Positions 1 to 59,678 of a stretch of DNA of 59,678 nucleotides are shown in pieces. The DNA is from Desulfobacterium sp. (lineage in GTDB: Bacteria; Desulfobacterota; Desulfobacteria; Desulfobacterales; Desulfobacteraceae), in contig JAEINR010000026.1 in the NCBI GenBank assembly GCA_016342325.1, positions 1 through 59,678 of the forward strand, given 5' to 3'. Position numbers and translations under genes: made by a program. The notes below the pieces were generated by a model, which was given only the letters and a program-made list of their open reading frames with translations, ran no database searches and had not been told where the DNA came from. How positions within the stretch are numbered: position 1 is the stretch's first letter; each line of letters starts with the position of its first letter.

Positions 1-209
1 CTTTTACGTGCTTTCAAAAGCACCCAAAAAACACGTTTCATCTCTTGTTGTCACTAACCAGTTTTCAAAGATCAAAAAAATAAGATACCCTTGTGAGAAG
101 AAAGAGCGTTTCACAAAAGCTTAACTAATATAAGTCTAATGCCGATAAATGTCAAACATTATTTTAATACAATCCAAACATTTTCTTAAAAACTGCCTTT
201 GATACAGAT

Positions 210-2981
210 CTACACCTTTAAAACAAGGCCCTGGGGCAGGCTTTCACCAAAGATAGCCGTTGTTTCGGTGTCTGCAATGGAGACCTTCTCCCTGACAATG
301 GCGGAACAGTCATGGGCATTATTAGCCTCGAACCACTCAAGAAGATCGGATGTAACCCCAGGATCGAAATCCCGGGTTCTATCCCCTGTCTTTCTGGCGA
401 TCTGCGCCAGGGCAGTTGCCAGGGTACCGTTTGCCTTCTGCTGCTTGTTGATCATCTTCCTTATCCATACGGCAGCCTCCTTGGGGGGAACGACCCTGTC
501 CACGGATCCGTAAAGAAGTTCCCTTGCTCCAATGCGTGAAAACGCCCAAAATAGCTGAGCCGGCGATTTTCCCGGTTTGAGCAGGTTGCCCATGGCCCTG
601 CCGAGGGCAACCTTGTCCTTCACGAGGAGGCGCTCCATGTTTGCCGCAGCCATCCAGATTTCGGTCAACTCCTGGGGCGACACCCTCTTCTTAGAACTGT
701 TGGTGGCAAGCAAATAAGGAGTGATGTCCTGGAAAAACTGGCGCTGCTGCCCGGCTTTCATCCCCCCTGCAATCCTGCGGCAGAAGACCCACCACTCGCT
801 GATATTCTGTTTTGCCTTTGGAAAGGCAAGACCGGAAAGGTATATTTTCCAAAGCTTACGCATGCGCTCTTCATCAAAGGCATCTCCAAAACCGGGACGG
901 GCACAGAACCCCGTCATGTTGAGCCAGCGCACCTCGTGTTCAGGGCTCAATTTCCTAACAACGGCCCTGTCAAGGAGACGGTCCGCCATGGCCCTCAAGA
1001 GTGACAAGGGCCAGCGACTCTTCTGCCTTTCGACCAGCCGTTCAAGCTGTTTGACAAGCCCTGCCACCTCTTTTGCCCCGGACGTATCTGAAAAAGCCTT
1101 GTCGATCAGAAGGCAGGCCTCTTCAACCACCGAAGATTCAAACACCTCGGTCTCTGAACCGTTCAGGGGCTGTGCCTCGTCCCTGAGCTGGAACTCAAGC
1201 TTCCATCTATGGCTTGAAACACTGGAGCGACACCAGATGGCAAGGGAACCCATCTCGGTATATTCGGGCTCGATGGTCACGGGCACGCTTCGCTGCCCGC
1301 CTTTTTTGCCAAACTTGACAACGGTATGCATGGGTGTCATTGGTGACAACGAGTCATCAATAGGAATGACATCACCGCTTTTGTCCCCGGAACGAAAGCT
1401 TGAGCTGAACATATCAAAGGAGACCGGCTGATTTGTCAGCACCTCAAACTCCATCCTAGGAAGATCGATGGTCGACCCTTCATCAAGACCCCGCTCCACG
1501 ACACAGAGCGCCTTTGCATCTCCGTTCTTACTGCCCTGCTGGGTCGCAACCCCCACATAATAACTCCTGGGACTGCCGCTGCCGACCCTCACACCAGTGC
1601 CCTGCTTCACAAGGCCGTAGTAGGATGCGCCCACGGCAACGGAGAGATCCGGGTTCCGATTTTCAAGAAGCGCGGGGAGTTCTGCTTTTTCCGAACCAAA
1701 CCAGTGCCGGATGGAACTGCGGATCCTCTCCTGGAGAAGGGACGGCTTAAGGGAGCCCCCATTAAACAGGATATGGTCAGGCAAGGGCTCTTTTCCGAGG
1801 AGTTGTTTCACCTCGTCCCGATGTTTTTCCAGAAACCAACCGATATGCCGCGTAATGGCAGGCTCCTGCTCATAGGGAAGCCCAAACTCCGCAATGGCCT
1901 TGCCAGAGGGTTTTCGACGATTCTCTTCCGGTGCAACATCGGGAAAAAAGCCTTGGCAGAGGATGGTTTCAAGATCCTCCCGGGTAAGGTCTGCTGCAAG
2001 GGTTCCTGCGATAACGGACCGCCCCTGCCCCTTAAGGGTGATCCTTACGGAATCCCGGCCCTGTTCCAAAATCTTCTCTTTGGCATCCCGGCACTTATGA
2101 CAGAGGGTCTTCCAGCGATCCTGGGAAAGGGTCTCCCGCTTCTTAAACTTTGACTCCACAAGGTTAGCCAGGGCAAGGTCGATATTGTCTCCCCCCAGGA
2201 TCAGATGATCCCCAACGGCGAGCCGCTCGAACCTGGGACTCCCCTCGGACTCTTTCAGGGTTATCAGCGTAAAATCAGTGGTGCCGCCGCCCACATCACA
2301 CACCAGGATGAGATCGTTGGGCCGAACATGGTTCTGCCAGTCTTTTTCATGGAGAACGAGCCATGCGTAGAACGCGGCCAGGGGCTCTTCCAGGAGGGTG
2401 ACGTTCCCACCGAATCCGGCCTCTTTGGCGGCCTTCAGGGTAAACTCCCTGGCAGCCTCGTCAAAGGAGGCGGGCACGGTGATGACGACGAATTGGTTTT
2501 CGAGGAAAAGATCCTCGTCCCGCTTGTTGTGATTCCAGGCCTTTTTAATGTGCCTCAGATAGAGGGACGTTGCCGCAACCGGCGAGACCTTGTCCACCCC
2601 TTCGGCTCCCCAGGGAAGAATCTTCGCTTCCCTGTCGGCCCGTGCGTGGCAGAGCCAACTTTTAGCAGACGAGACAAGCCTGGACGGGACCTTTGCGCCG
2701 TGATCCCTGGCAAAGGCGCCGACAAACCTGTCATCCTCGGTTTTCCAGGGATGTTTTAACGCGGCTCCAGAGACATCGTAATCCCCAGGAATGTAGAGAA
2801 AAGACGGCAATACCGGACTCCCGGAAAACTCTCCGGCTCCGGTGAGCTGGGGCACGTTAAATGTTTTGATGGGGTTCTTACCGCCCAGATCGTTTATAGT
2901 GGTGAGGTCGACGTAGGAAACAGCACAATTGGTTGTGCCAAGATCGATGCCAACTACAAAATGTTTATCCTGGAAATCCAA
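210..2981 (-). CDS. Hsp70-like ATPase, long form with unique C-terminal extension
   Basis: Hsp70/actin-fold ATPase of 923 residues. Phosphate loop 1 (GIDLGTTNCAVSY) is at residues 11-23, ITVPASFDEAAR at 167-178, EEPLAAFY at 198-205 and phosphate loop 2 (DVGGGTTDF) at 229-237. A later FNGGSLKPSLL matches the adenosine loop. The DnaK substrate-binding sandwich, lid and EEVD-type tail are not recognisable; instead about 390 residues follow the ATPase domain, rich in helix and charge. It is the last gene of an apparent DUF2760-Hsp70-Hsp70 operon, 200 nt after the shorter paralogue. No DnaJ or GrpE lies nearby, so it is probably not the housekeeping chaperone. ATPase fold is certain; substrate and role are unknown. 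Confidence 0.93.
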   Translation of the reverse strand: MDFQDKHFVVGIDLGTTNCAVSYVDLTTINDLGGKNPIKTFNVPQLTGAGEFSGSPVLPSFLYIPGDYDVSGAALKHPWKTEDDRFVGAFARDHGAKVPSRLVSSAKSWLCHARADREAKILPWGAEGVDKVSPVAATSLYLRHIKKAWNHNKRDEDLFLENQFVVITVPASFDEAAREFTLKAAKEAGFGGNVTLLEEPLAAFYAWLVLHEKDWQNHVRPNDLILVCDVGGGTTDFTLITLKESEGSPRFERLAVGDHLILGGDNIDLALANLVESKFKKRETLSQDRWKTLCHKCRDAKEKILEQGRDSVRITLKGQGRSVIAGTLAADLTREDLETILCQGFFPDVAPEENRRKPSGKAIAEFGLPYEQEPAITRHIGWFLEKHRDEVKQLLGKEPLPDHILFNGGSLKPSLLQERIRSSIRHWFGSEKAELPALLENRNPDLSVAVGASYYGLVKQGTGVRVGSGSPRSYYVGVATQQGSKNGDAKALCVVERGLDEGSTIDLPRMEFEVLTNQPVSFDMFSSSFRSGDKSGDVIPIDDSLSPMTPMHTVVKFGKKGGQRSVPVTIEPEYTEMGSLAIWCRSSVSSHRWKLEFQLRDEAQPLNGSETEVFESSVVEEACLLIDKAFSDTSGAKEVAGLVKQLERLVERQKSRWPLSLLRAMADRLLDRAVVRKLSPEHEVRWLNMTGFCARPGFGDAFDEERMRKLWKIYLSGLAFPKAKQNISEWWVFCRRIAGGMKAGQQRQFFQDITPYLLATNSSKKRVSPQELTEIWMAAANMERLLVKDKVALGRAMGNLLKPGKSPAQLFWAFSRIGARELLYGSVDRVVPPKEAAVWIRKMINKQQKANGTLATALAQIARKTGDRTRDFDPGVTSDLLEWFEANNAHDCSAIVREKVSIADTETTAIFGESLPQGLVLKV

Positions 2982-3012
2982 ACCAAACTCCTTTAGCGGG
3001 GTCGTTCATAAT

Positions 3013-3136
3013 GGGGGACACTCCCCCTATAGATGTTCGCACTTGAGCTGATACTCGCTTTACCGTTTTGGTAAAAAACGATATCAATTCATATGCGAAG
3101 ACCTATAAGTGTTTATAGAGAGAAGCGTCCCCTAAT
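3013..3136. repeat. Imperfect palindromic element upstream of the long Hsp70 gene
   Basis: This gap holds a nested inverted repeat. A tight hairpin GGGGGA-cac-TCCCCC sits at 3013-3027. A long imperfect stem follows: CTATAGATGTTCGCACTTGA starting near 3026 pairs with the reverse complement of the stretch 3082-3108, which reads TTATAGGTCTTCGCATATGA. The outer end at 3124-3136 reads GGGGACGCTTC on the minus strand, resembling the GGGGACACTCC start on the plus strand. A related palindrome lies before the other Hsp70 gene at 5005-5088. It could be a REP/MITE-like element or a structured 5' leader, since it lies about 30 nt upstream of the start at 2981. Confidence 0.6.
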
Positions 3137-3181
3137 TTTGTGAAGAGATACGCGCCCTTTCTTTTTACTATTTTACCTGTT

Positions 3182-4987
3182 TTATTCTGATTTCGGCCGT
3201 ACATTGAACTCAAGCTTCCAGCGCCGGTCATCGTCCCGTGAACAAGCCCAGAATTCAAGGGTGCCAATTTCGGTGAGTCTCACCTCAAAGGTCACCGGGA
3301 TAACCGTATTAGCTTCCCCCTCAAGAATGGTCTCGATGGTGGATAGCTCCCGGATCTCCTCATGCTCCCAGTTGTCGACGATGTTACCAACCATATCCTG
3401 GTGACGGATGGTTGACGTCATGATATCGAATCGAACGACATCCCCCACAACCAGGTTGAAGAGCCGGCCTTCGTTCACCGCGCCAGTCCCCTCTTCCATG
3501 CCGAATGGGGCGATGCACAGCGCCCGGGTTGGCAGGACGATGCCGGGGACTGCCGGCATGGAAGCCTCCACCGCCAGATAGTAGGAACAACCGAGGCCGC
3601 CCCGAATTCGAATGCCGTCACCCTTGGCGGCACGGCCATAGTACGCTGCCCCCCGTGCAACACTCAAATCAAAATCACCGGTATCGATCACCCGGATCGG
3701 CCCCTGGCCCTCACCTTCGCTCCAGAAGGCGAGGGTCTCCATGACCCGCTCCCGCAGGGCCGGGGATTTCATCACACCGCCATTGAACACAACGGCCGTT
3801 GGCAGGCGAACCTGGCCCTGGGCGTCCCTGTGGGCCGAAACAAACTTGGCCAGGTGGCGGGTGATGCCGGGATCGGACGCATAGCCCAGGCCAAACTCCC
3901 TGATTCCGGACACATTGTTTTGGGCAGGTTTCTGATCAAGGCCCCCTTCCGGAAAGAAACCGTCCAGGACGATCTTCTCCACATCAGCGTACTCAAGCGT
4001 TGACTTGATGGTTCCCTTGATAAGTCCGGACCCCCTCCCCAGGATCGTCACAGGATACTCTCCCCGACTATCCCCGGTGAATAGAGATTCCTTTGCTTTT
4101 CTGCAGGAGTGGACAAGCCCCCTCATCTGCCAGGCATCCAGTTTTTTCCCTTTTTCCCGTAGCTTTGATGCAAGAAAATAGCCCAGGGCAAGATCGATGT
4201 TATCGCCACCCACAAGGAGATGGTCTCCCACGGCAAGCCGCTCAAGGGCAAGAGCACCCCCCTCTTCTTCCTGAACCTCGATGAGACTGAAATCACTGGT
4301 TCCGCCCCCGATATCGCAGACAAGAACGAGGTCACCTTTTTCAACCTTGTCCCGCCAGTCATCCCCGGACCTGTCGATCCAGGAATAGAACGCCGCCTGG
4401 GGTTCCTCGATAAGGGTGATATCGGTCAGGCCCGCCATGTGGGCAGCCTGGACGGTGAGCTCCCTTGCCACGGCGTCAAAGGATGCCGGGACCGTCAAAT
4501 AGATTTCCTGATTCTCAAGAAAAAGAGCGTCATCGTTTCCGGCCATCTCAAAATTCCATGCCTGCCGGATGTGGGAAAGGATACTGCTTGAAGCCCGCAC
4601 AGGAGATATCTTTTCAACATTATCCGGACTTCCCCAGGGAAGGACAGCATCCTCCCGGTCAACCTGGCCATTACAGAGCCAGGACTTTGATGAGCTGACA
4701 AGCTTATGGGGCACTTCGGCTCCCCGATCCCTGGCAAATGCTCCCGCGGTCATGGTATTTTGATCGCTCCACGGCAGGGCAAGGGAGGCGTCCGAAACCT
4801 CACCCCCCTCCAGCAGATAGAGGAAGGATGGAAGGGTCTCCCGCGCTTCAAGGACACCAGCCCCTGTGAGTTGGGGTATTTTAAAAACCTTTATTTCGGA
4901 CTCATCGGTTGTTACGGCATCGGTGTAGGCCACAACGCTGTTGGTTGTTCCAAGGTCGATACCGACAATGTAGCGGGCATTTTTCAC
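3182..4987 (-). CDS. Hsp70-like ATPase, short form
   Basis: Hsp70-family ATPase of 601 residues, paralogous to the 923-residue protein downstream. GIDLGTTNSVVAY at residues 9-21 is phosphate loop 1; LTVPASFDAVAREL, EEPQAAFYSW and CDIGGGTSDFSLIE follow in the same order and spacing as in the paralogue, and VFNGGVMKSPALRER is the adenosine-loop motif. The two align through the ATPase core and a following region containing WACSRDDDRRWKLEFNVRP (compare SVSSHRWKLEFQLRD in the longer protein), but this one stops there and lacks the roughly 300-residue tail. No canonical peptide-binding lid is visible. It is the middle gene of the DUF2760-Hsp70-Hsp70 set. The family is clear; the client is unknown. 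Confidence 0.93.
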   Translation of the reverse strand: MKNARYIVGIDLGTTNSVVAYTDAVTTDESEIKVFKIPQLTGAGVLEARETLPSFLYLLEGGEVSDASLALPWSDQNTMTAGAFARDRGAEVPHKLVSSSKSWLCNGQVDREDAVLPWGSPDNVEKISPVRASSSILSHIRQAWNFEMAGNDDALFLENQEIYLTVPASFDAVARELTVQAAHMAGLTDITLIEEPQAAFYSWIDRSGDDWRDKVEKGDLVLVCDIGGGTSDFSLIEVQEEEGGALALERLAVGDHLLVGGDNIDLALGYFLASKLREKGKKLDAWQMRGLVHSCRKAKESLFTGDSRGEYPVTILGRGSGLIKGTIKSTLEYADVEKIVLDGFFPEGGLDQKPAQNNVSGIREFGLGYASDPGITRHLAKFVSAHRDAQGQVRLPTAVVFNGGVMKSPALRERVMETLAFWSEGEGQGPIRVIDTGDFDLSVARGAAYYGRAAKGDGIRIRGGLGCSYYLAVEASMPAVPGIVLPTRALCIAPFGMEEGTGAVNEGRLFNLVVGDVVRFDIMTSTIRHQDMVGNIVDNWEHEEIRELSTIETILEGEANTVIPVTFEVRLTEIGTLEFWACSRDDDRRWKLEFNVRPKSE

Positions 4988-5004
4988 GAAAGCACTCCGT
5001 ATGT

Positions 5005-5088
5005 TTTATAGCCATTCACACTTGAATTAATACCGGTTTACCCTAGGGATAAGAAATGGGATCTATTCATATGCGATAAGCTATAAAC
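5005..5088. repeat. Imperfect palindromic element upstream of the short Hsp70 gene
   Basis: An 84-nt imperfect inverted repeat starts 18 nt upstream of the start at 4987. The left arm begins TTTATAGCCATTCACACTTG and the right arm, read on the other strand from 5088, begins TTTATAGCTTATCGCATATG. Shared blocks (cacttgaattaatac / cacttgagctgatac, ttcatatgcga) link it to the element at 3013-3136 before the other Hsp70 gene. Whether it acts as RNA structure, operator or merely as an inserted repeat cannot be told from one genome. Confidence 0.55.
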
Positions 5089-5123
5089 CTGTCAATAATA
5101 TAAAAAGTTACGTTTAACGTTTA

Positions 5124-5270
5124 GGGGTCAGGCTTAGCTTATTGCGAACAAACTCAAAGTAACAAACAATTTACACCAATAAGCTAAGCCTGACCCCGGC
5201 ATATCATTAGCTTATTGCGATTAGACCCAAAGAGACAAGCGGTTTACACCAATAAGCTAAGCCTGACCCC
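5124..5270. repeat. Duplicated REP-like palindrome
   Basis: A perfect 21-bp inverted repeat has arms at 5124-5144 (begins GGGGTCAGGCTTAGC) and 5177-5197, separated by 32 nt. A second, partial copy repeats the inner arm TTAGCTTATTGCGA (5134-5147 and 5207-5220) and the full right arm (5177-5197 and 5250-5270) with an exact 73-nt period. The block begins 6 nt beyond the stop of the DUF2760 gene. Its form fits REP/BIME elements mobilised by RAYT (Y1) transposases; no such transposase is in the window. It could also end or stabilise the DUF2760 transcript. Confidence 0.75.
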
Positions 5271-5276
5271 GGTATA

Positions 5277-6005
5277 TCATTCCATCTCAACTTCCGCAGG
5301 AACGATAATAGTGGAATCAAGCACGTCGGAGAGTTTTGGAATCTCCCTTTTGCCGGCCTTCCACCCCCGGTGTCTCAGCACGCCTTTAAAGGGCGGGGTT
5401 CCTGTCACGTTGCCGGTGAGTTTGATGGCGTCAGGATCAAATCCCAGCTCCACCACCACCTCGTCCCCCTCTTCCCTGTCGATCACGGGTTTGGGTGAAA
5501 GATACTTACCAATGGTCTTTTTGCAATCCTCTTGAATGCTTCTGACGGCTGCCCCAATCTGATCATCGTCATACAAAGAGAGATCCTCGTCAAAAAAGTC
5601 GAGAAGCCTGCCTTCACGCTGGAGCACCGAAAGCACATGCAAAAAGACCCGTCGTCGTCTCTCCTGCTCGAGTCTTTGGTCGGCCGCATCCTTTTTGCCT
5701 TGCTTTTTAAGGGGCGGTTCAACCGCTTGGGTTCTGAAAAGCGATGCAACCCCGACCCTGACAACAAGCCACAGGATAATACCACACAGGAGAAAAACAG
5801 CCGCGGAAGCCGGCAGAAACCAATCGAAAAAGTGCACTGACACAAGCTTCGATATTTTGACGGCCGTCCAGGTATCCGAGGCGAGAAGCTGTAACAATCT
5901 TTCCATCCCGAAATAGACGCCTGCATCCAAACACAGCATCAACATCACCATAAAACCCATGATCACAAGAAATGATCTTTTTGCAAAAGCCTTTGATATC
6001 TCCAA
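5277..6005 (-). CDS. DUF2760-type inner-membrane protein
   Basis: A 242-residue protein with two hydrophobic segments near the N terminus (about residues 13-36 and 58-85), then a basic, charged linker (KKQGKKDAADQRLEQERRRR) and a soluble C-terminal half containing VLQREGRLLDFFDEDLSLYDDDQIGAAVR, written here as two overlapping motifs RLLDFFDEDLSLYDDDQIG and GAAVRSIQEDC. That pattern is the hallmark I associate with DUF2760. The start is TTG at 6005, behind an AGGAG. It is the first gene of the set that continues into two Hsp70-like ATPases, so a membrane-anchored partner of those ATPases is a reasonable guess. No biochemical function is known to me. Confidence 0.8.
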   Translation of the reverse strand: MEISKAFAKRSFLVIMGFMVMLMLCLDAGVYFGMERLLQLLASDTWTAVKISKLVSVHFFDWFLPASAAVFLLCGIILWLVVRVGVASLFRTQAVEPPLKKQGKKDAADQRLEQERRRRVFLHVLSVLQREGRLLDFFDEDLSLYDDDQIGAAVRSIQEDCKKTIGKYLSPKPVIDREEGDEVVVELGFDPDAIKLTGNVTGTPPFKGVLRHRGWKAGKREIPKLSDVLDSTIIVPAEVEME

Positions 6006-6090
6006 ATTTTATACTCTCCTAGTGTCTATTCAGCCCCGTTAAAAATAAAAAACCACACCGACAAGTCAGCATGGTTCTAAATAGTAATAC

Positions 6091-6118
6091 AAAACCACCG
6101 ATTTTCAAGTGGCGGTTG
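6091..6118 (-). terminator. Rho-independent terminator after the HhH gene
   Basis: On the minus strand ACCGCC, an 8-10 nt loop and GGTGGT (one G-U pair) are followed by TTTTGTATT. It lies 37 nt beyond the stop of the HhH protein gene (6155) and upstream of the DUF2760 gene. Confidence 0.5.
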
Positions 6119-6154
6119 CACCTTTTGGAAAATCGAAGCCTGAACCTCTTAGTG

Positions 6155-6442
6155 TTAATCGCCATCCTTGACAACGATGAATGCCTTATTCGCCTCAAAG
6201 GTCTTGGGCCCTATTCCCTTTACCTTGATAATATCCTTGGGGGTATTAAACGCCCCCTCCTTGTTGCGGTGCTCAATGATCCGTTTTGCATACTTCGGCC
6301 CCACCCGCTTCAGGGTGCACAACTCTTTTTCGGTTGCCGTGTTGATGTTGACCTTTCCGTCGGATGCCATTGCAGGCAACGTGAAGACAAAAAGAGCGAT
6401 TACTGCAACCAGCAAAGCCAAACATCTCTTCTTTTGTTCCAT
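6155..6442 (-). CDS. Secreted helix-hairpin-helix (ComEA-like) protein
   Basis: A 95-residue protein with a signal peptide (basic start MEQKKR, hydrophobic core, cleavage likely after AMA at about residue 26) followed by a single tandem helix-hairpin-helix domain: VNINTATEKEL, VGPKYAKRIIEHR and VKGIGPKTFE. This is the ComEA/YbaV fold that binds DNA without sequence preference. The start has a strong AGGAGG 7 nt upstream. Such small periplasmic HhH proteins are common in Proteobacteria and Desulfobacterota; a role in DNA uptake is possible but no other competence gene is present. It stands alone between the Hsp70 set and ugd. Confidence 0.9.
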   Translation of the reverse strand: MEQKKRCLALLVAVIALFVFTLPAMASDGKVNINTATEKELCTLKRVGPKYAKRIIEHRNKEGAFNTPKDIIKVKGIGPKTFEANKAFIVVKDGD

Positions 6443-6648
6443 GCTATCCTCCTGTTAAGTTGGAATACTATTGCTTCGATTTCCCAAAAGGAAACGGATT
6501 GTCAATGGTCTATTCCATAGGAGCAAGCGATCGAAGGGTTCCGCGAATCATCACCAAGTTGTTAATAAGCAGGGTTGCCGTATGGGCGCTCAGGAAGTAC
6601 TGCCCTGTATTGTGACAACCCCACGAAAAATGTCAAGGTAAAAAACAG

Positions 6649-7980
6649 TTAGCGACCGATGCCGTGATAGTCAAACCCGGACTCCCGGACATCTTCGGGA
6701 TCGTACTGATTCCTGCCGTCAAAGATCACCCGCTTTGCCATACGCTCCTTCATCTCGTTGAAGTCGGGCTGGCGGAAGGTTTTCCATTCGGTAACAAGAA
6801 CCAATGCATCGGCATTGTCCAGGGTATCATAGGGCTGTTCGACCAGGACGATCCTGTTGTCGTCAAACCACTCTTGTGGGAACTCCCGCCGGGCCTCGTT
6901 CATGGCAACCGGATCATAGGCGCGCACCTTTGCCCCGGCCTTCACAAGGTCGTTGATCAGCACAACGGACGGTGCCTCCCTCATGTCGTCGGTCCCCGGC
7001 TTAAAGGCAAGCCCCCACACCGCAAACGAAAATCCGGAAAGATCGTTTCCAAACCGAGCCACGATCTTCTGGAACAGTCGTTGTTTCTGGAGCTGATTCC
7101 GGCTTTCCACGGCAGACAAAAGTTGGGGCTCAAACCCGTTTTCCATGCTTGTCCGGATCAACGCCTTGACATCTTTTGGAAAACAGGAGCCGCCGTAACC
7201 GCACCCGGGATAGATAAAAGAGTAGCCGATCCTTGAATCAGACCCAATCCCCTTTCTCACGTTTTCCACATCCACCCCAAGGCGCTCACAGATGTTGGCC
7301 ACCTCGTTCATGAAGGAGATCTTGGTTGCCAGCATGGAGTTTGCCGCATACTTGGTCATCTCGGCGTCCCTGACGCTCATGAAGATGATCTTGTCCCGAT
7401 TCCTTGAAAACGGCGCGTAGAGCCGTTTCATCTCCTTGCGGGCCCTGGCCGTATCAGCCCCGACAATGATCCTGTCCGGTTTCATGAAATCGTTTAACGC
7501 TGCTCCCTCCTTGAGGAACTCCGGGTTGCTCACAACATCAAACTCGACCTCAACCCCGCGACGGTCAAGCTCTTTTTGAACGGTGGCCCTGACCTTGTCC
7601 GCTGTTCCCACGGGGACAGTCGATTTATCAACGATCACGGCATAGGACTCGATATTTTTTCCAATTTCGGAGGCAACGCTTAGGACATAGCGAAGATCTG
7701 CAGAACCGTCCTCACCCGGCGGCGTGCCAACGGCAATAAAGTAGAGGCTTGACTTCTTCATGGCATGGGCAAGGGAGGTGGAAAAAACCAGCAAACCATC
7801 TGCTTGATTTTGACACACCATGGCCTCGAGACCGGGTTCGTAAATGGGAAGAATCCCCTTTTGCAAATTCTCTATCTTCTGTTCATCCACATCGACACAG
7901 GTCACACGACTTCCCATTTCAGAGAAGCATGCCCCTGATACAAGGCCCACATATCCGGTTCCGATCATTGTAATATTCAA
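6649..7980 (-). CDS. ugd: UDP-glucose 6-dehydrogenase
   Basis: Oxidises UDP-glucose to UDP-glucuronate with two NAD+. The 443-residue protein has the N-terminal Rossmann motif GTGYVG (residues 7-12), the TVPVGT and EFLKEGA motifs, and the active-site GYGGSCFPKD with nucleophile Cys266. The C-terminal UDP-binding domain contains the GLAFKPGTDDMREAPS motif. Length and motifs are those of bacterial Ugd/TuaD. It lies 108 nt downstream of the UDP-glucuronate epimerase gene, which would use its product, so the two form a UDP-GalA supply route. An UDP-ManNAc or UDP-GlcNAc dehydrogenase (WbpA/WecC type) is less likely given the sequence of the Cys motif and the neighbour. Confidence 0.96.
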   Translation of the reverse strand: MNITMIGTGYVGLVSGACFSEMGSRVTCVDVDEQKIENLQKGILPIYEPGLEAMVCQNQADGLLVFSTSLAHAMKKSSLYFIAVGTPPGEDGSADLRYVLSVASEIGKNIESYAVIVDKSTVPVGTADKVRATVQKELDRRGVEVEFDVVSNPEFLKEGAALNDFMKPDRIIVGADTARARKEMKRLYAPFSRNRDKIIFMSVRDAEMTKYAANSMLATKISFMNEVANICERLGVDVENVRKGIGSDSRIGYSFIYPGCGYGGSCFPKDVKALIRTSMENGFEPQLLSAVESRNQLQKQRLFQKIVARFGNDLSGFSFAVWGLAFKPGTDDMREAPSVVLINDLVKAGAKVRAYDPVAMNEARREFPQEWFDDNRIVLVEQPYDTLDNADALVLVTEWKTFRQPDFNEMKERMAKRVIFDGRNQYDPEDVRESGFDYHGIGR

Positions 7981-8088
7981 AAAAAACTCCTAAAAAAGTA
8001 TTATCGCTCTGGTCAGACCAATTGATACCGCTACTTGTTAATGAGGGTGGGTTGGTATCACGTCATTTGACCGGCACCATAGACCCGT

Positions 8089-9078
8089 TTAGCCGTAGAA
8101 TTCACGATACCAATCCACGAAACGCCCCAGTCCCTCGTCAATAGAAGTTTGGGGTTTAAAGCCTGTATCGGCTGCCAGGCTGTCGATGTCGGCATAGGTG
8201 GCAGGCACATCCCCCGGCTGCATGGGCAACATGTTTTTCACAGCCTTTTGCCCAAGATGCCTTTCCAGGACCTCGATAAAACAACCCAGCTCAACGGGTT
8301 CGTTATTCCCTATGTTATAAAGCCGATAGGGAGCCGAGCTCCCACTGTCGTTGTTTTTTTCACCTGCAACCGGCGGCCTCTCCATCACTTTCACCACGCC
8401 CTTTACGATATCATCGATATAGGTGAAATCCCGGCGCATGTTGCCGTGGTTGTAGACATCAATGGATTTTCCTTCCAGGATGGCCTTGGTAAACTTGAAG
8501 TAGGCCATATCCGGACGCCCCCAGGGACCGTACACCGTGAAAAACCGCAATCCCGTCACGGGAATGGAATAGAGATGGGCGTAGGCATGGGCCATGAGTT
8601 CGTTGGATTTCTTTGTGGCAGCATACAAGGAGACGGGATGATCCACAGCATCGGTGACGGAAAAAGGCATTTTCCTGTTTTGACCGTAGACAGAACTGGA
8701 GGACGCATAGACAAGATGACCCACCTTGCCGTTGCGGCACCCCTCAAGGACGTTGGCAAATCCCGTAAGATTCGAATCCACATAGGCATCGGGATTATCA
8801 ATACTGTAACGGACGCCTGCCTGGGCCGCAAGGTTGACCACAACATCAAACCGTTGGCTTTGGAAAAGAGCCCTCATCCTTTCCCTGTCGGCCAGATCAA
8901 GGAGGTCAAACGTAAAATGATCGTATTTTTCAAGTTGTTTTAACCGGGCTTTTTTAAGCCGGGGATCATAATAGTCATTAAGATTGTCAATGCCGGTCAC
9001 CTGGGCCCCTTGCCGAAGAAGTGCCTGGGCCAAATGAAATCCGATAAAACCTGCTGCGCCGGTGATTAAATAGTTCAT
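8089..9078 (-). CDS. UDP-glucuronate 4-epimerase (extended SDR)
   Basis: Interconverts UDP-glucuronate and UDP-galacturonate. NAD-binding GAAGFIG follows the start directly (MNYLITGAAGFIG); the catalytic set is SSSSVYG and YAATK; the stretch RFFTVYGPWGRPDMAYFKF is diagnostic of the WbnF/LpsL/GAE group. I place the start at 9078 (329 residues): the frame stays open 57 codons further, but that stretch does not resemble the family, and AAAGG precedes the inner ATG. The gene is 20 nt after the WbpM-like dehydratase gene and upstream of ugd, consistent with joint supply of uronic acids for the surface glycan. Confidence 0.93.
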   Translation of the reverse strand: MNYLITGAAGFIGFHLAQALLRQGAQVTGIDNLNDYYDPRLKKARLKQLEKYDHFTFDLLDLADRERMRALFQSQRFDVVVNLAAQAGVRYSIDNPDAYVDSNLTGFANVLEGCRNGKVGHLVYASSSSVYGQNRKMPFSVTDAVDHPVSLYAATKKSNELMAHAYAHLYSIPVTGLRFFTVYGPWGRPDMAYFKFTKAILEGKSIDVYNHGNMRRDFTYIDDIVKGVVKVMERPPVAGEKNNDSGSSAPYRLYNIGNNEPVELGCFIEVLERHLGQKAVKNMLPMQPGDVPATYADIDSLAADTGFKPQTSIDEGLGRFVDWYREFYG

Positions 9079-9098
9079 TGTATTGCCTTTCCAGTGGG

Positions 9099-11030
9099 TT
9101 AATTGGGGGGATAGGCAGATTCGTAGTTCACATAGGGACGATACCCTGGAATGATATCGCCAAACAGATCCAATATCATCCCACAATCCTGGTCCAGGGC
9201 ATGGCGTTCCAGTTGATCGATCTTGCCGTTGAGTTTTACCATGTTGCACCCGGCACCATTAAGCACGGTTATCTTACCATGCCCTGTCGGGAGCGTGACT
9301 TCGTTGTCTGCAACGAGTTCTTCAAATAATTTTTCCCCGGGCCTCAGTCCGATATACTTTATGGCAATGTCCTTTCCGGGCCGATATCCGCTGAGACGAA
9401 TCATATCCGCTGCCATATCTGCTATCTTTACGGGGCGCCCCATATCCAGGATGAAAATCTCACCCCCCTTTCCCATGGCGCCCGCCTGCAATATCAGCTG
9501 ACTGGCCTCGGGAATCGTCATAAAAAACCGAGTGACATCCGGATGGGTTACGGTGACAGGTCCGCCGGCCCGTATCTGTTTTTTAAAGAGGGGGACAACG
9601 CTGCCGGCGCTGCCGGCAACATTCCCGAATCGAACGATCATAAACTTTGTTTGATGGTCAGAGTAGGTCTTCTGATTCTGCACGATAATCTCAGCAATAC
9701 GTTTTGAGGCCCCCATCACACTCGACGGCCGGACCGCTTTGTCCGTTGACATGAGAACAAACCGCTTCACCTTAAACCGCTTGCAGCACTCGACCACATT
9801 CACCGTTCCCAGGATATTATTCAAAACAGCCTTCCATGGGTGCATCTCCATCATGGGAACATGCTTGTATGCTGCGGCATGGAAAACAGAACTCGGCGCG
9901 TACTCCTCCAAGGCCCTTGCGAATTGACTCTTATCCGTTATGTCGCCCAGAACAGGAACAATGTTAACCTGTTGAAAATATTTATTCAATTCATGATCAA
10001 TCTCATAAAGTGGTGTTTCGGCATTATCAAAGAGAATCAGTGTTGCAGGATTAAAACGGCATATTTGTCTGCATAGCTCTGATCCGATGGAACCACCGGC
10101 TCCGGTCACAAGAACAGTCTGCTTCTCCAGATAACCACCAATTTTTCCCTGATCAAGTTTTACAGGCTCCCTGCCCAACAGATCCCTGAACGAGAGTTCT
10201 CTAATGGCACTCACCGTCACATTACCGTTAATCAGTTCACCCATGTCAGGGATAATCTTGAATTTCAAACCGCTGTCCTTACAGATATCAACGATTCTTC
10301 TCATCTGAGAAGCCTCGGCCGTTGGAATGGCGATCAGAATTTCGGTGGCCCCGACTTTTCCAGCCACCTTTTCCAGGGTTTCGATGAAATTCAACACCGT
10401 GATCCCATGGATCATTTTTCCGATTTTTTTTGGATTATCGTCCAGGAACCCAACGACCTTGTATTTTAGCATGGAATTCTTGATGATTTCCCGCGCAATT
10501 TGCTCACCACAATCCCCAGCGCCAATGATCAATAACTTGGTAAACCCGTTCTCCCGGAAAAACATCCCCTTGACAACGGTTCCAATGGTGGCAGGCATGG
10601 TAAAACGGTTTCCGACGCTGATCTCAAAACATCTCTTAACGCAGAGCCGGAACCCGGACAGCAAAAAAATCGTGAGCCAAAGATCGATGGCAAACACAGA
10701 CCGGGAAAAACCACCAAAATTATTAACAAAAAGGATTATCGCGGTTATCAGGAGGGAGGATAGAATTGAGGCTTTGATAACGCTGATCACATCAGAGCTA
10801 CTGGTATACCGCCACATACCCCTGTACATTTTGAATGCATAAAATACAGGCATTTTAACGATGATTACAAGAGCGATACTCTGTTCCAACCCAGTCCGCA
10901 TAAGATCCGGAACATTGAAGTCAAATCGAATCATGTAGGCCAGAACAATTGCACCGACAATCAAACAGAGATCCACCAAAAAAACAAGGATCAGATTTCT
11001 ATAAAAACCACGTGGTTCAGGATTCTTCAT
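9099..11030 (-). CDS. Membrane-bound UDP-GlcNAc 4,6-dehydratase, WbpM/CapD-like
   Basis: Large-form nucleotide-sugar dehydratase (643 residues from the ATG at 11030, overlapping the previous stop by 14 nt). Four membrane segments occupy about residues 10-135. A first Rossmann domain has GAGDCGEQIA (170-179). The SDR domain begins GAGGSIG (310-316) and carries Ser428 in MSTDKAVRP with Met439 and Lys443 in VMGASK: the Ser-Met-Lys triad typical of WbpM, PglF and FlaA1-type C6-dehydratases in place of Tyr. It should make UDP-4-keto-6-deoxy-GlcNAc at the inner membrane. With the WbpL- and WbpV-like genes directly upstream, the expected product route is UDP-QuiNAc. Confidence 0.94.
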   Translation of the reverse strand: MKNPEPRGFYRNLILVFLVDLCLIVGAIVLAYMIRFDFNVPDLMRTGLEQSIALVIIVKMPVFYAFKMYRGMWRYTSSSDVISVIKASILSSLLITAIILFVNNFGGFSRSVFAIDLWLTIFLLSGFRLCVKRCFEISVGNRFTMPATIGTVVKGMFFRENGFTKLLIIGAGDCGEQIAREIIKNSMLKYKVVGFLDDNPKKIGKMIHGITVLNFIETLEKVAGKVGATEILIAIPTAEASQMRRIVDICKDSGLKFKIIPDMGELINGNVTVSAIRELSFRDLLGREPVKLDQGKIGGYLEKQTVLVTGAGGSIGSELCRQICRFNPATLILFDNAETPLYEIDHELNKYFQQVNIVPVLGDITDKSQFARALEEYAPSSVFHAAAYKHVPMMEMHPWKAVLNNILGTVNVVECCKRFKVKRFVLMSTDKAVRPSSVMGASKRIAEIIVQNQKTYSDHQTKFMIVRFGNVAGSAGSVVPLFKKQIRAGGPVTVTHPDVTRFFMTIPEASQLILQAGAMGKGGEIFILDMGRPVKIADMAADMIRLSGYRPGKDIAIKYIGLRPGEKLFEELVADNEVTLPTGHGKITVLNGAGCNMVKLNGKIDQLERHALDQDCGMILDLFGDIIPGYRPYVNYESAYPPN

Positions 11031-11976
11031 AATATTTTTTTCTAACCAAACAACTGAAAGACAGAAACAGTACAAAGGACAGCACCAGGAATGAAAAAAG
11101 CACTGGGACAGGCAGTTTGCGCATTAGAATCATCAGCGTGCCGACCCCCACTTGAATGGTTACATAGAGCATTGCCACGGAAACATGGGAGCACCCACCC
11201 TGGTTTGCAAGGAGCTGGTACACATGTTTCCTGTGGGGTTCAAGCAAGTTCTCTCTATTTTTCAGCCTGACAGTCATTGTGATCAATTCGTCGCAATAAA
11301 AAGGAAATAAAAAGGACACCATAATCAGAAATTCATGAAAGTTTCCAGAAAATCTGCACACCATTGCACCAAACAAAAAGCCTAACAGGATACTTCCCGT
11401 ATCACCCATAAAAACCCTTGCCCTTGGCAAATTATAGGGAAGAAACCCTATACAGGCAGCACCAGCACACACACAGACCCTGACATAGTCATCCACAGAG
11501 CCGATAAGGTGAAGATAGCAGGCAACCATGGCAAACCCGGCAACAGCAGTCAAGCCCGCAATCCCGTCAATCCCGTCCATGAAATTATAGCAATTCGCTG
11601 TTCCGGTCATGAAAACAGCCCACAAGAGGACACTCCACGAGCCTATATAGCAAGTACTGACGCCAAAAACAAGAAGATATCCCGCGACCAAGTGGATTAT
11701 CAACCTGAGAAGAGCAGGCAACCCCCTCCTGTCATCAATAAACCCAATGAGCGAAACCAGCCCCAGAGGAAACCAAAACAGCAGATCCATTTCCAACCAG
11801 CAGGAGGCAACAACCAGCGCAGCCAGAAATCCCAAACCGGCCCCTTTGGGTGTTGCCACCCGATGGGAACTCCGGTGATTTGGGTTGTCCTGAAATCCTG
11901 CGGCTACACCTTTATGAAAGAAAAGAGTCCCACCTGCGATTCCAAGCAACAGCGCTAGGGCATACAAGAATATCAC
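11017..11976 (-). CDS. Polyprenyl-phosphate HexNAc-1-phosphate transferase, WbpL/WecA-like
   Basis: Transfers a HexNAc-1-phosphate from its UDP-sugar onto undecaprenyl phosphate, starting the lipid-linked glycan. The 319-residue protein is nearly all membrane helices and has the family motifs: HRVATPKGAGLGF near residue 38, DDRRGL at 81-86, NFMDGIDGIAG at 131-141 (the nucleotide/Mg motif) and GDTGSILLG near 205. It overlaps the upstream epimerase gene by 4 nt and the downstream dehydratase gene by 14 nt. The order reductase-transferase-dehydratase matches wbpV-wbpL-wbpM, suggesting QuiNAc-1-P as the primer; GlcNAc-1-P cannot be excluded from sequence. Confidence 0.93.
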   Translation of the reverse strand: MIFLYALALLLGIAGGTLFFHKGVAAGFQDNPNHRSSHRVATPKGAGLGFLAALVVASCWLEMDLLFWFPLGLVSLIGFIDDRRGLPALLRLIIHLVAGYLLVFGVSTCYIGSWSVLLWAVFMTGTANCYNFMDGIDGIAGLTAVAGFAMVACYLHLIGSVDDYVRVCVCAGAACIGFLPYNLPRARVFMGDTGSILLGFLFGAMVCRFSGNFHEFLIMVSFLFPFYCDELITMTVRLKNRENLLEPHRKHVYQLLANQGGCSHVSVAMLYVTIQVGVGTLMILMRKLPVPVLFSFLVLSFVLFLSFSCLVRKKYYEES

Positions 11977-12986
11977 TTTCTACCCAGCGCCTCTGTCAAC
12001 GCAAGCCTCATTCCCCGGTCCAGGCCCCATTGGGGCACAAACCCCAGATCTTGCTGGATTTTTCCGCCATTAACGGCAACATGCTCATTCATTTTATCAA
12101 TCATATATCCTAATTTCTCGATTCTTGGCAAACGGCGAAACAAGGGCGATCCCAGCAAGCATACAATTGCCCGGATAAGGGTGTCATGAATGTGGATCTC
12201 CAGGGGCTGTTTTCCAAGGGCGCGGGCAATCGCCGTTACGATGTCTTGGACCGTATGGGTGGTTCCGTCCGTCACATTAAAGGTTCTGCCTTTGGCTAAA
12301 GGATGTTCAGCGGCAAGTATTGCAGCTGAGGCAACATCCTCTTCATGGACAAGGGTTCGGCGATTGTCACCATTGCCGGGAAAGACAAATCCCCCTTTTT
12401 CCACGGCATGGATCATCAACTTATAATTGCCTTTTACCCGTCTTCCATAAACCGAGGCAAGACGAAGAACCGTAACTTCGGGCGCATCTAAACGATTTCG
12501 GCAGAACGCGTCAATCAGGAACTCTGCTTTCAATTTGGTACCGGCATACAGGGTATCAGGGGCAGTTGCCGACCCTTCGTCCACAACCTGGTTGCTTTTG
12601 CCAGCGCCATAGACTGAAATAGTACTGAAAAATATAATACGGTCAGCCTTAGCGTAACTGGCGGCCTCAAGCACATTTAAGGTTCCTGCTACATTGACGC
12701 TATGGTACTCATCCTTCAAGGCGGGCGACGGATTATTCACATGGAGGCGGGCGGCAAGATGAAACACAAAGCATACACCTGCCACTGCAGAACAGACACT
12801 TGCAGCATCTGTGATATCTCCTGTTACCTGCTCAACCCGGGAAGGCAGGATGTCACAGCCCACTTTTTTCCGAACCAGCGCCCTGACACAATACCCTTTT
12901 TTGAGAAGGGCAGTGACAAGGAAGCGCCCGACCACGCCAGTTGCCCCTGTGACAAGCACCCATTTCAATAGAACCTGTACCCCCAT
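11973..12986 (-). CDS. NAD-dependent epimerase/4-reductase, WbpV-like
   Basis: Extended SDR enzyme of 337 residues: NAD motif GATGVVG (14-20), HLAARLHV, Ser121/Thr122 in FSTISVYG, and catalytic Tyr147/Lys151 in YAGTK. Its sequence and its place just before WbpL- and WbpM-like genes fit UDP-4-keto-6-deoxy-GlcNAc 4-reductase (UDP-QuiNAc formation). A UDP-GlcNAc/Glc 4-epimerase is the main alternative. The start may really be the TTG at 12968 (protein beginning MKWVLVTGATG): that codon overlaps the upstream stop as TTGA, the usual coupled arrangement here, whereas the ATG at 12986 gives a 22-nt overlap. Confidence 0.88.
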   Translation of the reverse strand: MGVQVLLKWVLVTGATGVVGRFLVTALLKKGYCVRALVRKKVGCDILPSRVEQVTGDITDAASVCSAVAGVCFVFHLAARLHVNNPSPALKDEYHSVNVAGTLNVLEAASYAKADRIIFFSTISVYGAGKSNQVVDEGSATAPDTLYAGTKLKAEFLIDAFCRNRLDAPEVTVLRLASVYGRRVKGNYKLMIHAVEKGGFVFPGNGDNRRTLVHEEDVASAAILAAEHPLAKGRTFNVTDGTTHTVQDIVTAIARALGKQPLEIHIHDTLIRAIVCLLGSPLFRRLPRIEKLGYMIDKMNEHVAVNGGKIQQDLGFVPQWGLDRGMRLALTEALGRK

Positions 12987-13741
12987 TTATTAAAATAACG
13001 CACAGCACTCTGAAGAAAAACCACAAACCACTTGAACTTCTTGTGGGCAGAACGTTCCCACCGATGAACGACCTTGGCTTCCGGACAACTCACTGTTGTG
13101 GCAAACTTCTGGACTTTCCGACACAGGTCCGCATCTTCAAAATACAGAAAATACCGCTCGTCAAATCCCTTTACCTGATGAACCACACCTGTTCTGCAAA
13201 ACATGAAGCAACCCGAGACAAACGGTACCGACACAGATTCCCCGTACCCCGTTTCCCTAAGTTCATAGGCATCCATTCGCCTTTTAAAGACCGACTTCAC
13301 AGGACCTTTTGCAAACCGGCGAAGCATAAGGTCAAAAAGATTGGGATATTTTTTATTCAGATATTGCAACGAGCCATCCGGGTTCAATACATTGGGACAA
13401 CAGATTCCAACGGTTTTATTACTGTCCATGAACCCACATAGGAGATCCATGGCATCGGGCAATATTTCCATATCGGAATTCATAAAAAGAACATATTTTC
13501 CCCGTACCCGATCCAAATTTTTGTTATGATTTGCTCCATACCCTCGGCGAACTGAATTCTCCGTAATTTTCACCTCGGGATAATTCGCCCGAATAAAATC
13601 AGCAGAGCCGTCAATGGAACGATTATCCACAAGAAGAATTTCACTGGAAATCGCTGCTAACGCCTTTTTCAAAGAGGGCATCAACAACTCCAGGTCTTCC
13701 CTGCTGTTGTGGGACACAATGGAAACAGACAGATCAATCAT
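12965..13741 (-). CDS. GT2 family glycosyltransferase
   Basis: GT-A fold, family 2 glycosyltransferase (258 residues). VSIVSHNSRED opens the nucleotide-binding half, VDNRSIDGSADF is the conserved Asp region, MNSDMEILPDA is the metal-binding DxD-like site, and the acceptor half has GFDERYFLYFEDADLCRK, the ED motif of rhamnosyltransferase-type (WbbL-like) enzymes. No membrane helix is evident, so it should act on the cytoplasmic face of the inner membrane. It overlaps the preceding GT2 gene by 4 nt (ATGA). Donor and acceptor cannot be read from sequence; deoxyhexose transfer is a guess from similarity to WbbL. Confidence 0.92.
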   Translation of the reverse strand: MIDLSVSIVSHNSREDLELLMPSLKKALAAISSEILLVDNRSIDGSADFIRANYPEVKITENSVRRGYGANHNKNLDRVRGKYVLFMNSDMEILPDAMDLLCGFMDSNKTVGICCPNVLNPDGSLQYLNKKYPNLFDLMLRRFAKGPVKSVFKRRMDAYELRETGYGESVSVPFVSGCFMFCRTGVVHQVKGFDERYFLYFEDADLCRKVQKFATTVSCPEAKVVHRWERSAHKKFKWFVVFLQSAVRYFNKWGYRFY

Positions 13742-14661
13742 ATTTTTTTTACACTTTTCTGCTTACTCTTAAACAGATAAAAACACTGGTGAACCAGACT
13801 GTTCTGTAACCAAAAGCCTTTAAACCGTTTACCCATGGCAGAAGACTGTTTTTCCCGAACAATATTGCTCGTCAGGCCTTCCTTCACCGCTTTAACGAAG
13901 CATCTGTATTCCCTGGCTTGCAACGCACGGAACAGCCCGATACCCATACGGGAGAGGATAAAATAGATGGAGAAAGGAAACCATGCATACTTTCGTATCA
14001 ACCAGAGTGTATTTCGGGTAGGAAAAAAGACCTGGCGCCAACCCGTGCGGCCCTTTGGTGCCTCACGGTGCACAACCCTGCACTCTGGGTCATAGAGAAT
14101 ACGCCACCCTGATTTTGCAACTTGAAACGCCACTTCAATTTCATTTTGATAGAGAAAAAAGTGTCCGGGGTACCAACCAATGCTTTCAAATAGCGTCCTT
14201 CTGATGGCAAACCCACACCCCACAAAAGCCATTGACTCCTGGGGGCTATCCGTCAAGGGGAGATGCCATGGGCGAACAGTGTCCCCCAAGGGATTTTCGA
14301 TCCTGCATGCCACAATTCCAACATCTTTGTTGGTATCCAAGCAGTGAATCAATAGATCCAGGCAAGCGGAATCCACAGGGTATGAATCGTCATCCAGAAC
14401 AAGAATATAGTCCCCACAGGCCAGTTCAAACCCTTTATTCAGTCCTGCAATACCCGTATTCTCTTCCAGTTCAAGCACCCGAATACGATCTGACCACGAG
14501 TTGAGATATTCCCGGGTTCCGTCGCTGGAAGCATTATCAACACCTATTATTTCGATATCATCGCGATTTTCACATAACCGCCAAACCCGTTCCAGGGTAT
14601 GCCTTGTTTCTTCCAACCGATTAAAATTCAGAAAAACAATACTCAACCGGGGTGACGTCAT
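13738..14661 (-). CDS. GT2 family glycosyltransferase
   Basis: Family 2 glycosyltransferase (307 residues). LSIVFLNFNRLEETR is the N-terminal strand, GVDNASSDGTREYL the first Asp motif, LVLDDDSYPVD the metal site (three consecutive Asp), and GHFFLYQNEIEVAFQV replaces the more usual ED motif with NE at the catalytic-base position. A basic C-terminal tail (KSKQKSVKK) may touch the membrane. It follows the oxidoreductase gene by 4 nt and overlaps the next GT2 gene by 4 nt, so the three are co-translated. The sugar is unknown. Confidence 0.92.
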   Translation of the reverse strand: MTSPRLSIVFLNFNRLEETRHTLERVWRLCENRDDIEIIGVDNASSDGTREYLNSWSDRIRVLELEENTGIAGLNKGFELACGDYILVLDDDSYPVDSACLDLLIHCLDTNKDVGIVACRIENPLGDTVRPWHLPLTDSPQESMAFVGCGFAIRRTLFESIGWYPGHFFLYQNEIEVAFQVAKSGWRILYDPECRVVHREAPKGRTGWRQVFFPTRNTLWLIRKYAWFPFSIYFILSRMGIGLFRALQAREYRCFVKAVKEGLTSNIVREKQSSAMGKRFKGFWLQNSLVHQCFYLFKSKQKSVKKI

Positions 14662-14665
14662 ATCA

Positions 14666-16060
14666 TCATCCCTTTCTTCCCGAAGGATGTAAATTGTTAA
14701 CGATTTCCGGATACCACAGCGTCAATTCCTCCCCAGAAGCGATAAGATGGTTAACAAACTCAACCCCCTGCATAAAGGAATGATCCATATTTCCGACCTC
14801 ATATTTCCATGCACCCAATCGCCCCCTCGAATAAACCCCATTCTTTTCAAGGTAAACCTGCAACGGAGTGGAATTCCTGTCCCTGTTAACCGAGGGGGTG
14901 GGATAGCCTTTTCGTTCAAACCGGTACCAGGTATGGTCAAGACTGGCACGATCTGATATCAATCCGGTGTTTAATGCTCCCTGAATGACATCTTCAATAA
15001 CAGCAGAGGAATCAACCCTCTTTTCATCGCTTTCACTCACTTCAAACATGAGTGACCATTGGGTGTCGCCATGGGGAACATTATTGGGCGAATAGTTACT
15101 GAACACTGTACACCTGTAGAAAGGACAACTTCCTTCGGGAAAATAGATCCAACACTTTGAAGCAAGTTCTTCAGGAGGGTTCCCTTTAAGTGCCAGCCCC
15201 ACGACATGGGTGGATGAATACTTTAAACTGGGCGGTTTTGCAAACGGCTCATCAAGCTCTGCCATTTTGACAAAATCGGTTAAAGGCATTGTATTCAGCA
15301 AAGCATCATACGTTTCGCTCTCTCCAGTTGAAAACGTTACAACCCGCTTATGAATATCAACCGCCACAGCCCTTTTATTCAAATGCAGCTTTTCAGAAGG
15401 AAGTTGTGCAGCAAGGCTATTCCAGATGGCCCCTGTCCCCCCATTTTTAGGAAATCTGAATGTTGAATTCGGCCCCCAGAGCGTATCTTCATTCTGAAAA
15501 ACAGCATTATGGAGCACCTGTTTTAAATCAACAGGAGCAACTCTCTCCCCGACCCAGGAGATACCCATCTGTTCCAAAGGATAAGCCCAGACTTTAAAGT
15601 TGTAGGGATTAAAAAAACAACGGGCAAGGCCTTTGCCAAAAGTTTTATTCACCCATTCAGCAAAATTTTCCGGCTTTGTCTGCTTGGATTGATTTTGAAT
15701 ATCAATGATGCCATTTAAGCACTCCCAATAAACGTTTTTGGGAAGTTTATGAATATTGTTCTGAAGGGGGTACGGGACAAAACGCTCCTGCATCCAGACC
15801 CAAGCCTCACGGTTATGCACAAGCCAGCCACCTGAATCCTTCAGCAAACTGTTCATAACATTATCGAAATACGTGTAATGGCTGAAAAGGACATGTCCCC
15901 CAAAATCCCAGACAAAACCATCCGTATCCTGAAAAGATGCGGACAGTCCGCCGAAATGATCATCGGCTTCGCAAAGCAGCCAATCCTCATTCCCCTGTTC
16001 CGCTAAACGCCAGGCAGCCCCCAACCCTGCAGGACCGCCTCCCAAAATCAAAATTCTCAT
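14666..16060 (-). CDS. FAD-dependent oxidoreductase, UDP-galactopyranose mutase/amine-oxidase-like
   Basis: Flavoprotein of 464 residues (start taken at the ATG at 16060, giving MRILILGGGPAGLGAAWRL). GGGPAGLGAAW is the FAD dinucleotide-binding motif, CEADDHFGGLSASF the adjoining ribose site. The middle contains FNPYNFKVWAYPLEQMGISW, written as NFKVWAYPLEQMGISW, a pattern seen in UGM-like and protoporphyrinogen-oxidase-like proteins of polysaccharide clusters. It heads the compact block of glycan genes ending at 8089. A sugar ring mutase or a keto-sugar oxidoreductase is possible; standard Glf enzymes are shorter (about 370-390 residues), so I do not assign glf. Confidence 0.85.
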   Translation of the reverse strand: MRILILGGGPAGLGAAWRLAEQGNEDWLLCEADDHFGGLSASFQDTDGFVWDFGGHVLFSHYTYFDNVMNSLLKDSGGWLVHNREAWVWMQERFVPYPLQNNIHKLPKNVYWECLNGIIDIQNQSKQTKPENFAEWVNKTFGKGLARCFFNPYNFKVWAYPLEQMGISWVGERVAPVDLKQVLHNAVFQNEDTLWGPNSTFRFPKNGGTGAIWNSLAAQLPSEKLHLNKRAVAVDIHKRVVTFSTGESETYDALLNTMPLTDFVKMAELDEPFAKPPSLKYSSTHVVGLALKGNPPEELASKCWIYFPEGSCPFYRCTVFSNYSPNNVPHGDTQWSLMFEVSESDEKRVDSSAVIEDVIQGALNTGLISDRASLDHTWYRFERKGYPTPSVNRDRNSTPLQVYLEKNGVYSRGRLGAWKYEVGNMDHSFMQGVEFVNHLIASGEELTLWYPEIVNNLHPSGRKG

Positions 16061-16417
16061 TACAGCAAGAACTCCCAACCGTCTTAAACAATATATTTAT
16101 AGTGTATCAAAAAAACGAACCAAAGGGTTCTTACCACAGTTTATAACATTGGGCAAATCAGACGATGTACTATTCTGCAAACAAATTTTTTTCTTATACA
16201 GTGCTTGACAAGAAGCAACTTCCTATCCTAAAAGTGTGAGTTGATTTTGGCAAAGGGGTTCCCTTTGCTCAGACTACTCTCCCCTCCCCTCTGCAAAATA
16301 CAGTGGAGGGAAAAATTAGCGTGAAGATTTTTATACAGTTGAATCGACCCAGATAAAACTGCAACCAAGTCCCAAACGCAATGGCACGTGGTTTAAATAA
16401 TTAGCAGTCGGAGTATT
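16061..16417. other. Divergent intergenic region with hairpins
   Basis: This 357-nt region separates the oxidoreductase operon (minus) from the large glycosyltransferase gene (plus) and must hold both promoters. A perfect 8-bp hairpin, GCAAAGGG-gtt-CCCTTTGC, is at 16250-16268, and a looser C-rich/G-rich pairing occurs at about 16286-16314. A TTGACA is at 16205-16210 on the plus strand, but no good -10 box stands 16-18 nt after it. I see no small gene. GGAG ends 4 nt before the ATG at 16418. Confidence 0.4.
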
Positions 16418-19400
16418 ATGCGAATTTTATATGTTAATTGGGCGCCGGTAAAATATGGTGCAGAGGTCGGCGGCGGTGTAAACATTTATTCTCAATCCAT
16501 GGCTGTGGAGCTTGCGAGACAGGGGCATTTTGTTTATACAATCTCTTCCGGATTTGTTTATAATTACAGGGTGGCCCCGGATATTAAGAAATCCGATGAT
16601 TTTAACGGCGTGGAAACCTACGAAATTGTCAACTCACCTGTCATGGCGCCGGCCATATTCAGCTTCAGGTCTCCTGAAACCGACGTAAGCTGCCCCGGGG
16701 TGGAACAACTTTTTAAAGAGTTCCTTTCCGAGACCAGGCCTGATGTGGTGCATTTTCACAATATCGAGGGTTTTTCGGCAGAGTGTATAAAGATTGCAAA
16801 AGAGATGGGTGCAAAGGTTATTTATTCCCTGCACAATTACCATCCGATCTGCTCACAGGTGGGCCTGCTCTACCATGGAAAGACCATCTGCGAAGATTTT
16901 GAAAAAGGCAATAAATGTTTTAGTTGCCTCTCTCCCCGACCACGGAAGATTGAACTCGCAAAACGCCAGGTCTCTTTTATTTTCAACAACAATCTCCCGG
17001 CAGGGCGCTTGATCTGGCCCAGACTGCGCATGGCCGCCGGTACTGCCGCAACCCTTGTCCGCAGAGGGAAATCCCTTCTTAGGGAAAAAAGCGCTGAGGC
17101 CCTTGCCCCCCCAGAAGGAAACAGATTAAACAGCGCTGCAGTGAATCCGCATGGTCCTTTATATGCCCGCAGACGGCAGAAGATGATCGATGCGCTCAAC
17201 CGTTGTGACCAGGTTCTGGCTGTGTCGAGCTTTGTCAAGTCTGTCTTTGTCGACATGGGGGTAAATCCAGACCTGATCGAGGTCAATCATATCGGCAACA
17301 GGATTTCCGAGATCGGACTTAATACCGATTTTGTTTCAAGCGGTTCAAAAAAAACCGGAGATCCAGTGAAATTGATTTTTCTCGGGGTTGCGGACGAGCT
17401 TAAAGGGTTACCTTTTGTTCTAAGAACCCTTGCCGGAATGGACGACCGGACACTATCCGGCATCAAGCTTTACCTTTATGCCAGGCACATCAAGCTGCGG
17501 TCCGATGCAGATGAAACCCTTCGTAACGACCTGAACTATATAAAAGAAAAAGCGGCAGGGGTTTTAATCCAGGACGGATACCTGTTTAAAGATTTACCAG
17601 AGATTCTTTCCGGCATGGACCTGGGTATTGTTCCACCTATCTGGTACGATAATGCGCCACAGGTCGTGTTCGAAATGCTTGCCATGAAAGTCCCAGTCCT
17701 GGGGGCCCGCATCGGAGGCATTCCTGATTTCGTAAGACACAGGGAAAACGGCATCCTCTTTGAACCGGGCAACCGGAGCGATCTGAAAGAAAAGCTTATG
17801 GATCTTGTATCTGATCCGGTACAAATCGAGGGGCTTAAGCACAGGATTCAGCCGATGAAGACAATTTCCCAGCATGTGGCCGAGCTTGAACTCTTTTATG
17901 GCGCGGCACAGTTAGATACCCCCCCCGGCATGGACCTGGGGCGGTTACATTATGTTCCATCCGGCTGTTCGATTCATGACTTGCCCCGGAAAACAATTGA
18001 CCTGCTGCTTCATTTTGGCGCCTCGATCAAGGACCGCCTGATCGTGTATCTTTTCCCGATTGTGAAAAACCATGGAATGAAGCTAAAGGATTATATAGCC
18101 AGCAAGACCCATCAGGCAGCCTATTACCAATGGCTTAAGAGAATCGCACCTGATCCTGAAAAAAGAACTGAACGTATTAACGCAATCAAGAGTCGTCCAT
18201 TTTTTTCCATAATCCTGCCGACGTACAATAGCGAACTTTCGTTATTGAAAAAACTGATCCATGCCATTTCAAGCCAGACCTATGGTGATTTCGAGGTGTG
18301 TATCAGCGATGACGGATCCACCGACCCTTCACTTTTGAGTTACCTTCAATCCCTGGCTGATGGGAACCCCAAATTCAAACTGAACCTGGGAGATAAAAAT
18401 AGAGGGATTGCCTTGAACTCCAACCAGGCGATGGATATGGCGTCCGGTGATTATGTAATTTTCTGTGATCACGATGATATGATTGAAACCTTTGCACTGG
18501 AAATGTTTGCCATCTATATCAACAAATTTGCCGATGCGGAACTTCTGTACAGCGATGAAGATATGATGGATTACAACGGGCGCAGACATTCTCCAAGGTT
18601 GCAGTCGGATTGGAACCCGGATATGTTTACAAGTCATATGTACTTTATGCATATGATCTGCTGTAAAAAAAGTGTTATTGACCGGGTAGGTCGTATGAAT
18701 CCTGAATTTGACGGCGCACAGGATTATGATTTTTTCTTGAGAATTACGGAAAAGGCAAAACAAATTGTACATATTCCCATGATTCTTTACTCATGGAGAA
18801 TTGTGCCGGAATCCCTGGCTTCCGACCCCACGGCAAAAATGTATGCCTATGATTCGGGCACCAGGGCACTTGAAGAAGCCCTCGAAAGAAGGGGGGAGGA
18901 TGCTGTTGTCGTTAAGGGACAGGGCGCCGGCATGGGGGTTTACCGCGTAAAAAGAAAGGTGGCGGATAGATCTGTTTCTCATGTGGTTGCGGGAAAATCT
19001 AAAAATATCATCACGGCGGTCAAGAGTATTTTTACCACCTCACCTGTCCCGGTGGAGATTATCGTTGTCATGGATGAATCTGTAATTGGGACGGTAAAAA
19101 CCGGATTAGAAAAATTTCACTCCGTAAAAATAGTGAGCGTGCCTGACAATACGGGAAGAGCTGCAAAGTACAATAGGGGAGCAAAGCATGCCGCACATGA
19201 AAATCTTATTTTTTCAACCGAAGATGTGGAGGTGCTGGACAGCGATTATCCATTTGCAGCCCTGGAGCATACACAGCGCTCCGAGATAGGAGCCGTAGGC
19301 GTAAAACTCATCTATCCCAATGGGAATTATTACCATACAGGGATGACCCTCGGCGTCAATGGCGTGGCCGGCTATGGGCACCGCGATTGTTGCCGGGAAC

Positions 19401-19786
19401 CGGGTTACTGGAGATATGGTATCATAATCAGGAACTATTCTGCTGTCTCCTGGGATTTTATGGCAGTTGCAAGGGAAAAATTCAATTCGGTTGGTGGCTT
19501 TGATGAAACCCTCGGATTTTATGAGGATGTTGATTTTTGTTTAAAATTGATGCAAAAGGGTTACAGGAATATATACACGCCTTATGCAGCCGGAGTATTG
19601 AAGCGGAAGCCCCACACAATGGAGGAGCTTCGCAACCGCAATGTTGAGGCCGTCATTATGGATCGCCACGAAGGGTTAATCCTGAACGATCCATATTATC
19701 ACCCGCTTCACACCAAGGTCCTCGAGGATTTTTCAGTGGACCGGTTTGCGAAAATGCGCCTGAGCGCAGCGAGTATCGGAGAGTAA
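16418..19786 (+). CDS. Multidomain glycosyltransferase: GT4 + GT2 + GT2-like
   Basis: A 1122-residue protein with three transferase modules. Residues 1 to about 480 form a GT4 (GT-B) domain: GGGVNIYSQSMA loop, a Cys cluster CEDFEKGNKCFSC near 165, FLGVADELKGLPFVL near 320 and the donor motif EMLAMKVPVLGARIGGIPD. Residues about 594-830 are a GT2 (GT-A) domain: SIILPTYNSE, SDDGSTDPS, and CDHDDM near 682 as metal site. From about 880 a second GT2-like domain follows (EIIVVMDES; VGGFDETLGFYEDVDFC), with TEDVEV where a DxD would be. Such multi-GT proteins build repeat units of O-antigen or flagellin-type glycans. It is convergent with the next gene, 23 nt apart. Confidence 0.94.
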   Translation: MRILYVNWAPVKYGAEVGGGVNIYSQSMAVELARQGHFVYTISSGFVYNYRVAPDIKKSDDFNGVETYEIVNSPVMAPAIFSFRSPETDVSCPGVEQLFKEFLSETRPDVVHFHNIEGFSAECIKIAKEMGAKVIYSLHNYHPICSQVGLLYHGKTICEDFEKGNKCFSCLSPRPRKIELAKRQVSFIFNNNLPAGRLIWPRLRMAAGTAATLVRRGKSLLREKSAEALAPPEGNRLNSAAVNPHGPLYARRRQKMIDALNRCDQVLAVSSFVKSVFVDMGVNPDLIEVNHIGNRISEIGLNTDFVSSGSKKTGDPVKLIFLGVADELKGLPFVLRTLAGMDDRTLSGIKLYLYARHIKLRSDADETLRNDLNYIKEKAAGVLIQDGYLFKDLPEILSGMDLGIVPPIWYDNAPQVVFEMLAMKVPVLGARIGGIPDFVRHRENGILFEPGNRSDLKEKLMDLVSDPVQIEGLKHRIQPMKTISQHVAELELFYGAAQLDTPPGMDLGRLHYVPSGCSIHDLPRKTIDLLLHFGASIKDRLIVYLFPIVKNHGMKLKDYIASKTHQAAYYQWLKRIAPDPEKRTERINAIKSRPFFSIILPTYNSELSLLKKLIHAISSQTYGDFEVCISDDGSTDPSLLSYLQSLADGNPKFKLNLGDKNRGIALNSNQAMDMASGDYVIFCDHDDMIETFALEMFAIYINKFADAELLYSDEDMMDYNGRRHSPRLQSDWNPDMFTSHMYFMHMICCKKSVIDRVGRMNPEFDGAQDYDFFLRITEKAKQIVHIPMILYSWRIVPESLASDPTAKMYAYDSGTRALEEALERRGEDAVVVKGQGAGMGVYRVKRKVADRSVSHVVAGKSKNIITAVKSIFTTSPVPVEIIVVMDESVIGTVKTGLEKFHSVKIVSVPDNTGRAAKYNRGAKHAAHENLIFSTEDVEVLDSDYPFAALEHTQRSEIGAVGVKLIYPNGNYYHTGMTLGVNGVAGYGHRDCCREPGYWRYGIIIRNYSAVSWDFMAVAREKFNSVGGFDETLGFYEDVDFCLKLMQKGYRNIYTPYAAGVLKRKPHTMEELRNRNVEAVIMDRHEGLILNDPYYHPLHTKVLEDFSVDRFAKMRLSAASIGE

Positions 19787-19809
19787 AGCATATGCGATGC
19801 AGGCTGGAA

Positions 19810-22800
19810 TCATCGGAGCCCTTGTCCGTAAAATTCCAGGACAGGCAACTCATCATTTCCGCAGTAAGTATCCTCAACAGACAACGCATCGCTCAGGGTA
19901 CCGATATCAAGTACCCTGTGGACAACCAGGGCCAATAGATCCGGAATTCGGTCGGTATCCCAGGTCTCCTGATAAAAACGGGGACCTGCGACATCGATCA
20001 CGTGGGAAATGAAATCAGACGAGCCCTGATGAATTTTTTCTATGGTGTCAAAATGCAGTTGTGAGACACCCCCTGGTTTGAATTTGGGTATAACGGAACC
20101 CTCCGATGTTCTTTCCAGGCGTTTTAACTGTCCCTGGGGAGACGTGAGAACCGCCTCCAGAAGCAATGCATACTTATTGATGGGAAGTGTATTCATCTGC
20201 TCCTCCGAGAGCAAAGACCCAAAGCAGGCGTCAACTTGTCCACCTGCATCCAGCACCTGCTGGGAGGCATTGTTGGTAACGAGATAGTAACCGGAAAGGG
20301 GCCGGTTCAATACCCGCATCAATGCTTTCTGTATGGTTCCGGAATAACCGATATCCACGATTGCCGGATGTGTTGTTTCACCCACCTGCCCCCGCCAGTA
20401 CTCCCCAAAAGCCTGCTTATATTCAAGTGCCTGCCGTTTGACTAATGGCAGGCACTGTTCGAGGTAGCCATGGATCTCATCATAATCCTTTGGCAAATCG
20501 ACCTGCCGGTTTAAGACCTGCTCCCCCAGACAGTCTTTAAGTTCAATTGAATTTTCGATGCCGAAACGTCCGGTAACAAGCTGCAGCACAGAGCCGTGAT
20601 ATTGTCCGCTCAACAGGATTTTGAAGTCTTCCGGAGTTTCGACAGCTGCCAGCCCGGAAAAACTCCTGGAACAATAGAAATAGCTGCCAGGGGGTAATTT
20701 CTCTTTTTCCTGTTCCATCAAAGGGTGATTGAGTATGCGGTCATACAGTTGCTCAAACAGCCAACCTTCCCGGCTTAAGAATAACAGTGCCGTCACATTG
20801 TCGGCAATGGCGGCTTTGATGAGCCAAGAGACAAAACAAAGGAGAATGGGACCAATAACAGTGTACCCGAAGATCTCAGGCTGTGCAAAAGCCTTTGCAA
20901 ATTCAGACGGTCTCCGGTCAACATGATCAGAAACCCGGTTGGCAATCAAACCAAGCAGCAATTCATTTTGCCAGCATTTCTGTTTACGGAATAACCGGAT
21001 CACCTCCCTGCCCCCCTGGAGTTCGGCCAAAAGGGAAATGGGCCGCATGACATGGACAGGGGAAAGGAAATTATTATCGACCAGCACTTGTATGTCTGAC
21101 TGCTCATTGTCTCCTACATGCAACAATTCATTTTTAGAAATTCCCTCGGAGGACAGTATGTGCTGCCAGATATTCCCCTGATCCTTGCGTAGGCCAACCT
21201 CGCTGGAGACGTAAATTTCGTCGAAAAAATCCATGTCATTGGCTGCCAGGACAGCCTGAATATGGCGGGTCTCCAGATACATGTCTGAAACCAGGATGAC
21301 TCGTTTACCGTTGTGTTTCAATCTCCTTGCCGTGCCGACCAGGCTGGATCTGGGCTTAAGAACAGCAGATTCTGCTGCCAGTTCGAGTTTTTTCAGCTCC
21401 TGGCAAATATCAGGGGTAAGATTATGCCTTTGTCCAAATTCCTGATAAATGGCAGTTATGGAAACATCTTTTCCCGGGGACAGCCCCTCTCTCAAATAAT
21501 TCTCGGCACCCTTGCGCTTATTGGTAAAATCAGCAATACCGAATAGGCTTTCGACCCTAGCATCCAGCATCCAGAAGACCGCATCCGGATTGGCAAAGGG
21601 GCGTATAAGCAAGGTATCAAAAATGTCAAACGAAATGACCTCCCCAAGCTCAGCGGCATTAAAAACCCGTTCAGGGACAGCAGCAGCGCAGTACTGGTTT
21701 AAAACGAACGGACTCCTGGCGATAAAGAGATGCCGATCATCCCTGAAATACTGCAACCGGTGCTGCATACCGGCAGCATTGGCAGAAAGCACCAGGCATC
21801 GTTCGATGGCATGGTGCAGCGTATTGTCTGTCTGCCCTTGTTCTTCCGGGAAATCATTATAATCAAGATCTAAGCCCAATAAGGGTTCCAAGGCCTTGGT
21901 TCGAGCCCAGAACATTGAGCCGGCCGGGTAATCCACATAGAGATTATAGTCCAGGTCTGCAATACCAAGACGTTGCACCAGGGGAATCGCCTGACAGCGG
22001 TTTGACAACCATGTATGCGCCCAATAGGGCAGCCCTGGAAAAGTTTCAGGATAAATAATACCGACCCGATCATTTGCCGCAAACTGGGCAAGTGCGGCCC
22101 TGACCTTCTGTTCGCTGCCAAACAAGGATTCCAAAAGATGATGCCGCCATCGATTGCCAAAACTGGATAAAGAGGCATAGCTGGATTTTTTGGTATGGAT
22201 ATGGGCCAAGATATCCAACTGGCGGAGTTCCGACCGGAAAGCGACCAGCATCGGGGCAATATCCCGGCCCCGGTTGGGAACCTGCTTGATGATCAGACGG
22301 GCATTACCATTGAGCCGTTTTGCTGCCAGGTTTTCAATTGTGTCAATGTGCTCTGGCGAAGTCACAGAAACCATCAGAGAATATTGAACTGGAATATTGT
22401 TCAGATACCTGCAAAGCTCCTCAAACAGATCCACATAAAAAATGTGAGCCATTATGCCGATTTTAAACTGCGGCAATTGTGCAAGCTGATAATCCTCGGG
22501 ACAGAAGGGATGGTTCAGCGTCTGGTCGTAAGCTTCATGCTCCCTTTGATTGGCAAGCTGTATGCGCAAAAGAAGTTTCACCCGTCTAAGGGCCCCGGAC
22601 GGACCATCTTTACCCAGGCGACGGATGATTTTCGCCATAAGCTCAAGCCAGCTTCCGCTAATTTCATGGGCAGACCGAACACTGCGGGAAACGGCTCTTA
22701 ATTTGTTCAAGCCGGAATGCCTGGCCAAGAGCACCGTTTTGACCTTTCCGCCAAAATAACGCCAGACCCGGGTCATGCGCCAACTGGTTGAACTGAGAAC

Positions 22801-23817
22801 AGCCTGATGGGCCAGTTGCAGATGCCGGTATTCCCCATTAAGCGCCCCAAGGGCCTGTTCTATTTTTCCATATTCCTGTTTTAACGTCTTATGTTCGAGA
22901 TTCAGGGCGGCATGGGTCCCTTCCAGCATTTTGTATGCCTGGATGGCATCATCCAGCCGTTGCCGGCAGGACTGCAAATCGACCAGCCATGTCTTCCTGG
23001 ACCAGCGAAAGGCCTTATCCAATCTTTCCCCATCCCATTTCAAACGCCACTTATCAAGCAACTGCCGACGAAATTGGGCGACCCGTTCAGGGCTAAGCCC
23101 CCAGCCCGCCTCGGAGCCACCGCCACTTCGATACCCCGCACTGACCTGATCAACATGATGAAAACCTGTATACTGGGCAAACTGAAGCCACAAATCCCAG
23201 TCTTCGAACACCTCCAACGATTCATCCAGCCGGCACCCCTTGGTGATGAGCATTCTGCTGAACAAGAGGGCATGGATGGGTATTGTGTTTTCCAGCATCA
23301 AATAGACAGGATCAAAGCCTGAATTAAACACATGCTGAATTTCGAGCGTTTCCGGAGAGGTGCAATATTTTACACCGGCATAGGCGGCCATGGATTCGGG
23401 ATGACTTCTTAATGCCCCAACCAAGGCAGAGATATGATCCGGCTCAAACCAGTCATCGTCATCCAGAAAAATCAAATAATCACCGGAAGCCTTATCAATA
23501 CCGGCATTTCCAGCCTTGGCTCGCCCCAGGTTCTGTTCGTTGACAACCAGTCGAACCCCCATGTCAGCCAGGGACAAAGAACCCAAAACAGGGCTGATAT
23601 CAGCACCGCCGTCATTGATAACGACCAGTTCCAAAGGACGGTAGTCCTGATTTTCTACGGACTTTAAGGCAAATGCCAAGGTTTCAGGCCGGTCTTTTGT
23701 ACGTATGATAACGGAGACCAAAAGATTTGACCCGGATTCTTCCTTTACAGGCCCAAGCAATTGTTTCTCTTCTGTCCCATGCAGGTCAACACTATTCAGG
23801 GTTGTTTTCAATTTCAT
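19810..23817 (-). CDS. Multidomain glycan protein: GT2 + RgpF (rhamnan synthesis F) + HAD-like
   Basis: A 1335-residue protein. Residues 33-250: GT2 domain (SVIIRTKDRPETLAF, VVINDGG, FLDDDDWFEPDH with the metal site at 119-122, EVFEDWDLW). About 285-345: helical, coiled-coil-prone linker. About 450-700: RgpF-like domain (KIGIMAHIFYVDLFEEL, NRGRDIAPMLV, HTKKSSY), as in rhamnan and O-antigen polymer enzymes. About 728-960: HAD-like domain with DIFDT motif I at 731-735, VSDMYLE and HVGDNEQSD. The rest (LFLSREGWLFEQLYDRIL, YFCSRSFSGLA) is the uncharacterised region often following this HAD type. Donor and linkage are unknown. The start ATG at 23817 begins MKLKTTLNS. Confidence 0.93.
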   Translation of the reverse strand: MKLKTTLNSVDLHGTEEKQLLGPVKEESGSNLLVSVIIRTKDRPETLAFALKSVENQDYRPLELVVINDGGADISPVLGSLSLADMGVRLVVNEQNLGRAKAGNAGIDKASGDYLIFLDDDDWFEPDHISALVGALRSHPESMAAYAGVKYCTSPETLEIQHVFNSGFDPVYLMLENTIPIHALLFSRMLITKGCRLDESLEVFEDWDLWLQFAQYTGFHHVDQVSAGYRSGGGSEAGWGLSPERVAQFRRQLLDKWRLKWDGERLDKAFRWSRKTWLVDLQSCRQRLDDAIQAYKMLEGTHAALNLEHKTLKQEYGKIEQALGALNGEYRHLQLAHQAVLSSTSWRMTRVWRYFGGKVKTVLLARHSGLNKLRAVSRSVRSAHEISGSWLELMAKIIRRLGKDGPSGALRRVKLLLRIQLANQREHEAYDQTLNHPFCPEDYQLAQLPQFKIGIMAHIFYVDLFEELCRYLNNIPVQYSLMVSVTSPEHIDTIENLAAKRLNGNARLIIKQVPNRGRDIAPMLVAFRSELRQLDILAHIHTKKSSYASLSSFGNRWRHHLLESLFGSEQKVRAALAQFAANDRVGIIYPETFPGLPYWAHTWLSNRCQAIPLVQRLGIADLDYNLYVDYPAGSMFWARTKALEPLLGLDLDYNDFPEEQGQTDNTLHHAIERCLVLSANAAGMQHRLQYFRDDRHLFIARSPFVLNQYCAAAVPERVFNAAELGEVISFDIFDTLLIRPFANPDAVFWMLDARVESLFGIADFTNKRKGAENYLREGLSPGKDVSITAIYQEFGQRHNLTPDICQELKKLELAAESAVLKPRSSLVGTARRLKHNGKRVILVSDMYLETRHIQAVLAANDMDFFDEIYVSSEVGLRKDQGNIWQHILSSEGISKNELLHVGDNEQSDIQVLVDNNFLSPVHVMRPISLLAELQGGREVIRLFRKQKCWQNELLLGLIANRVSDHVDRRPSEFAKAFAQPEIFGYTVIGPILLCFVSWLIKAAIADNVTALLFLSREGWLFEQLYDRILNHPLMEQEKEKLPPGSYFYCSRSFSGLAAVETPEDFKILLSGQYHGSVLQLVTGRFGIENSIELKDCLGEQVLNRQVDLPKDYDEIHGYLEQCLPLVKRQALEYKQAFGEYWRGQVGETTHPAIVDIGYSGTIQKALMRVLNRPLSGYYLVTNNASQQVLDAGGQVDACFGSLLSEEQMNTLPINKYALLLEAVLTSPQGQLKRLERTSEGSVIPKFKPGGVSQLHFDTIEKIHQGSSDFISHVIDVAGPRFYQETWDTDRIPDLLALVVHRVLDIGTLSDALSVEDTYCGNDELPVLEFYGQGLR

Positions 23818-24034
23818 ATGGGTTCGTAACCTTTATACTTAATGGATAGTTTCATCGGCACGGTTTTTTTACCAAAACTTGGGATATATAGCCAGCTCCT
23901 TTTAGGGATGCCCCCTGTTTTTTCTTGACTTCACCGATTCCTGTGGTAAAAAATCGACTAATCTTTAGTAGGGACCTGGATGATAGAATATATTTATTTT
24001 ACCGTTGGCCAAGTCAAATTTTCGGAGATTCTGA

Positions 24035-25030
24035 ATGTTTAAGTTCATAAATCGGCTGAGATCCGTATTCAAGACGACCAATGCCTCCTACAGTTTAGGC
24101 GGCCAGCTGCATATTCCTGCTGTGGATATCATGGTTGGCGGACGTAAAAAGACATGCGAAGTGACCATGAGAATCATCTCAGAGGAGCCATTGCAATTTG
24201 AGGTAGAGAGTATCATCCCTCCGCTATCGGACAATGGGTCACCATCTTCAACGGCAGCCGCGCAGCCCCGGACAGCTTCCTTCATCTGCAATGTCTGTGG
24301 CAAAAAGAACAAGGATGTGGCCCTTGAAACCGTCAGGGACCGGGAGGCCCCCTCCTGTAGCTCCTGCGGTTCCAGCTTACGTATGCGCTCACTTATCCAT
24401 GCCCTTTCCCAGGCGCTGTTTGATAAGGACTTATCCCTGCCGGATTTTCCGGAGGACAAGGGCATCTGCGGCATTGGTATGAGCGACTGGAACGGCTATG
24501 CCATCCCCCTTGCAGAAAAGCTTGGATATACCAACACCTTCTACCATACGGAACCCCATCTTGACATAATGAACATAACGCATGACCAAGAGGGCAAATT
24601 TGACTTTATCATCTCAAGTGATGTGTTTGAGCATATTCTCCCCCCTGTTTCCATTGCCTTTGAGAATACGTTCAAACTATTAAAGCCTGGTGGGGCTTTT
24701 ATCCTGACAGTGCCGTTCACCCAGGTGGGACAGACAGTTGAGCACTTTCCGAATCTCCATGATTATCGCATAGAGGATAAAAAAAAATGGTTCCCATGTT
24801 TAGTCAACACCACTGAAACCGGGGATAAGGAACAGTTCAAGGATCTCATATTTCATGGCGGAGACGGTTTCACCTTGGAGATGAGGATGTTTTCAGAACA
24901 GGGACTGATGGATGAATTAACAGCGGCAGGGTTCACGGAGATTCACGTACAGCAGGAAAATCATCCTGAATCAAGCATTATCTGGCCCATCACCTGGGCT
25001 GTGCCGATCATTGCCAAAAGGCCTTGCTGA
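24035..25030 (+). CDS. SAM-dependent methyltransferase with zinc-ribbon insert
   Basis: A 331-residue protein. An N-terminal beta-rich segment is followed by a four-Cys zinc ribbon (CNVCGKKN and CSSCGSSLRMRS, about residues 88-115), then a class I methyltransferase core: GIGMSDWNGYA in the place of SAM motif I, DFIISSDVFEHI as motif II/III, and LKPGGAFILTVPFTQ as motif IV. The glycine loop is degenerate compared with DxGCGxG. It is a lone plus-strand gene between minus-strand glycan genes, so it is probably a sugar or glycan-tail methyltransferase; this is inference from context. A TTGACT at 23925 with TAAAAA 16 nt later is a weak promoter candidate. Confidence 0.85.
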   Translation: MFKFINRLRSVFKTTNASYSLGGQLHIPAVDIMVGGRKKTCEVTMRIISEEPLQFEVESIIPPLSDNGSPSSTAAAQPRTASFICNVCGKKNKDVALETVRDREAPSCSSCGSSLRMRSLIHALSQALFDKDLSLPDFPEDKGICGIGMSDWNGYAIPLAEKLGYTNTFYHTEPHLDIMNITHDQEGKFDFIISSDVFEHILPPVSIAFENTFKLLKPGGAFILTVPFTQVGQTVEHFPNLHDYRIEDKKKWFPCLVNTTETGDKEQFKDLIFHGGDGFTLEMRMFSEQGLMDELTAAGFTEIHVQQENHPESSIIWPITWAVPIIAKRPC

Positions 25031-25040
25031 CCTTTTTTTT
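25016..25040 (+). terminator. Terminator overlapping the end of the methyltransferase gene
   Basis: AAAAGG pairs with CCTTTT across a 9-nt loop that contains the stop codon (25028-25030); the T run continues after the stem. The stem is A/T rich, so strength is uncertain. Confidence 0.45.
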
Positions 25041-25104
25041 CTCAAGGGACGGCTTCTTACAGACCAAGATCATTTCAAAGCCGCCATCCTCAGTTTCCCC
25101 ATAT

Positions 25105-25944
25105 TCATTCCCGGCAGGAAACTGCCCGTTTCAACCTTGCGACGATTCCCACGATTGAGTCAAACACCCTGAATACCGGTTTTTTGTTTTCATTCCCAGG
25201 CGATACAGCCCCCCTGCCCCCCTGGTTCAGATGATATTTAAGGATATGATCAGAATAGGCCTGTTCCGGGGATTCGTTTTCAGGTGAAAATCCATGGCGC
25301 CAAAACCCTTCGGCATAATCGCTCCCTTGACCGAGGGTAACCCCCCTTGTGAAATCCAGGCACAGGGCATTGGATTTATAATCGAGTTGCTCAAGCTGAC
25401 TTTGAAAACAGACTATGGCCTGCTCCTTCTTATCCACAACATGGGTTATGTCGATCAACCTGTTTATCTCCCCATGGCGATTGATTTCATAGAGCCATAG
25501 GTCATAAACATATTGTTTTCTTTTAGAAAAAGACAAGACCTTGTGGGTCATGGCCCTGTGATCCGGATGGATCTCCTGGAGTGAGGGAAGGAATACGGTT
25601 GAGGGGGTTACCTCTTCCATAATTTGAGCAACCCGTTCTTCCGGAAACGGAGTACTGAAGATTTCACGGTCCGGCAGGTTCAGATAAAACAGTTTTTTCA
25701 CCCCAAGCACTTTAACAGCCGCTTCAGCCTCTTTTTTCCTTACATCCGGATCCCCCCCCTTTTCTCCGTTGGTTGCAAAGACAACGGAAACATCTATTCC
25801 CTTTTCAACGGCAAGGGCAATGGTGCCGCCCATTCCCAGGGTTTCATCGTCAGGGTGGGGAGCAAAAACAAGGTAGGGCCCGTGGGGAAGGTCATGGGGC
25901 GCATAGGGGACAAGTTCATGCTCATATATGATTGTATTTTCCAT
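25105..25944 (-). CDS. PIG-L family deacetylase
   Basis: Zinc-dependent N-deacetylase fold (279 residues). The metal site HPDDE is at residues 30-34 and the second His motif IHPDHRAMTHKV follows about 95 residues later; GGTIALA and FATNGEKGG are also family features. PIG-L/LmbE enzymes remove N-acetyl groups from GlcNAc-type sugars (GlcNAc-PI, GlcNAc-Ins, bacillithiol precursor, O-antigen sugars). Here it is the last gene of an eleven-gene glycan operon, 6 nt after a DPM1/GtrB-like GT2 gene, so deacetylation of a lipid-linked or polymer-bound HexNAc is the likely job. The exact substrate cannot be read. Confidence 0.92.
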   Translation of the reverse strand: MENTIIYEHELVPYAPHDLPHGPYLVFAPHPDDETLGMGGTIALAVEKGIDVSVVFATNGEKGGDPDVRKKEAEAAVKVLGVKKLFYLNLPDREIFSTPFPEERVAQIMEEVTPSTVFLPSLQEIHPDHRAMTHKVLSFSKRKQYVYDLWLYEINRHGEINRLIDITHVVDKKEQAIVCFQSQLEQLDYKSNALCLDFTRGVTLGQGSDYAEGFWRHGFSPENESPEQAYSDHILKYHLNQGGRGAVSPGNENKKPVFRVFDSIVGIVARLKRAVSCRE

Positions 25945-25950
25945 ATGTAA

Positions 25951-26910
25951 TCACTCAGTTTCATCTATATTTACGGTTTGTTCAATCAGATATCCGGGTC
26001 TTCTTTTCACTTCATGGTAAATCATTGAGATATATTGACCGATTATGCCAAGGCTGATCATGATGACACTTCCCACAAACAGGAGGAGAAGAATAACCGT
26101 GGCAAACCCTTCCACCGCCTGGCCGGTGAGTTTCATTCCAATCGTATGAATACCCATCACAATGCTTGCCAGGAACGTGGCACAGCCAAGCAAGGTAACG
26201 CCCTGCATGGGCAGGGATGAAAAGGAACAGATGGCCATTATCCCCATTTTAGCAAGCCCTGGCAGGGACCACCCCGTTGTGCCGGCATTTCTCTGGTCCG
26301 GGGAGAAATAGACATTTTCCGAAGAATACCCCAGCCAGGGGATGAGCCCCCTGAAAAATCTCCGATTTTCAGGCAGTTCAACATACCTGTCAACAACTTC
26401 CCTGTCCATGAGTTTGAAGTCTGTCTGGTTTTTCAAATCAGAACCGGTCAGGGTTTTCATCAATGCGTAGAAGGAGGCAGCTGACACACGCTTGAAAAAG
26501 CCCTCCTGCTGCCTCTCTTTTTTGACACCGTTTACAACCTTGACCCCCCTGGTTTTCCAAATTTGATACATGTCGAGGATCAAGGAGGGTGGATGCTGGA
26601 GATCGGAATCCAGAACCACAACGACCTGCCCCCGGCTCTTGCGAAGCCCAGCGACCAGGGCGGCCTCCTTGCCGAAGTTTTTTGTCAGCTTAATGAGTTT
26701 TATGCTGGGGTTTTTGCAGGCCAGTTCCCGGATCTTTTCACAGGTGTCATCTTTGGAGCCGTCATCAACCACCAGGATTTCATACCCTTCAAACTCGTTT
26801 GCAACAATCTCGTCGACCGTGCCAATGGCGGCCTGTATTCCCCTTGCCTCGTTGAATGCCGGGATAACAATGGAGATCAACGGATCGCCCAATTTATGTT
26901 TTCTTTTCAA
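25951..26910 (-). CDS. Polyprenyl-phosphate glycosyltransferase, DPM1/GtrB/ArnC-like GT2
   Basis: Family 2 transferase with C-terminal membrane anchor (319 residues): SIVIPAFNEARGI, VVDDGSKDDT, LDSDLQHPP (metal site) and two hydrophobic helices at about 230-255 and 265-295 matching the GtrB/ArnC layout. Such enzymes load a single sugar on undecaprenyl phosphate, which is then flipped and used by periplasmic GT-C transferases. Two large GT-C-like membrane proteins (27819-29534, 29527-32031) are in the same operon and are plausible users. The start is TTG at 26910 behind AGGTGA; no ATG is close. Four nucleotides separate it from the preceding methyltransferase gene. Confidence 0.92.
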   Translation of the reverse strand: MKRKHKLGDPLISIVIPAFNEARGIQAAIGTVDEIVANEFEGYEILVVDDGSKDDTCEKIRELACKNPSIKLIKLTKNFGKEAALVAGLRKSRGQVVVVLDSDLQHPPSLILDMYQIWKTRGVKVVNGVKKERQQEGFFKRVSAASFYALMKTLTGSDLKNQTDFKLMDREVVDRYVELPENRRFFRGLIPWLGYSSENVYFSPDQRNAGTTGWSLPGLAKMGIMAICSFSSLPMQGVTLLGCATFLASIVMGIHTIGMKLTGQAVEGFATVILLLLFVGSVIMISLGIIGQYISMIYHEVKRRPGYLIEQTVNIDETE

Positions 26911-26914
26911 ACGA

Positions 26915-27817
26915 TCACCTTTTATAAACAGCTGTCAGCATCACTGAGGGCAAAAGAATAGATCGCCTGCCCACGGGGGATTTCATAACTGCCCGGGGAC
27001 AGATCCCAAGTTTGTCCAACACCACAGACACAGGAAAATAGTGATGATAGGGAATAAATTCCACCAACTCAAGCCCCGATCTTTCTCCCAGCATGCCCAG
27101 GCTCTTTTTCTCGTAATAGGCAAGGTGCTCGGGAATTTTGAACGATGTCCAGAACCGCCCCATGAGCTTGCGCCAGGGACTTGCAAAATGGGGAACCGAA
27201 AGAACGATGTTGCCCCCCGGTCTGACAAGGTTACTGCACTGGCGCATAAACGCCACAGGATCGTAGAGATGCTCAAGCACAGACACGGCTGTCACGAGAT
27301 CGAATCCTGAAAGGCCGGCCTTGAGAATCTCTTCCGGGCCTCCGCACACAGCCTTGTCACACACAAGCGATGCCTGCTCAACGGCTGCATCACTCATATC
27401 CGAACCCACACGGAATGAGAAATAGGGCCGGGCCTCTTTCAGGAGATACCCATTACCGCACCCGATATCTGCCATGGTTCCTGAAGCCATATTTCTTTGA
27501 CAAAGATTTTTCAAAAAAAGCCGAAAGGTATCCCCAAGGGACCTCTCCTGAATTTCATAATCTGAATAGCCGGTCTCGGCGTCACACCCGAAATATTGAT
27601 CGGACGCGTAGAGCCGCTCCATGGAATCCCGGGTGGGCCGGTCTTCCAGGTAAACAAGGGAACAGTTCATGCAGCGAACAAGGCCGATGCCTTCACCGGT
27701 AAGATTTCCGGGCATTTTAACGGTGCTGACGCCGGGATCAAACCTGAACAGGGGCAATGCTTTGTTCCCCTGGCACAATGGACATGGGCTTTTTTCCCAT
27801 ATTGCGTTCTCTGTCAT
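26915..27817 (-). CDS. SAM-dependent methyltransferase with N-terminal zinc motif
   Basis: Class I methyltransferase (about 300 residues from the ATG at 27817, one nucleotide after the previous stop, with GGGGGA upstream; the frame is open for 20 more codons). N-terminal CPLCQGN and CMNCSLVY form a zinc ribbon as in many O-antigen and polyketide-type methyltransferases. MADIGCGNGYLL is SAM motif I, DLVTAVSVLEHL motif II, and VRPGGNIVLSVPHF motif IV. It probably methylates a sugar hydroxyl or chain end. It is related in design to the two other methyltransferases in this window (24035 and 35410) but not a close copy. Confidence 0.9.
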   Translation of the reverse strand: MTENAIWEKSPCPLCQGNKALPLFRFDPGVSTVKMPGNLTGEGIGLVRCMNCSLVYLEDRPTRDSMERLYASDQYFGCDAETGYSDYEIQERSLGDTFRLFLKNLCQRNMASGTMADIGCGNGYLLKEARPYFSFRVGSDMSDAAVEQASLVCDKAVCGGPEEILKAGLSGFDLVTAVSVLEHLYDPVAFMRQCSNLVRPGGNIVLSVPHFASPWRKLMGRFWTSFKIPEHLAYYEKKSLGMLGERSGLELVEFIPYHHYFPVSVVLDKLGICPRAVMKSPVGRRSILLPSVMLTAVYKR

Positions 27818-27818
27818 A

Positions 27819-29534
27819 TCAGTTTTTCCCCCTCTGCCATGCAAGCCGCGCATTCCCGCCTTTGCATTTAAACTCAAGCACAGGAGAGGAAGTCACCCAT
27901 CCCCTGGTTGACCTGTATTGTAATCTCACGCAGACATCCTCATTAAATTTCAATGGGAACCGCCCTGTTTTGGGAAGTGGTATGCGCTTTGGATAATACC
28001 CCTCAAAGATCAATGTATACTCCCCGTCATCCCAGGGACCGAATTTCCATTCCACCAGGGGTTCCTCATAACTCAACTCAATCCCCAAGGCCTTCTCCAT
28101 ATCAAGGGTTCTGGCAAATTGCTCCATCTGCCGATCAAATCCATCTACCGGGACAATTTTTTTTAAATCTTCATGGTATGCAAGGACATTGTAATCGTTC
28201 TCCTGCAACAACTGAAATCTGTCAAACAGGGGGCGCGGACCTTTTTCAAGGCCAAGGACCTCTGTCCTCAACCACCCCAGGCCATTAAAAAACACGGGAG
28301 CATTGACAATTCCCCACATGAAATCCTTGTCATCCCCATGGCTCAAAAGATAATCCCCTTCGACCATGGACTTGTGATGAAAGGCCCTGAAACCGGGAAA
28401 CCAGCCCACCATATTGATGGTCAACATCATGCCGGTGCAGGCGACCAACGCCCCCATGGAGCAGGCTTTGAGTCTCCCCGTTTTTTTATTGAGCTTGCCG
28501 GTGCCACACCCCGTACAAAACCGATGGACACACCACCCTGACAAAACACCCACAACAAGGGCGGGCAGCAGGGCGTATCGGATCTCTTTCAGAGCGATCA
28601 CCGGAAGAATCGGTAAAACTACCACAAAGGCAAGAATAATGGCAAAGAGTTTTTCCCCGGGCCGGGCGACCGTAAAGAAAACAGCGGCCATCAGAAAAAC
28701 AGCAACAACAAATCCCGGCTGAGCCCCCCCGATAAGGGCCAGAAGATCACCCGGGAGAGCGAAGATCTGCCCGACGCCAAGGGTGAGGCCATACCCGCCT
28801 GTTCCGGCCAGCATCACTTTTCGCCATATGAAATAAACCCCAAGGGAAAAGAAAAGGGGAATCAGCCCCGGCACCCGCTGCCTGAAGGTTTTCTCAGGCA
28901 AAAAGAGGAGCAGAACCGGAAGGGGGACAAAGATTTCCTTGGCCAGGGCGGAGACAAGGTAAGCCATGGCAGCGGCAAACGCCCAGGGTTTTCCGCCGGT
29001 CTCAAGGTATCGGTAAAAGAGATAAAATGCCCCCAGGACAAAAAAGAGCCCCTCGGTGTAATGGCGCTGCATGAGAAACTCTCCGGACTGAAGAAATGGA
29101 AGCGTCAGCATGAATATGAGGACGGCCGCAAAGGAGCCGGCCGGGGAAAACCGTGTTACGCACACCTTGAAAAACAGAACAAGGGTCAGATAGAGCATTG
29201 AATAGTGGTGCAGGTAAAAACAGAAGGGCGAGATGCCAAAGAGAAGATAATCAAGCCTGTACAGGGCGAAGGCCATGGGGGTGAAATTGGATGCTGTCAT
29301 CTCCCGGTAGGCAGAGGGGGAAAAAAACATATCAAAGAAATCATAATTAACGGCGATTCTCAACAACGCCGGATCATCCCCATACCACCATCTTACTCCG
29401 TCTTTGAACAGCAGGATCTCCACGGCCAGTATGGCTATAAACGGCAAAAAAACGGCTGCCCGGGATTTTATGGTTTGTTCGAACATATTTGAAATTTTAA
29501 CGTCCCATTTAGGTTTACAATTGTCCCTATCCAT
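27819..29534 (-). CDS. Polytopic membrane protein, probable GT-C-type transferase
   Basis: A 571-residue protein with about ten hydrophobic helices in residues 25-390 and a soluble C-terminal domain of about 170 residues. After the first helix it has DGVRWWYGDDPALLRIA, an acidic loop placed like the catalytic Asp loop of GT-C glycosyltransferases; YTEGLFFVLGAFYLFYRYLE and ALAKEIFVPLPVLLLFLPE resemble regions of the bacterial mannosyl/TMTC-like group. It overlaps the YfhO-like gene by 8 nt and has no recognisable ribosome site. I infer a periplasmic sugar transferase using the lipid-linked sugar from the GtrB-like enzyme; the family is not certain. Confidence 0.7.
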   Translation of the reverse strand: MDRDNCKPKWDVKISNMFEQTIKSRAAVFLPFIAILAVEILLFKDGVRWWYGDDPALLRIAVNYDFFDMFFSPSAYREMTASNFTPMAFALYRLDYLLFGISPFCFYLHHYSMLYLTLVLFFKVCVTRFSPAGSFAAVLIFMLTLPFLQSGEFLMQRHYTEGLFFVLGAFYLFYRYLETGGKPWAFAAAMAYLVSALAKEIFVPLPVLLLFLPEKTFRQRVPGLIPLFFSLGVYFIWRKVMLAGTGGYGLTLGVGQIFALPGDLLALIGGAQPGFVVAVFLMAAVFFTVARPGEKLFAIILAFVVVLPILPVIALKEIRYALLPALVVGVLSGWCVHRFCTGCGTGKLNKKTGRLKACSMGALVACTGMMLTINMVGWFPGFRAFHHKSMVEGDYLLSHGDDKDFMWGIVNAPVFFNGLGWLRTEVLGLEKGPRPLFDRFQLLQENDYNVLAYHEDLKKIVPVDGFDRQMEQFARTLDMEKALGIELSYEEPLVEWKFGPWDDGEYTLIFEGYYPKRIPLPKTGRFPLKFNEDVCVRLQYRSTRGWVTSSPVLEFKCKGGNARLAWQRGKN

Positions 29535-32031
29535 GGAGGGGCCTTCGGGCAGGCAAAAACCGTTTCCTTGTTTTAAGAATCCCTAGAACCAGGCAGATAA
29601 GCGTAACGACCAGGCCGCCGAGGGAGAGGCCTATTCCGGTCCTGACCACTGAAGAATCATAAAAGAACTCAAGCCGCTGGGCTCCCGGAGGAACAACGGC
29701 CCCCATGAACGCATAATCCGCCCTGAACAGATTGGATTCCCTACCATCGATCATCAGGTGCCACCCCGGATAGAACTGCATGCCCAGGACAAGGTAACGC
29801 CGTGCCCGGGATGGCTCAACCCTCAAGGTCACCTTTTTACTCCCGGTTTCAAGGATCTCAGGCTCCTGATCATGGCCGGCAACATCATCCGGATCGATTT
29901 CACCTTTGACCGGGATAGAATATTTTTTTACGGTGTCATCCCCAGGTTCAAACACTGCAACCGTATCAAGCATGTCCTCATGGTCAAGGGTGATGGCAAA
30001 TGCCTTTTCATGGGAATCTTCCAGAATCACCCTGTCCACCCAGAAAGCCCTTGAGAAGGCGTTCCCGGCCCGAAAAACCGTTGCCCCCGGCCCTTGAAAG
30101 GCAAGAAAAAGGTCTTCACGCCCAAACTCCCGGCCCGAAGATGACGGGCCGGCCACATAATATTTTACATTGAGAAAATCCAGCCATGGGGAATCAAAGG
30201 CATTGAGCTCAAAGGTATTTATGGCGCTGTAGCGTCCACTGACCCTTGACATGATCTTCTCGAAGTTTGCTGTTTTCATGGGATCCATTCCCGTTGGAGA
30301 ATCAAACCCAAAGACAAGCTCACTTCCCTTCATGAGCACCCCGGGCAAGGAGACCACACGGGATCGCCCGGTTTTGGATTTCAAGAAATCGGTCACAGGG
30401 GTGGTGGGAAAGATGGCATCCCGCCGGATAAAGGTGTTGTAATCCGAGGCCCAGGCAAATATCTCGATCACCACCAGACCACAAAAAAGCATGGGAGCGA
30501 CGCCCTTGACACTCCTGAATTTGGCCCCGGCCACAAAGACAAGGAGTCCTGCGCCAAGATAGATGAGAAACAAGCACAGCTTTGAGACACGGTAGATCAT
30601 CTGGTCGTTGGTAAGGTGAGCGGATGTTGAGAAATGAAAGCCGACCGCCATCAGGACCATGAGCAATGCCCCGGCCAGGACAGGCCCCGGGGCAACGCCT
30701 TTGTCCTCCTTGATGTCTGAAACGGAGAATGCGGCAAGGATGGACAGAAAAAACGAGACAAAAAATATCAGCCGATGATTGCCGGCATGCTTGAATAAAG
30801 GAAGGGAAACCACCAGCTCAAACACCCCCGGCGTCCGCACTGCCACAAGGAAAGCAAGGAGCCCTGCCACCATGAAGAACGCCTTCTCCCCATGGTTCTC
30901 CCTGCGGTTAAAGATAGCTGCAAAGGCAAGCAGGGCACCGGTCACAGTTATATGGGTATTTTGCTCGTTATAGTTAGAATACCCCCAGAAATTTCCATCC
31001 ACCGGGTTTCCAAAGAAATCGGGATTCACAAGGGTGGCTGTTATGTTTTTAAATACCTCGATAAAATCAAGGCTCAAAAAAAGATTTCCCCCTGTCCTTG
31101 AGATCTCTTGGTATCTGCTGGTCAGGGGAAGGTATTCCAGAAAGGGAAGCAGCTGAACAGCTGCGAGCAAAAGCCCCAAGACTCCGGCCCCGGCAAACAT
31201 GGAAACCCTTTGAACGAGGATTTTCCCGGCAACGCCTTTCTTCCCCTCCCTGTACAGCAGCCAGAAAAAAAATGGGATAACCCCGGCATAGAGATGAAAC
31301 GAAGTCTCCGGATGACCGCCCAGGAACTGCAACACGGACAAAAAGGCCAGGCCTACCAGCCACAGCAGGTTCCCTTGTTTTGCAATCCGGTCCGCGCATA
31401 AAAAGATCCATGGCATCAGCATTGTCACGTTGATTTCAGGGTAGTTGGAAAGCCATACCATGTGAACCCCGCAAAAGGCAAAAATAAAACCACCAGTCAA
31501 ACAGGCGGTCCAGGAGAGCCGCCAGTTTTTAAGCAGGAGGAACATGCCCATGGCCGCAATAAAGATACGGAGAAAGGGAAGCACGGTGGCAAGATCTTCC
31601 GGCGCCATCACAAAAAGCAACAGCCTGAACGGATGAAAGGCTGCGGAAACAAGATTCGCGGCAAAGGGGGTTCCGCAATAGGAGCTGAAGTTCCACAACG
31701 GCAGTTCACCGGCAGCAATGGTATCCTTTGCCAGATTCATCCATGGAAACACACTCTCCGCAATGTCCACCAAAAGGGGGTTATGGGGCTGAACCCCATT
31801 GGCAAAAGCCTTCCAGGGATAATAATTATGGGCGATATCGGCCGGCACCATGCACAGGTCAAGGAGAAACGCCTTCCAGAAAAAAGCGAGCAGCACCACC
31901 CAGTAAATAAGAGCGGCATCCTGCCAGCCCGGTTCCCTTCGCCCCGGGCGCTTTCCTGGCCATCCTTTAAAAAGAATCACTACGGCAAGGCCTGCAAGGG
32001 CAAACCACCTGAATGTCAGGGTATCAGGCAT
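29527..32031 (-). CDS. YfhO-family GT-C membrane protein
   Basis: An 834-residue protein (start at the ATG at 32031, which overlaps the GT2 stop by 8 nt) with about a dozen membrane helices and a large C-terminal extracytoplasmic domain (beta-rich, ending in one helix and KTRKRF). The first loop contains DLCMVPADIAHNYYPWKAF and NPLLVDIAESVFPW, the pattern of YfhO proteins, which in Gram-positives glycosylate lipoteichoic acid in the outer leaflet using undecaprenyl-linked sugars. In a Gram-negative glycan operon with a GtrB-like GT2 it would decorate the polymer or lipid core in the periplasm. Family assignment is good; substrate is inferred. Confidence 0.82.
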   Translation of the reverse strand: MPDTLTFRWFALAGLAVVILFKGWPGKRPGRREPGWQDAALIYWVVLLAFFWKAFLLDLCMVPADIAHNYYPWKAFANGVQPHNPLLVDIAESVFPWMNLAKDTIAAGELPLWNFSSYCGTPFAANLVSAAFHPFRLLLFVMAPEDLATVLPFLRIFIAAMGMFLLLKNWRLSWTACLTGGFIFAFCGVHMVWLSNYPEINVTMLMPWIFLCADRIAKQGNLLWLVGLAFLSVLQFLGGHPETSFHLYAGVIPFFFWLLYREGKKGVAGKILVQRVSMFAGAGVLGLLLAAVQLLPFLEYLPLTSRYQEISRTGGNLFLSLDFIEVFKNITATLVNPDFFGNPVDGNFWGYSNYNEQNTHITVTGALLAFAAIFNRRENHGEKAFFMVAGLLAFLVAVRTPGVFELVVSLPLFKHAGNHRLIFFVSFFLSILAAFSVSDIKEDKGVAPGPVLAGALLMVLMAVGFHFSTSAHLTNDQMIYRVSKLCLFLIYLGAGLLVFVAGAKFRSVKGVAPMLFCGLVVIEIFAWASDYNTFIRRDAIFPTTPVTDFLKSKTGRSRVVSLPGVLMKGSELVFGFDSPTGMDPMKTANFEKIMSRVSGRYSAINTFELNAFDSPWLDFLNVKYYVAGPSSSGREFGREDLFLAFQGPGATVFRAGNAFSRAFWVDRVILEDSHEKAFAITLDHEDMLDTVAVFEPGDDTVKKYSIPVKGEIDPDDVAGHDQEPEILETGSKKVTLRVEPSRARRYLVLGMQFYPGWHLMIDGRESNLFRADYAFMGAVVPPGAQRLEFFYDSSVVRTGIGLSLGGLVVTLICLVLGILKTRKRFLPARRPLHG

Positions 32032-33154
32032 TGTCTTTTTTATCCCACACAAAGCCCATGGTTTTCAATCTCCAGCCTTTAAGCGAGGTTATCCTGCCGA
32101 CATATCTTCCTGGGGAGAGTTTGTCCCAATCCGCCTTGGAAAATCCAAGTGCTCTACCCTGGCATATTCTGGCTGCGGCCGTCAGGAAATAAGGATCCGG
32201 GCTCCACTCAAACAGCCACCGGTCGCCGAACTTCGAGGGAATATCCATGGTAAAGGGGGCCGTAAGTGCACTGGCCTGTGAAAGCGGTTTCTCCCGTCCA
32301 TGGCACCGGTTAAACAATTTACCTGCCCGTTGCCATCCCTTCATCACCAGACTTCCATGCTTGGCATAAAAGATTCTTTCGGACTGGACCATAAAGCTGC
32401 GCTTAAACGCAAGTTCATCCCTGCCGCACTGGTCATAGTAGTGAACCGCCCCGGCCGTTGGCTCCATCACAAGGTGAAACCCGGCTTTTTTAAGGCGATG
32501 GAAGAGATCCGTGTCCTCATAGTATAAGAAGAAGTCCTCATCAAAAAGCCCCCCTGAACGCTCAACCGCCTCTCTTTTCAAGAGTACCGCCCCACCGGAC
32601 AGATTGGACACGGTAACAGGCGTGTGGGCCTGCCAGTATTTCAGGGCATAACGCCGCCATAACCAACTGGCCAGTCTTCTCATGTTCCAGGGATTTTCGC
32701 CAAGGGAAGATAAAAAAGCGGAAAACCATGGGGGCATGGAAGGGGGCAGCATCACCCGGCAATCATCGTCCCAGAAGATCCTGGGAGCGACCGCCCCGGT
32801 CAACGGATGGGAAAAAAGAACTTTTTCCATCACCCCAAGGGCCCCCGGCAGAAGGCGGGCATCCGGATTGAGCAGCAGCACCATATCGCTTTCCACCATA
32901 TCAAACGCCTGGTTGCAGGCCCTTCCAAACCCCCTGTTCTCCCGGTTGACCACAAGGCGGATATCGGCTCCTGCCAGACCATCCTGGGAAAAACCCTTCT
33001 CAAGGATTTCAACCTGGGACCGGTCCCGGCTGTTATCCACCACAACAATCACCATGGAACCCAGGCTTGGGTCAGCGGATTCAACAATGGATCTTACGGC
33101 TTTTATGCAATAGTCTGCCGCCTTATAATTCACCACAATACCAAGCAGTTTCAT
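32024..33154 (-). CDS. GT2 glycosyltransferase, rhamnosyltransferase-like
   Basis: Family 2 transferase of about 376 residues (ATG at 33154 overlaps the Wzt stop as ATGA; the upstream in-frame ATG at 33166 is less likely). LLGIVVNYKAADYC, VVVDNSRDRSQVEIL, LLLNPDARLLPGALG (NPDAR in the metal-site position) and FDEDFFLYYEDTDLFHRLKK are the marks of WbbL/RfbF-type rhamnosyl transferases. A C-terminal extension of about 100 residues (FGDRWLFEWSPDPYFLTAA) is not part of the GT domain. It is translationally coupled to the exporter ATPase and to the YfhO gene, so it belongs to synthesis of the exported chain. Confidence 0.92.
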   Translation of the reverse strand: MKLLGIVVNYKAADYCIKAVRSIVESADPSLGSMVIVVVDNSRDRSQVEILEKGFSQDGLAGADIRLVVNRENRGFGRACNQAFDMVESDMVLLLNPDARLLPGALGVMEKVLFSHPLTGAVAPRIFWDDDCRVMLPPSMPPWFSAFLSSLGENPWNMRRLASWLWRRYALKYWQAHTPVTVSNLSGGAVLLKREAVERSGGLFDEDFFLYYEDTDLFHRLKKAGFHLVMEPTAGAVHYYDQCGRDELAFKRSFMVQSERIFYAKHGSLVMKGWQRAGKLFNRCHGREKPLSQASALTAPFTMDIPSKFGDRWLFEWSPDPYFLTAAARICQGRALGFSKADWDKLSPGRYVGRITSLKGWRLKTMGFVWDKKDNA

Positions 33155-34332
33155 TCTTCGATCCACCCATACTCAAGTTCCAGCAACCCCATCTCATCCT
33201 CCCAGGCTTCCGGGGAAAGCACGGTCAATGTGGCGGAATCACGCCGGTGATAGACATGGTACTTTGATTCATCAAGCAGGGACACCACAATGCCGAACTC
33301 ACCGTGGAGCAGGGGCAGTCGGGGATATTTCAAGGATATTTCCCCCCGGCCAAGGCCCTTCAGGGGTTCGGCCCTGTCCCTTGAGAGGTTGACGGCATGG
33401 CAGATGAGCTCATCGCTTCTCTTGAAGCCCACGGCAATCCAGAAGGGAACCTCCTGGACCATCTCGTACTCGATGGTCACCGTCAGGTCATCCCTGGATG
33501 AAATCGAGATATCACCGGCCTGGTTGTTCAAAAGCACATTGAGAATTCTTACGGGCAACAGCTTGTTTTTTGCCCGGCCTTCAATGGCCTGGGCTTCCCC
33601 TTCAGTAGACCGTTTCCTGCACCAGTTTTCATAGGAGGCGGTGACCCGTGTTGCAACATCACTTTCCCGTACGGTTCCGCCATGTATCCACATGGCATCG
33701 GGGCAGAGCAGATTAACCGTGTACATTGCATGGCTGCAGAAAAGAATGGTCTTGCCCTTGTTTCTAAATTCAAGCATCCGGTCGATGCATTTCTTCTGAA
33801 AATACTGATCCCCGACGCTCAGGGCCTCGTCAATGATCAGGATATCCGGGTCCACACTTGTGGCAATGGAAAACGCAAGCCTCACGACCATGCCCGAAGA
33901 GTAAGTCTTCAAGGGGCGGTCCATGAAATCGCCGAGTTCGGCAAACTCAATAATGGCATCTTCCCTCTCTTTTATTTCATTTTGACTGAGTCCGAGAAGG
34001 GATGCATTGAGAAAGATGTTCTGGCGACCGGTAAACTCAAAATGAAACCCGGCACCAAGCTCAAGCAAAGCCGCCACCCGGCCATGTACAATCAACTCTC
34101 CCGAAGTGGGGGAAAGGGTGCCGGCAAGGATCTTGAGCAGGGTGCTTTTCCCTGCCCCGTTGTCTCCGATGATGCCGAGGGTGCTTCCCTTGTCCATGGA
34201 AAAAGATATATTTTCAAGGCTTTGAATGGGCTGATGAAAAGGCCTTCTAAAAACGATCTCTTTTAACCTGTCCACAGGTCTATGGTAAAACTTGTACACC
34301 TTGGAAAGATTTTTGACTTCAATTGCTTTCAT
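33151..34332 (-). CDS. wzt: Polysaccharide ABC exporter ATPase with carbohydrate-binding C-terminal domain
   Basis: ATP-binding subunit of an O-polysaccharide exporter, 393 residues. Walker A GDNGAGKST is at 56-64, the signature YSSGMVVRLAFS near 144, Walker B ILIIDEAL near 165 and the switch His in LFCSHAMY. From about residue 255 a beta-sandwich domain follows (ISSRDDLTVTIEYEM to the end), as in Wzt proteins that recognise the finished, end-modified chain. Methyl- and acyltransferase genes next to it fit a terminator-recognition scheme. Its permease partner is not adjacent: the only ABC-2 permease is at 44183-44986, 9.9 kb upstream. Confidence 0.94.
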   Translation of the reverse strand: MKAIEVKNLSKVYKFYHRPVDRLKEIVFRRPFHQPIQSLENISFSMDKGSTLGIIGDNGAGKSTLLKILAGTLSPTSGELIVHGRVAALLELGAGFHFEFTGRQNIFLNASLLGLSQNEIKEREDAIIEFAELGDFMDRPLKTYSSGMVVRLAFSIATSVDPDILIIDEALSVGDQYFQKKCIDRMLEFRNKGKTILFCSHAMYTVNLLCPDAMWIHGGTVRESDVATRVTASYENWCRKRSTEGEAQAIEGRAKNKLLPVRILNVLLNNQAGDISISSRDDLTVTIEYEMVQEVPFWIAVGFKRSDELICHAVNLSRDRAEPLKGLGRGEISLKYPRLPLLHGEFGIVVSLLDESKYHVYHRRDSATLTVLSPEAWEDEMGLLELEYGWIEE

Positions 34333-34342
34333 AAATAGATCT

Positions 34343-35410
34343 CTATACGAATCGATTAATCATGGGTAGTTTTTTTAAAAGATAGACAGCCGAAAATGAG
34401 AGCGCCAGGGTCAACAAAACAATCAAAGGCACTCCCCATAACAGGGGAAGAAAATAAACACCTATCCCTGCCTGATCCAACAGATAGAGAACAAAGGGAT
34501 GGATCAGAAAAACACCAAAGGTGAGGGAGGCCAGGGTTGCCACATATTTTTTTTTCGCCTCTCCGTAAAAGAACCTGATGAGGATAAAAACAGACAGGGA
34601 CATGACCACCACCGGAGGACTCAGGTAGTTATACAAAAACAGCGCCCTGTCGCCTTGTCCATGGATCTTGAAGAGATAATATGTACCAAAACAGATGATT
34701 GTCCCGGACAAGAAAAAAAAGAACATGGCAAACACGGCCGTCCCATGGGATATCCTGATTTTACCAAAATAAAAACCCGCCACAAAATACCCCATGAACG
34801 GCAGCCAAAGGGTCATGCCGTTATAGGGCATTCCGCACAATGGTGATCCCCCGCTCCCCCGGCCCAGGTAATAAAGGCTGATAAGACTGGGAACCGCTAA
34901 AAATGCCAGGGTCTGGGAGACAAGAACTTTTTCTGGAACATTGACCACCAAACGTCTTAACATGGGTGCAACCAGATAGAGGCCCAGGATGATCAGGAAA
35001 AAATAAAGGTGAAAAAAAGGATTTCCCGACAGAACCGAAGCAATGACCTCTTTAAGGGAAAATTGTCTGCCGCTAGCATCATACTCCCATAGTTTATACA
35101 GGAGAAGCCAGGCCGTGAAAGGCAGCATCACCCGGGCAATCTTTTTTTTTAAATATCCTGAAGAGAGCACGGTTTTTTCGGAACCCAAAATCACCCTGCC
35201 GCTGATCATCACAAACAGGGGAACGCACCACCTTGTAAAGGAATTTAGAACATTCCCATACCACCACTGACCCGGCGTCACCCCATGGAATCCAACAACC
35301 ACATTGCCTGACACATGGAGCACGACAACCGCTGCAATGGCGTATAGCCGTGCAAAATCGATATAAGGGATATGGCGTCCCAGTATATCGGTTTCTGACC
35401 GTAAGGGCAT
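34343..35410 (-). CDS. Acyltransferase 3 family membrane protein
   Basis: Ten-helix integral membrane O-acyltransferase (355 residues) of the OafA/NodX/WecH-like acyltransferase-3 family. The start has the family pattern IPYIDFARLYAIAAVVVLHV, with the active-site His (VLHVSG) and, after the second helix, FTRWCVPLFVMISG. It should O-acetylate or otherwise acylate a sugar of the glycan at the inner membrane. The ATG overlaps the preceding methyltransferase stop by one base (TAATG), and Wzt follows after 10 nt. Polymer or intermediate cannot be distinguished. Confidence 0.92.
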   Translation of the reverse strand: MPLRSETDILGRHIPYIDFARLYAIAAVVVLHVSGNVVVGFHGVTPGQWWYGNVLNSFTRWCVPLFVMISGRVILGSEKTVLSSGYLKKKIARVMLPFTAWLLLYKLWEYDASGRQFSLKEVIASVLSGNPFFHLYFFLIILGLYLVAPMLRRLVVNVPEKVLVSQTLAFLAVPSLISLYYLGRGSGGSPLCGMPYNGMTLWLPFMGYFVAGFYFGKIRISHGTAVFAMFFFFLSGTIICFGTYYLFKIHGQGDRALFLYNYLSPPVVVMSLSVFILIRFFYGEAKKKYVATLASLTFGVFLIHPFVLYLLDQAGIGVYFLPLLWGVPLIVLLTLALSFSAVYLLKKLPMINRFV

Positions 35411-36618
35411 TAAACCTTGACCGCCCTCAAGGTAAACTGATTGGTTTCAAGGGAATTCCTGTCACCAAGGCCCAAAGCACAGACATCATCGATGAACTTT
35501 GCGCCCGCAGGGGTTGGGGGAAATTTCTGGTAGTTGATCATCTCCACCTTAAGACCCACCTCTGAAAGGGCCTCGATCAAAGACGCTTCAGTGAACCATC
35601 GAATATGGGACATGCACAAAGGGCCCACGGGAATGTACTGAAATTTGCCTTTCATGAGATCCTTGACAATGGTCCAGTGGCCGGCATTGGGAATGCTCAC
35701 CACAAAATGCCCCCCTGTTTTCAAATAGATGACAAGTCGTTTGAGCATGTCCCAGGGATCATAGAGATGCTCAATGATATCGCCGCAATTGACAAGATCG
35801 AATCTCTCTTCAATATCAACATCCTCAATTTTCGCGACCATGACCTTGTCATAATGGGCCTTTGCCATGGCAGCCATGTGGGGATTCATCTCTATGCCTG
35901 TCAACCGTATTTCCGGTCGTTCCTGTTTCAGCCTTTTTCCGTAAAAGCCCATGGCGCACCCCACGTCCAGGACATTTTTCACACCATCGGGAATCAGCTG
36001 AACCAGATCATCCCGCTGGGCACCGTAATAATCCCCAAAGGCATGGACAAAAGCGCCCTTGTTGACACGGATTTTTTCCCTCAGGGATTCCGGGAGTTCA
36101 TGGTTGAGCCTTGACAGCTCCACTCCAAGATCCATGGGCCGACGACGATCAAACAGCCCCTTTCGGTCAAACAACCGCTTGTGGTACAGGACAACTGCCG
36201 GATCATGATTGGCAACAGGCTGAATCTGCCTGTTTTCATCCCCTGCAATTATCCCGGCCACCTCAAGATAGCTGGTAACATTCAAATAAATGGCAGGAAG
36301 ATCTGCCGCCTGCTCCGGAAATGCTGTGGTGTTAAAAACCGGCACACAGGCCGAAGCCTCGTTTTTACAAGCACGGATCATCTGCTCCACGGCCTCGGAA
36401 GCCATGAGGATTTCAGGATCTGTCACCACCAGCAGAAAATCCCCTTTCACAGCGGACAATGCATCCTTGAGGGTCAGCCCCCCGGAATAGTCCACCCACA
36501 CAAGCTCCCTACACCAGGAGGCCATGAGATCCTTGCACACCTTTCGGCAAAAATCATAGGAGAACTTAACTTCGGCAATATCAGCAGCCTCTTTTTCAGG
36601 CCAAAAAATCGTTATCAA
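35410..36618 (-). CDS. SAM-dependent methyltransferase with N-terminal GT2-like remnant domain
   Basis: A 402-residue protein in two parts. Residues 1 to about 200 have a Rossmann-like pattern reminiscent of a GT-A fold (ITIFWPEKEAADIAEVKFSY, GDFLLVVTDPEILMA) but lack a clear DxD. From about 205 a class I methyltransferase follows: VLDVGCAMGFYGKRL (motif I), GIEMNPHMAAMAKAHYD, LVNCGDIIEHLYDP and LKTGGHFVVSIPNAGH. The start is TTG at 36618, with AGAGG 9 nt before it and no in-frame ATG nearby. The gene is 21 nt after a truncated methyltransferase, and likely modifies the exported chain. Confidence 0.88.
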   Translation of the reverse strand: MITIFWPEKEAADIAEVKFSYDFCRKVCKDLMASWCRELVWVDYSGGLTLKDALSAVKGDFLLVVTDPEILMASEAVEQMIRACKNEASACVPVFNTTAFPEQAADLPAIYLNVTSYLEVAGIIAGDENRQIQPVANHDPAVVLYHKRLFDRKGLFDRRRPMDLGVELSRLNHELPESLREKIRVNKGAFVHAFGDYYGAQRDDLVQLIPDGVKNVLDVGCAMGFYGKRLKQERPEIRLTGIEMNPHMAAMAKAHYDKVMVAKIEDVDIEERFDLVNCGDIIEHLYDPWDMLKRLVIYLKTGGHFVVSIPNAGHWTIVKDLMKGKFQYIPVGPLCMSHIRWFTEASLIEALSEVGLKVEMINYQKFPPTPAGAKFIDDVCALGLGDRNSLETNQFTLRAVKV

Positions 36619-36639
36619 AACTTCATTCCTCTTTTTTCC

Positions 36640-36939
36640 CTATAACCATGATTCCATCTGCCTTATCAAGGGATCAGGATTACCGGCACCGCACCCAAGG
36701 TCCAGGATACTTACCGGTTCACACCTGTCGGCAACACGGGCAGCAAGTTTTTTAAAAAACCGCTCACGCTTGAATTCAAATCCCAATATTTTTTCAAAAA
36801 AAGACCGGTGCCGTTCGATAAACGGGGTTCCCCTTATGGGACGCCCGATTCTTTTAAGATTGAATCCCTTGTGGGGATCGTCATGCCATTCATCAAAAAA
36901 AGCCACCATCCCGGATTCATCGGGTTTAATCTGCCCCAT
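36640..36939 (-). pseudogene. Truncated methyltransferase (N-terminal part only)
   Basis: About 99 residues from the ATG at 36939 (AGGGG 6 nt upstream; a TTG at 36945 is also in frame). The sequence runs into a textbook SAM motif I, VSILDLGCGAGNPDPLIRQM, and stops seven residues later, so the fold is missing strands 2-7. No continuation is evident in the 21 nt before the next gene. It is probably the head of a decayed methyltransferase, kept in phase with its neighbours in the operon; a small protein of its own is possible but unlikely to bind SAM normally. Confidence 0.65.
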
Positions 36940-36948
36940 GGCCAACCC

Positions 36949-37917
36949 CTATTGCCGTGAATAGATGAACTGGGCGGGAGTCTCCCTTCGAATTATCCCG
37001 TTGGCAAGGACCTCCTCGTTTTGCACATGTTGTGCAGCCCAGGTGTCGCATTCACTGCAAAAGGCGTAGGAACCCGGGCCCTTTTTACCATGGAGATCCC
37101 TCACTTCTTGAAAGGCGTCGCCGTTCCAGATCTCCGCAATACTCTGTTTGTTCAGATCTCCCATCACCGCTTCACAATGGATATCCTCGCAGCAGATCGC
37201 CACCCGGCCGTCCCAGGTCACCACCATCTGTCGAGCGATCAGGGGGCACGGAGCAGGCTTCGGCAATTCACCAAAGAGTCTCCTGGACCCAACGGGCCTG
37301 TATTTTGAAATCATAATACTTGACGCATGGGGGAACCATCGTTCAACATAGTCCTTTTCCTGGTGGATAATCTCGGGAAGTCCAACCATGTTGAAACTCA
37401 GAGCTGGGTTTGCCCTGCCCGTCTCGTTCTTTAACCGAATCAATTCCGCGAGATTTGATTCAATCAGGTCAAGGTCGGACCCCCTTCTGTACCGGGCATG
37501 GGGTTCCTTTTCCACCCCATCCACACTGAATGCCATAAAATCGATGCCGGCTTCCAAAAGCTTTTTGGAAACATCCGGTTTCAGGGCCATGACGTTTGTC
37601 ATGAACCCAACTTTTACATTATCGATCTTTGAGGCCTGTTCAACAAGATCCAAAAGATGGGGATAGATAAGGGGTTCACCCGCACCATGGGTTATGAGAT
37701 GAATTTCCTGGCCACACCCGTCGATCTCTTTCAGAACCTTTTGCCACAGCCTTGGGTCCATATCCCCCAAGCTTCTGATTTTTTTTGCACCTTTACCATG
37801 GAAATGACACATCACACATGCTTCATTGCACCTGTTGGTCACCTCGAGAATGATCTCCATCGGAAGATTTGTTTTACACATGCTCACCACCTTAAGTTTA
37901 CCATTACGCATTGACAC
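36949..37917 (-). CDS. Radical SAM/SPASM-type protein
   Basis: A 322-residue radical SAM enzyme. The iron-sulfur motif CNEACVMC is at residues 30-37 (Cys30, Cys34, Cys37), followed by GAGEPLIYPHL (the GGE-like motif) and FSVDGVEKEPHARYRRG. The C-terminal part has CPLIARQMVVTWDGRVAICCEDI, written in two overlapping pieces CPLIARQMVVTWDG and GRVAICCEDI, and CSECDTW: the SPASM-type auxiliary cluster ligands. Starts are GTG at 37917 or ATG at 37911; neither has a clear ribosome site. It is the first gene of the operon down to 25105. Radical SAM/SPASM proteins in glycan loci may act on sugars or peptides; the substrate is unknown. Confidence 0.9.
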   Translation of the reverse strand: MSMRNGKLKVVSMCKTNLPMEIILEVTNRCNEACVMCHFHGKGAKKIRSLGDMDPRLWQKVLKEIDGCGQEIHLITHGAGEPLIYPHLLDLVEQASKIDNVKVGFMTNVMALKPDVSKKLLEAGIDFMAFSVDGVEKEPHARYRRGSDLDLIESNLAELIRLKNETGRANPALSFNMVGLPEIIHQEKDYVERWFPHASSIMISKYRPVGSRRLFGELPKPAPCPLIARQMVVTWDGRVAICCEDIHCEAVMGDLNKQSIAEIWNGDAFQEVRDLHGKKGPGSYAFCSECDTWAAQHVQNEEVLANGIIRRETPAQFIYSRQ

Positions 37918-38017
37918 GCATTAATAGTACAATGCAGTACCAAGGTCAAGGGTTGCAGGGATAGCCCATGTAAAAAATAAGCCGACCCTTTATCGCCGTC
38001 CCCAGTGGATTCATAAT

Positions 38018-38045
38018 TTTATAGATAAACGCTTGTCATTTCCAA
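38018..38045 (-). promoter_or_regulatory. Candidate promoter for the radical SAM-led operon
   Basis: On the minus strand TTGGAA (38045-38040) and TATAAA (38023-38018) are 16 nt apart, about 100 nt before the start at 37917. In the same 241-nt gap TTTACT-atctt-AGTAAA (38071-38087) is an operator-like inverted repeat lying between this promoter and the plus-strand gene at 38159. Confidence 0.35.
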
Positions 38046-38158
38046 ACGAGCATGTTACCGCTAAATCCATTTTACTATCTTAGTAAAGATTTTGCGACAT
38101 AGAACCACAGGAGTGGTAATTGTCGAACATATTTCATTTTTAAATCTGGAGAAAAAAT

Positions 38159-39220
38159 ATGAAAAAGGTTTTAATTGCTTTATTGTTTTGGGGATTAACA
38201 CTTCAAGCTTCAGCAGCAACCCTGAATGATGCAAACAAGCTGTTTACCTGGGCAGAGGAAACATATCCAGCGATTTTCAGTCCGGCAGGAACAGAAACCA
38301 TAGAAGCCGACAATTTTTTTTGCCGGTTTTATTCAGACACGGGAACATACTATGCCACGTTAGGAAACGATGTTTATATTTTCAGCCCCATGTTTGGAGA
38401 CAGTGTCATCACCCTTGGAAAAACAAGTGATTTTATCCAGCCGACAGAACCGAATTTCAAATTCACCAAAGATTGGTTAAATGGCAAAACACTTTATAAT
38501 GTCTATTTCGAAGATGATGATAACAAATGGGAAATAGCTACATTTACTTTTACGGATACATCGTTATCCGCAGTCTCGGATAATGATGAAAATGATAGAA
38601 TAGATAATGCTCCTTATGCCATTACCAACGAAGGCTATCTTTCCTTCACAGCCTATGATGAGAATGAGGGAAAAGAAGAGACAGATTATATAAAAGGGTT
38701 AGAACTGACCAATGATTATCTGAGCCTCTTTTGGACAGATGAGATTGAAGATTTCAGTGGCAGCACCCCAAATGATGAATATTTTTATTTTGATCTGCAA
38801 ACGGCTCAAAATTTTGTAACCACAAAAAATGCCGACATTGCCGCCAATAGTGAAATGGTTACAATCGAAGGTAAAGTCACCTTTGTTGATTCTGATGGGA
38901 ATCCAATTGCAGCCCCATCTGATGCGGCAATCAGAATCACATCAGACAATGACCAAGCCAAAGACCATTGGGGACGCGGATTTACGATATCTGTAAACAG
39001 CGATGGCACATTCAGCAAGACCAAAAGCATGTATGAGAACAGCTACAAAGAGGGACATACATTCAGCATAGCAATTTTTAAAAACCATATCGATGTAGAT
39101 GAACTGAATTGGGATTCCAACGAAGATGCGTATAAACATTTGGGAAACAATGTTTCTTATGGGGCATGGAAAGAGATCATTGTCTCTCCCCAGGATTTCC
39201 AAGATAGAAGCACTCAGTAA
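38159..39220 (+). CDS. Secreted protein with LFxWAExxYP-type domain
   Basis: A 353-residue exported protein: signal peptide MKKVLIALLFWGLTLQASA with cleavage after about residue 20, then a domain starting NDANKLFTWAEETYPAIFSP and containing the YYATLGNDVYIF and DSVITLG strands. I recognise this LFxWAExxYPxxF pattern from many uncharacterised secreted bacterial proteins. The remainder is acidic and beta-rich, without Cys pairs, and ends in a Cna/carboxypeptidase-regulatory-like stretch (VTIEGKVTFVDSDGNPI). GGAG stands 8 nt before the ATG. The gene is visibly more A/T rich than its neighbours, which may indicate recent acquisition. No enzymatic motif is visible. Confidence 0.8.
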   Translation: MKKVLIALLFWGLTLQASAATLNDANKLFTWAEETYPAIFSPAGTETIEADNFFCRFYSDTGTYYATLGNDVYIFSPMFGDSVITLGKTSDFIQPTEPNFKFTKDWLNGKTLYNVYFEDDDNKWEIATFTFTDTSLSAVSDNDENDRIDNAPYAITNEGYLSFTAYDENEGKEETDYIKGLELTNDYLSLFWTDEIEDFSGSTPNDEYFYFDLQTAQNFVTTKNADIAANSEMVTIEGKVTFVDSDGNPIAAPSDAAIRITSDNDQAKDHWGRGFTISVNSDGTFSKTKSMYENSYKEGHTFSIAIFKNHIDVDELNWDSNEDAYKHLGNNVSYGAWKEIIVSPQDFQDRSTQ

Positions 39221-39229
39221 ACTAAGAAT

Positions 39230-39274
39230 ACTGGGTTCATATCATTCCGATCAACGGAAGAATATAAACCCAGT
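39230..39274. terminator. Stem-loop between convergent genes
   Basis: ACTGGGTTCATATCATTCCG pairs with the complementary arm ending in AACCCAGT (18 of about 20 positions), loop ATCAA. It lies 10 nt after one stop and 3 nt before the other (39278), so it probably ends both transcripts. There is no long T run. Confidence 0.7.
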
Positions 39275-39277
39275 GCG

Positions 39278-40288
39278 TTAAAACAGATCCGCGTCTGCCA
39301 TGGTATAATAGAGATTATTGTTTATCCAGGCGGCATCCGGAGAGTGATCAAAGGTTTTTATGGTGGAAATTATTCCCAGGGGTTCATCCTGCTCCTCAAA
39401 TCCCGCCCCAAGAGCAGAAGCGTTCAGGAAGTGGCCTCCAGGGAGCCAGGTCTCCAGGCTCAACACCCCCCGGGATCGAAGCATTTTACCGATTTTTGCA
39501 AACAGAACACCATAGTTCCTATCTGATTCGGGCATGAGCATATCCACAAGTGTTGCAGCACCATCCTTAAAAGAAAGGACAGCATACCCTTGGATCTCCC
39601 TTGAGAACATCCCCTTAAGGCACCAGATCTCATAGGCTTTTTCAGGATGGCGACAAAACCGCCAGCGCAGGAATTCAGCGTTTCGAACAACAGCGTATGG
39701 ATAGTCCCTGGTGCACCTCTGCCATAGCCTGTCAAACGCTTCTCCCGGTTTTTCAACCCGTTTAATTCCCAGGAGAGAGCGCCTATTTTTGACCGCAAGC
39801 ACCCCGGTATCCCCCTTTAGATAAACAACCCGGCTCTCCAGGGGGGCATAACCCATTATCCGTTTTCCAAGATCAAAATGAAATTTTCCTGGAAAACCGT
39901 ACAACAGTTCGGCAGAATTCTCCCCACAGAAGAACTCATAGAAAGCCTTGCCAGTTCTGACAAAAAGCCCCTTTCCCCTGAAATCCGGATGGGACATGAT
40001 ATCCATGAGCTGAACAATAACAACCCCTTTGCCATCCCTTGAGGCCTTAAACGGGATGCCGCCGTATAGGGCAAGGATCTCTTTTTCTTCCGATTCGCAC
40101 AACAGAAGTGCCTGGCGGTATGGATTATCAAGATACTTCCACCGCCAGAGATCCGGGTTCATTTCGTGGTTAAAGGCAAATTTCCATAGCTCCAGCACCT
40201 TTTTTTCGTCATCTTCGTGATACCTGCGGAGAATAAATTTCCCTGCCTCTGTCTCAACTTGTCTTTCCATCCCTGTTCTCCCCGACAT
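39278..40288 (-). CDS. GNAT-fold N-acetyltransferase-like protein
   Basis: A 336-residue protein with an N-terminal GNAT domain: FILRRYHEDDEKKVLELWKF is the usual first helix, and MDIMSHPDFRGKGLFVRTGK is motif A with the acetyl-CoA binding R/Q-x-x-G-x-G/A form (RGKGLF). The C-terminal half (YAVVRNAEFLRWRFCRHPEK, GYAVLSFKDG) looks like a second GNAT-like half, as in FemAB/Eis-type double-GNAT proteins. Start: ATG at 40288, or the ATG at 40270, which has the better GGGGAG. It follows no other gene closely. Acetylation of a sugar or amine in glycan synthesis is possible from context only. Confidence 0.82.
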   Translation of the reverse strand: MSGRTGMERQVETEAGKFILRRYHEDDEKKVLELWKFAFNHEMNPDLWRWKYLDNPYRQALLLCESEEKEILALYGGIPFKASRDGKGVVIVQLMDIMSHPDFRGKGLFVRTGKAFYEFFCGENSAELLYGFPGKFHFDLGKRIMGYAPLESRVVYLKGDTGVLAVKNRRSLLGIKRVEKPGEAFDRLWQRCTRDYPYAVVRNAEFLRWRFCRHPEKAYEIWCLKGMFSREIQGYAVLSFKDGAATLVDMLMPESDRNYGVLFAKIGKMLRSRGVLSLETWLPGGHFLNASALGAGFEEQDEPLGIISTIKTFDHSPDAAWINNNLYYTMADADLF

Positions 40289-40505
40289 CCTTTCTTCCTA
40301 AACCATCCGTCATTGATTGAAATAAGAATCACATGCAATTTATAAAACGCAGCCGTCAAAGGTCACCAATCCAATAAAAAACAACATTTTCCGTATACTA
40401 AACGAAAAGGCTGAACTGTCAAATAAATTATCCTGAAAACAAAGCGGACCACGTTTTTAACATCAACGATTCTATTAATGCAGTCACTGTTGTGTTTTTA
40501 TTGTG

Positions 40506-40535
40506 TTGACACAGAATAGAAATCACACGTATATT
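40506..40535 (+). promoter_or_regulatory. Strong sigma70-type promoter before the broken antitoxin gene
   Basis: TTGACA at 40506-40511 and TATATT at 40530-40535 are 18 nt apart. AAGGAG at 40558-40563 is 6 nt before the ATG of the broken AbrB-like gene. Upstream DNA (40289-40505) is A/T rich with no visible gene. Confidence 0.6.
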
Positions 40536-40569
40536 TGTTTAAAAGTTTAATTGTTAAAAGGAGAACGTT

Positions 40570-40684
40570 ATGTCTGCAATAATGAAAATCAGCCCACAGG
40601 GCCAGATCCGAATACCCAAAAAAATATAATAACTTGCCAAAAAAATTCAAGATCGGAAAAAAAGAAATTTGCGTACAAAAATGA
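40570..40684 (+). pseudogene. Frameshifted AbrB/MazE-type antitoxin remnant
   Basis: The first 19 codons read MSAIMKISPQGQIRIPKKI and then stop (TAA, 40627-40629). That is the start of the swapped-hairpin AbrB fold (compare the usual ...GQVTIPKxIR of MazE/VapB/AbrB antitoxins). In the +1 frame coding continues as NNLPKKFKIGKKEICVQK to a TGA at 40682-40684, so a single-base loss or more has split the gene. The promoter and ribosome site are intact. No toxin (PIN or MazF) follows; the next gene is convergent. Confidence 0.65.
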
Positions 40685-40719
40685 GCAAAACCCAAGTTCA
40701 TAGGTTTGACCCCATTTTC

Positions 40720-41061
40720 CTATAGAAAAACCCTATAATTTATGTGTAGAGCATGTGAAAACAACTTAGCATTTTTCTTTCCAATAGGACGGATTCCCCT
40801 TTCCATTTCTGAAATGTGTCTTTGGGGAATTCCTGTCTTCTCAGAAAGCTGCACCTGAGTTAACTCTTCCTTATACCGGGATCCACGTAAAGAGGTTCCG
40901 GCTTCATTTCCTTCAAATTCTTTGAATGCGTCTCTCCAAGGGATGGAATCCGTTAGATCAGAAAATCCCAGTGATCGCAGTGCGGCAATAGCTTTCTCTC
41001 TATTTTCTGATGGGCCAAGAAATCTTAGCTCAATAGGGGGCTTTTTCGTGTGTTCCAGCAT
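40720..41061 (-). CDS. XRE-family helix-turn-helix regulator (antitoxin-like)
   Basis: A 113-residue protein. The C-terminal half is an XRE/Cro helix-turn-helix: RYKEELTQVQLSEKTGIP, then RHISEMERGIRPIGKKNAKL, with the recognition helix in GIPQRHISEMERG. The N-terminal half (ENREKAIAALRSLGFSD, IPWRDAFKEF) is the linker seen in a common antitoxin-like XRE group. GGAGG is 7 nt before the ATG. No HigB-type toxin gene lies upstream or downstream in the 150 nt on either side, so it is an orphan antitoxin or a stand-alone regulator. It is convergent with the broken AbrB gene. Confidence 0.88.
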   Translation of the reverse strand: MLEHTKKPPIELRFLGPSENREKAIAALRSLGFSDLTDSIPWRDAFKEFEGNEAGTSLRGSRYKEELTQVQLSEKTGIPQRHISEMERGIRPIGKKNAKLFSHALHINYRVFL

Positions 41062-41153
41062 AGATTACCTCCACAAGATGAATCTGTTTATTTCCATAAT
41101 TTGTCCAATTTCGTTGTGGACAAAAGCAAATACCCTGCTACTGCCATGCCGGT

Positions 41154-41194
41154 TATTTAACGGGAATGCCAATGCCGGCATTCCCGCTAAATAT
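41154..41194 (-). terminator. Stem-loop between the XRE gene and the fragment at 41212
   Basis: CGGGAATGCC (41161-41170) pairs with GGCATTCCCG (41177-41186) around AATGCC, and the flanking ATTTA/TAAAT lengthens the stem. It lies just past the stop at 41212, in the right place to end that transcript. Confidence 0.6.
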
Positions 41195-41211
41195 TTGTGT
41201 TGACGAACTCA

Positions 41212-41562
41212 TCATAGTTTCGTGCCACGGAAAGTGTCCGTGCCAGCACAATATCCGGAAGTGTACTTGCTCTGAAAACGCCAGGTCCAGGACGAATGGC
41301 CGCTAAAACTATTTTCAGTAAACGTATAGGTAATTCCGGAAAGGGTTGTGGTTCCAGAACCATCTGAATAGCTTCCCGAGGCGGTTACGGTATTGCCGCT
41401 GACCGTACCGTAAAAGACAAAATCATTGCCCTCGTCATCTGTTCCTGAAATAGTGACATTATTTCCAGCCTGCGTCACGGTAAGAACATTTGTATACGTA
41501 TAAATTCCTTCTCCACACTCCCTGGCATCAACGGTGACAGAGGTATTCCATCTGCCGGCCAC
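41212..41562 (-). CDS. Hypothetical beta-rich protein, probably a gene fragment
   Basis: 116 residues from a GTG at 41562 without a ribosome site. The sequence is Gly/Ser/Thr-rich beta-strand repeats (WNTSVTVDARECGEGIYTY, NNVTISGTDDEGND, GTVSGNTVTASGSYSDGSG) with four Cys-containing positions limited to ECGEG and YCAGT, like a small lipocalin- or calycin-type barrel of secreted proteins. The frame stays open upstream to 41638 (VDLNQIDSSIVAGRW), with no ATG or signal peptide, so the 5' end appears lost. It sits directly downstream of the 495-residue secreted protein gene. Confidence 0.5.
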   Translation of the reverse strand: MAGRWNTSVTVDARECGEGIYTYTNVLTVTQAGNNVTISGTDDEGNDFVFYGTVSGNTVTASGSYSDGSGTTTLSGITYTFTENSFSGHSSWTWRFQSKYTSGYCAGTDTFRGTKL

Positions 41563-41647
41563 TATGCTAGAACTGTCAATCTGATTCAGATCAACCCGGT
41601 AGCCTCCAACTCGTTGGTGCCGGGGTTTACCGACACTTTAGCTGGCG

Positions 41648-43135
41648 CTAATGCGATCTCTCCTGCCGGGTTGTCAGCAAGACAATGGAAGCACTGTCCG
41701 GTAACGGAACACAACCATCCGAAGAGTTAACAGCCTTAAAGGTCGCATACACGGTGTGATCATTTCTGGAGATTCCCTTGAATGTGTATGAGGAGATATT
41801 GCCCATGGAGACGCCGTCAACCATCACATCATCAATGGCATACCCCCTGTCAGACGATATTGTGAACGTCTGGTCCCCACCACCTTGAACCTCGGCCATG
41901 CCAGAAGGTTCGATTTTCCCGCCCGATTCAGCATATGATGTAACAGGAAACGCCATTGAACCTTGAATAACAAAGTCGATCTCATCTGAGAGGATCCTGC
42001 CGTTGAAATTCATGGAAGCAGTTGCCGTATACTGGCCCGGCACGAGCCCCAGGCGATAGAGATGGAGCTGGGCTGCGTTGTCAAAATCCCTTGCCAGGTT
42101 GCAATTCTCCCGGTGCACGGTCTCACCATTGGAATTTTTAATTGTCAGCTGAAAAGGGGTCGCAAAAAAATTTACATCAAAATAGGTATCTTCGGGGGTG
42201 AGATGGTCTATGTTGAGAAGTTCCGTGGAAAACCCCGAGACAAAAAGAGACTGGGCATCGTTTAGATTAAGCCCGTATCTGCCGGTAAAATCCACCGCAA
42301 CCAGATCGATGCCGACCCTGTTTGTTTCCCTGGCCCAGGCCATCCATGGGTGGTTGCTCAACCAGGCGCTCTTCTCGATTACCCAAGGGGTTCCGGCGTA
42401 GATAAGATCAGCATCACAACTATCCATCATCATGGACGCAAGTTCGTTTATTCCGCTCCAGTTTCCCGATTCCCATTGGGGTATAAATTTTTTCCAGTAG
42501 TTTTTGTCCAGACTCCAAAACATGTAATGGATCATTGCGCTCAATTCGCAGGCATAACCGTTCATCCCATAGTTCGTGTCCACCCTGTAAATGGTGGAAG
42601 GGGTTATTTGGTCCAGTACCGCGTTGTAGAAATCGCCGGTTAGAAAGGCTTCCAGGCAGATGATGTCAAAACGGAGGTATCTCCCGAATTCAGAGAGATC
42701 AACGCCCCTTTCCATCAACAGCCTGGTGGCGCACAGCCTCAGGCCCTGGGAGGGGTACTCTTCCGTTCGATACACCACGCTCACATCGTTGTTGACCCCG
42801 ATGGGAAGAAACCGATGGGCAAGCTCTGTGGGATAAAAATGATAGAAATTCTCGCTCTCCGACGGCAGAACAGTGCATGTCAGCACCAGGTTGTGGTATG
42901 CGCTGGGACTCATGCCCGGGTGCCCCTGGGGATCGTAGACAACAGTCACCGTGGCATCGGGCTCTCTTCCGGTTATTTCCTTGAAAACATCATAGAACTT
43001 GTTGTGGAACTCCGTAAAAAGCGCCCGGTCCTTCTGGGGAAAACTTTCGTCAAACACAATGGTCACGGCCCCAAAGGAAGAGGTGGCAATAGAGGTGATG
43101 GTCAGCAGCAAAACAACGATACGGCAAAATTTCAA
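41648..43135 (-). CDS. Secreted protein of unknown function with InlB-like C-terminal repeat
   Basis: A 495-residue exported protein; TTG start at 43135 with AGGA 6 nt upstream, signal peptide to about residue 23 (SSFGA). The body (residues 24-330) has motifs such as HFYPTELAHRFLPIG and MNGYACELSAMIHYMFWSLD but no catalytic pattern I can name. The end is a bacterial repeat domain (YAESGGKIEPSGMAEVQGGG, GYAIDDVMVDGVSMGNISSY, TVYATFK) common in surface proteins. The last residues LLTTRQERSH look out of frame: see the finding on a C-terminal frameshift. It follows the GT4 gene by 24 nt. Confidence 0.75.
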   Translation of the reverse strand: MKFCRIVVLLLTITSIATSSFGAVTIVFDESFPQKDRALFTEFHNKFYDVFKEITGREPDATVTVVYDPQGHPGMSPSAYHNLVLTCTVLPSESENFYHFYPTELAHRFLPIGVNNDVSVVYRTEEYPSQGLRLCATRLLMERGVDLSEFGRYLRFDIICLEAFLTGDFYNAVLDQITPSTIYRVDTNYGMNGYACELSAMIHYMFWSLDKNYWKKFIPQWESGNWSGINELASMMMDSCDADLIYAGTPWVIEKSAWLSNHPWMAWARETNRVGIDLVAVDFTGRYGLNLNDAQSLFVSGFSTELLNIDHLTPEDTYFDVNFFATPFQLTIKNSNGETVHRENCNLARDFDNAAQLHLYRLGLVPGQYTATASMNFNGRILSDEIDFVIQGSMAFPVTSYAESGGKIEPSGMAEVQGGGDQTFTISSDRGYAIDDVMVDGVSMGNISSYTFKGISRNDHTVYATFKAVNSSDGCVPLPDSASIVLLTTRQERSH

Positions 43136-43159
43136 TTTTCTTCCTAGGGGTAAAAAGAG

Positions 43160-44173
43160 TCAAGGATGCAGACCTGACCCCAAAATGGTTTCCAGCCTTA
43201 TGGCAACGGAGGACCAGGTAAATTTCCCGGCCGCCTCAAGCCCCCTTTTCACAAGGAAACGCCTGAGCCGGGTATCCGTCATCAACCTTTCAACCTCTTG
43301 AGCCATGGCCAAGGGGCTGTCAACAGGAACAAACCGTGCATAGTCATCCTTTGGATCAAAGGATCTGTGGGCCGGAATATCCGACAACACAGCGGGGATG
43401 CCACAGGCCATGGCTTCCACCGCTGGAAGCCCGAACCCCTCACCGGGCAGGGAGACCCCGAGATAGACGCCACGGCTCTCCCGCACAACCCGTCCCACCT
43501 GTTCAGGGGTCAAATGGACATGGTACCGGGCCAGGGGGCCGGCCAAGGATTCCTCCTGCCCCTGGGTATCGTTTGCCGTGATCCGAATAAGCTCCAGGGA
43601 AGGATACCGCTGCTTTAAAAGGGAGAACGCCTTTAACCCCGCCCTGATATTCTTGACAGACATGGCCAGAGGGCCTGAGATGATAACAGTCTCAACTGGG
43701 AAAGCCTTTCCGGGATAAAAAATATCCGTTTCAATGCCCTGGCCTGCGGACCGGCACAGGATACCCGGGAACAAAGTTTTCAGCCTGTTGCAGAGCTGTT
43801 CCGACACGGTGATCTTGGGAACAGGGAGTTGATAGCCCGCAACGATCTGCTCCTTAAGATGGGCAACCTCATCAAGGCCCCCCTCATACCCCTGGACCAA
43901 ATGCCAAATCTTCTCCCTTATGCCCGGTTGATCGTAGAGGGCAAGGAGATGGAGGGGCGAGGTGGCAACCACCCGGTCAAAACGGCCGAGGATCTCCATG
44001 TCAAAGATATTTCCCTGGATAAAACCAACCCGGCCGTCAAACCAGTCCGGGAACCCATCCTGGCAGATAACAACGGTTTCATGTCCCAGGGCCGCAAGGG
44101 CTCTTGCCTGGCAGAACACCACCTTGACGCCCCCGCAGAGCATGGTCGAATCCAGAAGATAGATGATTTTCAA
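43160..44173 (-). CDS. GT4 family glycosyltransferase
   Basis: GT-B fold transferase (337 residues). IYLLDSTMLCGGVKVVFCQ is the N-terminal GG loop, ATSPLHLLALYD and YQLPVPKITVSEQL link the halves, and GEGFGLPAVEAMACGIPAVLSD is the E-x7-E donor motif of family 4. It lies 9 nt after the Wzm permease gene and starts with TTG at 44173 behind AGGA. It probably adds one sugar of the exported glycan on the cytoplasmic side. Donor unknown. Confidence 0.93.
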   Translation of the reverse strand: MKIIYLLDSTMLCGGVKVVFCQARALAALGHETVVICQDGFPDWFDGRVGFIQGNIFDMEILGRFDRVVATSPLHLLALYDQPGIREKIWHLVQGYEGGLDEVAHLKEQIVAGYQLPVPKITVSEQLCNRLKTLFPGILCRSAGQGIETDIFYPGKAFPVETVIISGPLAMSVKNIRAGLKAFSLLKQRYPSLELIRITANDTQGQEESLAGPLARYHVHLTPEQVGRVVRESRGVYLGVSLPGEGFGLPAVEAMACGIPAVLSDIPAHRSFDPKDDYARFVPVDSPLAMAQEVERLMTDTRLRRFLVKRGLEAAGKFTWSSVAIRLETILGSGLHP

Positions 44174-44182
44174 AAAATAGTC

Positions 44183-44986
44183 CTAGAGGACATCGCCAAA
44201 GGCGGGTTTGAGCCTCATGAAGAGCCAGGCGCCAACGGCATAGGAGAGAAACGAGATGATCGCCACCTGGACAAAAGCCAAAGGGTCTATCCTGTGGAGA
44301 AGCAGGACTCCCCGGTAGAGCTCAATGAACAGGGCCATGGGGTTTAAGCCTAGGAGAGGATGAAGGGACTCGGGCACCATGGAAACGGGATAGATCACAG
44401 GGGTGCCGTAGAACCACACCATGACGATCAGGGGCACAAGCTCGGCAAAATCCCTCACAAACACGCTTGCGGCCGATACAAAGCAGACCACCCCCATGAC
44501 AAACAAAAACTGCAAGAACACCAGGGGAACCACCCAGAGCCAGGAGAGATAAACGCCTGTTTTAACGGCCAGGAAGATCAGGAAGATCACAAACCCAATG
44601 CCGTTTGTGATGAACACGGCTCCGCAGCTTGCCAAGGGCAGAAGCTCAACGGGAAAGACCACCCGGGTGATGAGGCTTGCGTTCCCGATGAGGATCCCGG
44701 GAGCCTTTCCAAGGGTCTCTGCAAGAAAAAGCCAGGGGAAAAAACCTGCAAGGAAAAATATGGCAAAGCTGTCCGTTCCCGTATCCTCAACGGTCACACT
44801 GATCCTGAGCACCAGGGAAAAAAGAAATATGTAGATGCAGATATTGGCAACCGGATGGACAAGGGTCCACAGGGTTCCTGCAAAGGAGCCTGCAAAACGC
44901 CCCTTGATCTCCCTCAGAACAAACTCCCGTAACAGGTTGTATTTCTTGACTGCCGATACAACAGGCGCAAACATGAGCAAAGACAC
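44183..44986 (-). CDS. wzm: Polysaccharide ABC exporter permease (ABC-2)
   Basis: Membrane subunit of the O-polysaccharide exporter, 267 residues with six helices. REFVLREIKGRFAGSFAGTLWTLVHP is the amphipathic N-terminal ABC-2 motif (given in full as two parts, REFVLREIKGRFAGS and GTLWTLVHPVANI), and MVWFYGTPVIYPVSMVPES is the conserved loop before the last two helices. Starts: GTG at 44986 or ATG at 44974; AGGG lies upstream of both. Its ATPase partner Wzt is at 33151-34332 on the same strand, with unrelated genes between. GT4 follows after 9 nt. Confidence 0.94.
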   Translation of the reverse strand: MSLLMFAPVVSAVKKYNLLREFVLREIKGRFAGSFAGTLWTLVHPVANICIYIFLFSLVLRISVTVEDTGTDSFAIFFLAGFFPWLFLAETLGKAPGILIGNASLITRVVFPVELLPLASCGAVFITNGIGFVIFLIFLAVKTGVYLSWLWVVPLVFLQFLFVMGVVCFVSAASVFVRDFAELVPLIVMVWFYGTPVIYPVSMVPESLHPLLGLNPMALFIELYRGVLLLHRIDPLAFVQVAIISFLSYAVGAWLFMRLKPAFGDVL

Positions 44987-45003
44987 CCTATAATTTTCTC
45001 CGA

Positions 45004-45696
45004 CTATTGGTTTTTGGCCTTGTTGATAAAGTCCATGAATTTATTATGAAATTCAGGATTTTTACTTTGCTTCTGCTGGCTTTTTTTGATCATTTCAAGG
45101 AATGTGGCTGCACTCGTTTTGTTTGAAGCTGCTGCAGTGGGATCCTTTGGAGGAGTATTAATTTTCACGGAAGACTCTTTTTTCGAAGCAGGATTTTTAT
45201 TTTTTGTTCCTTTAACAGCATCTTTTTTCCCAGCAACCTGTATTGAAGAAACACCCGTCTTCCCCACAGAATTATCAGGAGCTTCTCGGATATTGATCTG
45301 TTCTACTTTCAGAGGGAAAGGCCTGTTTTTACTACTTTTATAAAGATCAAGGCGAACCGTCTCTTTTTTATTTGAAAGCAGAACATAATTTTTTCCGATC
45401 TTTTTGACCACCATCTCTCTTATCATGTCGCCTGTCTGCAAAATAGTTTTAGTTTTTTTGCTCTTTTTATCCCGAATAAAAACCTTACTCTTGCCTTGGG
45501 ATTTTATCACTCCTGTAAAATCAAGTTCCCTTTTCAGTTTTTCTGTAAGTTCAGACTTCTTGTTTACATTTTTATCCTCTTTATGATGTGGTTTATGAAC
45601 AAATATGTGTTTTTCAACCATTTCGGATGCATATACAGATTGCCCCAGGAATAAAAAATTCAACGAACAAACGCATAATAAAATTTTCATGATCAT
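45004..45696 (-). CDS. Secreted protein with GspC/PilP-like domain
   Basis: A 230-residue Lys-rich protein: signal peptide to about residue 24 (GQSVYAS), then residues 55-125 with LDFTGVIKSQGKSKVFIRDK, TILQTGDMIREMVVKKIGKN and YVLLSNKKETVRLDLYKS. That layout (short beta barrel with a G-D-x-I...V-V-x-I-x...Y-V-L-L pattern) is the homology-region fold of GspC and PilP, periplasmic parts of type II secretion and type IV pili. The C-terminal half is low-complexity Lys/Ser/Thr with a final helix. AAGGA precedes the ATG. Next to secreted proteins, a secretion role is tempting but unproven. Confidence 0.6.
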   Translation of the reverse strand: MIMKILLCVCSLNFLFLGQSVYASEMVEKHIFVHKPHHKEDKNVNKKSELTEKLKRELDFTGVIKSQGKSKVFIRDKKSKKTKTILQTGDMIREMVVKKIGKNYVLLSNKKETVRLDLYKSSKNRPFPLKVEQINIREAPDNSVGKTGVSSIQVAGKKDAVKGTKNKNPASKKESSVKINTPPKDPTAAASNKTSAATFLEMIKKSQQKQSKNPEFHNKFMDFINKAKNQ

Positions 45697-45848
45697 TTAT
45701 TTTTTCCTTTATTCAAACCACAATTCTATTATCTCACTTTTCAATATAATTTTCCTATAGCATAGCAGGTTAGAAAAAAACAGGCAACTTCATTGAAGAT
45801 AAATGCTGGCACTGGAAAAAAACTACGGAAATGGAGGCTGGTTTTTAT

Positions 45849-45973
45849 GGCTACCGACTTAAGCCGGGACACCCTGTAGAATAAGGCTTTTCTGGAACCC
45901 CCGATTCATGAGGCTTAGGTGCTGCCAAACTCTCATCAACCGGGTCAAACTGTCCCGCGTTATGTCGGTAGCC
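45849..45973. mobile_element. MITE-like element with 8-bp target duplication
   Basis: A 125-bp element with terminal inverted repeats that match at 20 of 23 positions: GGCTACCGACTTAAGCCGGG at the left and, on the other strand, GGCTACCGACATAACGCGGG at the right. It is flanked exactly by the direct repeat GTTTTTAT (45841-45848 and 45974-45981). No open frame of size lies inside. An 8-bp duplication fits IS families such as ISL3, IS66 or IS256; the parent transposase is not in the window. It occupies most of the 310-nt gap between the subtilase stop and the GspC-like gene. Confidence 0.8.
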
Positions 45974-46006
45974 GTTTTTATGTTTGCTTTATAAAATTTG
46001 CGATTC

Positions 46007-47611
46007 TTAGTCTGCAACCGACAGTGAAACCAGATTTTTTACCACAAGATTCCCCTGGTTAATCACATCTGCAATATCCTTTTCAATATCTTTATCTGTT
46101 GTATATGCGTAACAATACCACAATTTTTCGCCGACTATTGAATAGCCAAGCTTTTCCAGATTCAGTTCCGGAATCAAAGGATTTAAAAGATAATCTTCGG
46201 TTGTAACTGCAACCCTTGCATCTGCCGGATAATCTACAGCAGTATCCCAGTCGATAAACTCCTTGCCATTATAAAAAAAGGAGAACTCTTGCCCCCCCTG
46301 TATTCCTCCAATTAAAATCCATTCCTGCACAGGCGTGTCACCTGATTTTGGTGTCATGTTAAGCATACAATAATAATTATCTTTCAGGCCAACCTGTTTG
46401 GTAATGATTCCAGGCTCATGTCCAATCTTGTCATAACTATCATAAACAGCATTGAGCAGGCTGGTGCCATCTAAAATCCCATGGCCGAAAATATCATCCC
46501 TGCCATAGTTCCCAAGATCCCTGGAACCGCTGTAAAGCAGATCTATAATATCAAAACTGCTGAACCCGGGGAACTTTGATTTTAACAGTGCCGCAGCACC
46601 TGATATCATGGGCGTACTAAAGGAAGTGCCTGATGCATATGAGGAAGTGTTGCCAAGGGTGGTCACTTCAACAGCCACACCAGGAGCAACAATATCAAGC
46701 TCAGGTCCCTGGGGTGAAAACCAGTAGGCAATTGTTTCACTGTCATACATTGACCCCACAGCAACAACTTCTTCCATTGCAGCTGGAAACTCAACGGCAC
46801 CGCCATAGTTACCGGACGCACCGACAATTATACAACCGGCTGTTGAAGCGGCTTTAACTGCGCTTTGCACGGCCATGGAAGCATCAGTTATTGTGACACT
46901 CAAATTTATAATATCGGCTTTCATCTGCACCGCATAATAGATGCCCTCTGCAAGCTCTCCGGTATTAATTTGAAAACCGCCGCCGGAATTCAGCTTAACG
47001 GGCAGCACAGTACACTGGGGCGCGATTCGTGCGAGAATCGAAGTAACCATTGTCCCGTGTTCATGCTCATCCATGGGAACATTATCCATGTCCCCCATAT
47101 CCCATCCGGACAGATCATCAACATAGCCATTCTTATCATTGTCAATACCATCTTCTGGATTTTCACCGGAATTTGAAAACAGCATGGATACAAACAGGGC
47201 ATTCTCAAGGTCAATGCCCGTGTCAAGCACTGCCACAATGGTGCCAGAGCCTGTGGAAAGCTGCAGAAGTCCTCCCTTTTCGATAATATTTTCCCAGGTA
47301 TATTCATTTGATACCGGTTCCGATTGAATATGAACCGATTTTACCTGTTCAATAAAATTCACATGGCCTGAAGATTCAAAAAATTCCAGGATCTCAGTCT
47401 TATCTTTTGAATCAACCCAGATGCGAAAAAGAGTTGTACCTGGAATCTGCCTTATTTTTTCAACTGTTTCAGGCCATGCAAAAGATGAAGAACCTGGTTT
47501 TAAGGAGACATTAAACTCAATACGATCTTCTCCAAAAGCCTGGGGCACAACTCCAAGAGCAAGAAAAATCAAACAAACCAAGTAAACAAAAAATTTTTTA
47601 TGTATTGCCAT
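46007..47611 (-). CDS. Secreted subtilisin-family serine protease (S8) with shared C-terminal domain
   Basis: A 534-residue exported protease. Signal peptide to about residue 27 (PQAFG), a propeptide-like region to about 110, then the S8 domain with Asp130 (VAVLDTGID), His185 (HEHGTMVTS), oxyanion Asn268 (GASGNYGG) and Ser330 (SGTSFSTPM). An Asp-rich loop (DGIDNDKNGYVDD) resembles a calcium site. Residues from about 410 form an extra domain (SGDTPVQEWILIGG, KLWYCYAYTTD) that matches the end of the S-layer-like protein encoded just upstream. The gene follows that gene's terminator with its own GAGGG ribosome site. It may process or anchor to the surface layer. Confidence 0.93.
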   Translation of the reverse strand: MAIHKKFFVYLVCLIFLALGVVPQAFGEDRIEFNVSLKPGSSSFAWPETVEKIRQIPGTTLFRIWVDSKDKTEILEFFESSGHVNFIEQVKSVHIQSEPVSNEYTWENIIEKGGLLQLSTGSGTIVAVLDTGIDLENALFVSMLFSNSGENPEDGIDNDKNGYVDDLSGWDMGDMDNVPMDEHEHGTMVTSILARIAPQCTVLPVKLNSGGGFQINTGELAEGIYYAVQMKADIINLSVTITDASMAVQSAVKAASTAGCIIVGASGNYGGAVEFPAAMEEVVAVGSMYDSETIAYWFSPQGPELDIVAPGVAVEVTTLGNTSSYASGTSFSTPMISGAAALLKSKFPGFSSFDIIDLLYSGSRDLGNYGRDDIFGHGILDGTSLLNAVYDSYDKIGHEPGIITKQVGLKDNYYCMLNMTPKSGDTPVQEWILIGGIQGGQEFSFFYNGKEFIDWDTAVDYPADARVAVTTEDYLLNPLIPELNLEKLGYSIVGEKLWYCYAYTTDKDIEKDIADVINQGNLVVKNLVSLSVAD

Positions 47612-47620
47612 AACACCCTC

Positions 47621-47663
47621 ATAAAAAAAAGGGCAGGAAGCATCATTTCGCCCCCTGCCCTTT
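47621..47663 (-). terminator. Rho-independent terminator of the S-layer-like gene
   Basis: On the minus strand AAAGGGCAGG, a 16-nt loop and CCTGCCC are followed by an uninterrupted run of T (about 11). It lies 57 nt beyond the stop at 47720 and just before the protease gene. Confidence 0.88.
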
Positions 47664-47719
47664 GATCTGATCTAATCTGTAATACCATTCAAGAATCTCA
47701 AATGGTATTCACTGATTAA

Positions 47720-50700
47720 CTATTCAGGAATTACAAGATCGGTAACATTGTTCATCACAACTTTACCGGCATCAAGAAGATCCTTGAAGGTTCCTGTTGC
47801 CTCTGTGCTGTAAGCATATGCACAGTAGAGATCTCCGCCGCCTGCTGCTGTATAGCCAAGGGCCGCAAGATTAACACCCGGATGTACGAGGAACGGTGAA
47901 ACAAGTTCTCCGACATATGCAGCGGTAGTAGAATCGAGATCCACTACAAAGTCAGTACCGTTATATGCAAAATACCACACTGTACCGCTCACACCATTGG
48001 TACCACCGATGATGATCCATTCCTGAGCTGCGGTATCACCTGCTTCGGGAGTTGTATTCAGGGACATTGCATAGCTAGTTGCTACATTGGCTGCAACTTC
48101 AATATCACCTGTTTCTGTTCCACCTACGGCAGTCGGAGCAGCCTCGCCAACAGTTACAGCAACCACAGCAGTGGTTCCATCAGCGTCTGTCACGGTAATG
48201 TCAACAGGTCCGCCCTCGGCAACACCTGTAACAGTAAGGGTTGAACCGGCAATGGAAGCCGTTGCAACCGTATCGTCAGCAGACGCTACGGAATAGGGAG
48301 ACTGTCCGCCACTGATCTCAATGTCAGATGTTCCGGATGCAGCAATTTCCACTGCAGAGGCGCCCAGAGCAAGGGGTACTGTGTACTCTACAACATTGTA
48401 CTGCAGGGTCTGGGTGATTGTACCGTCAATGCTTCTTACGGTGACATCATACACACCGGGGATGGATCCTGCAATCACACGCAAGGGCAAACGACCCGTG
48501 TTTGCACCCACGTTGTTGCCTGTGGTGAAGGCTGCGCCTGCGGCTGTCTGCAGGGTAAGACCTGTTGTATCGTAATCAACAAAGTAACCGGCTGCCACTG
48601 TAAAGGTTGATCCAGCAGCAGTTCTGGGGAATATGGTAAGGGGCAAAGCGCCGTTTACAGACATTGTCTGAGTTGCGCCGGCCGGAAGTGTGTCGAAACT
48701 GGCAAGTGTTGATACCACAGGAAAGCTTACGGTAACGCCGTTTCCGTCATTTACACTTGAAATTCCGGGCTGGGTAAAGGTAAAGGTCAGTGCATCCGTG
48801 CCTGTTGTTCCGGCAGGATATGTGATCACAGCTGTCGTACCGCCAGTACCGGGAGTGATTGTTCCTGCAACGGTTCCCTGGGTGGAGGTCACTGTAAGTG
48901 TTCCGGCATTGTTGGTGTTGCCGTAGGCATCTTTCATGGAAACATGGCTACCGTCAATTGTTGCAACAAACTGACCTGAGGCAATGACCAAAGGTACGAT
49001 TGTTGTGGCCTGGGCACCGGCTCCATCTTTAACGTATGCCTTTGCAGCAGAACCTGCCTGTACGGCAAGGGCGGAATCGGTCTGGGGAGTAATTACAAAA
49101 TCAGCATAACTCTGACCCACATGCTGGACAAGGAAGCCGTTTGCTATGGCATTGGCACTTGTGATGGGCGCTGAAAACAGGGCCTGGATGTTGTCCGGGG
49201 CTCCGTTTGTCACACCAACTGTGCAGGTTTCATAGGTACCGGTTGCATTGGCAGTCAGGTTTGTAACCTTGATTGAATCGGTTGCAAGCAAAGTTGCCAT
49301 TTCAGCGGCGTTAAGGTCGGAGTTTGAACCATTCTGAACCACGTTATCAACACCGATTCCATTTAAAAAGAACTGGAAGGATGTACCAACTTTTGTTGCG
49401 GTTGCATTCAGATCAGAAGAGTTCATCTGACCGGAAGCACGCAGTATCATCTGGTTTGAAGATGCAACGGTCTTCAGGGGATACGCAGCAGATGCGGTAA
49501 GCAGTGTATTCAGGGGCACAGCCGCTGAAAGGGATGCAAGGCCTGCAGTAAAGGTTGAGCTATCCACCAGCAATGTCCCTGCGTTGGCATTTGCAGCAAT
49601 GGTGATATTAAAATCAGCGATCTTTGCATTGGCATCGGTAACTTTAACAACAGCGCCTGCATACCCCTGGGCTGCGATCTTGTTTCCATAGGCATCAAGC
49701 AGTTTGCCCGAAAAAGTAGGATCAAAGGAGATACCATCGTCATTTACATCGGCAGTTACTTGTGCGCCCGGCGTATTTGAAATCACGGCCCTGTCACAGG
49801 ACATGCCCACAGAAACGGGGGTTGCAGAGGGTAGAATCCACATATAGTCTATGGCTGCGGTGGCGTCGCTTACCTTGGAGGGGACAGATCCCACGCCGTC
49901 AAGGTCAGCAGTCACTGTATAGCGACCGGCAGCGGTAAAGCCTGAAGGAATCGAAACCTGGGCAACACCATTCTGCATGGTTCCGGTTGTTGTATAGACC
50001 GTGGCGGAAGATGCCCGGTTGTTACCAATGGTTTCAGTGGCTGCGGGGTCACCGGTAAGGGTTACGGTTACTGTGCCGCCTGCAGAAGTATCAAGGGCAT
50101 AGGCACCTGTTGAACTGACGACATAGGCATTTATGCCGAGGATACCGCCGGCAGCGTTGGCTGTCATACGGGCCTGACCTGATGCATAACCGATATCAGC
50201 AGTTAAGCTTGCAGGCGTTGTCGTGGGAACAGCATTACCGCTTCGACCACTGGTATCACCGGTGGCCTTGGTAAAGGACTCAATATTGAGAATGGAAGCA
50301 GCCATTGTTGTGGAGGCAACCTCAACATTGGTGGTGTTTGTTGCGATCAGACGGGTCTCAACATTTGTTGCACTGGCGTCTGTTCTTCGCTCATAAAGTT
50401 TAACCGTTACAACATCTGTTCCAGCGGCATTGTTAGCATAACCAACGTTTGCATACCCAACACCACTACCAAGCGTAATGTAACGTGTAAGTGCGGCAAG
50501 AGTACCGGTACCAGATGCGGCCGGGGAAAGACCAGTACCAACACCCATTGTGATAGCGTTGCCAAGCAGGGTGGTTACCGAAGCGATAATTGTGGAACCA
50601 CCGGCAACGCCGTAAATATCTACGTTGCCAAGGGAATCAAGGCCTTCAATGGTCAGGTTCAGAACACGACCGGTTGTGGCGTCAATGGCCGGGACGTCCG

Positions 50701-50824
50701 TTGAGACGTTGAGCCCGACTGTTGTGGTATCCCAGTTATCCAGTGCGGAAGCCCCGGATACCATCATTGCCAGCACCATCATCACAGCGATGACAGGGGC
50801 AAAAATCTTTCTGGTTTTCGTCAT
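47720..50824 (-). CDS. S-layer-like exported protein, Ala/Thr-rich beta-sandwich array
   Basis: A 1034-residue protein with signal peptide (MTKTRKIFAPVIAVMMVLAM, cleavage near residue 27, SGASA) and a body rich in Ala, Thr, Val and Gly and poor in Lys, Arg and Cys. Repeated short strands (VTVTLTGDPA, TVTADLDGVG, ILRASGQM) suggest a chain of Ig-like domains; about 830-895 is a Big-type domain (SIAGSTLTVTGVAEGGPVD). The last 115 residues (AGDTAAQEWIIIGG, LYCAYAYSTE) recur at the end of the protease. It has a good AGGAG, a long leader and a strong terminator, as for an abundant protein. Function as surface layer or large adhesin is inferred from composition. Confidence 0.82.
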   Translation of the reverse strand: MTKTRKIFAPVIAVMMVLAMMVSGASALDNWDTTTVGLNVSTDVPAIDATTGRVLNLTIEGLDSLGNVDIYGVAGGSTIIASVTTLLGNAITMGVGTGLSPAASGTGTLAALTRYITLGSGVGYANVGYANNAAGTDVVTVKLYERRTDASATNVETRLIATNTTNVEVASTTMAASILNIESFTKATGDTSGRSGNAVPTTTPASLTADIGYASGQARMTANAAGGILGINAYVVSSTGAYALDTSAGGTVTVTLTGDPAATETIGNNRASSATVYTTTGTMQNGVAQVSIPSGFTAAGRYTVTADLDGVGSVPSKVSDATAAIDYMWILPSATPVSVGMSCDRAVISNTPGAQVTADVNDDGISFDPTFSGKLLDAYGNKIAAQGYAGAVVKVTDANAKIADFNITIAANANAGTLLVDSSTFTAGLASLSAAVPLNTLLTASAAYPLKTVASSNQMILRASGQMNSSDLNATATKVGTSFQFFLNGIGVDNVVQNGSNSDLNAAEMATLLATDSIKVTNLTANATGTYETCTVGVTNGAPDNIQALFSAPITSANAIANGFLVQHVGQSYADFVITPQTDSALAVQAGSAAKAYVKDGAGAQATTIVPLVIASGQFVATIDGSHVSMKDAYGNTNNAGTLTVTSTQGTVAGTITPGTGGTTAVITYPAGTTGTDALTFTFTQPGISSVNDGNGVTVSFPVVSTLASFDTLPAGATQTMSVNGALPLTIFPRTAAGSTFTVAAGYFVDYDTTGLTLQTAAGAAFTTGNNVGANTGRLPLRVIAGSIPGVYDVTVRSIDGTITQTLQYNVVEYTVPLALGASAVEIAASGTSDIEISGGQSPYSVASADDTVATASIAGSTLTVTGVAEGGPVDITVTDADGTTAVVAVTVGEAAPTAVGGTETGDIEVAANVATSYAMSLNTTPEAGDTAAQEWIIIGGTNGVSGTVWYFAYNGTDFVVDLDSTTAAYVGELVSPFLVHPGVNLAALGYTAAGGGDLYCAYAYSTEATGTFKDLLDAGKVVMNNVTDLVIPE

Positions 50825-51189
50825 TTTTTTCTCCTAAACTATTTGAGTAATAAAATTTTGCAGCACCATGCTGCTAAGATCAAGAAACAAAGGAAAAGTT
50901 TTCGCTACCACCTCCTCCCGCAGTTTCTTAAAAATTTAAAGTCATGCGTCATCCTATGCACATTGCATTATTTCCGCATCACACTAATATTTAAAATCAT
51001 ATAAAGCATATTTCATGCCACCCTATTGATTTATGCATTTTTCTTCAAACAAACACCCCATACCCCTAAACTGCCCAGGAAAAAACCCTTTTTCCAATCA
51101 AGGCACCTGAAACCCCGCTGGTTATTTTTTCCCAACCATGGCTAGATTCAACCACATTGTCTTGATCCCGACAACCCGCTTTCGGACAG
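50825..51189 (-). promoter_or_regulatory. Long A/T-rich leader of the S-layer-like gene
   Basis: This 365-nt gap has no gene. On the minus strand it carries, near the start, a hairpin GCAGCA-tgg-TGCTGC (50860-50874), a purine-rich GGGAGGAGGTGGTAGCG (about 50912-50928) that looks like a second ribosome site without a start codon, and A/T-rich blocks (TTTAAATTTTTAAG, TTTATATGATTTTAAATATT) where the promoter should be. No -35/-10 pair is convincing. The end next to 51190 has no clear terminator for the TPR gene. Confidence 0.4.
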
Positions 51190-53535
51190 TTAGTTCTCTA
51201 TATAGGGTTTGCCTTTTACATAGAGGTTACGCCTTTTTTTAATATCTGCTATCAGCCCTTTCCTGCCCTGTAATTTTGCAATTTCCACTGCACGGGATGC
51301 AATGTTTGAAGCTTTTTCAAAATTCCCAAGGGCAGCGTAAGCTGCCGCCATAATATCCAGGAGTCTGGGATCTTTTTTTCCACTCAACTCCACCGCTCTC
51401 CTTACGAGAGACAGGGCTGTTTTGCCGTTGGGGATGGAATCATCGCCATACACCGACAGCACCCAGGAAAGCCTTGACAGGGCATGAATATTATCCGGAC
51501 TGACAGAGAGCAGATCCCGAAAACAGGCCGCCCCCTTTTTATATTTTTTTTCAAGCAGGTATAGATTGCCCAGATTGTTTAAGGCATCAATGTAGTCAGG
51601 CTCAATTTCAAGGGCTTTTTTAAAATGAGTTTTTGCATCATCATAGCGTCCAAGGATTGCCAGAACAGTTCCCGTATTGTTGTGGGCCTTTGCAAGACCC
51701 GGGTCAAGATCAAGGCAATGCCTGAAGTTATCAAGGGCTTTGTTATATTTGCCCATAACCGCGTAAACCTTTCCCAGGTTGTTGTAGGCGGCAGCAAGAT
51801 CAGGGTTTAGGGCCACAGCCTTTTTGCCGCAGACAAGGGCTTTTTCAACATCCCCATATTGAGTGTACAGCAGGCTTAGATTGTTAAATGCCTCGGCAGA
51901 TCCAGGGTCCAGGCTTGCGGCCTTTTCCAGGTGAAAGGTTGCTTTTTCAAATTGTTTCATGCCCAAAAAAATATTTCCAAGATTATTGTGTACATCCGAA
52001 GCCATGGGGGTCAGCTCCAATGACCTGAAGTAAGAAACAAGAGCATCCCCATTGCGGCCAAGGGAGGTATACACTTTTCCCAGATTACTGTGAAGGGTAC
52101 TCATATCAGGGTTTATGGAAAGGCCGTATTTGTAGTGGGTGATGGCTTTTTGAAAATTCCCGGCTTCTGCATATGCCTTTCCAAGATTTTTATGGGCCAC
52201 AAGATTCCGGCTTCCGTGGGCCAGACTGTTTTCCCACAGGGCAATGCTGTTTTCCCATACCATATTTCGATTGATGGATATGACCGATAAAAAGAGGAGG
52301 ATTAAAACCGGAACAAAAAGGAGTCCATATTTTAAAGCCCTGGATTTTTTCCCCAATGGGCTGGCCACACAGAATCTGTACAGCGCATATGAAAAAAAAA
52401 GGAAAAGACCCACCGAGGCAATATAGATATACCGATCAGCCATTTTTATGGAAACCGGTATGATGTTTGATGCGGGAAGAAAAGTTAAGACAAACCATCC
52501 GGCGCAGAAGAGGTAAATCCTCTCCCCTTTTTTATAGCTTCTCCACAGAAAAAAAAAAATTAACAGTCCGCAGATCAGGGATGCGATGACTTTACCCTCA
52601 TAAAGAGTGTTGGAAATAAAATCTATATAGCGGTTGTTCAGCCAAAGGGGCAGGATCAGATTTCTTGCATAATCAAAAAGAACCCTGAGCATTGTATAAA
52701 ATGTGTAAACCGGTCTGCCAAACGGATGTGCAGAAACAGCTCCGCCGGCCCCTCCCCCCAGCAGAGAGCCCCAGAACAGCATGCCGGATACGGCAAGGGC
52801 CGCAAGATATGGTGCATATACCGCAACCCGAGCCTTGAACACAAAATAAAGCCCCTCTTCCTTTCTGACCCGGCACAGGTCGTACAACAGAAATAAAAAT
52901 GGGATCATTAAACCAAAGGGGCTTGAAAAAATGGCAAGAACAACTGACAAAAAAGACCCGGCACGAAAAAGGGCACCTGTCCACCCTTTTTTCTCACTGC
53001 CGGTGAAAAGATAAAATGATAAAAAGGAGAAAAAACCGACCAGGGTGTATTTTCTGCCGGAAAGCCATGAAACCGCCTCGACGTTTACCGGATGAACAAC
53101 AAAGAGAAGGGTTGTCATCAGTGAAATATAAACCACCGCTCCTGTTGATATCCCCCCTTTTTGCGGCATGTTTTCATCTATCCGGATAAGGTTTGGAATA
53201 ATCCTGAGAAGGGTCAGAAAGAGCAATAGAGCGGCCGCCCAGTGAAGAAAGATACTGTGAAGATGATATCCGTATGGATTCAACTCCCAAAGGGCATAGT
53301 CAAGTGCATAGCTCAAATCCCGAACCGGCTGGAAGGTATGACCCTTTACCGGAGTGAAGATCTTTTTCAGATTATCGATGTCCAGGGAGCGGATCGAAAG
53401 ATTTTCTAGTATGAGCTGATCATCATCCCAGTTGGTGAACTCATTTGTGATGGAATTTGAATACACCCCCACGGTGAAAAAAAGGATGATAAAAATCTGA
53501 ACCGGTCTGGTTTTCACAATTGAAACAAAATTCAT
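51190..53535 (-). CDS. TMTC-like GT-C membrane protein with TPR repeats (copy 1)
   Basis: A 781-residue protein: about nine membrane helices in residues 10-430 followed by eight to ten TPR repeats (for example NLGKAYAEAGNFQKAITHY, NNLGNLYLLEKKYKKGAACF). The first extracytoplasmic loop holds TNEFTNWDDDQLILEN; its paired Asp are placed as the catalytic acid of GT-C enzymes. TFQPVRDLSYALDY, HPVNVEAVSWLSGRKYTL and SIKMADRYIYIASVG match motifs of bacterial relatives of the TMTC (DUF1736) family. It is the last of three paralogues, 5 nt after the second, with AGG before the ATG. It probably transfers a sugar from a lipid carrier to exported protein; TPRs may bind the partner. Confidence 0.85.
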   Translation of the reverse strand: MNFVSIVKTRPVQIFIILFFTVGVYSNSITNEFTNWDDDQLILENLSIRSLDIDNLKKIFTPVKGHTFQPVRDLSYALDYALWELNPYGYHLHSIFLHWAAALLLFLTLLRIIPNLIRIDENMPQKGGISTGAVVYISLMTTLLFVVHPVNVEAVSWLSGRKYTLVGFFSFLSFYLFTGSEKKGWTGALFRAGSFLSVVLAIFSSPFGLMIPFLFLLYDLCRVRKEEGLYFVFKARVAVYAPYLAALAVSGMLFWGSLLGGGAGGAVSAHPFGRPVYTFYTMLRVLFDYARNLILPLWLNNRYIDFISNTLYEGKVIASLICGLLIFFFLWRSYKKGERIYLFCAGWFVLTFLPASNIIPVSIKMADRYIYIASVGLFLFFSYALYRFCVASPLGKKSRALKYGLLFVPVLILLFLSVISINRNMVWENSIALWENSLAHGSRNLVAHKNLGKAYAEAGNFQKAITHYKYGLSINPDMSTLHSNLGKVYTSLGRNGDALVSYFRSLELTPMASDVHNNLGNIFLGMKQFEKATFHLEKAASLDPGSAEAFNNLSLLYTQYGDVEKALVCGKKAVALNPDLAAAYNNLGKVYAVMGKYNKALDNFRHCLDLDPGLAKAHNNTGTVLAILGRYDDAKTHFKKALEIEPDYIDALNNLGNLYLLEKKYKKGAACFRDLLSVSPDNIHALSRLSWVLSVYGDDSIPNGKTALSLVRRAVELSGKKDPRLLDIMAAAYAALGNFEKASNIASRAVEIAKLQGRKGLIADIKKRRNLYVKGKPYIEN

Positions 53536-53540
53536 AAGAC

Positions 53541-55484
53541 CTATTTTATAGTCTCCCCCAGGATGGCTGTCAGATTCTTCTTTGCATCTAAAAGGCCCGG
53601 GTCAAGATTTAGGGCTGTCCTGTAATGATGTATGGCCTTTGTGTTTTCTCCCAGTGCATAATAGGCTGCCCCCAAATTGTTGTGAGCGCCTGCATATGCA
53701 GGATCAATGCGGACGGCTTCAAGAAAATGATTGGCGGCTTTTCTGTAATCGCCCAGATTAAACAGAACCACACCGATATTGTAATGCCCGGCGGCATCCT
53801 CGGGGGTCAGGAGAAGGCATTGGGACAACGCCGTTACCGCTCCGGGAAAATCCCCGGTTCTGAACCTCATAATACCAAAATTTTTCCATGCATCTGAATA
53901 TCTCGGGTTGATTTTAAGGGCATTTTCAAGGTGGTTTTCAGCCTGCCCGTGCTTTTTCGCTTCAAAAAGCAGGATGGCAATATTTACATGGGCCTTGTAA
54001 TGATCCGGATCAATCCGGATGGCCTCATTGTAGTGGAAAATTGCCTTTTTGGCCTGCCCTTTTAAATCCAGGGCATATCCCAGGTTGTAATGGGCTATTG
54101 TATTTTCATAATCCTTTTCAAGACTATCGGACCACAATGATATGCTGTCGGACCAGATAAAATTTCTCTGACAGCTTAACAGGGAAAAACAGATAACAAG
54201 GCCACCTATTATGGCATGGGGCATCCAGCGAAGGACAGCATCTTTTTTAAAGACTGCCTTTGAGATAAAAAGGTGAATAACCAGCAGCCATATCCCTGAA
54301 GCGGCCAGATAGAGATACCTGTCAGCCATCTTTGTTGAAATTGGGATAATATTTGATACGGGCACCCAGAAAATCAAAAACCACCCCACACAAAAGAGTG
54401 TAAATTTTCTGCCTTTTACGGTTAAATAGACACAGGTTCCCAACAGGGTAAAAAGGGAAAACAAAGAAATAAGAACCTTCAACTCCAGGGGGGACAGGGA
54501 AATATAATCAACATATCTGTTGTTCAGCCAAAAGGGAAGGAACAGGTTGCGGGCATAATCGAAAAGCACCCTCAACATTGTATAAAATGTATTTGAGGGA
54601 TTGCCCATGTAATGCTCGGCAGCGGCCCCACCCGACGGGGCAAGCACCAGTATCTTCACCAAAAGCCAGACAGCCGCAGTTCCGGCAATCAAATATGGAA
54701 GATGATATATGATCCGGCGTTTCAGGACCAGCACGGGATTGTTGCTTTTGTCCCTGCAGTAATCATATAAAAAAAACAGGCCGGGTATAACCACACCAAA
54801 GGGGCTTGAAAGTACCGCTGCGGCAAATGAAAAAAATCCAAGGGATAAAAAAACCGGATGGTACCTGTTGTCTTCTGAACTTCGCACAAAAAAGTAAAGC
54901 GATAAAAATGTAAAAAAGGCAAGAAGGCAGTATTTTCTGGAGGAAAGCCAGGTAACAGACTCAACATTTACAGGATGTGAGATAAAAATGAGTGCGGTAA
55001 ACAGTGCTGTCCACTGAATATTACTTTTTTTCAGGCCTTCGCCGCCACAGCGTTCTGCAATCCTGGGAATCATCCTTAATAAAGAGAGGAACAGCAGCAT
55101 GCCTGCCATACTATGAAGTATTATATTGTGAAAATGATACCCCCGTGGATCAAGTTCCCAGAAATAATAATCTATCATGTAACTCAGCAGCCTGACAGGC
55201 TGAAAAGTGGCGCCACTTTTTGGTGTAAAAATGGTTTTAATATTCTCATAGGTCATGGTAGTGATAGACCTGTTTTCAACGATCAAATCCGGATCATCCC
55301 AGTTGGAAAAACCGTTTCCAATGGAGTTTGCATATACAGCAACCGCCAGGACTAAAATAATCAAGCTTCCTGCTGTGGCAAAGTTGAAGGGGAATCGGGT
55401 TCCCGGTCCGACGGCCACGGCTGGATCCGTACTTATCTTATCGCGGTTTTCCAATCTACTTTTTTTCGATCTTTTTACAGTCAT
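53541..55484 (-). CDS. TMTC-like GT-C membrane protein with TPR repeats (copy 2)
   Basis: A 647-residue paralogue. A basic cytoplasmic start (MTVKRSKKSRLENRDK) precedes the first helix. The catalytic-type loop reads GNGFSNWDDPDLIVEN, and TFQPVRLLSYMIDYYFWELD, HPVNVESVTWLSSRKYCL and STKMADRYLYLAASG follow in the same order as in its sisters. Five to six TPR units make up the C-terminal 190 residues (HYNLGYALDLKGQAKKAIFH, HNNLGAAYYALGENTKAIHH), fewer than in the other two copies. The ribosome site is weak. Tandem copies with different TPR lengths suggest different protein partners. Confidence 0.85.
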   Translation of the reverse strand: MTVKRSKKSRLENRDKISTDPAVAVGPGTRFPFNFATAGSLIILVLAVAVYANSIGNGFSNWDDPDLIVENRSITTMTYENIKTIFTPKSGATFQPVRLLSYMIDYYFWELDPRGYHFHNIILHSMAGMLLFLSLLRMIPRIAERCGGEGLKKSNIQWTALFTALIFISHPVNVESVTWLSSRKYCLLAFFTFLSLYFFVRSSEDNRYHPVFLSLGFFSFAAAVLSSPFGVVIPGLFFLYDYCRDKSNNPVLVLKRRIIYHLPYLIAGTAAVWLLVKILVLAPSGGAAAEHYMGNPSNTFYTMLRVLFDYARNLFLPFWLNNRYVDYISLSPLELKVLISLFSLFTLLGTCVYLTVKGRKFTLFCVGWFLIFWVPVSNIIPISTKMADRYLYLAASGIWLLVIHLFISKAVFKKDAVLRWMPHAIIGGLVICFSLLSCQRNFIWSDSISLWSDSLEKDYENTIAHYNLGYALDLKGQAKKAIFHYNEAIRIDPDHYKAHVNIAILLFEAKKHGQAENHLENALKINPRYSDAWKNFGIMRFRTGDFPGAVTALSQCLLLTPEDAAGHYNIGVVLFNLGDYRKAANHFLEAVRIDPAYAGAHNNLGAAYYALGENTKAIHHYRTALNLDPGLLDAKKNLTAILGETIK

Positions 55485-55584
55485 TTTTTAAAAATCTCGT
55501 ACAAATGAAAAAATTATTATCACAGGATTCATTGATGGAATATTAAACAACCTGAGCGAGACTGCCATATGGATACAATCTGGC

Positions 55585-57894
55585 TCAATTATTTTGCCTC
55601 TTCAGTGACCTTGCTGTCTTTGCCAATCCGATCCTGGCATTCCTGTTTAAAGGATCTATCTTTATTACCCTTGCAAAAAAGTTAAATGCTTTTTCATATT
55701 TTTCCAGCTTTAAATACAGATTGCCCATGTTGTTGTTAACTTTTATATGGCCGGGATTTATCAAAAGCGCCTGGTGGAAATGACTTACTGCCATATTAAT
55801 CTGCCCTTTTCCCAGGAAAATTATGCCTAAATTGTTATGAGCCTGGACATGATCCGGTTTTAACCTAACAACTGTCTTATACTGTTTTGCTGCAGCATCG
55901 CCATTTCCCTGACCGGCAAAAATAACACCAAGATTGTAGATTGAATCCACATGATCAGGCTTTTCAACCAGTACCTCTTGAAAGCAACTTGCAGCAAGTT
56001 CTTTTTTCCCTTTTTGGAACCAGACCAGTCCGATATTGTAACGTGCAGAAAAATTATAAGGATCAATCTCGATTATTTTCTTAAATTTTGCGTATGCATC
56101 ATCATATTGTCCAAGGGCATACAGAATTTTTCCGATTTTTTCAAGAATTGCCGGATCATCCGGCCTTATATCAAGTGCCCTTCTAAAATAATTGATTGCT
56201 TCACCATTTTTATTCTTTTCCGACAAAACAGTTCCAAGGCTTGTGAGAGTCTCAATATGCAGAGGGTTAAGCCTGAACGCTTCAAGGTACCGTACAGCAG
56301 CCCCATCCACTTCTCCCATGCGCTGCAGAGTATTTCCCAGATTATATTGGGCATCGAAAAAATCGGGGTCAATCTCCAATGCAAGTTTCAAATGTTTCAA
56401 AGCCAGGTCAAAACGTTTCATGCGTGAATAAATAACACCAAGATCACTGTGAACCCTTTTTTCCGCAGGATTTATTTTCAGGGCTTTTTTAACGTTGGCC
56501 AGGGCTTCATCCAGCCTGTTCTGCTTCGCCAGAACCTGTCCAATGGCTATATACGCCAGAACATTTGGTTCCTTTTCAATACAGTCCAGCCAGAGAGTTT
56601 CGCTGTTCTGCCATACACGATTTCGCTGAACAGTCATAACGGAAAAAAAGATGATCAAAATAACCGGAAAGAGATTAACCCCTAATTTTTTCAGTTTTTC
56701 AGAAGTCAATCCACTAAAAAATGTAATAAAAAAGTATGTAAACAGAAGAAAAAGTCCCACAGCCGGCAGATAAAGATAACGATCTGCCATCTTGGTGGAT
56801 ATAGGAATTAAATTTGAAACCGGAAGCCATGTAACAAAAGTCCAACCAAAGCAGAACAAAGGAAACCTGTTCTTGTTCCTGATCGATTTTACCGTGTACA
56901 AAATACCGGCGATCATCCCCAATGATGCGGCAATAACCTTCCAGTTCATAAATGACACTGTTAAATCATCAATATATCGGCAGACCAGCCAGAAAGGGAG
57001 GATTAAATTCCGCAAATAATCAAAAAGAATCCTGAACATGGTAATTCCCCTGGCACCAGCATTCTCAGCGAACGTGCCAATCATTGTTCCGCCTGTTCCG
57101 CCGCCAAGAATCGTATACCAGAAAAGAAACAGGGCAATAGAAAAGAAAATCAAATAGGGAATATGAGATTTGTATCTATGTTTCAGCACAACAAAGGGAT
57201 TCAAGCTATCCTCTCTGCAGTAGTCATAGAGAAAAAAAAGAACGGGAAACACAATACCAAACGGGCTTGAGAAAATGGTGATCAGCCAGGCCGCAAACGC
57301 CCCAGCGGCAAGACCCGGCCTGAGAACCTCCCTTTCAGTACTCTTTACAAAAAGATAAAAAGAGAGAAATCCCCAAAAGGTCAAAAGCGTATACTTACGC
57401 CCCGAAAGCCAGGTTACTGCCTCGACATTAACCGGGTGAACAACAAAGAGCAGTGCGGTAAAAAGAGCGGATAATTTATATGGGGAGATACTTGAAACAG
57501 AGTCTGCAAATGGCTCCTGGGATGGAGCTATATGTGGAATCAGCACGTTAAGTGAAAGGAAAAGAAAAACTCCGGCAAATCCGTGCAGCAGGATACTGTG
57601 GATATGGTAGCCTGCCGGAGAGAACTTAAAAAGCCGGTAGTCAATGCAATAGCTTAGCACTCTTACCGGCTGGAATGTCTTTCCTTTCTCTGGAAGGAAT
57701 AAATCCAGCAAATCCGCAACATTCAGAGATCTAATGGATTCATTATTTACGATCAGCTCATCATCATCCCAATTGATAAATTCATTGGTAACAGAATTGG
57801 CATATACAGCCAGTGCAATTGCCACAATTAAAAATGATGAAACAGAGATGAAATGCTTTTTACAGATATTATATTTGTCACCAAATATCATCAA
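55585..57894 (-). CDS. TMTC-like GT-C membrane protein with TPR repeats (copy 3)
   Basis: A 769-residue paralogue, the first transcribed of the three. Loop VTNEFINWDDDELIVNNES, then TFQPVRVLSYCIDYRLF, HPVNVEAVTWLSGRKYTLL and STKMADRYLYLPAVG, which is the motif preceding the last helices in TMTC proteins. Nine to ten TPR repeats follow from about residue 440 (YNLGNTLQRMGEVDGAAVRY, NNLGIIFLGKGQINMAVSHF). AAAAGG lies upstream of the tandem ATG ATG start. A 100-nt gap separates it from copy 2, so the three may share a transcript. The DD of NWDD is kept in all three copies, so all look catalytically competent. Confidence 0.85.
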   Translation of the reverse strand: MMIFGDKYNICKKHFISVSSFLIVAIALAVYANSVTNEFINWDDDELIVNNESIRSLNVADLLDLFLPEKGKTFQPVRVLSYCIDYRLFKFSPAGYHIHSILLHGFAGVFLFLSLNVLIPHIAPSQEPFADSVSSISPYKLSALFTALLFVVHPVNVEAVTWLSGRKYTLLTFWGFLSFYLFVKSTEREVLRPGLAAGAFAAWLITIFSSPFGIVFPVLFFLYDYCREDSLNPFVVLKHRYKSHIPYLIFFSIALFLFWYTILGGGTGGTMIGTFAENAGARGITMFRILFDYLRNLILPFWLVCRYIDDLTVSFMNWKVIAASLGMIAGILYTVKSIRNKNRFPLFCFGWTFVTWLPVSNLIPISTKMADRYLYLPAVGLFLLFTYFFITFFSGLTSEKLKKLGVNLFPVILIIFFSVMTVQRNRVWQNSETLWLDCIEKEPNVLAYIAIGQVLAKQNRLDEALANVKKALKINPAEKRVHSDLGVIYSRMKRFDLALKHLKLALEIDPDFFDAQYNLGNTLQRMGEVDGAAVRYLEAFRLNPLHIETLTSLGTVLSEKNKNGEAINYFRRALDIRPDDPAILEKIGKILYALGQYDDAYAKFKKIIEIDPYNFSARYNIGLVWFQKGKKELAASCFQEVLVEKPDHVDSIYNLGVIFAGQGNGDAAAKQYKTVVRLKPDHVQAHNNLGIIFLGKGQINMAVSHFHQALLINPGHIKVNNNMGNLYLKLEKYEKAFNFFARVIKIDPLNRNARIGLAKTARSLKRQNN

Positions 57895-57975
57895 AATATA
57901 CCTTTTAAATGAAAACCTGGAGGCCTAAAATGGATGAATCGATGATCAAGGCCAGTTCTTATAACACGGAACAGT

Positions 57976-59673
57976 TTACACTCTATTACATAAAACTGCA
58001 CAGATTCTTGATTGATCCGTTTGAGTTAAGTAAGGATGCATGGGAAGACTGAATATTCTTGAAGAGCAATCTTCCGACACAGGAAAATCTCCTTTTTTGT
58101 AACCCAGGTCGGCAAAGGCTGTCTGCAGATGCAGAGGCGTTGGATAGTAAACTGCTGTCGGGATTAATTTTTCTTTGAGCATATCCTGGATGTTCTGTCT
58201 TGTTTCTCTGTCCGGTGCCAGCAAAGAATACTGAGCCCAAGCGCTTTTTATCCCGGGAAAAACCCGGGGAAGAGTCAGAAGGTCTTTCCTGGATTCTAAT
58301 TGCTCAATATATATTTTGGCAACACTTCGCCGGGATTCAAGTTCCCCGGGGAATATTTCCAGTTTGGGAAGCAAAATGGCCGCTTGCAGGGTATCTAAAC
58401 GGCCATTGAGTCCCAAACGGATATTATCGTATTTATCTTTTCCCTTGCCGTGCAGTCGAATGGACTCAAGCCTGTCTGCAAGTTCATCTGAATCTGTAAA
58501 TACTGCCCCGCCATCACCGTAACACCCAAGAGGTTTTGCCGGAAAAAAGGAGGTGCAACCAGCATGGCCAAGGGAGCCTGCCATTCGGCCTTTATATTCG
58601 GCGCCAAAGGACTGGGCGGCATCTTCAATAACCGTCAGATCATATTCCGAGGCAATCTGGTTTATCCGGTCATAATCGCAGGGCAGTCCAAACAGATCAA
58701 CAGGGATTACGGCCTTTGGAGTAAGACCTCCATATTTGCTTAAAAGTTGAACCTTTTGTTTCAGTTTTGCAGGGCAGATATTAAAGGTTGCATAGTTAAT
58801 ATCAACAAACACAGGTGTTGCCCCAAGCAGGCTGATTACCTCAGCTGTGGCAATGAATGTAAACGGGGTTGTAAAAACAGCATCTCCAGGTCCTATTCCA
58901 TGGGCCATCAAGACCATGAGCAGGGCATCTGTTCCTGAAGCACAGGTGACAGCACAGCGAACTTGTACAAAATCAGCCAGCCTTTTTTCCAGTTCTTTTA
59001 CCTCCGGTCCCATAATATATTTGCCGTGTTTCAGAACAGCCTTAATATTGGCTTCAATCCCAGGCAGAATCTTTTTTTGTTGAGCGGCCAGATCCACAAA
59101 GGCAATGGGGCCGGATTCCAGCTTAATTGTTTTATTGCATACCGGGCAAGTCAATTCCTGATTCAGCTTTTCTCCGCATTGACACATCCAGCCCGTCTGC
59201 CTGGCAGGATTACCCATGACCAGTGCATGGTCGGGTATATCCTTTGTAACCACGGCACCAGCGCCTACCAAGGCATATCTACCAATGGTTACACCACATA
59301 CAATGGTGCAGTTTGCCCCCAGTGTTGCCCCCTTTTTCACCAGGGTTGGACGGACCTCGTCCATGCGTTTGATATGGGATCTTGGGTTAAAAATATTGGT
59401 AAACACCATGGATGGACCGCAAAACACATCATCCTCCAGGGTGACACCCTTGTATATGGAGACATTGTTCTGAATCTTGCAGCCGTTCCCCACAAATACA
59501 TCAGGCCCTGCAACGACATTCTGTCCAATATTGCATCTTTCACCGATACTGGTATTTTTCATAATATGGGAAAAATGCCATATTTTTGTAGCTCTTCCTA
59601 TTTTCACATTATCATCCACCTCAGATGTCGGGTGGAGGAAAACATCATCTTTTTCATATGAGCGCAATGACAT
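57976..59673 (-). CDS. Fused WbpD-like N-acetyltransferase, zinc ribbon and DegT aminotransferase
   Basis: A 565-residue fusion. Residues 12-160: left-handed beta-helix acetyltransferase with hexapeptide repeats ([20 protein letters not shown]) and the WbpD/WlbB-type H34 in WHFSHI. Residues 164-179: zinc ribbon, Cys164, Cys166, Cys176, Cys179. Residues 190-565: DegT/DnrJ/EryC1 PLP aminotransferase with FVDLAAQQ start, [12 protein letters not shown] (Asp351) and Schiff-base Lys380 in [15 protein letters not shown]. In Pseudomonas the two steps are separate (WbpE amination, WbpD acetylation) in making UDP-2,3-diacetamido sugars; here one chain could do both. The ATG is 6 nt from the window edge, so its ribosome site is not seen. 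Confidence 0.93.
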
Positions 59674-59678
59674 TTTAG

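Follow-up and report, generated by a model that had tools for sequence, protein, structure and literature searches.

GT-C glycosyltransferases such as ArnT, GtrII-like and similar enzymes add side sugars to lipid-linked glycans, and in the known S-layer glycosylation (slg-type) systems oligosaccharyltransferases move the whole glycan. The TMTC1-4 proteins (CAZy GT105) are the cadherin O-mannosyltransferases of animals, and TMTC-like GT-C/TPR proteins are widespread in bacteria. The TMTCs are described as having 11 membrane helices (PMC6801728), and full-length bacterial TMTC-like proteins have already been reported, for example in a deltaproteobacterium (PMC7801869). Our literature search on bacterial TMTC substrates returned no bacterial member with a shown substrate, and a search on the S-layer systems of the group returned nothing on point.

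Here, we analyzed a window, by which we mean the whole stretch of 59,678 nucleotides of a contig from Desulfobacterium sp. (order Desulfobacterales). Three tandem genes on its minus strand, at 51190-57894, each encode a membrane domain of about 440-455 amino acids followed by a TPR tail. The features of the locus are:

57976-59673, minus strand, fusion of a hexapeptide acetyltransferase with a DegT aminotransferase for amino-sugar synthesis, lying 81 bp 5' of the triplet
55585-57894, minus strand, TMTC-like GT-C/TPR protein c (P0003), 769 aa, start TTG, or ATG one codon on
53541-55484, minus strand, TMTC-like GT-C/TPR protein b (P0002), 647 aa, pLDDT of 92 for the modelled membrane domain
51190-53535, minus strand, TMTC-like GT-C/TPR protein a (P0001), 781 aa
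47720-50824, minus strand, secreted Thr/Ala-rich surface protein (P0004), 1034 aa, homologues at G045:C3, G104:C127, G423:C15 and G068:C327
47720-48121, minus strand, C-terminal domain of P0004, common to the subtilase
47628-47663, minus strand, terminator-like hairpin with 15 pairs and a T-run, between the surface protein and subtilase genes
46007-47611, minus strand, secreted S8 subtilase (P0005), 534 aa, with the same C-terminal domain as the surface protein
46007-46420, minus strand, C-terminal domain of P0005, common to the surface protein
45004-45696, minus strand, small exported GspC-like protein, with a weak likeness to the GspC homology region (type II secretion) below the NCBIfam cut-off
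44183-44986, minus strand, ABC-2 (Wzm-like) polysaccharide export permease, with the GspC-like gene as its neighbour here and in G045 and G104
33151-34332, minus strand, ABC ATPase (Wzt-like), 44-45% identical to ATPases near the cassette in G045, G104 and G423

The order of transcription is acetyltransferase/aminotransferase fusion, TMTC-like c, b and a, surface protein, S8 subtilase, GspC-like protein and ABC-2 permease, with successive gaps of 81, 100, 5, 365, 108, 310 and 17 bp, and the contig ends just past position 59673. As the original prediction stated, the triplet is located directly upstream of the large secreted Thr/Ala-rich protein; the two are on the same strand and 365 bp apart. 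The hairpin 3' of the surface gene is present in the window and in G104, and none is found at that place in G045. Taken together, the terminator scan is at chance level (7 found versus 6.7 expected), and the counts from the promoter and terminator scans over the whole region are near chance. The window also carries several glycosyltransferases, a UDP-sugar dehydrogenase, epimerases and Wzm/Wzt-like genes. The fusion at 57976-59673 probably combines a pair of diamino-sugar enzymes in a single chain. Two HSP70-like proteins, of which one has DUF3731, are encoded side by side at 210-4987, next to the polysaccharide island. The contamination estimate of the genome is 4.36%, given which the contig may be mis-binned.

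The motifs NWDD, TFQPVR, HPVNVE, W-L-S-x-RKY and KMADRY, which had been named from the sequence, are present in all three proteins, and the TPR tails differ in length as described, with about 190-340 amino acids after the membrane domains. The membrane domains are 45-47% identical in pairwise comparisons. A profile built from the triplet matched only these three proteins in their own genome (E<=0.001); across the order, it detected relatives in 197 of 291 genomes (E<=1e-10, with at most five candidates scored per genome in most cases). Together, these results exclude a chance origin of the likeness. The AlphaFold2 model of residues 1-455 of P0002, based on 64 sequences, has a pLDDT of 91.9 and a pTM of 0.91. 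A Foldseek search with this model placed ArnT (5ezm, E 7.5e-4) first and Pmt4 (9i5k, E 1.1e-3) second, with OST (6ezn), DPY19 (7zli) and PglB (6gxc) among the further leading matches and TM-scores of 0.40-0.50 for those named. The ten best hits were all GT-C proteins with a probability of 1.00, but their TM-scores were 0.34-0.50 and one of the ten had E<=0.001. The GT-C assignment, for which a structure prediction had been proposed, is supported by the resemblance of the model to ArnT, Pmt4 and OST. Eleven membrane helices were placed by hand from the model, the N-terminus is rich in lysine and arginine, and the TPRs follow helix 11; the TPR tail would be located in the exported compartment.

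PMT_2 matches 20 of the 64 members of the family alignment (best E 4e-11), whereas the membrane domains of the triplet match neither PMT_2 nor any other Pfam family, the lone hit at E 7.2 being noise. The TMTC_DUF1736 model of Pfam, whose presence in the library we assumed, has no match in the triplet up to E 10, and TMTC/DUF1736, under the same assumption, has none among the 64 members at E<=0.01. A PDB profile search with the family alignment yielded no matches up to E 1, so that no TMTC chain was matched, and the best 60 of 115 phmmer matches to the whole of P0002 were TPR proteins only. The best explanation is that the triplet consists of GT-C glycosyltransferases with a membrane domain of 11 predicted helices and a TPR solenoid predicted to lie in the periplasm. 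We do not claim formal membership in the TMTCs, since neither DUF1736 nor the M4 motif was found.

The acidic pair in the first external loop, after helix 1 (D63/D64 in P0002 numbering), is kept in 147 and 148 of the 149 rows with a letter at these positions, and in all three window proteins. The lysine in the third loop is presumably a POMT-type feature, absent from some GT-C families. The corresponding lysine binds Dol-P-Man in POMT (PMC6801728) and contacts the phosphate in modelled human TMTC1 (PMC7801869). At this site, position 227 of P0002, a single residue between helices 5 and 6, lysine is found in 132 of 155 alignment rows (duplicates of the window copies included). Serine is found in 11 rows, representing nine distinct proteins, namely the three of the window, L049, L050, L051/L014, L052, L053 and L054. 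Partial relatives that stop short of position 227, such as L070 and L073, were excluded. The 11 rows form one clade with a local support of 1.0 (FastTree), within which the support of the nodes varies, one being at 0.097. The triplet is thus, as a new observation, placed within a supported clade in which serine replaces the third-loop lysine in 9/9 alignable members. The replacement suggests a different donor contact, and the lysine-less clade provides a natural test of the role of that residue. Five loci of one Lentisphaeria bin (UBA12247) encode relatives of the triplet (L052, L053, L054, L070 and L073), and since the three testable ones all have the serine site, they suggest transfer between phyla.

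Among the TMTC motifs, M1 (DD) is present in the triplet and M7 (ERxxY) nearly so, as DRY-x-Y, while M3 (RxD) reads RKY and M4 (KE[T/Q]xxT) reads SSPF. R183 and D388-R389 are retained in all three proteins. The whole pocket pattern is common to the relatives, with SSPF accompanied by RKY or RKF in most of them. The loss of the lysine from all nine alignable members would fit a clade that no longer has transferase activity and serves as a TPR scaffold or a lectin-like receptor for a lipid-linked sugar. However, the acidic pair, R183 and D388-R389 are all kept in the triplet, and the pocket pattern shared with the relatives looks like a changed site rather than decay; we consider such a loss highly improbable.

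The start of the surface protein resembles a signal peptide, and its composition is 14.5% threonine and 14.9% alanine. Searches of Pfam and NCBIfam up to E 1 returned no match for it, and neither did Pfam up to E 10. No known S-layer or Ig-like domains were identified with these libraries, and the description of the protein as an Ig-like chain of beta-sandwiches was not confirmed. Two homologues gave hits below the threshold, MG2 (E 0.019) and PKD_5 (E 0.17), which carry no proof. Codon bias was considered as a sign of expression at the level of an S-layer and rejected, as the Nc of 46.9 for the surface gene is unexceptional among the window genes.

A new observation is that the surface protein and the S8 subtilase have a common C-terminal domain (36% identity over 143 columns, E 1e-18). 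The domain spans about 130 amino acids in the window proteins and about 110-140 among all carriers, follows the pattern GDTP..EW ... GD.L.YAYAY and has no match in Pfam or NCBIfam. It was detected in 4/291 genomes with a two-row profile and in 8/389 genomes with an eight-row profile, with 10 carriers in G045. Of 18 distinct complete carriers, 17 have the domain at their C-terminal end, with 0-3 residues after it. The exception is G076, where it is placed near the N-terminus; an 81-aa fragment in G156 was dropped from the count. A model from the two window sequences was unusable (pLDDT 47.4). The domain looks like a sorting or anchoring tag.

At E<=1e-5, the surface-protein profile matched 8/291 genomes of the order, in most cases via the C-terminal domain only; in a phylum sample, it matched 3/395 genomes at E<=1e-10. 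Six loci contain the body of the surface protein: the window, G045:C3, G104:C127, G068:C327, G068:C24 (partial) and G423:C15. Sequence identity is 27% between the window and G104 (over 875 columns), 30% between the window and G423, and 52% between G104 and G423, while BLASTP aligns only a short stretch of the window and G045 proteins, whose homology rests on the profile. The surface protein and the S8 subtilase both carry the shared C-terminal domain in the window and in G045; in G104, the surface protein carries it and the subtilase is cut by the contig end. The GspC-like protein and the ABC-2 permease are neighbours in all three genomes. The cassette of surface protein, S8 subtilase, GspC-like protein and ABC-2 permease recurs in two other families of the order, which is also new. 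Among the three genomes, identity is 39-46% for the subtilase, 42-61% for the permease, 44-61% for the ATPase and 27-36% for the GspC-like protein. As a separate observation, a stand-alone exported protein resembling the GspC homology region adjoins an ABC-2 polysaccharide permease in the three genomes, and a CAP-domain protein (Pfam CAP, E 6e-8) is placed by the G104 surface protein, with a similar-looking ORF, judged by eye, in G423:

window 45004-45696, L130:10814-11551 and L164:4276-5004, GspC-like proteins of the three genomes
L192:1337-2290 and L129:14257-15159, CAP-domain protein and similar ORF

In G045:C3, genes for a GT4, a GT2, a TMTC-like protein, the surface protein, the S8 subtilase, the GspC-like protein, the ABC-2 permease and the ATPase are all located within 15 kb. 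The TMTC-like gene (L130:1947-3943) is in two overlapping frames and is either a broken gene or an assembly error. The order in G104:C127 is TMTC-like, GT4, GT2, CAP protein, surface protein and S8 subtilase, which runs off the contig; the same contig carries the GspC-like, ABC-2 and ATPase genes at a distance of about 30 kb. G423:C15 contains a surface protein without the shared C-terminal domain, an S8 subtilase, an ABC-2 permease and an ATPase; the 40 kb read of this 43-kb contig include no TMTC-like gene. A TMTC-like gene is found 23 kb from the surface gene in G068:C327, and none in the 13 kb read of G068:C24.

A TMTC-like gene is located 0.4-3.8 kb from the surface gene in the window, G045 and G104. 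The co-occurrence of the two genes, which was to be examined by neighbourhood comparison, therefore holds in part, with adjacency within 4 kb in 3/6 loci and not in G423:C15, G068:C327 or G068:C24. The TMTC-like domains of G104 and G045 share 40% identity, but each has only 22-26% identity to those of the window. It is new that G045 and G104 also have a TMTC-like gene within 4 kb, but from a distant subfamily. While the cassette proteins are orthologue-like, the TMTC-like proteins are not, so that different subfamilies occupy one conserved slot. In both genomes, a GT2 gene is placed beside the TMTC-like gene, and we take it to be of the kind that makes polyprenyl-phosphate sugars.

The position of the triplet could be without meaning if the three genes were gained or multiplied within an island of envelope genes and act on other exported proteins. 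Only half of the surface-protein loci (3/6) show adjacency, TMTC-like genes are common and multi-copy, and both TMTC-like genes and the C-terminal domain are missing from the two other genomes sampled in the genus. Against this explanation, a naive calculation puts the chance of finding a TMTC-like gene at such a distance (about 4 kb or less) near 1% for each genome (3 copies in 4.5 Mb in G045, 2 copies in 2.2 Mb in G104), and adjacency in 2/5 non-window loci is expected about once in 1000, an estimate that ignores the clustering of envelope genes. We regard hitch-hiking as quite unlikely.

Several counts speak against a specific link. None of 80 TMTC-like loci in other genomes contained the surface protein, its C-terminal domain, the S8 subtilase or the GspC-like gene, and no TMTC-like gene was found in the stretches read around 13 other loci with the C-terminal domain. 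A one-sequence profile identified no DPM-like GT2 in the window at E<=1e-4. We also considered whether TMTC-like genes generally accompany large secreted proteins of low charge; the association appears in 7/80 loci by a crude filter that misses the G104 surface protein, and is uninformative. The suggestion of one enzyme per target class is unsupported, as G045 and G104 each have a single adjacent TMTC-like gene and at least two TMTC-like ORFs occur in 24/80 loci.

The close relatives of the triplet are found among polysaccharide genes without a surface protein, the nearest, L049 and L051, adjoining sugar-polymer genes. This is consistent with an alternative in which the triplet adds side sugars to a lipid-linked polysaccharide or LPS exported by the ABC transporter, and the surface protein is a mere neighbour. 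ArnT, the top fold match, acts on a lipid, and the window contains the Wzm/Wzt-like genes, glycosyltransferases, UDP-sugar dehydrogenase and epimerases as well as the fused amino-sugar gene just upstream of the triplet. However, the long TPR tails are tied to protein acceptors in the TMTCs, and, across three families, members of two distant TMTC-like subfamilies adjoin the surface protein. The polysaccharide role is the strongest alternative, possible but less probable than not.

The original prediction of a bacterial O-glycosylation system for a surface layer is partly supported: it retains the GT-C fold, the 11 helices, the TPR tail and the recurring link to a surface protein, but DUF1736 and the third-loop KE motif are absent. 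That the triplet glycosylates the exported surface protein is favoured by the GT-C model, the PMT_2 matches, the recurring cassette, the proximity of TMTC-like genes and the GT2 genes in G045 and G104. Weighed against it are the missing third-loop lysine, the unexceptional codon bias and the split TMTC-like gene in G045, along with the surface loci without an adjacent TMTC-like gene, the counts of 0/80 and 0/13, the lack of a DPM-like GT2 and the polysaccharide surroundings of the close relatives. On balance, we give this function a little under an even chance. In such a mechanism, the GT-C core would act in the periplasm, moving a sugar from its polyprenyl-phosphate donor onto serine or threonine residues of the passing surface protein, and perhaps also of its subtilase. 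The TPR solenoid, in the same compartment, would grip the acceptor, and the decorated surface protein would be placed on the surface via the shared C-terminal domain. Donor use, Ser/Thr transfer, acceptor grip and surface placement are inferred. A more specific version, a counterpart of the cadherin-TMTC system, is unlikely. In that version, two TMTC-like subfamilies would fill the slot of a dedicated surface cassette, comprising a surface protein and subtilase tagged by the C-terminal domain, a GspC-like adaptor and an ABC exporter, and one subfamily would have the SSPF donor site, perhaps for a non-mannose amino-sugar donor. The cassette pairs TMTC-like enzymes with one candidate acceptor, a protease and a C-terminal tag, which makes the question testable by glycoproteomics.

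In comparison with known systems, the C-terminal domain is similar to the sorting domains of T9SS (CTD) and PEP-CTERM proteins in its terminal position in 17/18 carriers and in the presence of up to 10 carriers per genome. It differs in having no Pfam or NCBIfam match and no identified cognate sortase or secretion machine, and in its placement near the N-terminus in G076. ArnT (GT83) and PMT/POMT (GT39, Pfam PMT/PMT_2) share the GT-C fold with the triplet according to Foldseek, and PMT_2 is matched by 20/64 relatives, but not by the three membrane domains of the window; to our knowledge, ArnT and PMT/POMT enzymes have no TPR tail. Like the slg-type clusters, as we understand them, the locus combines a surface gene with an adjoining ABC-transporter polysaccharide cluster that includes nucleotide-sugar genes. 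Unlike in those clusters, the only candidate transferases in the window are the TMTC-like GT-C genes. TMTC1-4 differ from the triplet in that the latter has no DUF1736 Pfam match, RKY instead of RxD in M3 and SSPF instead of KE(T/Q)xxT in M4. Nevertheless, the triplet is similar to TMTC1-4 in its 11 helices, the DD pair after helix 1, a motif of the R/D-R-x-x-Y type before helix 10 and C-terminal TPRs predicted in the exported compartment.
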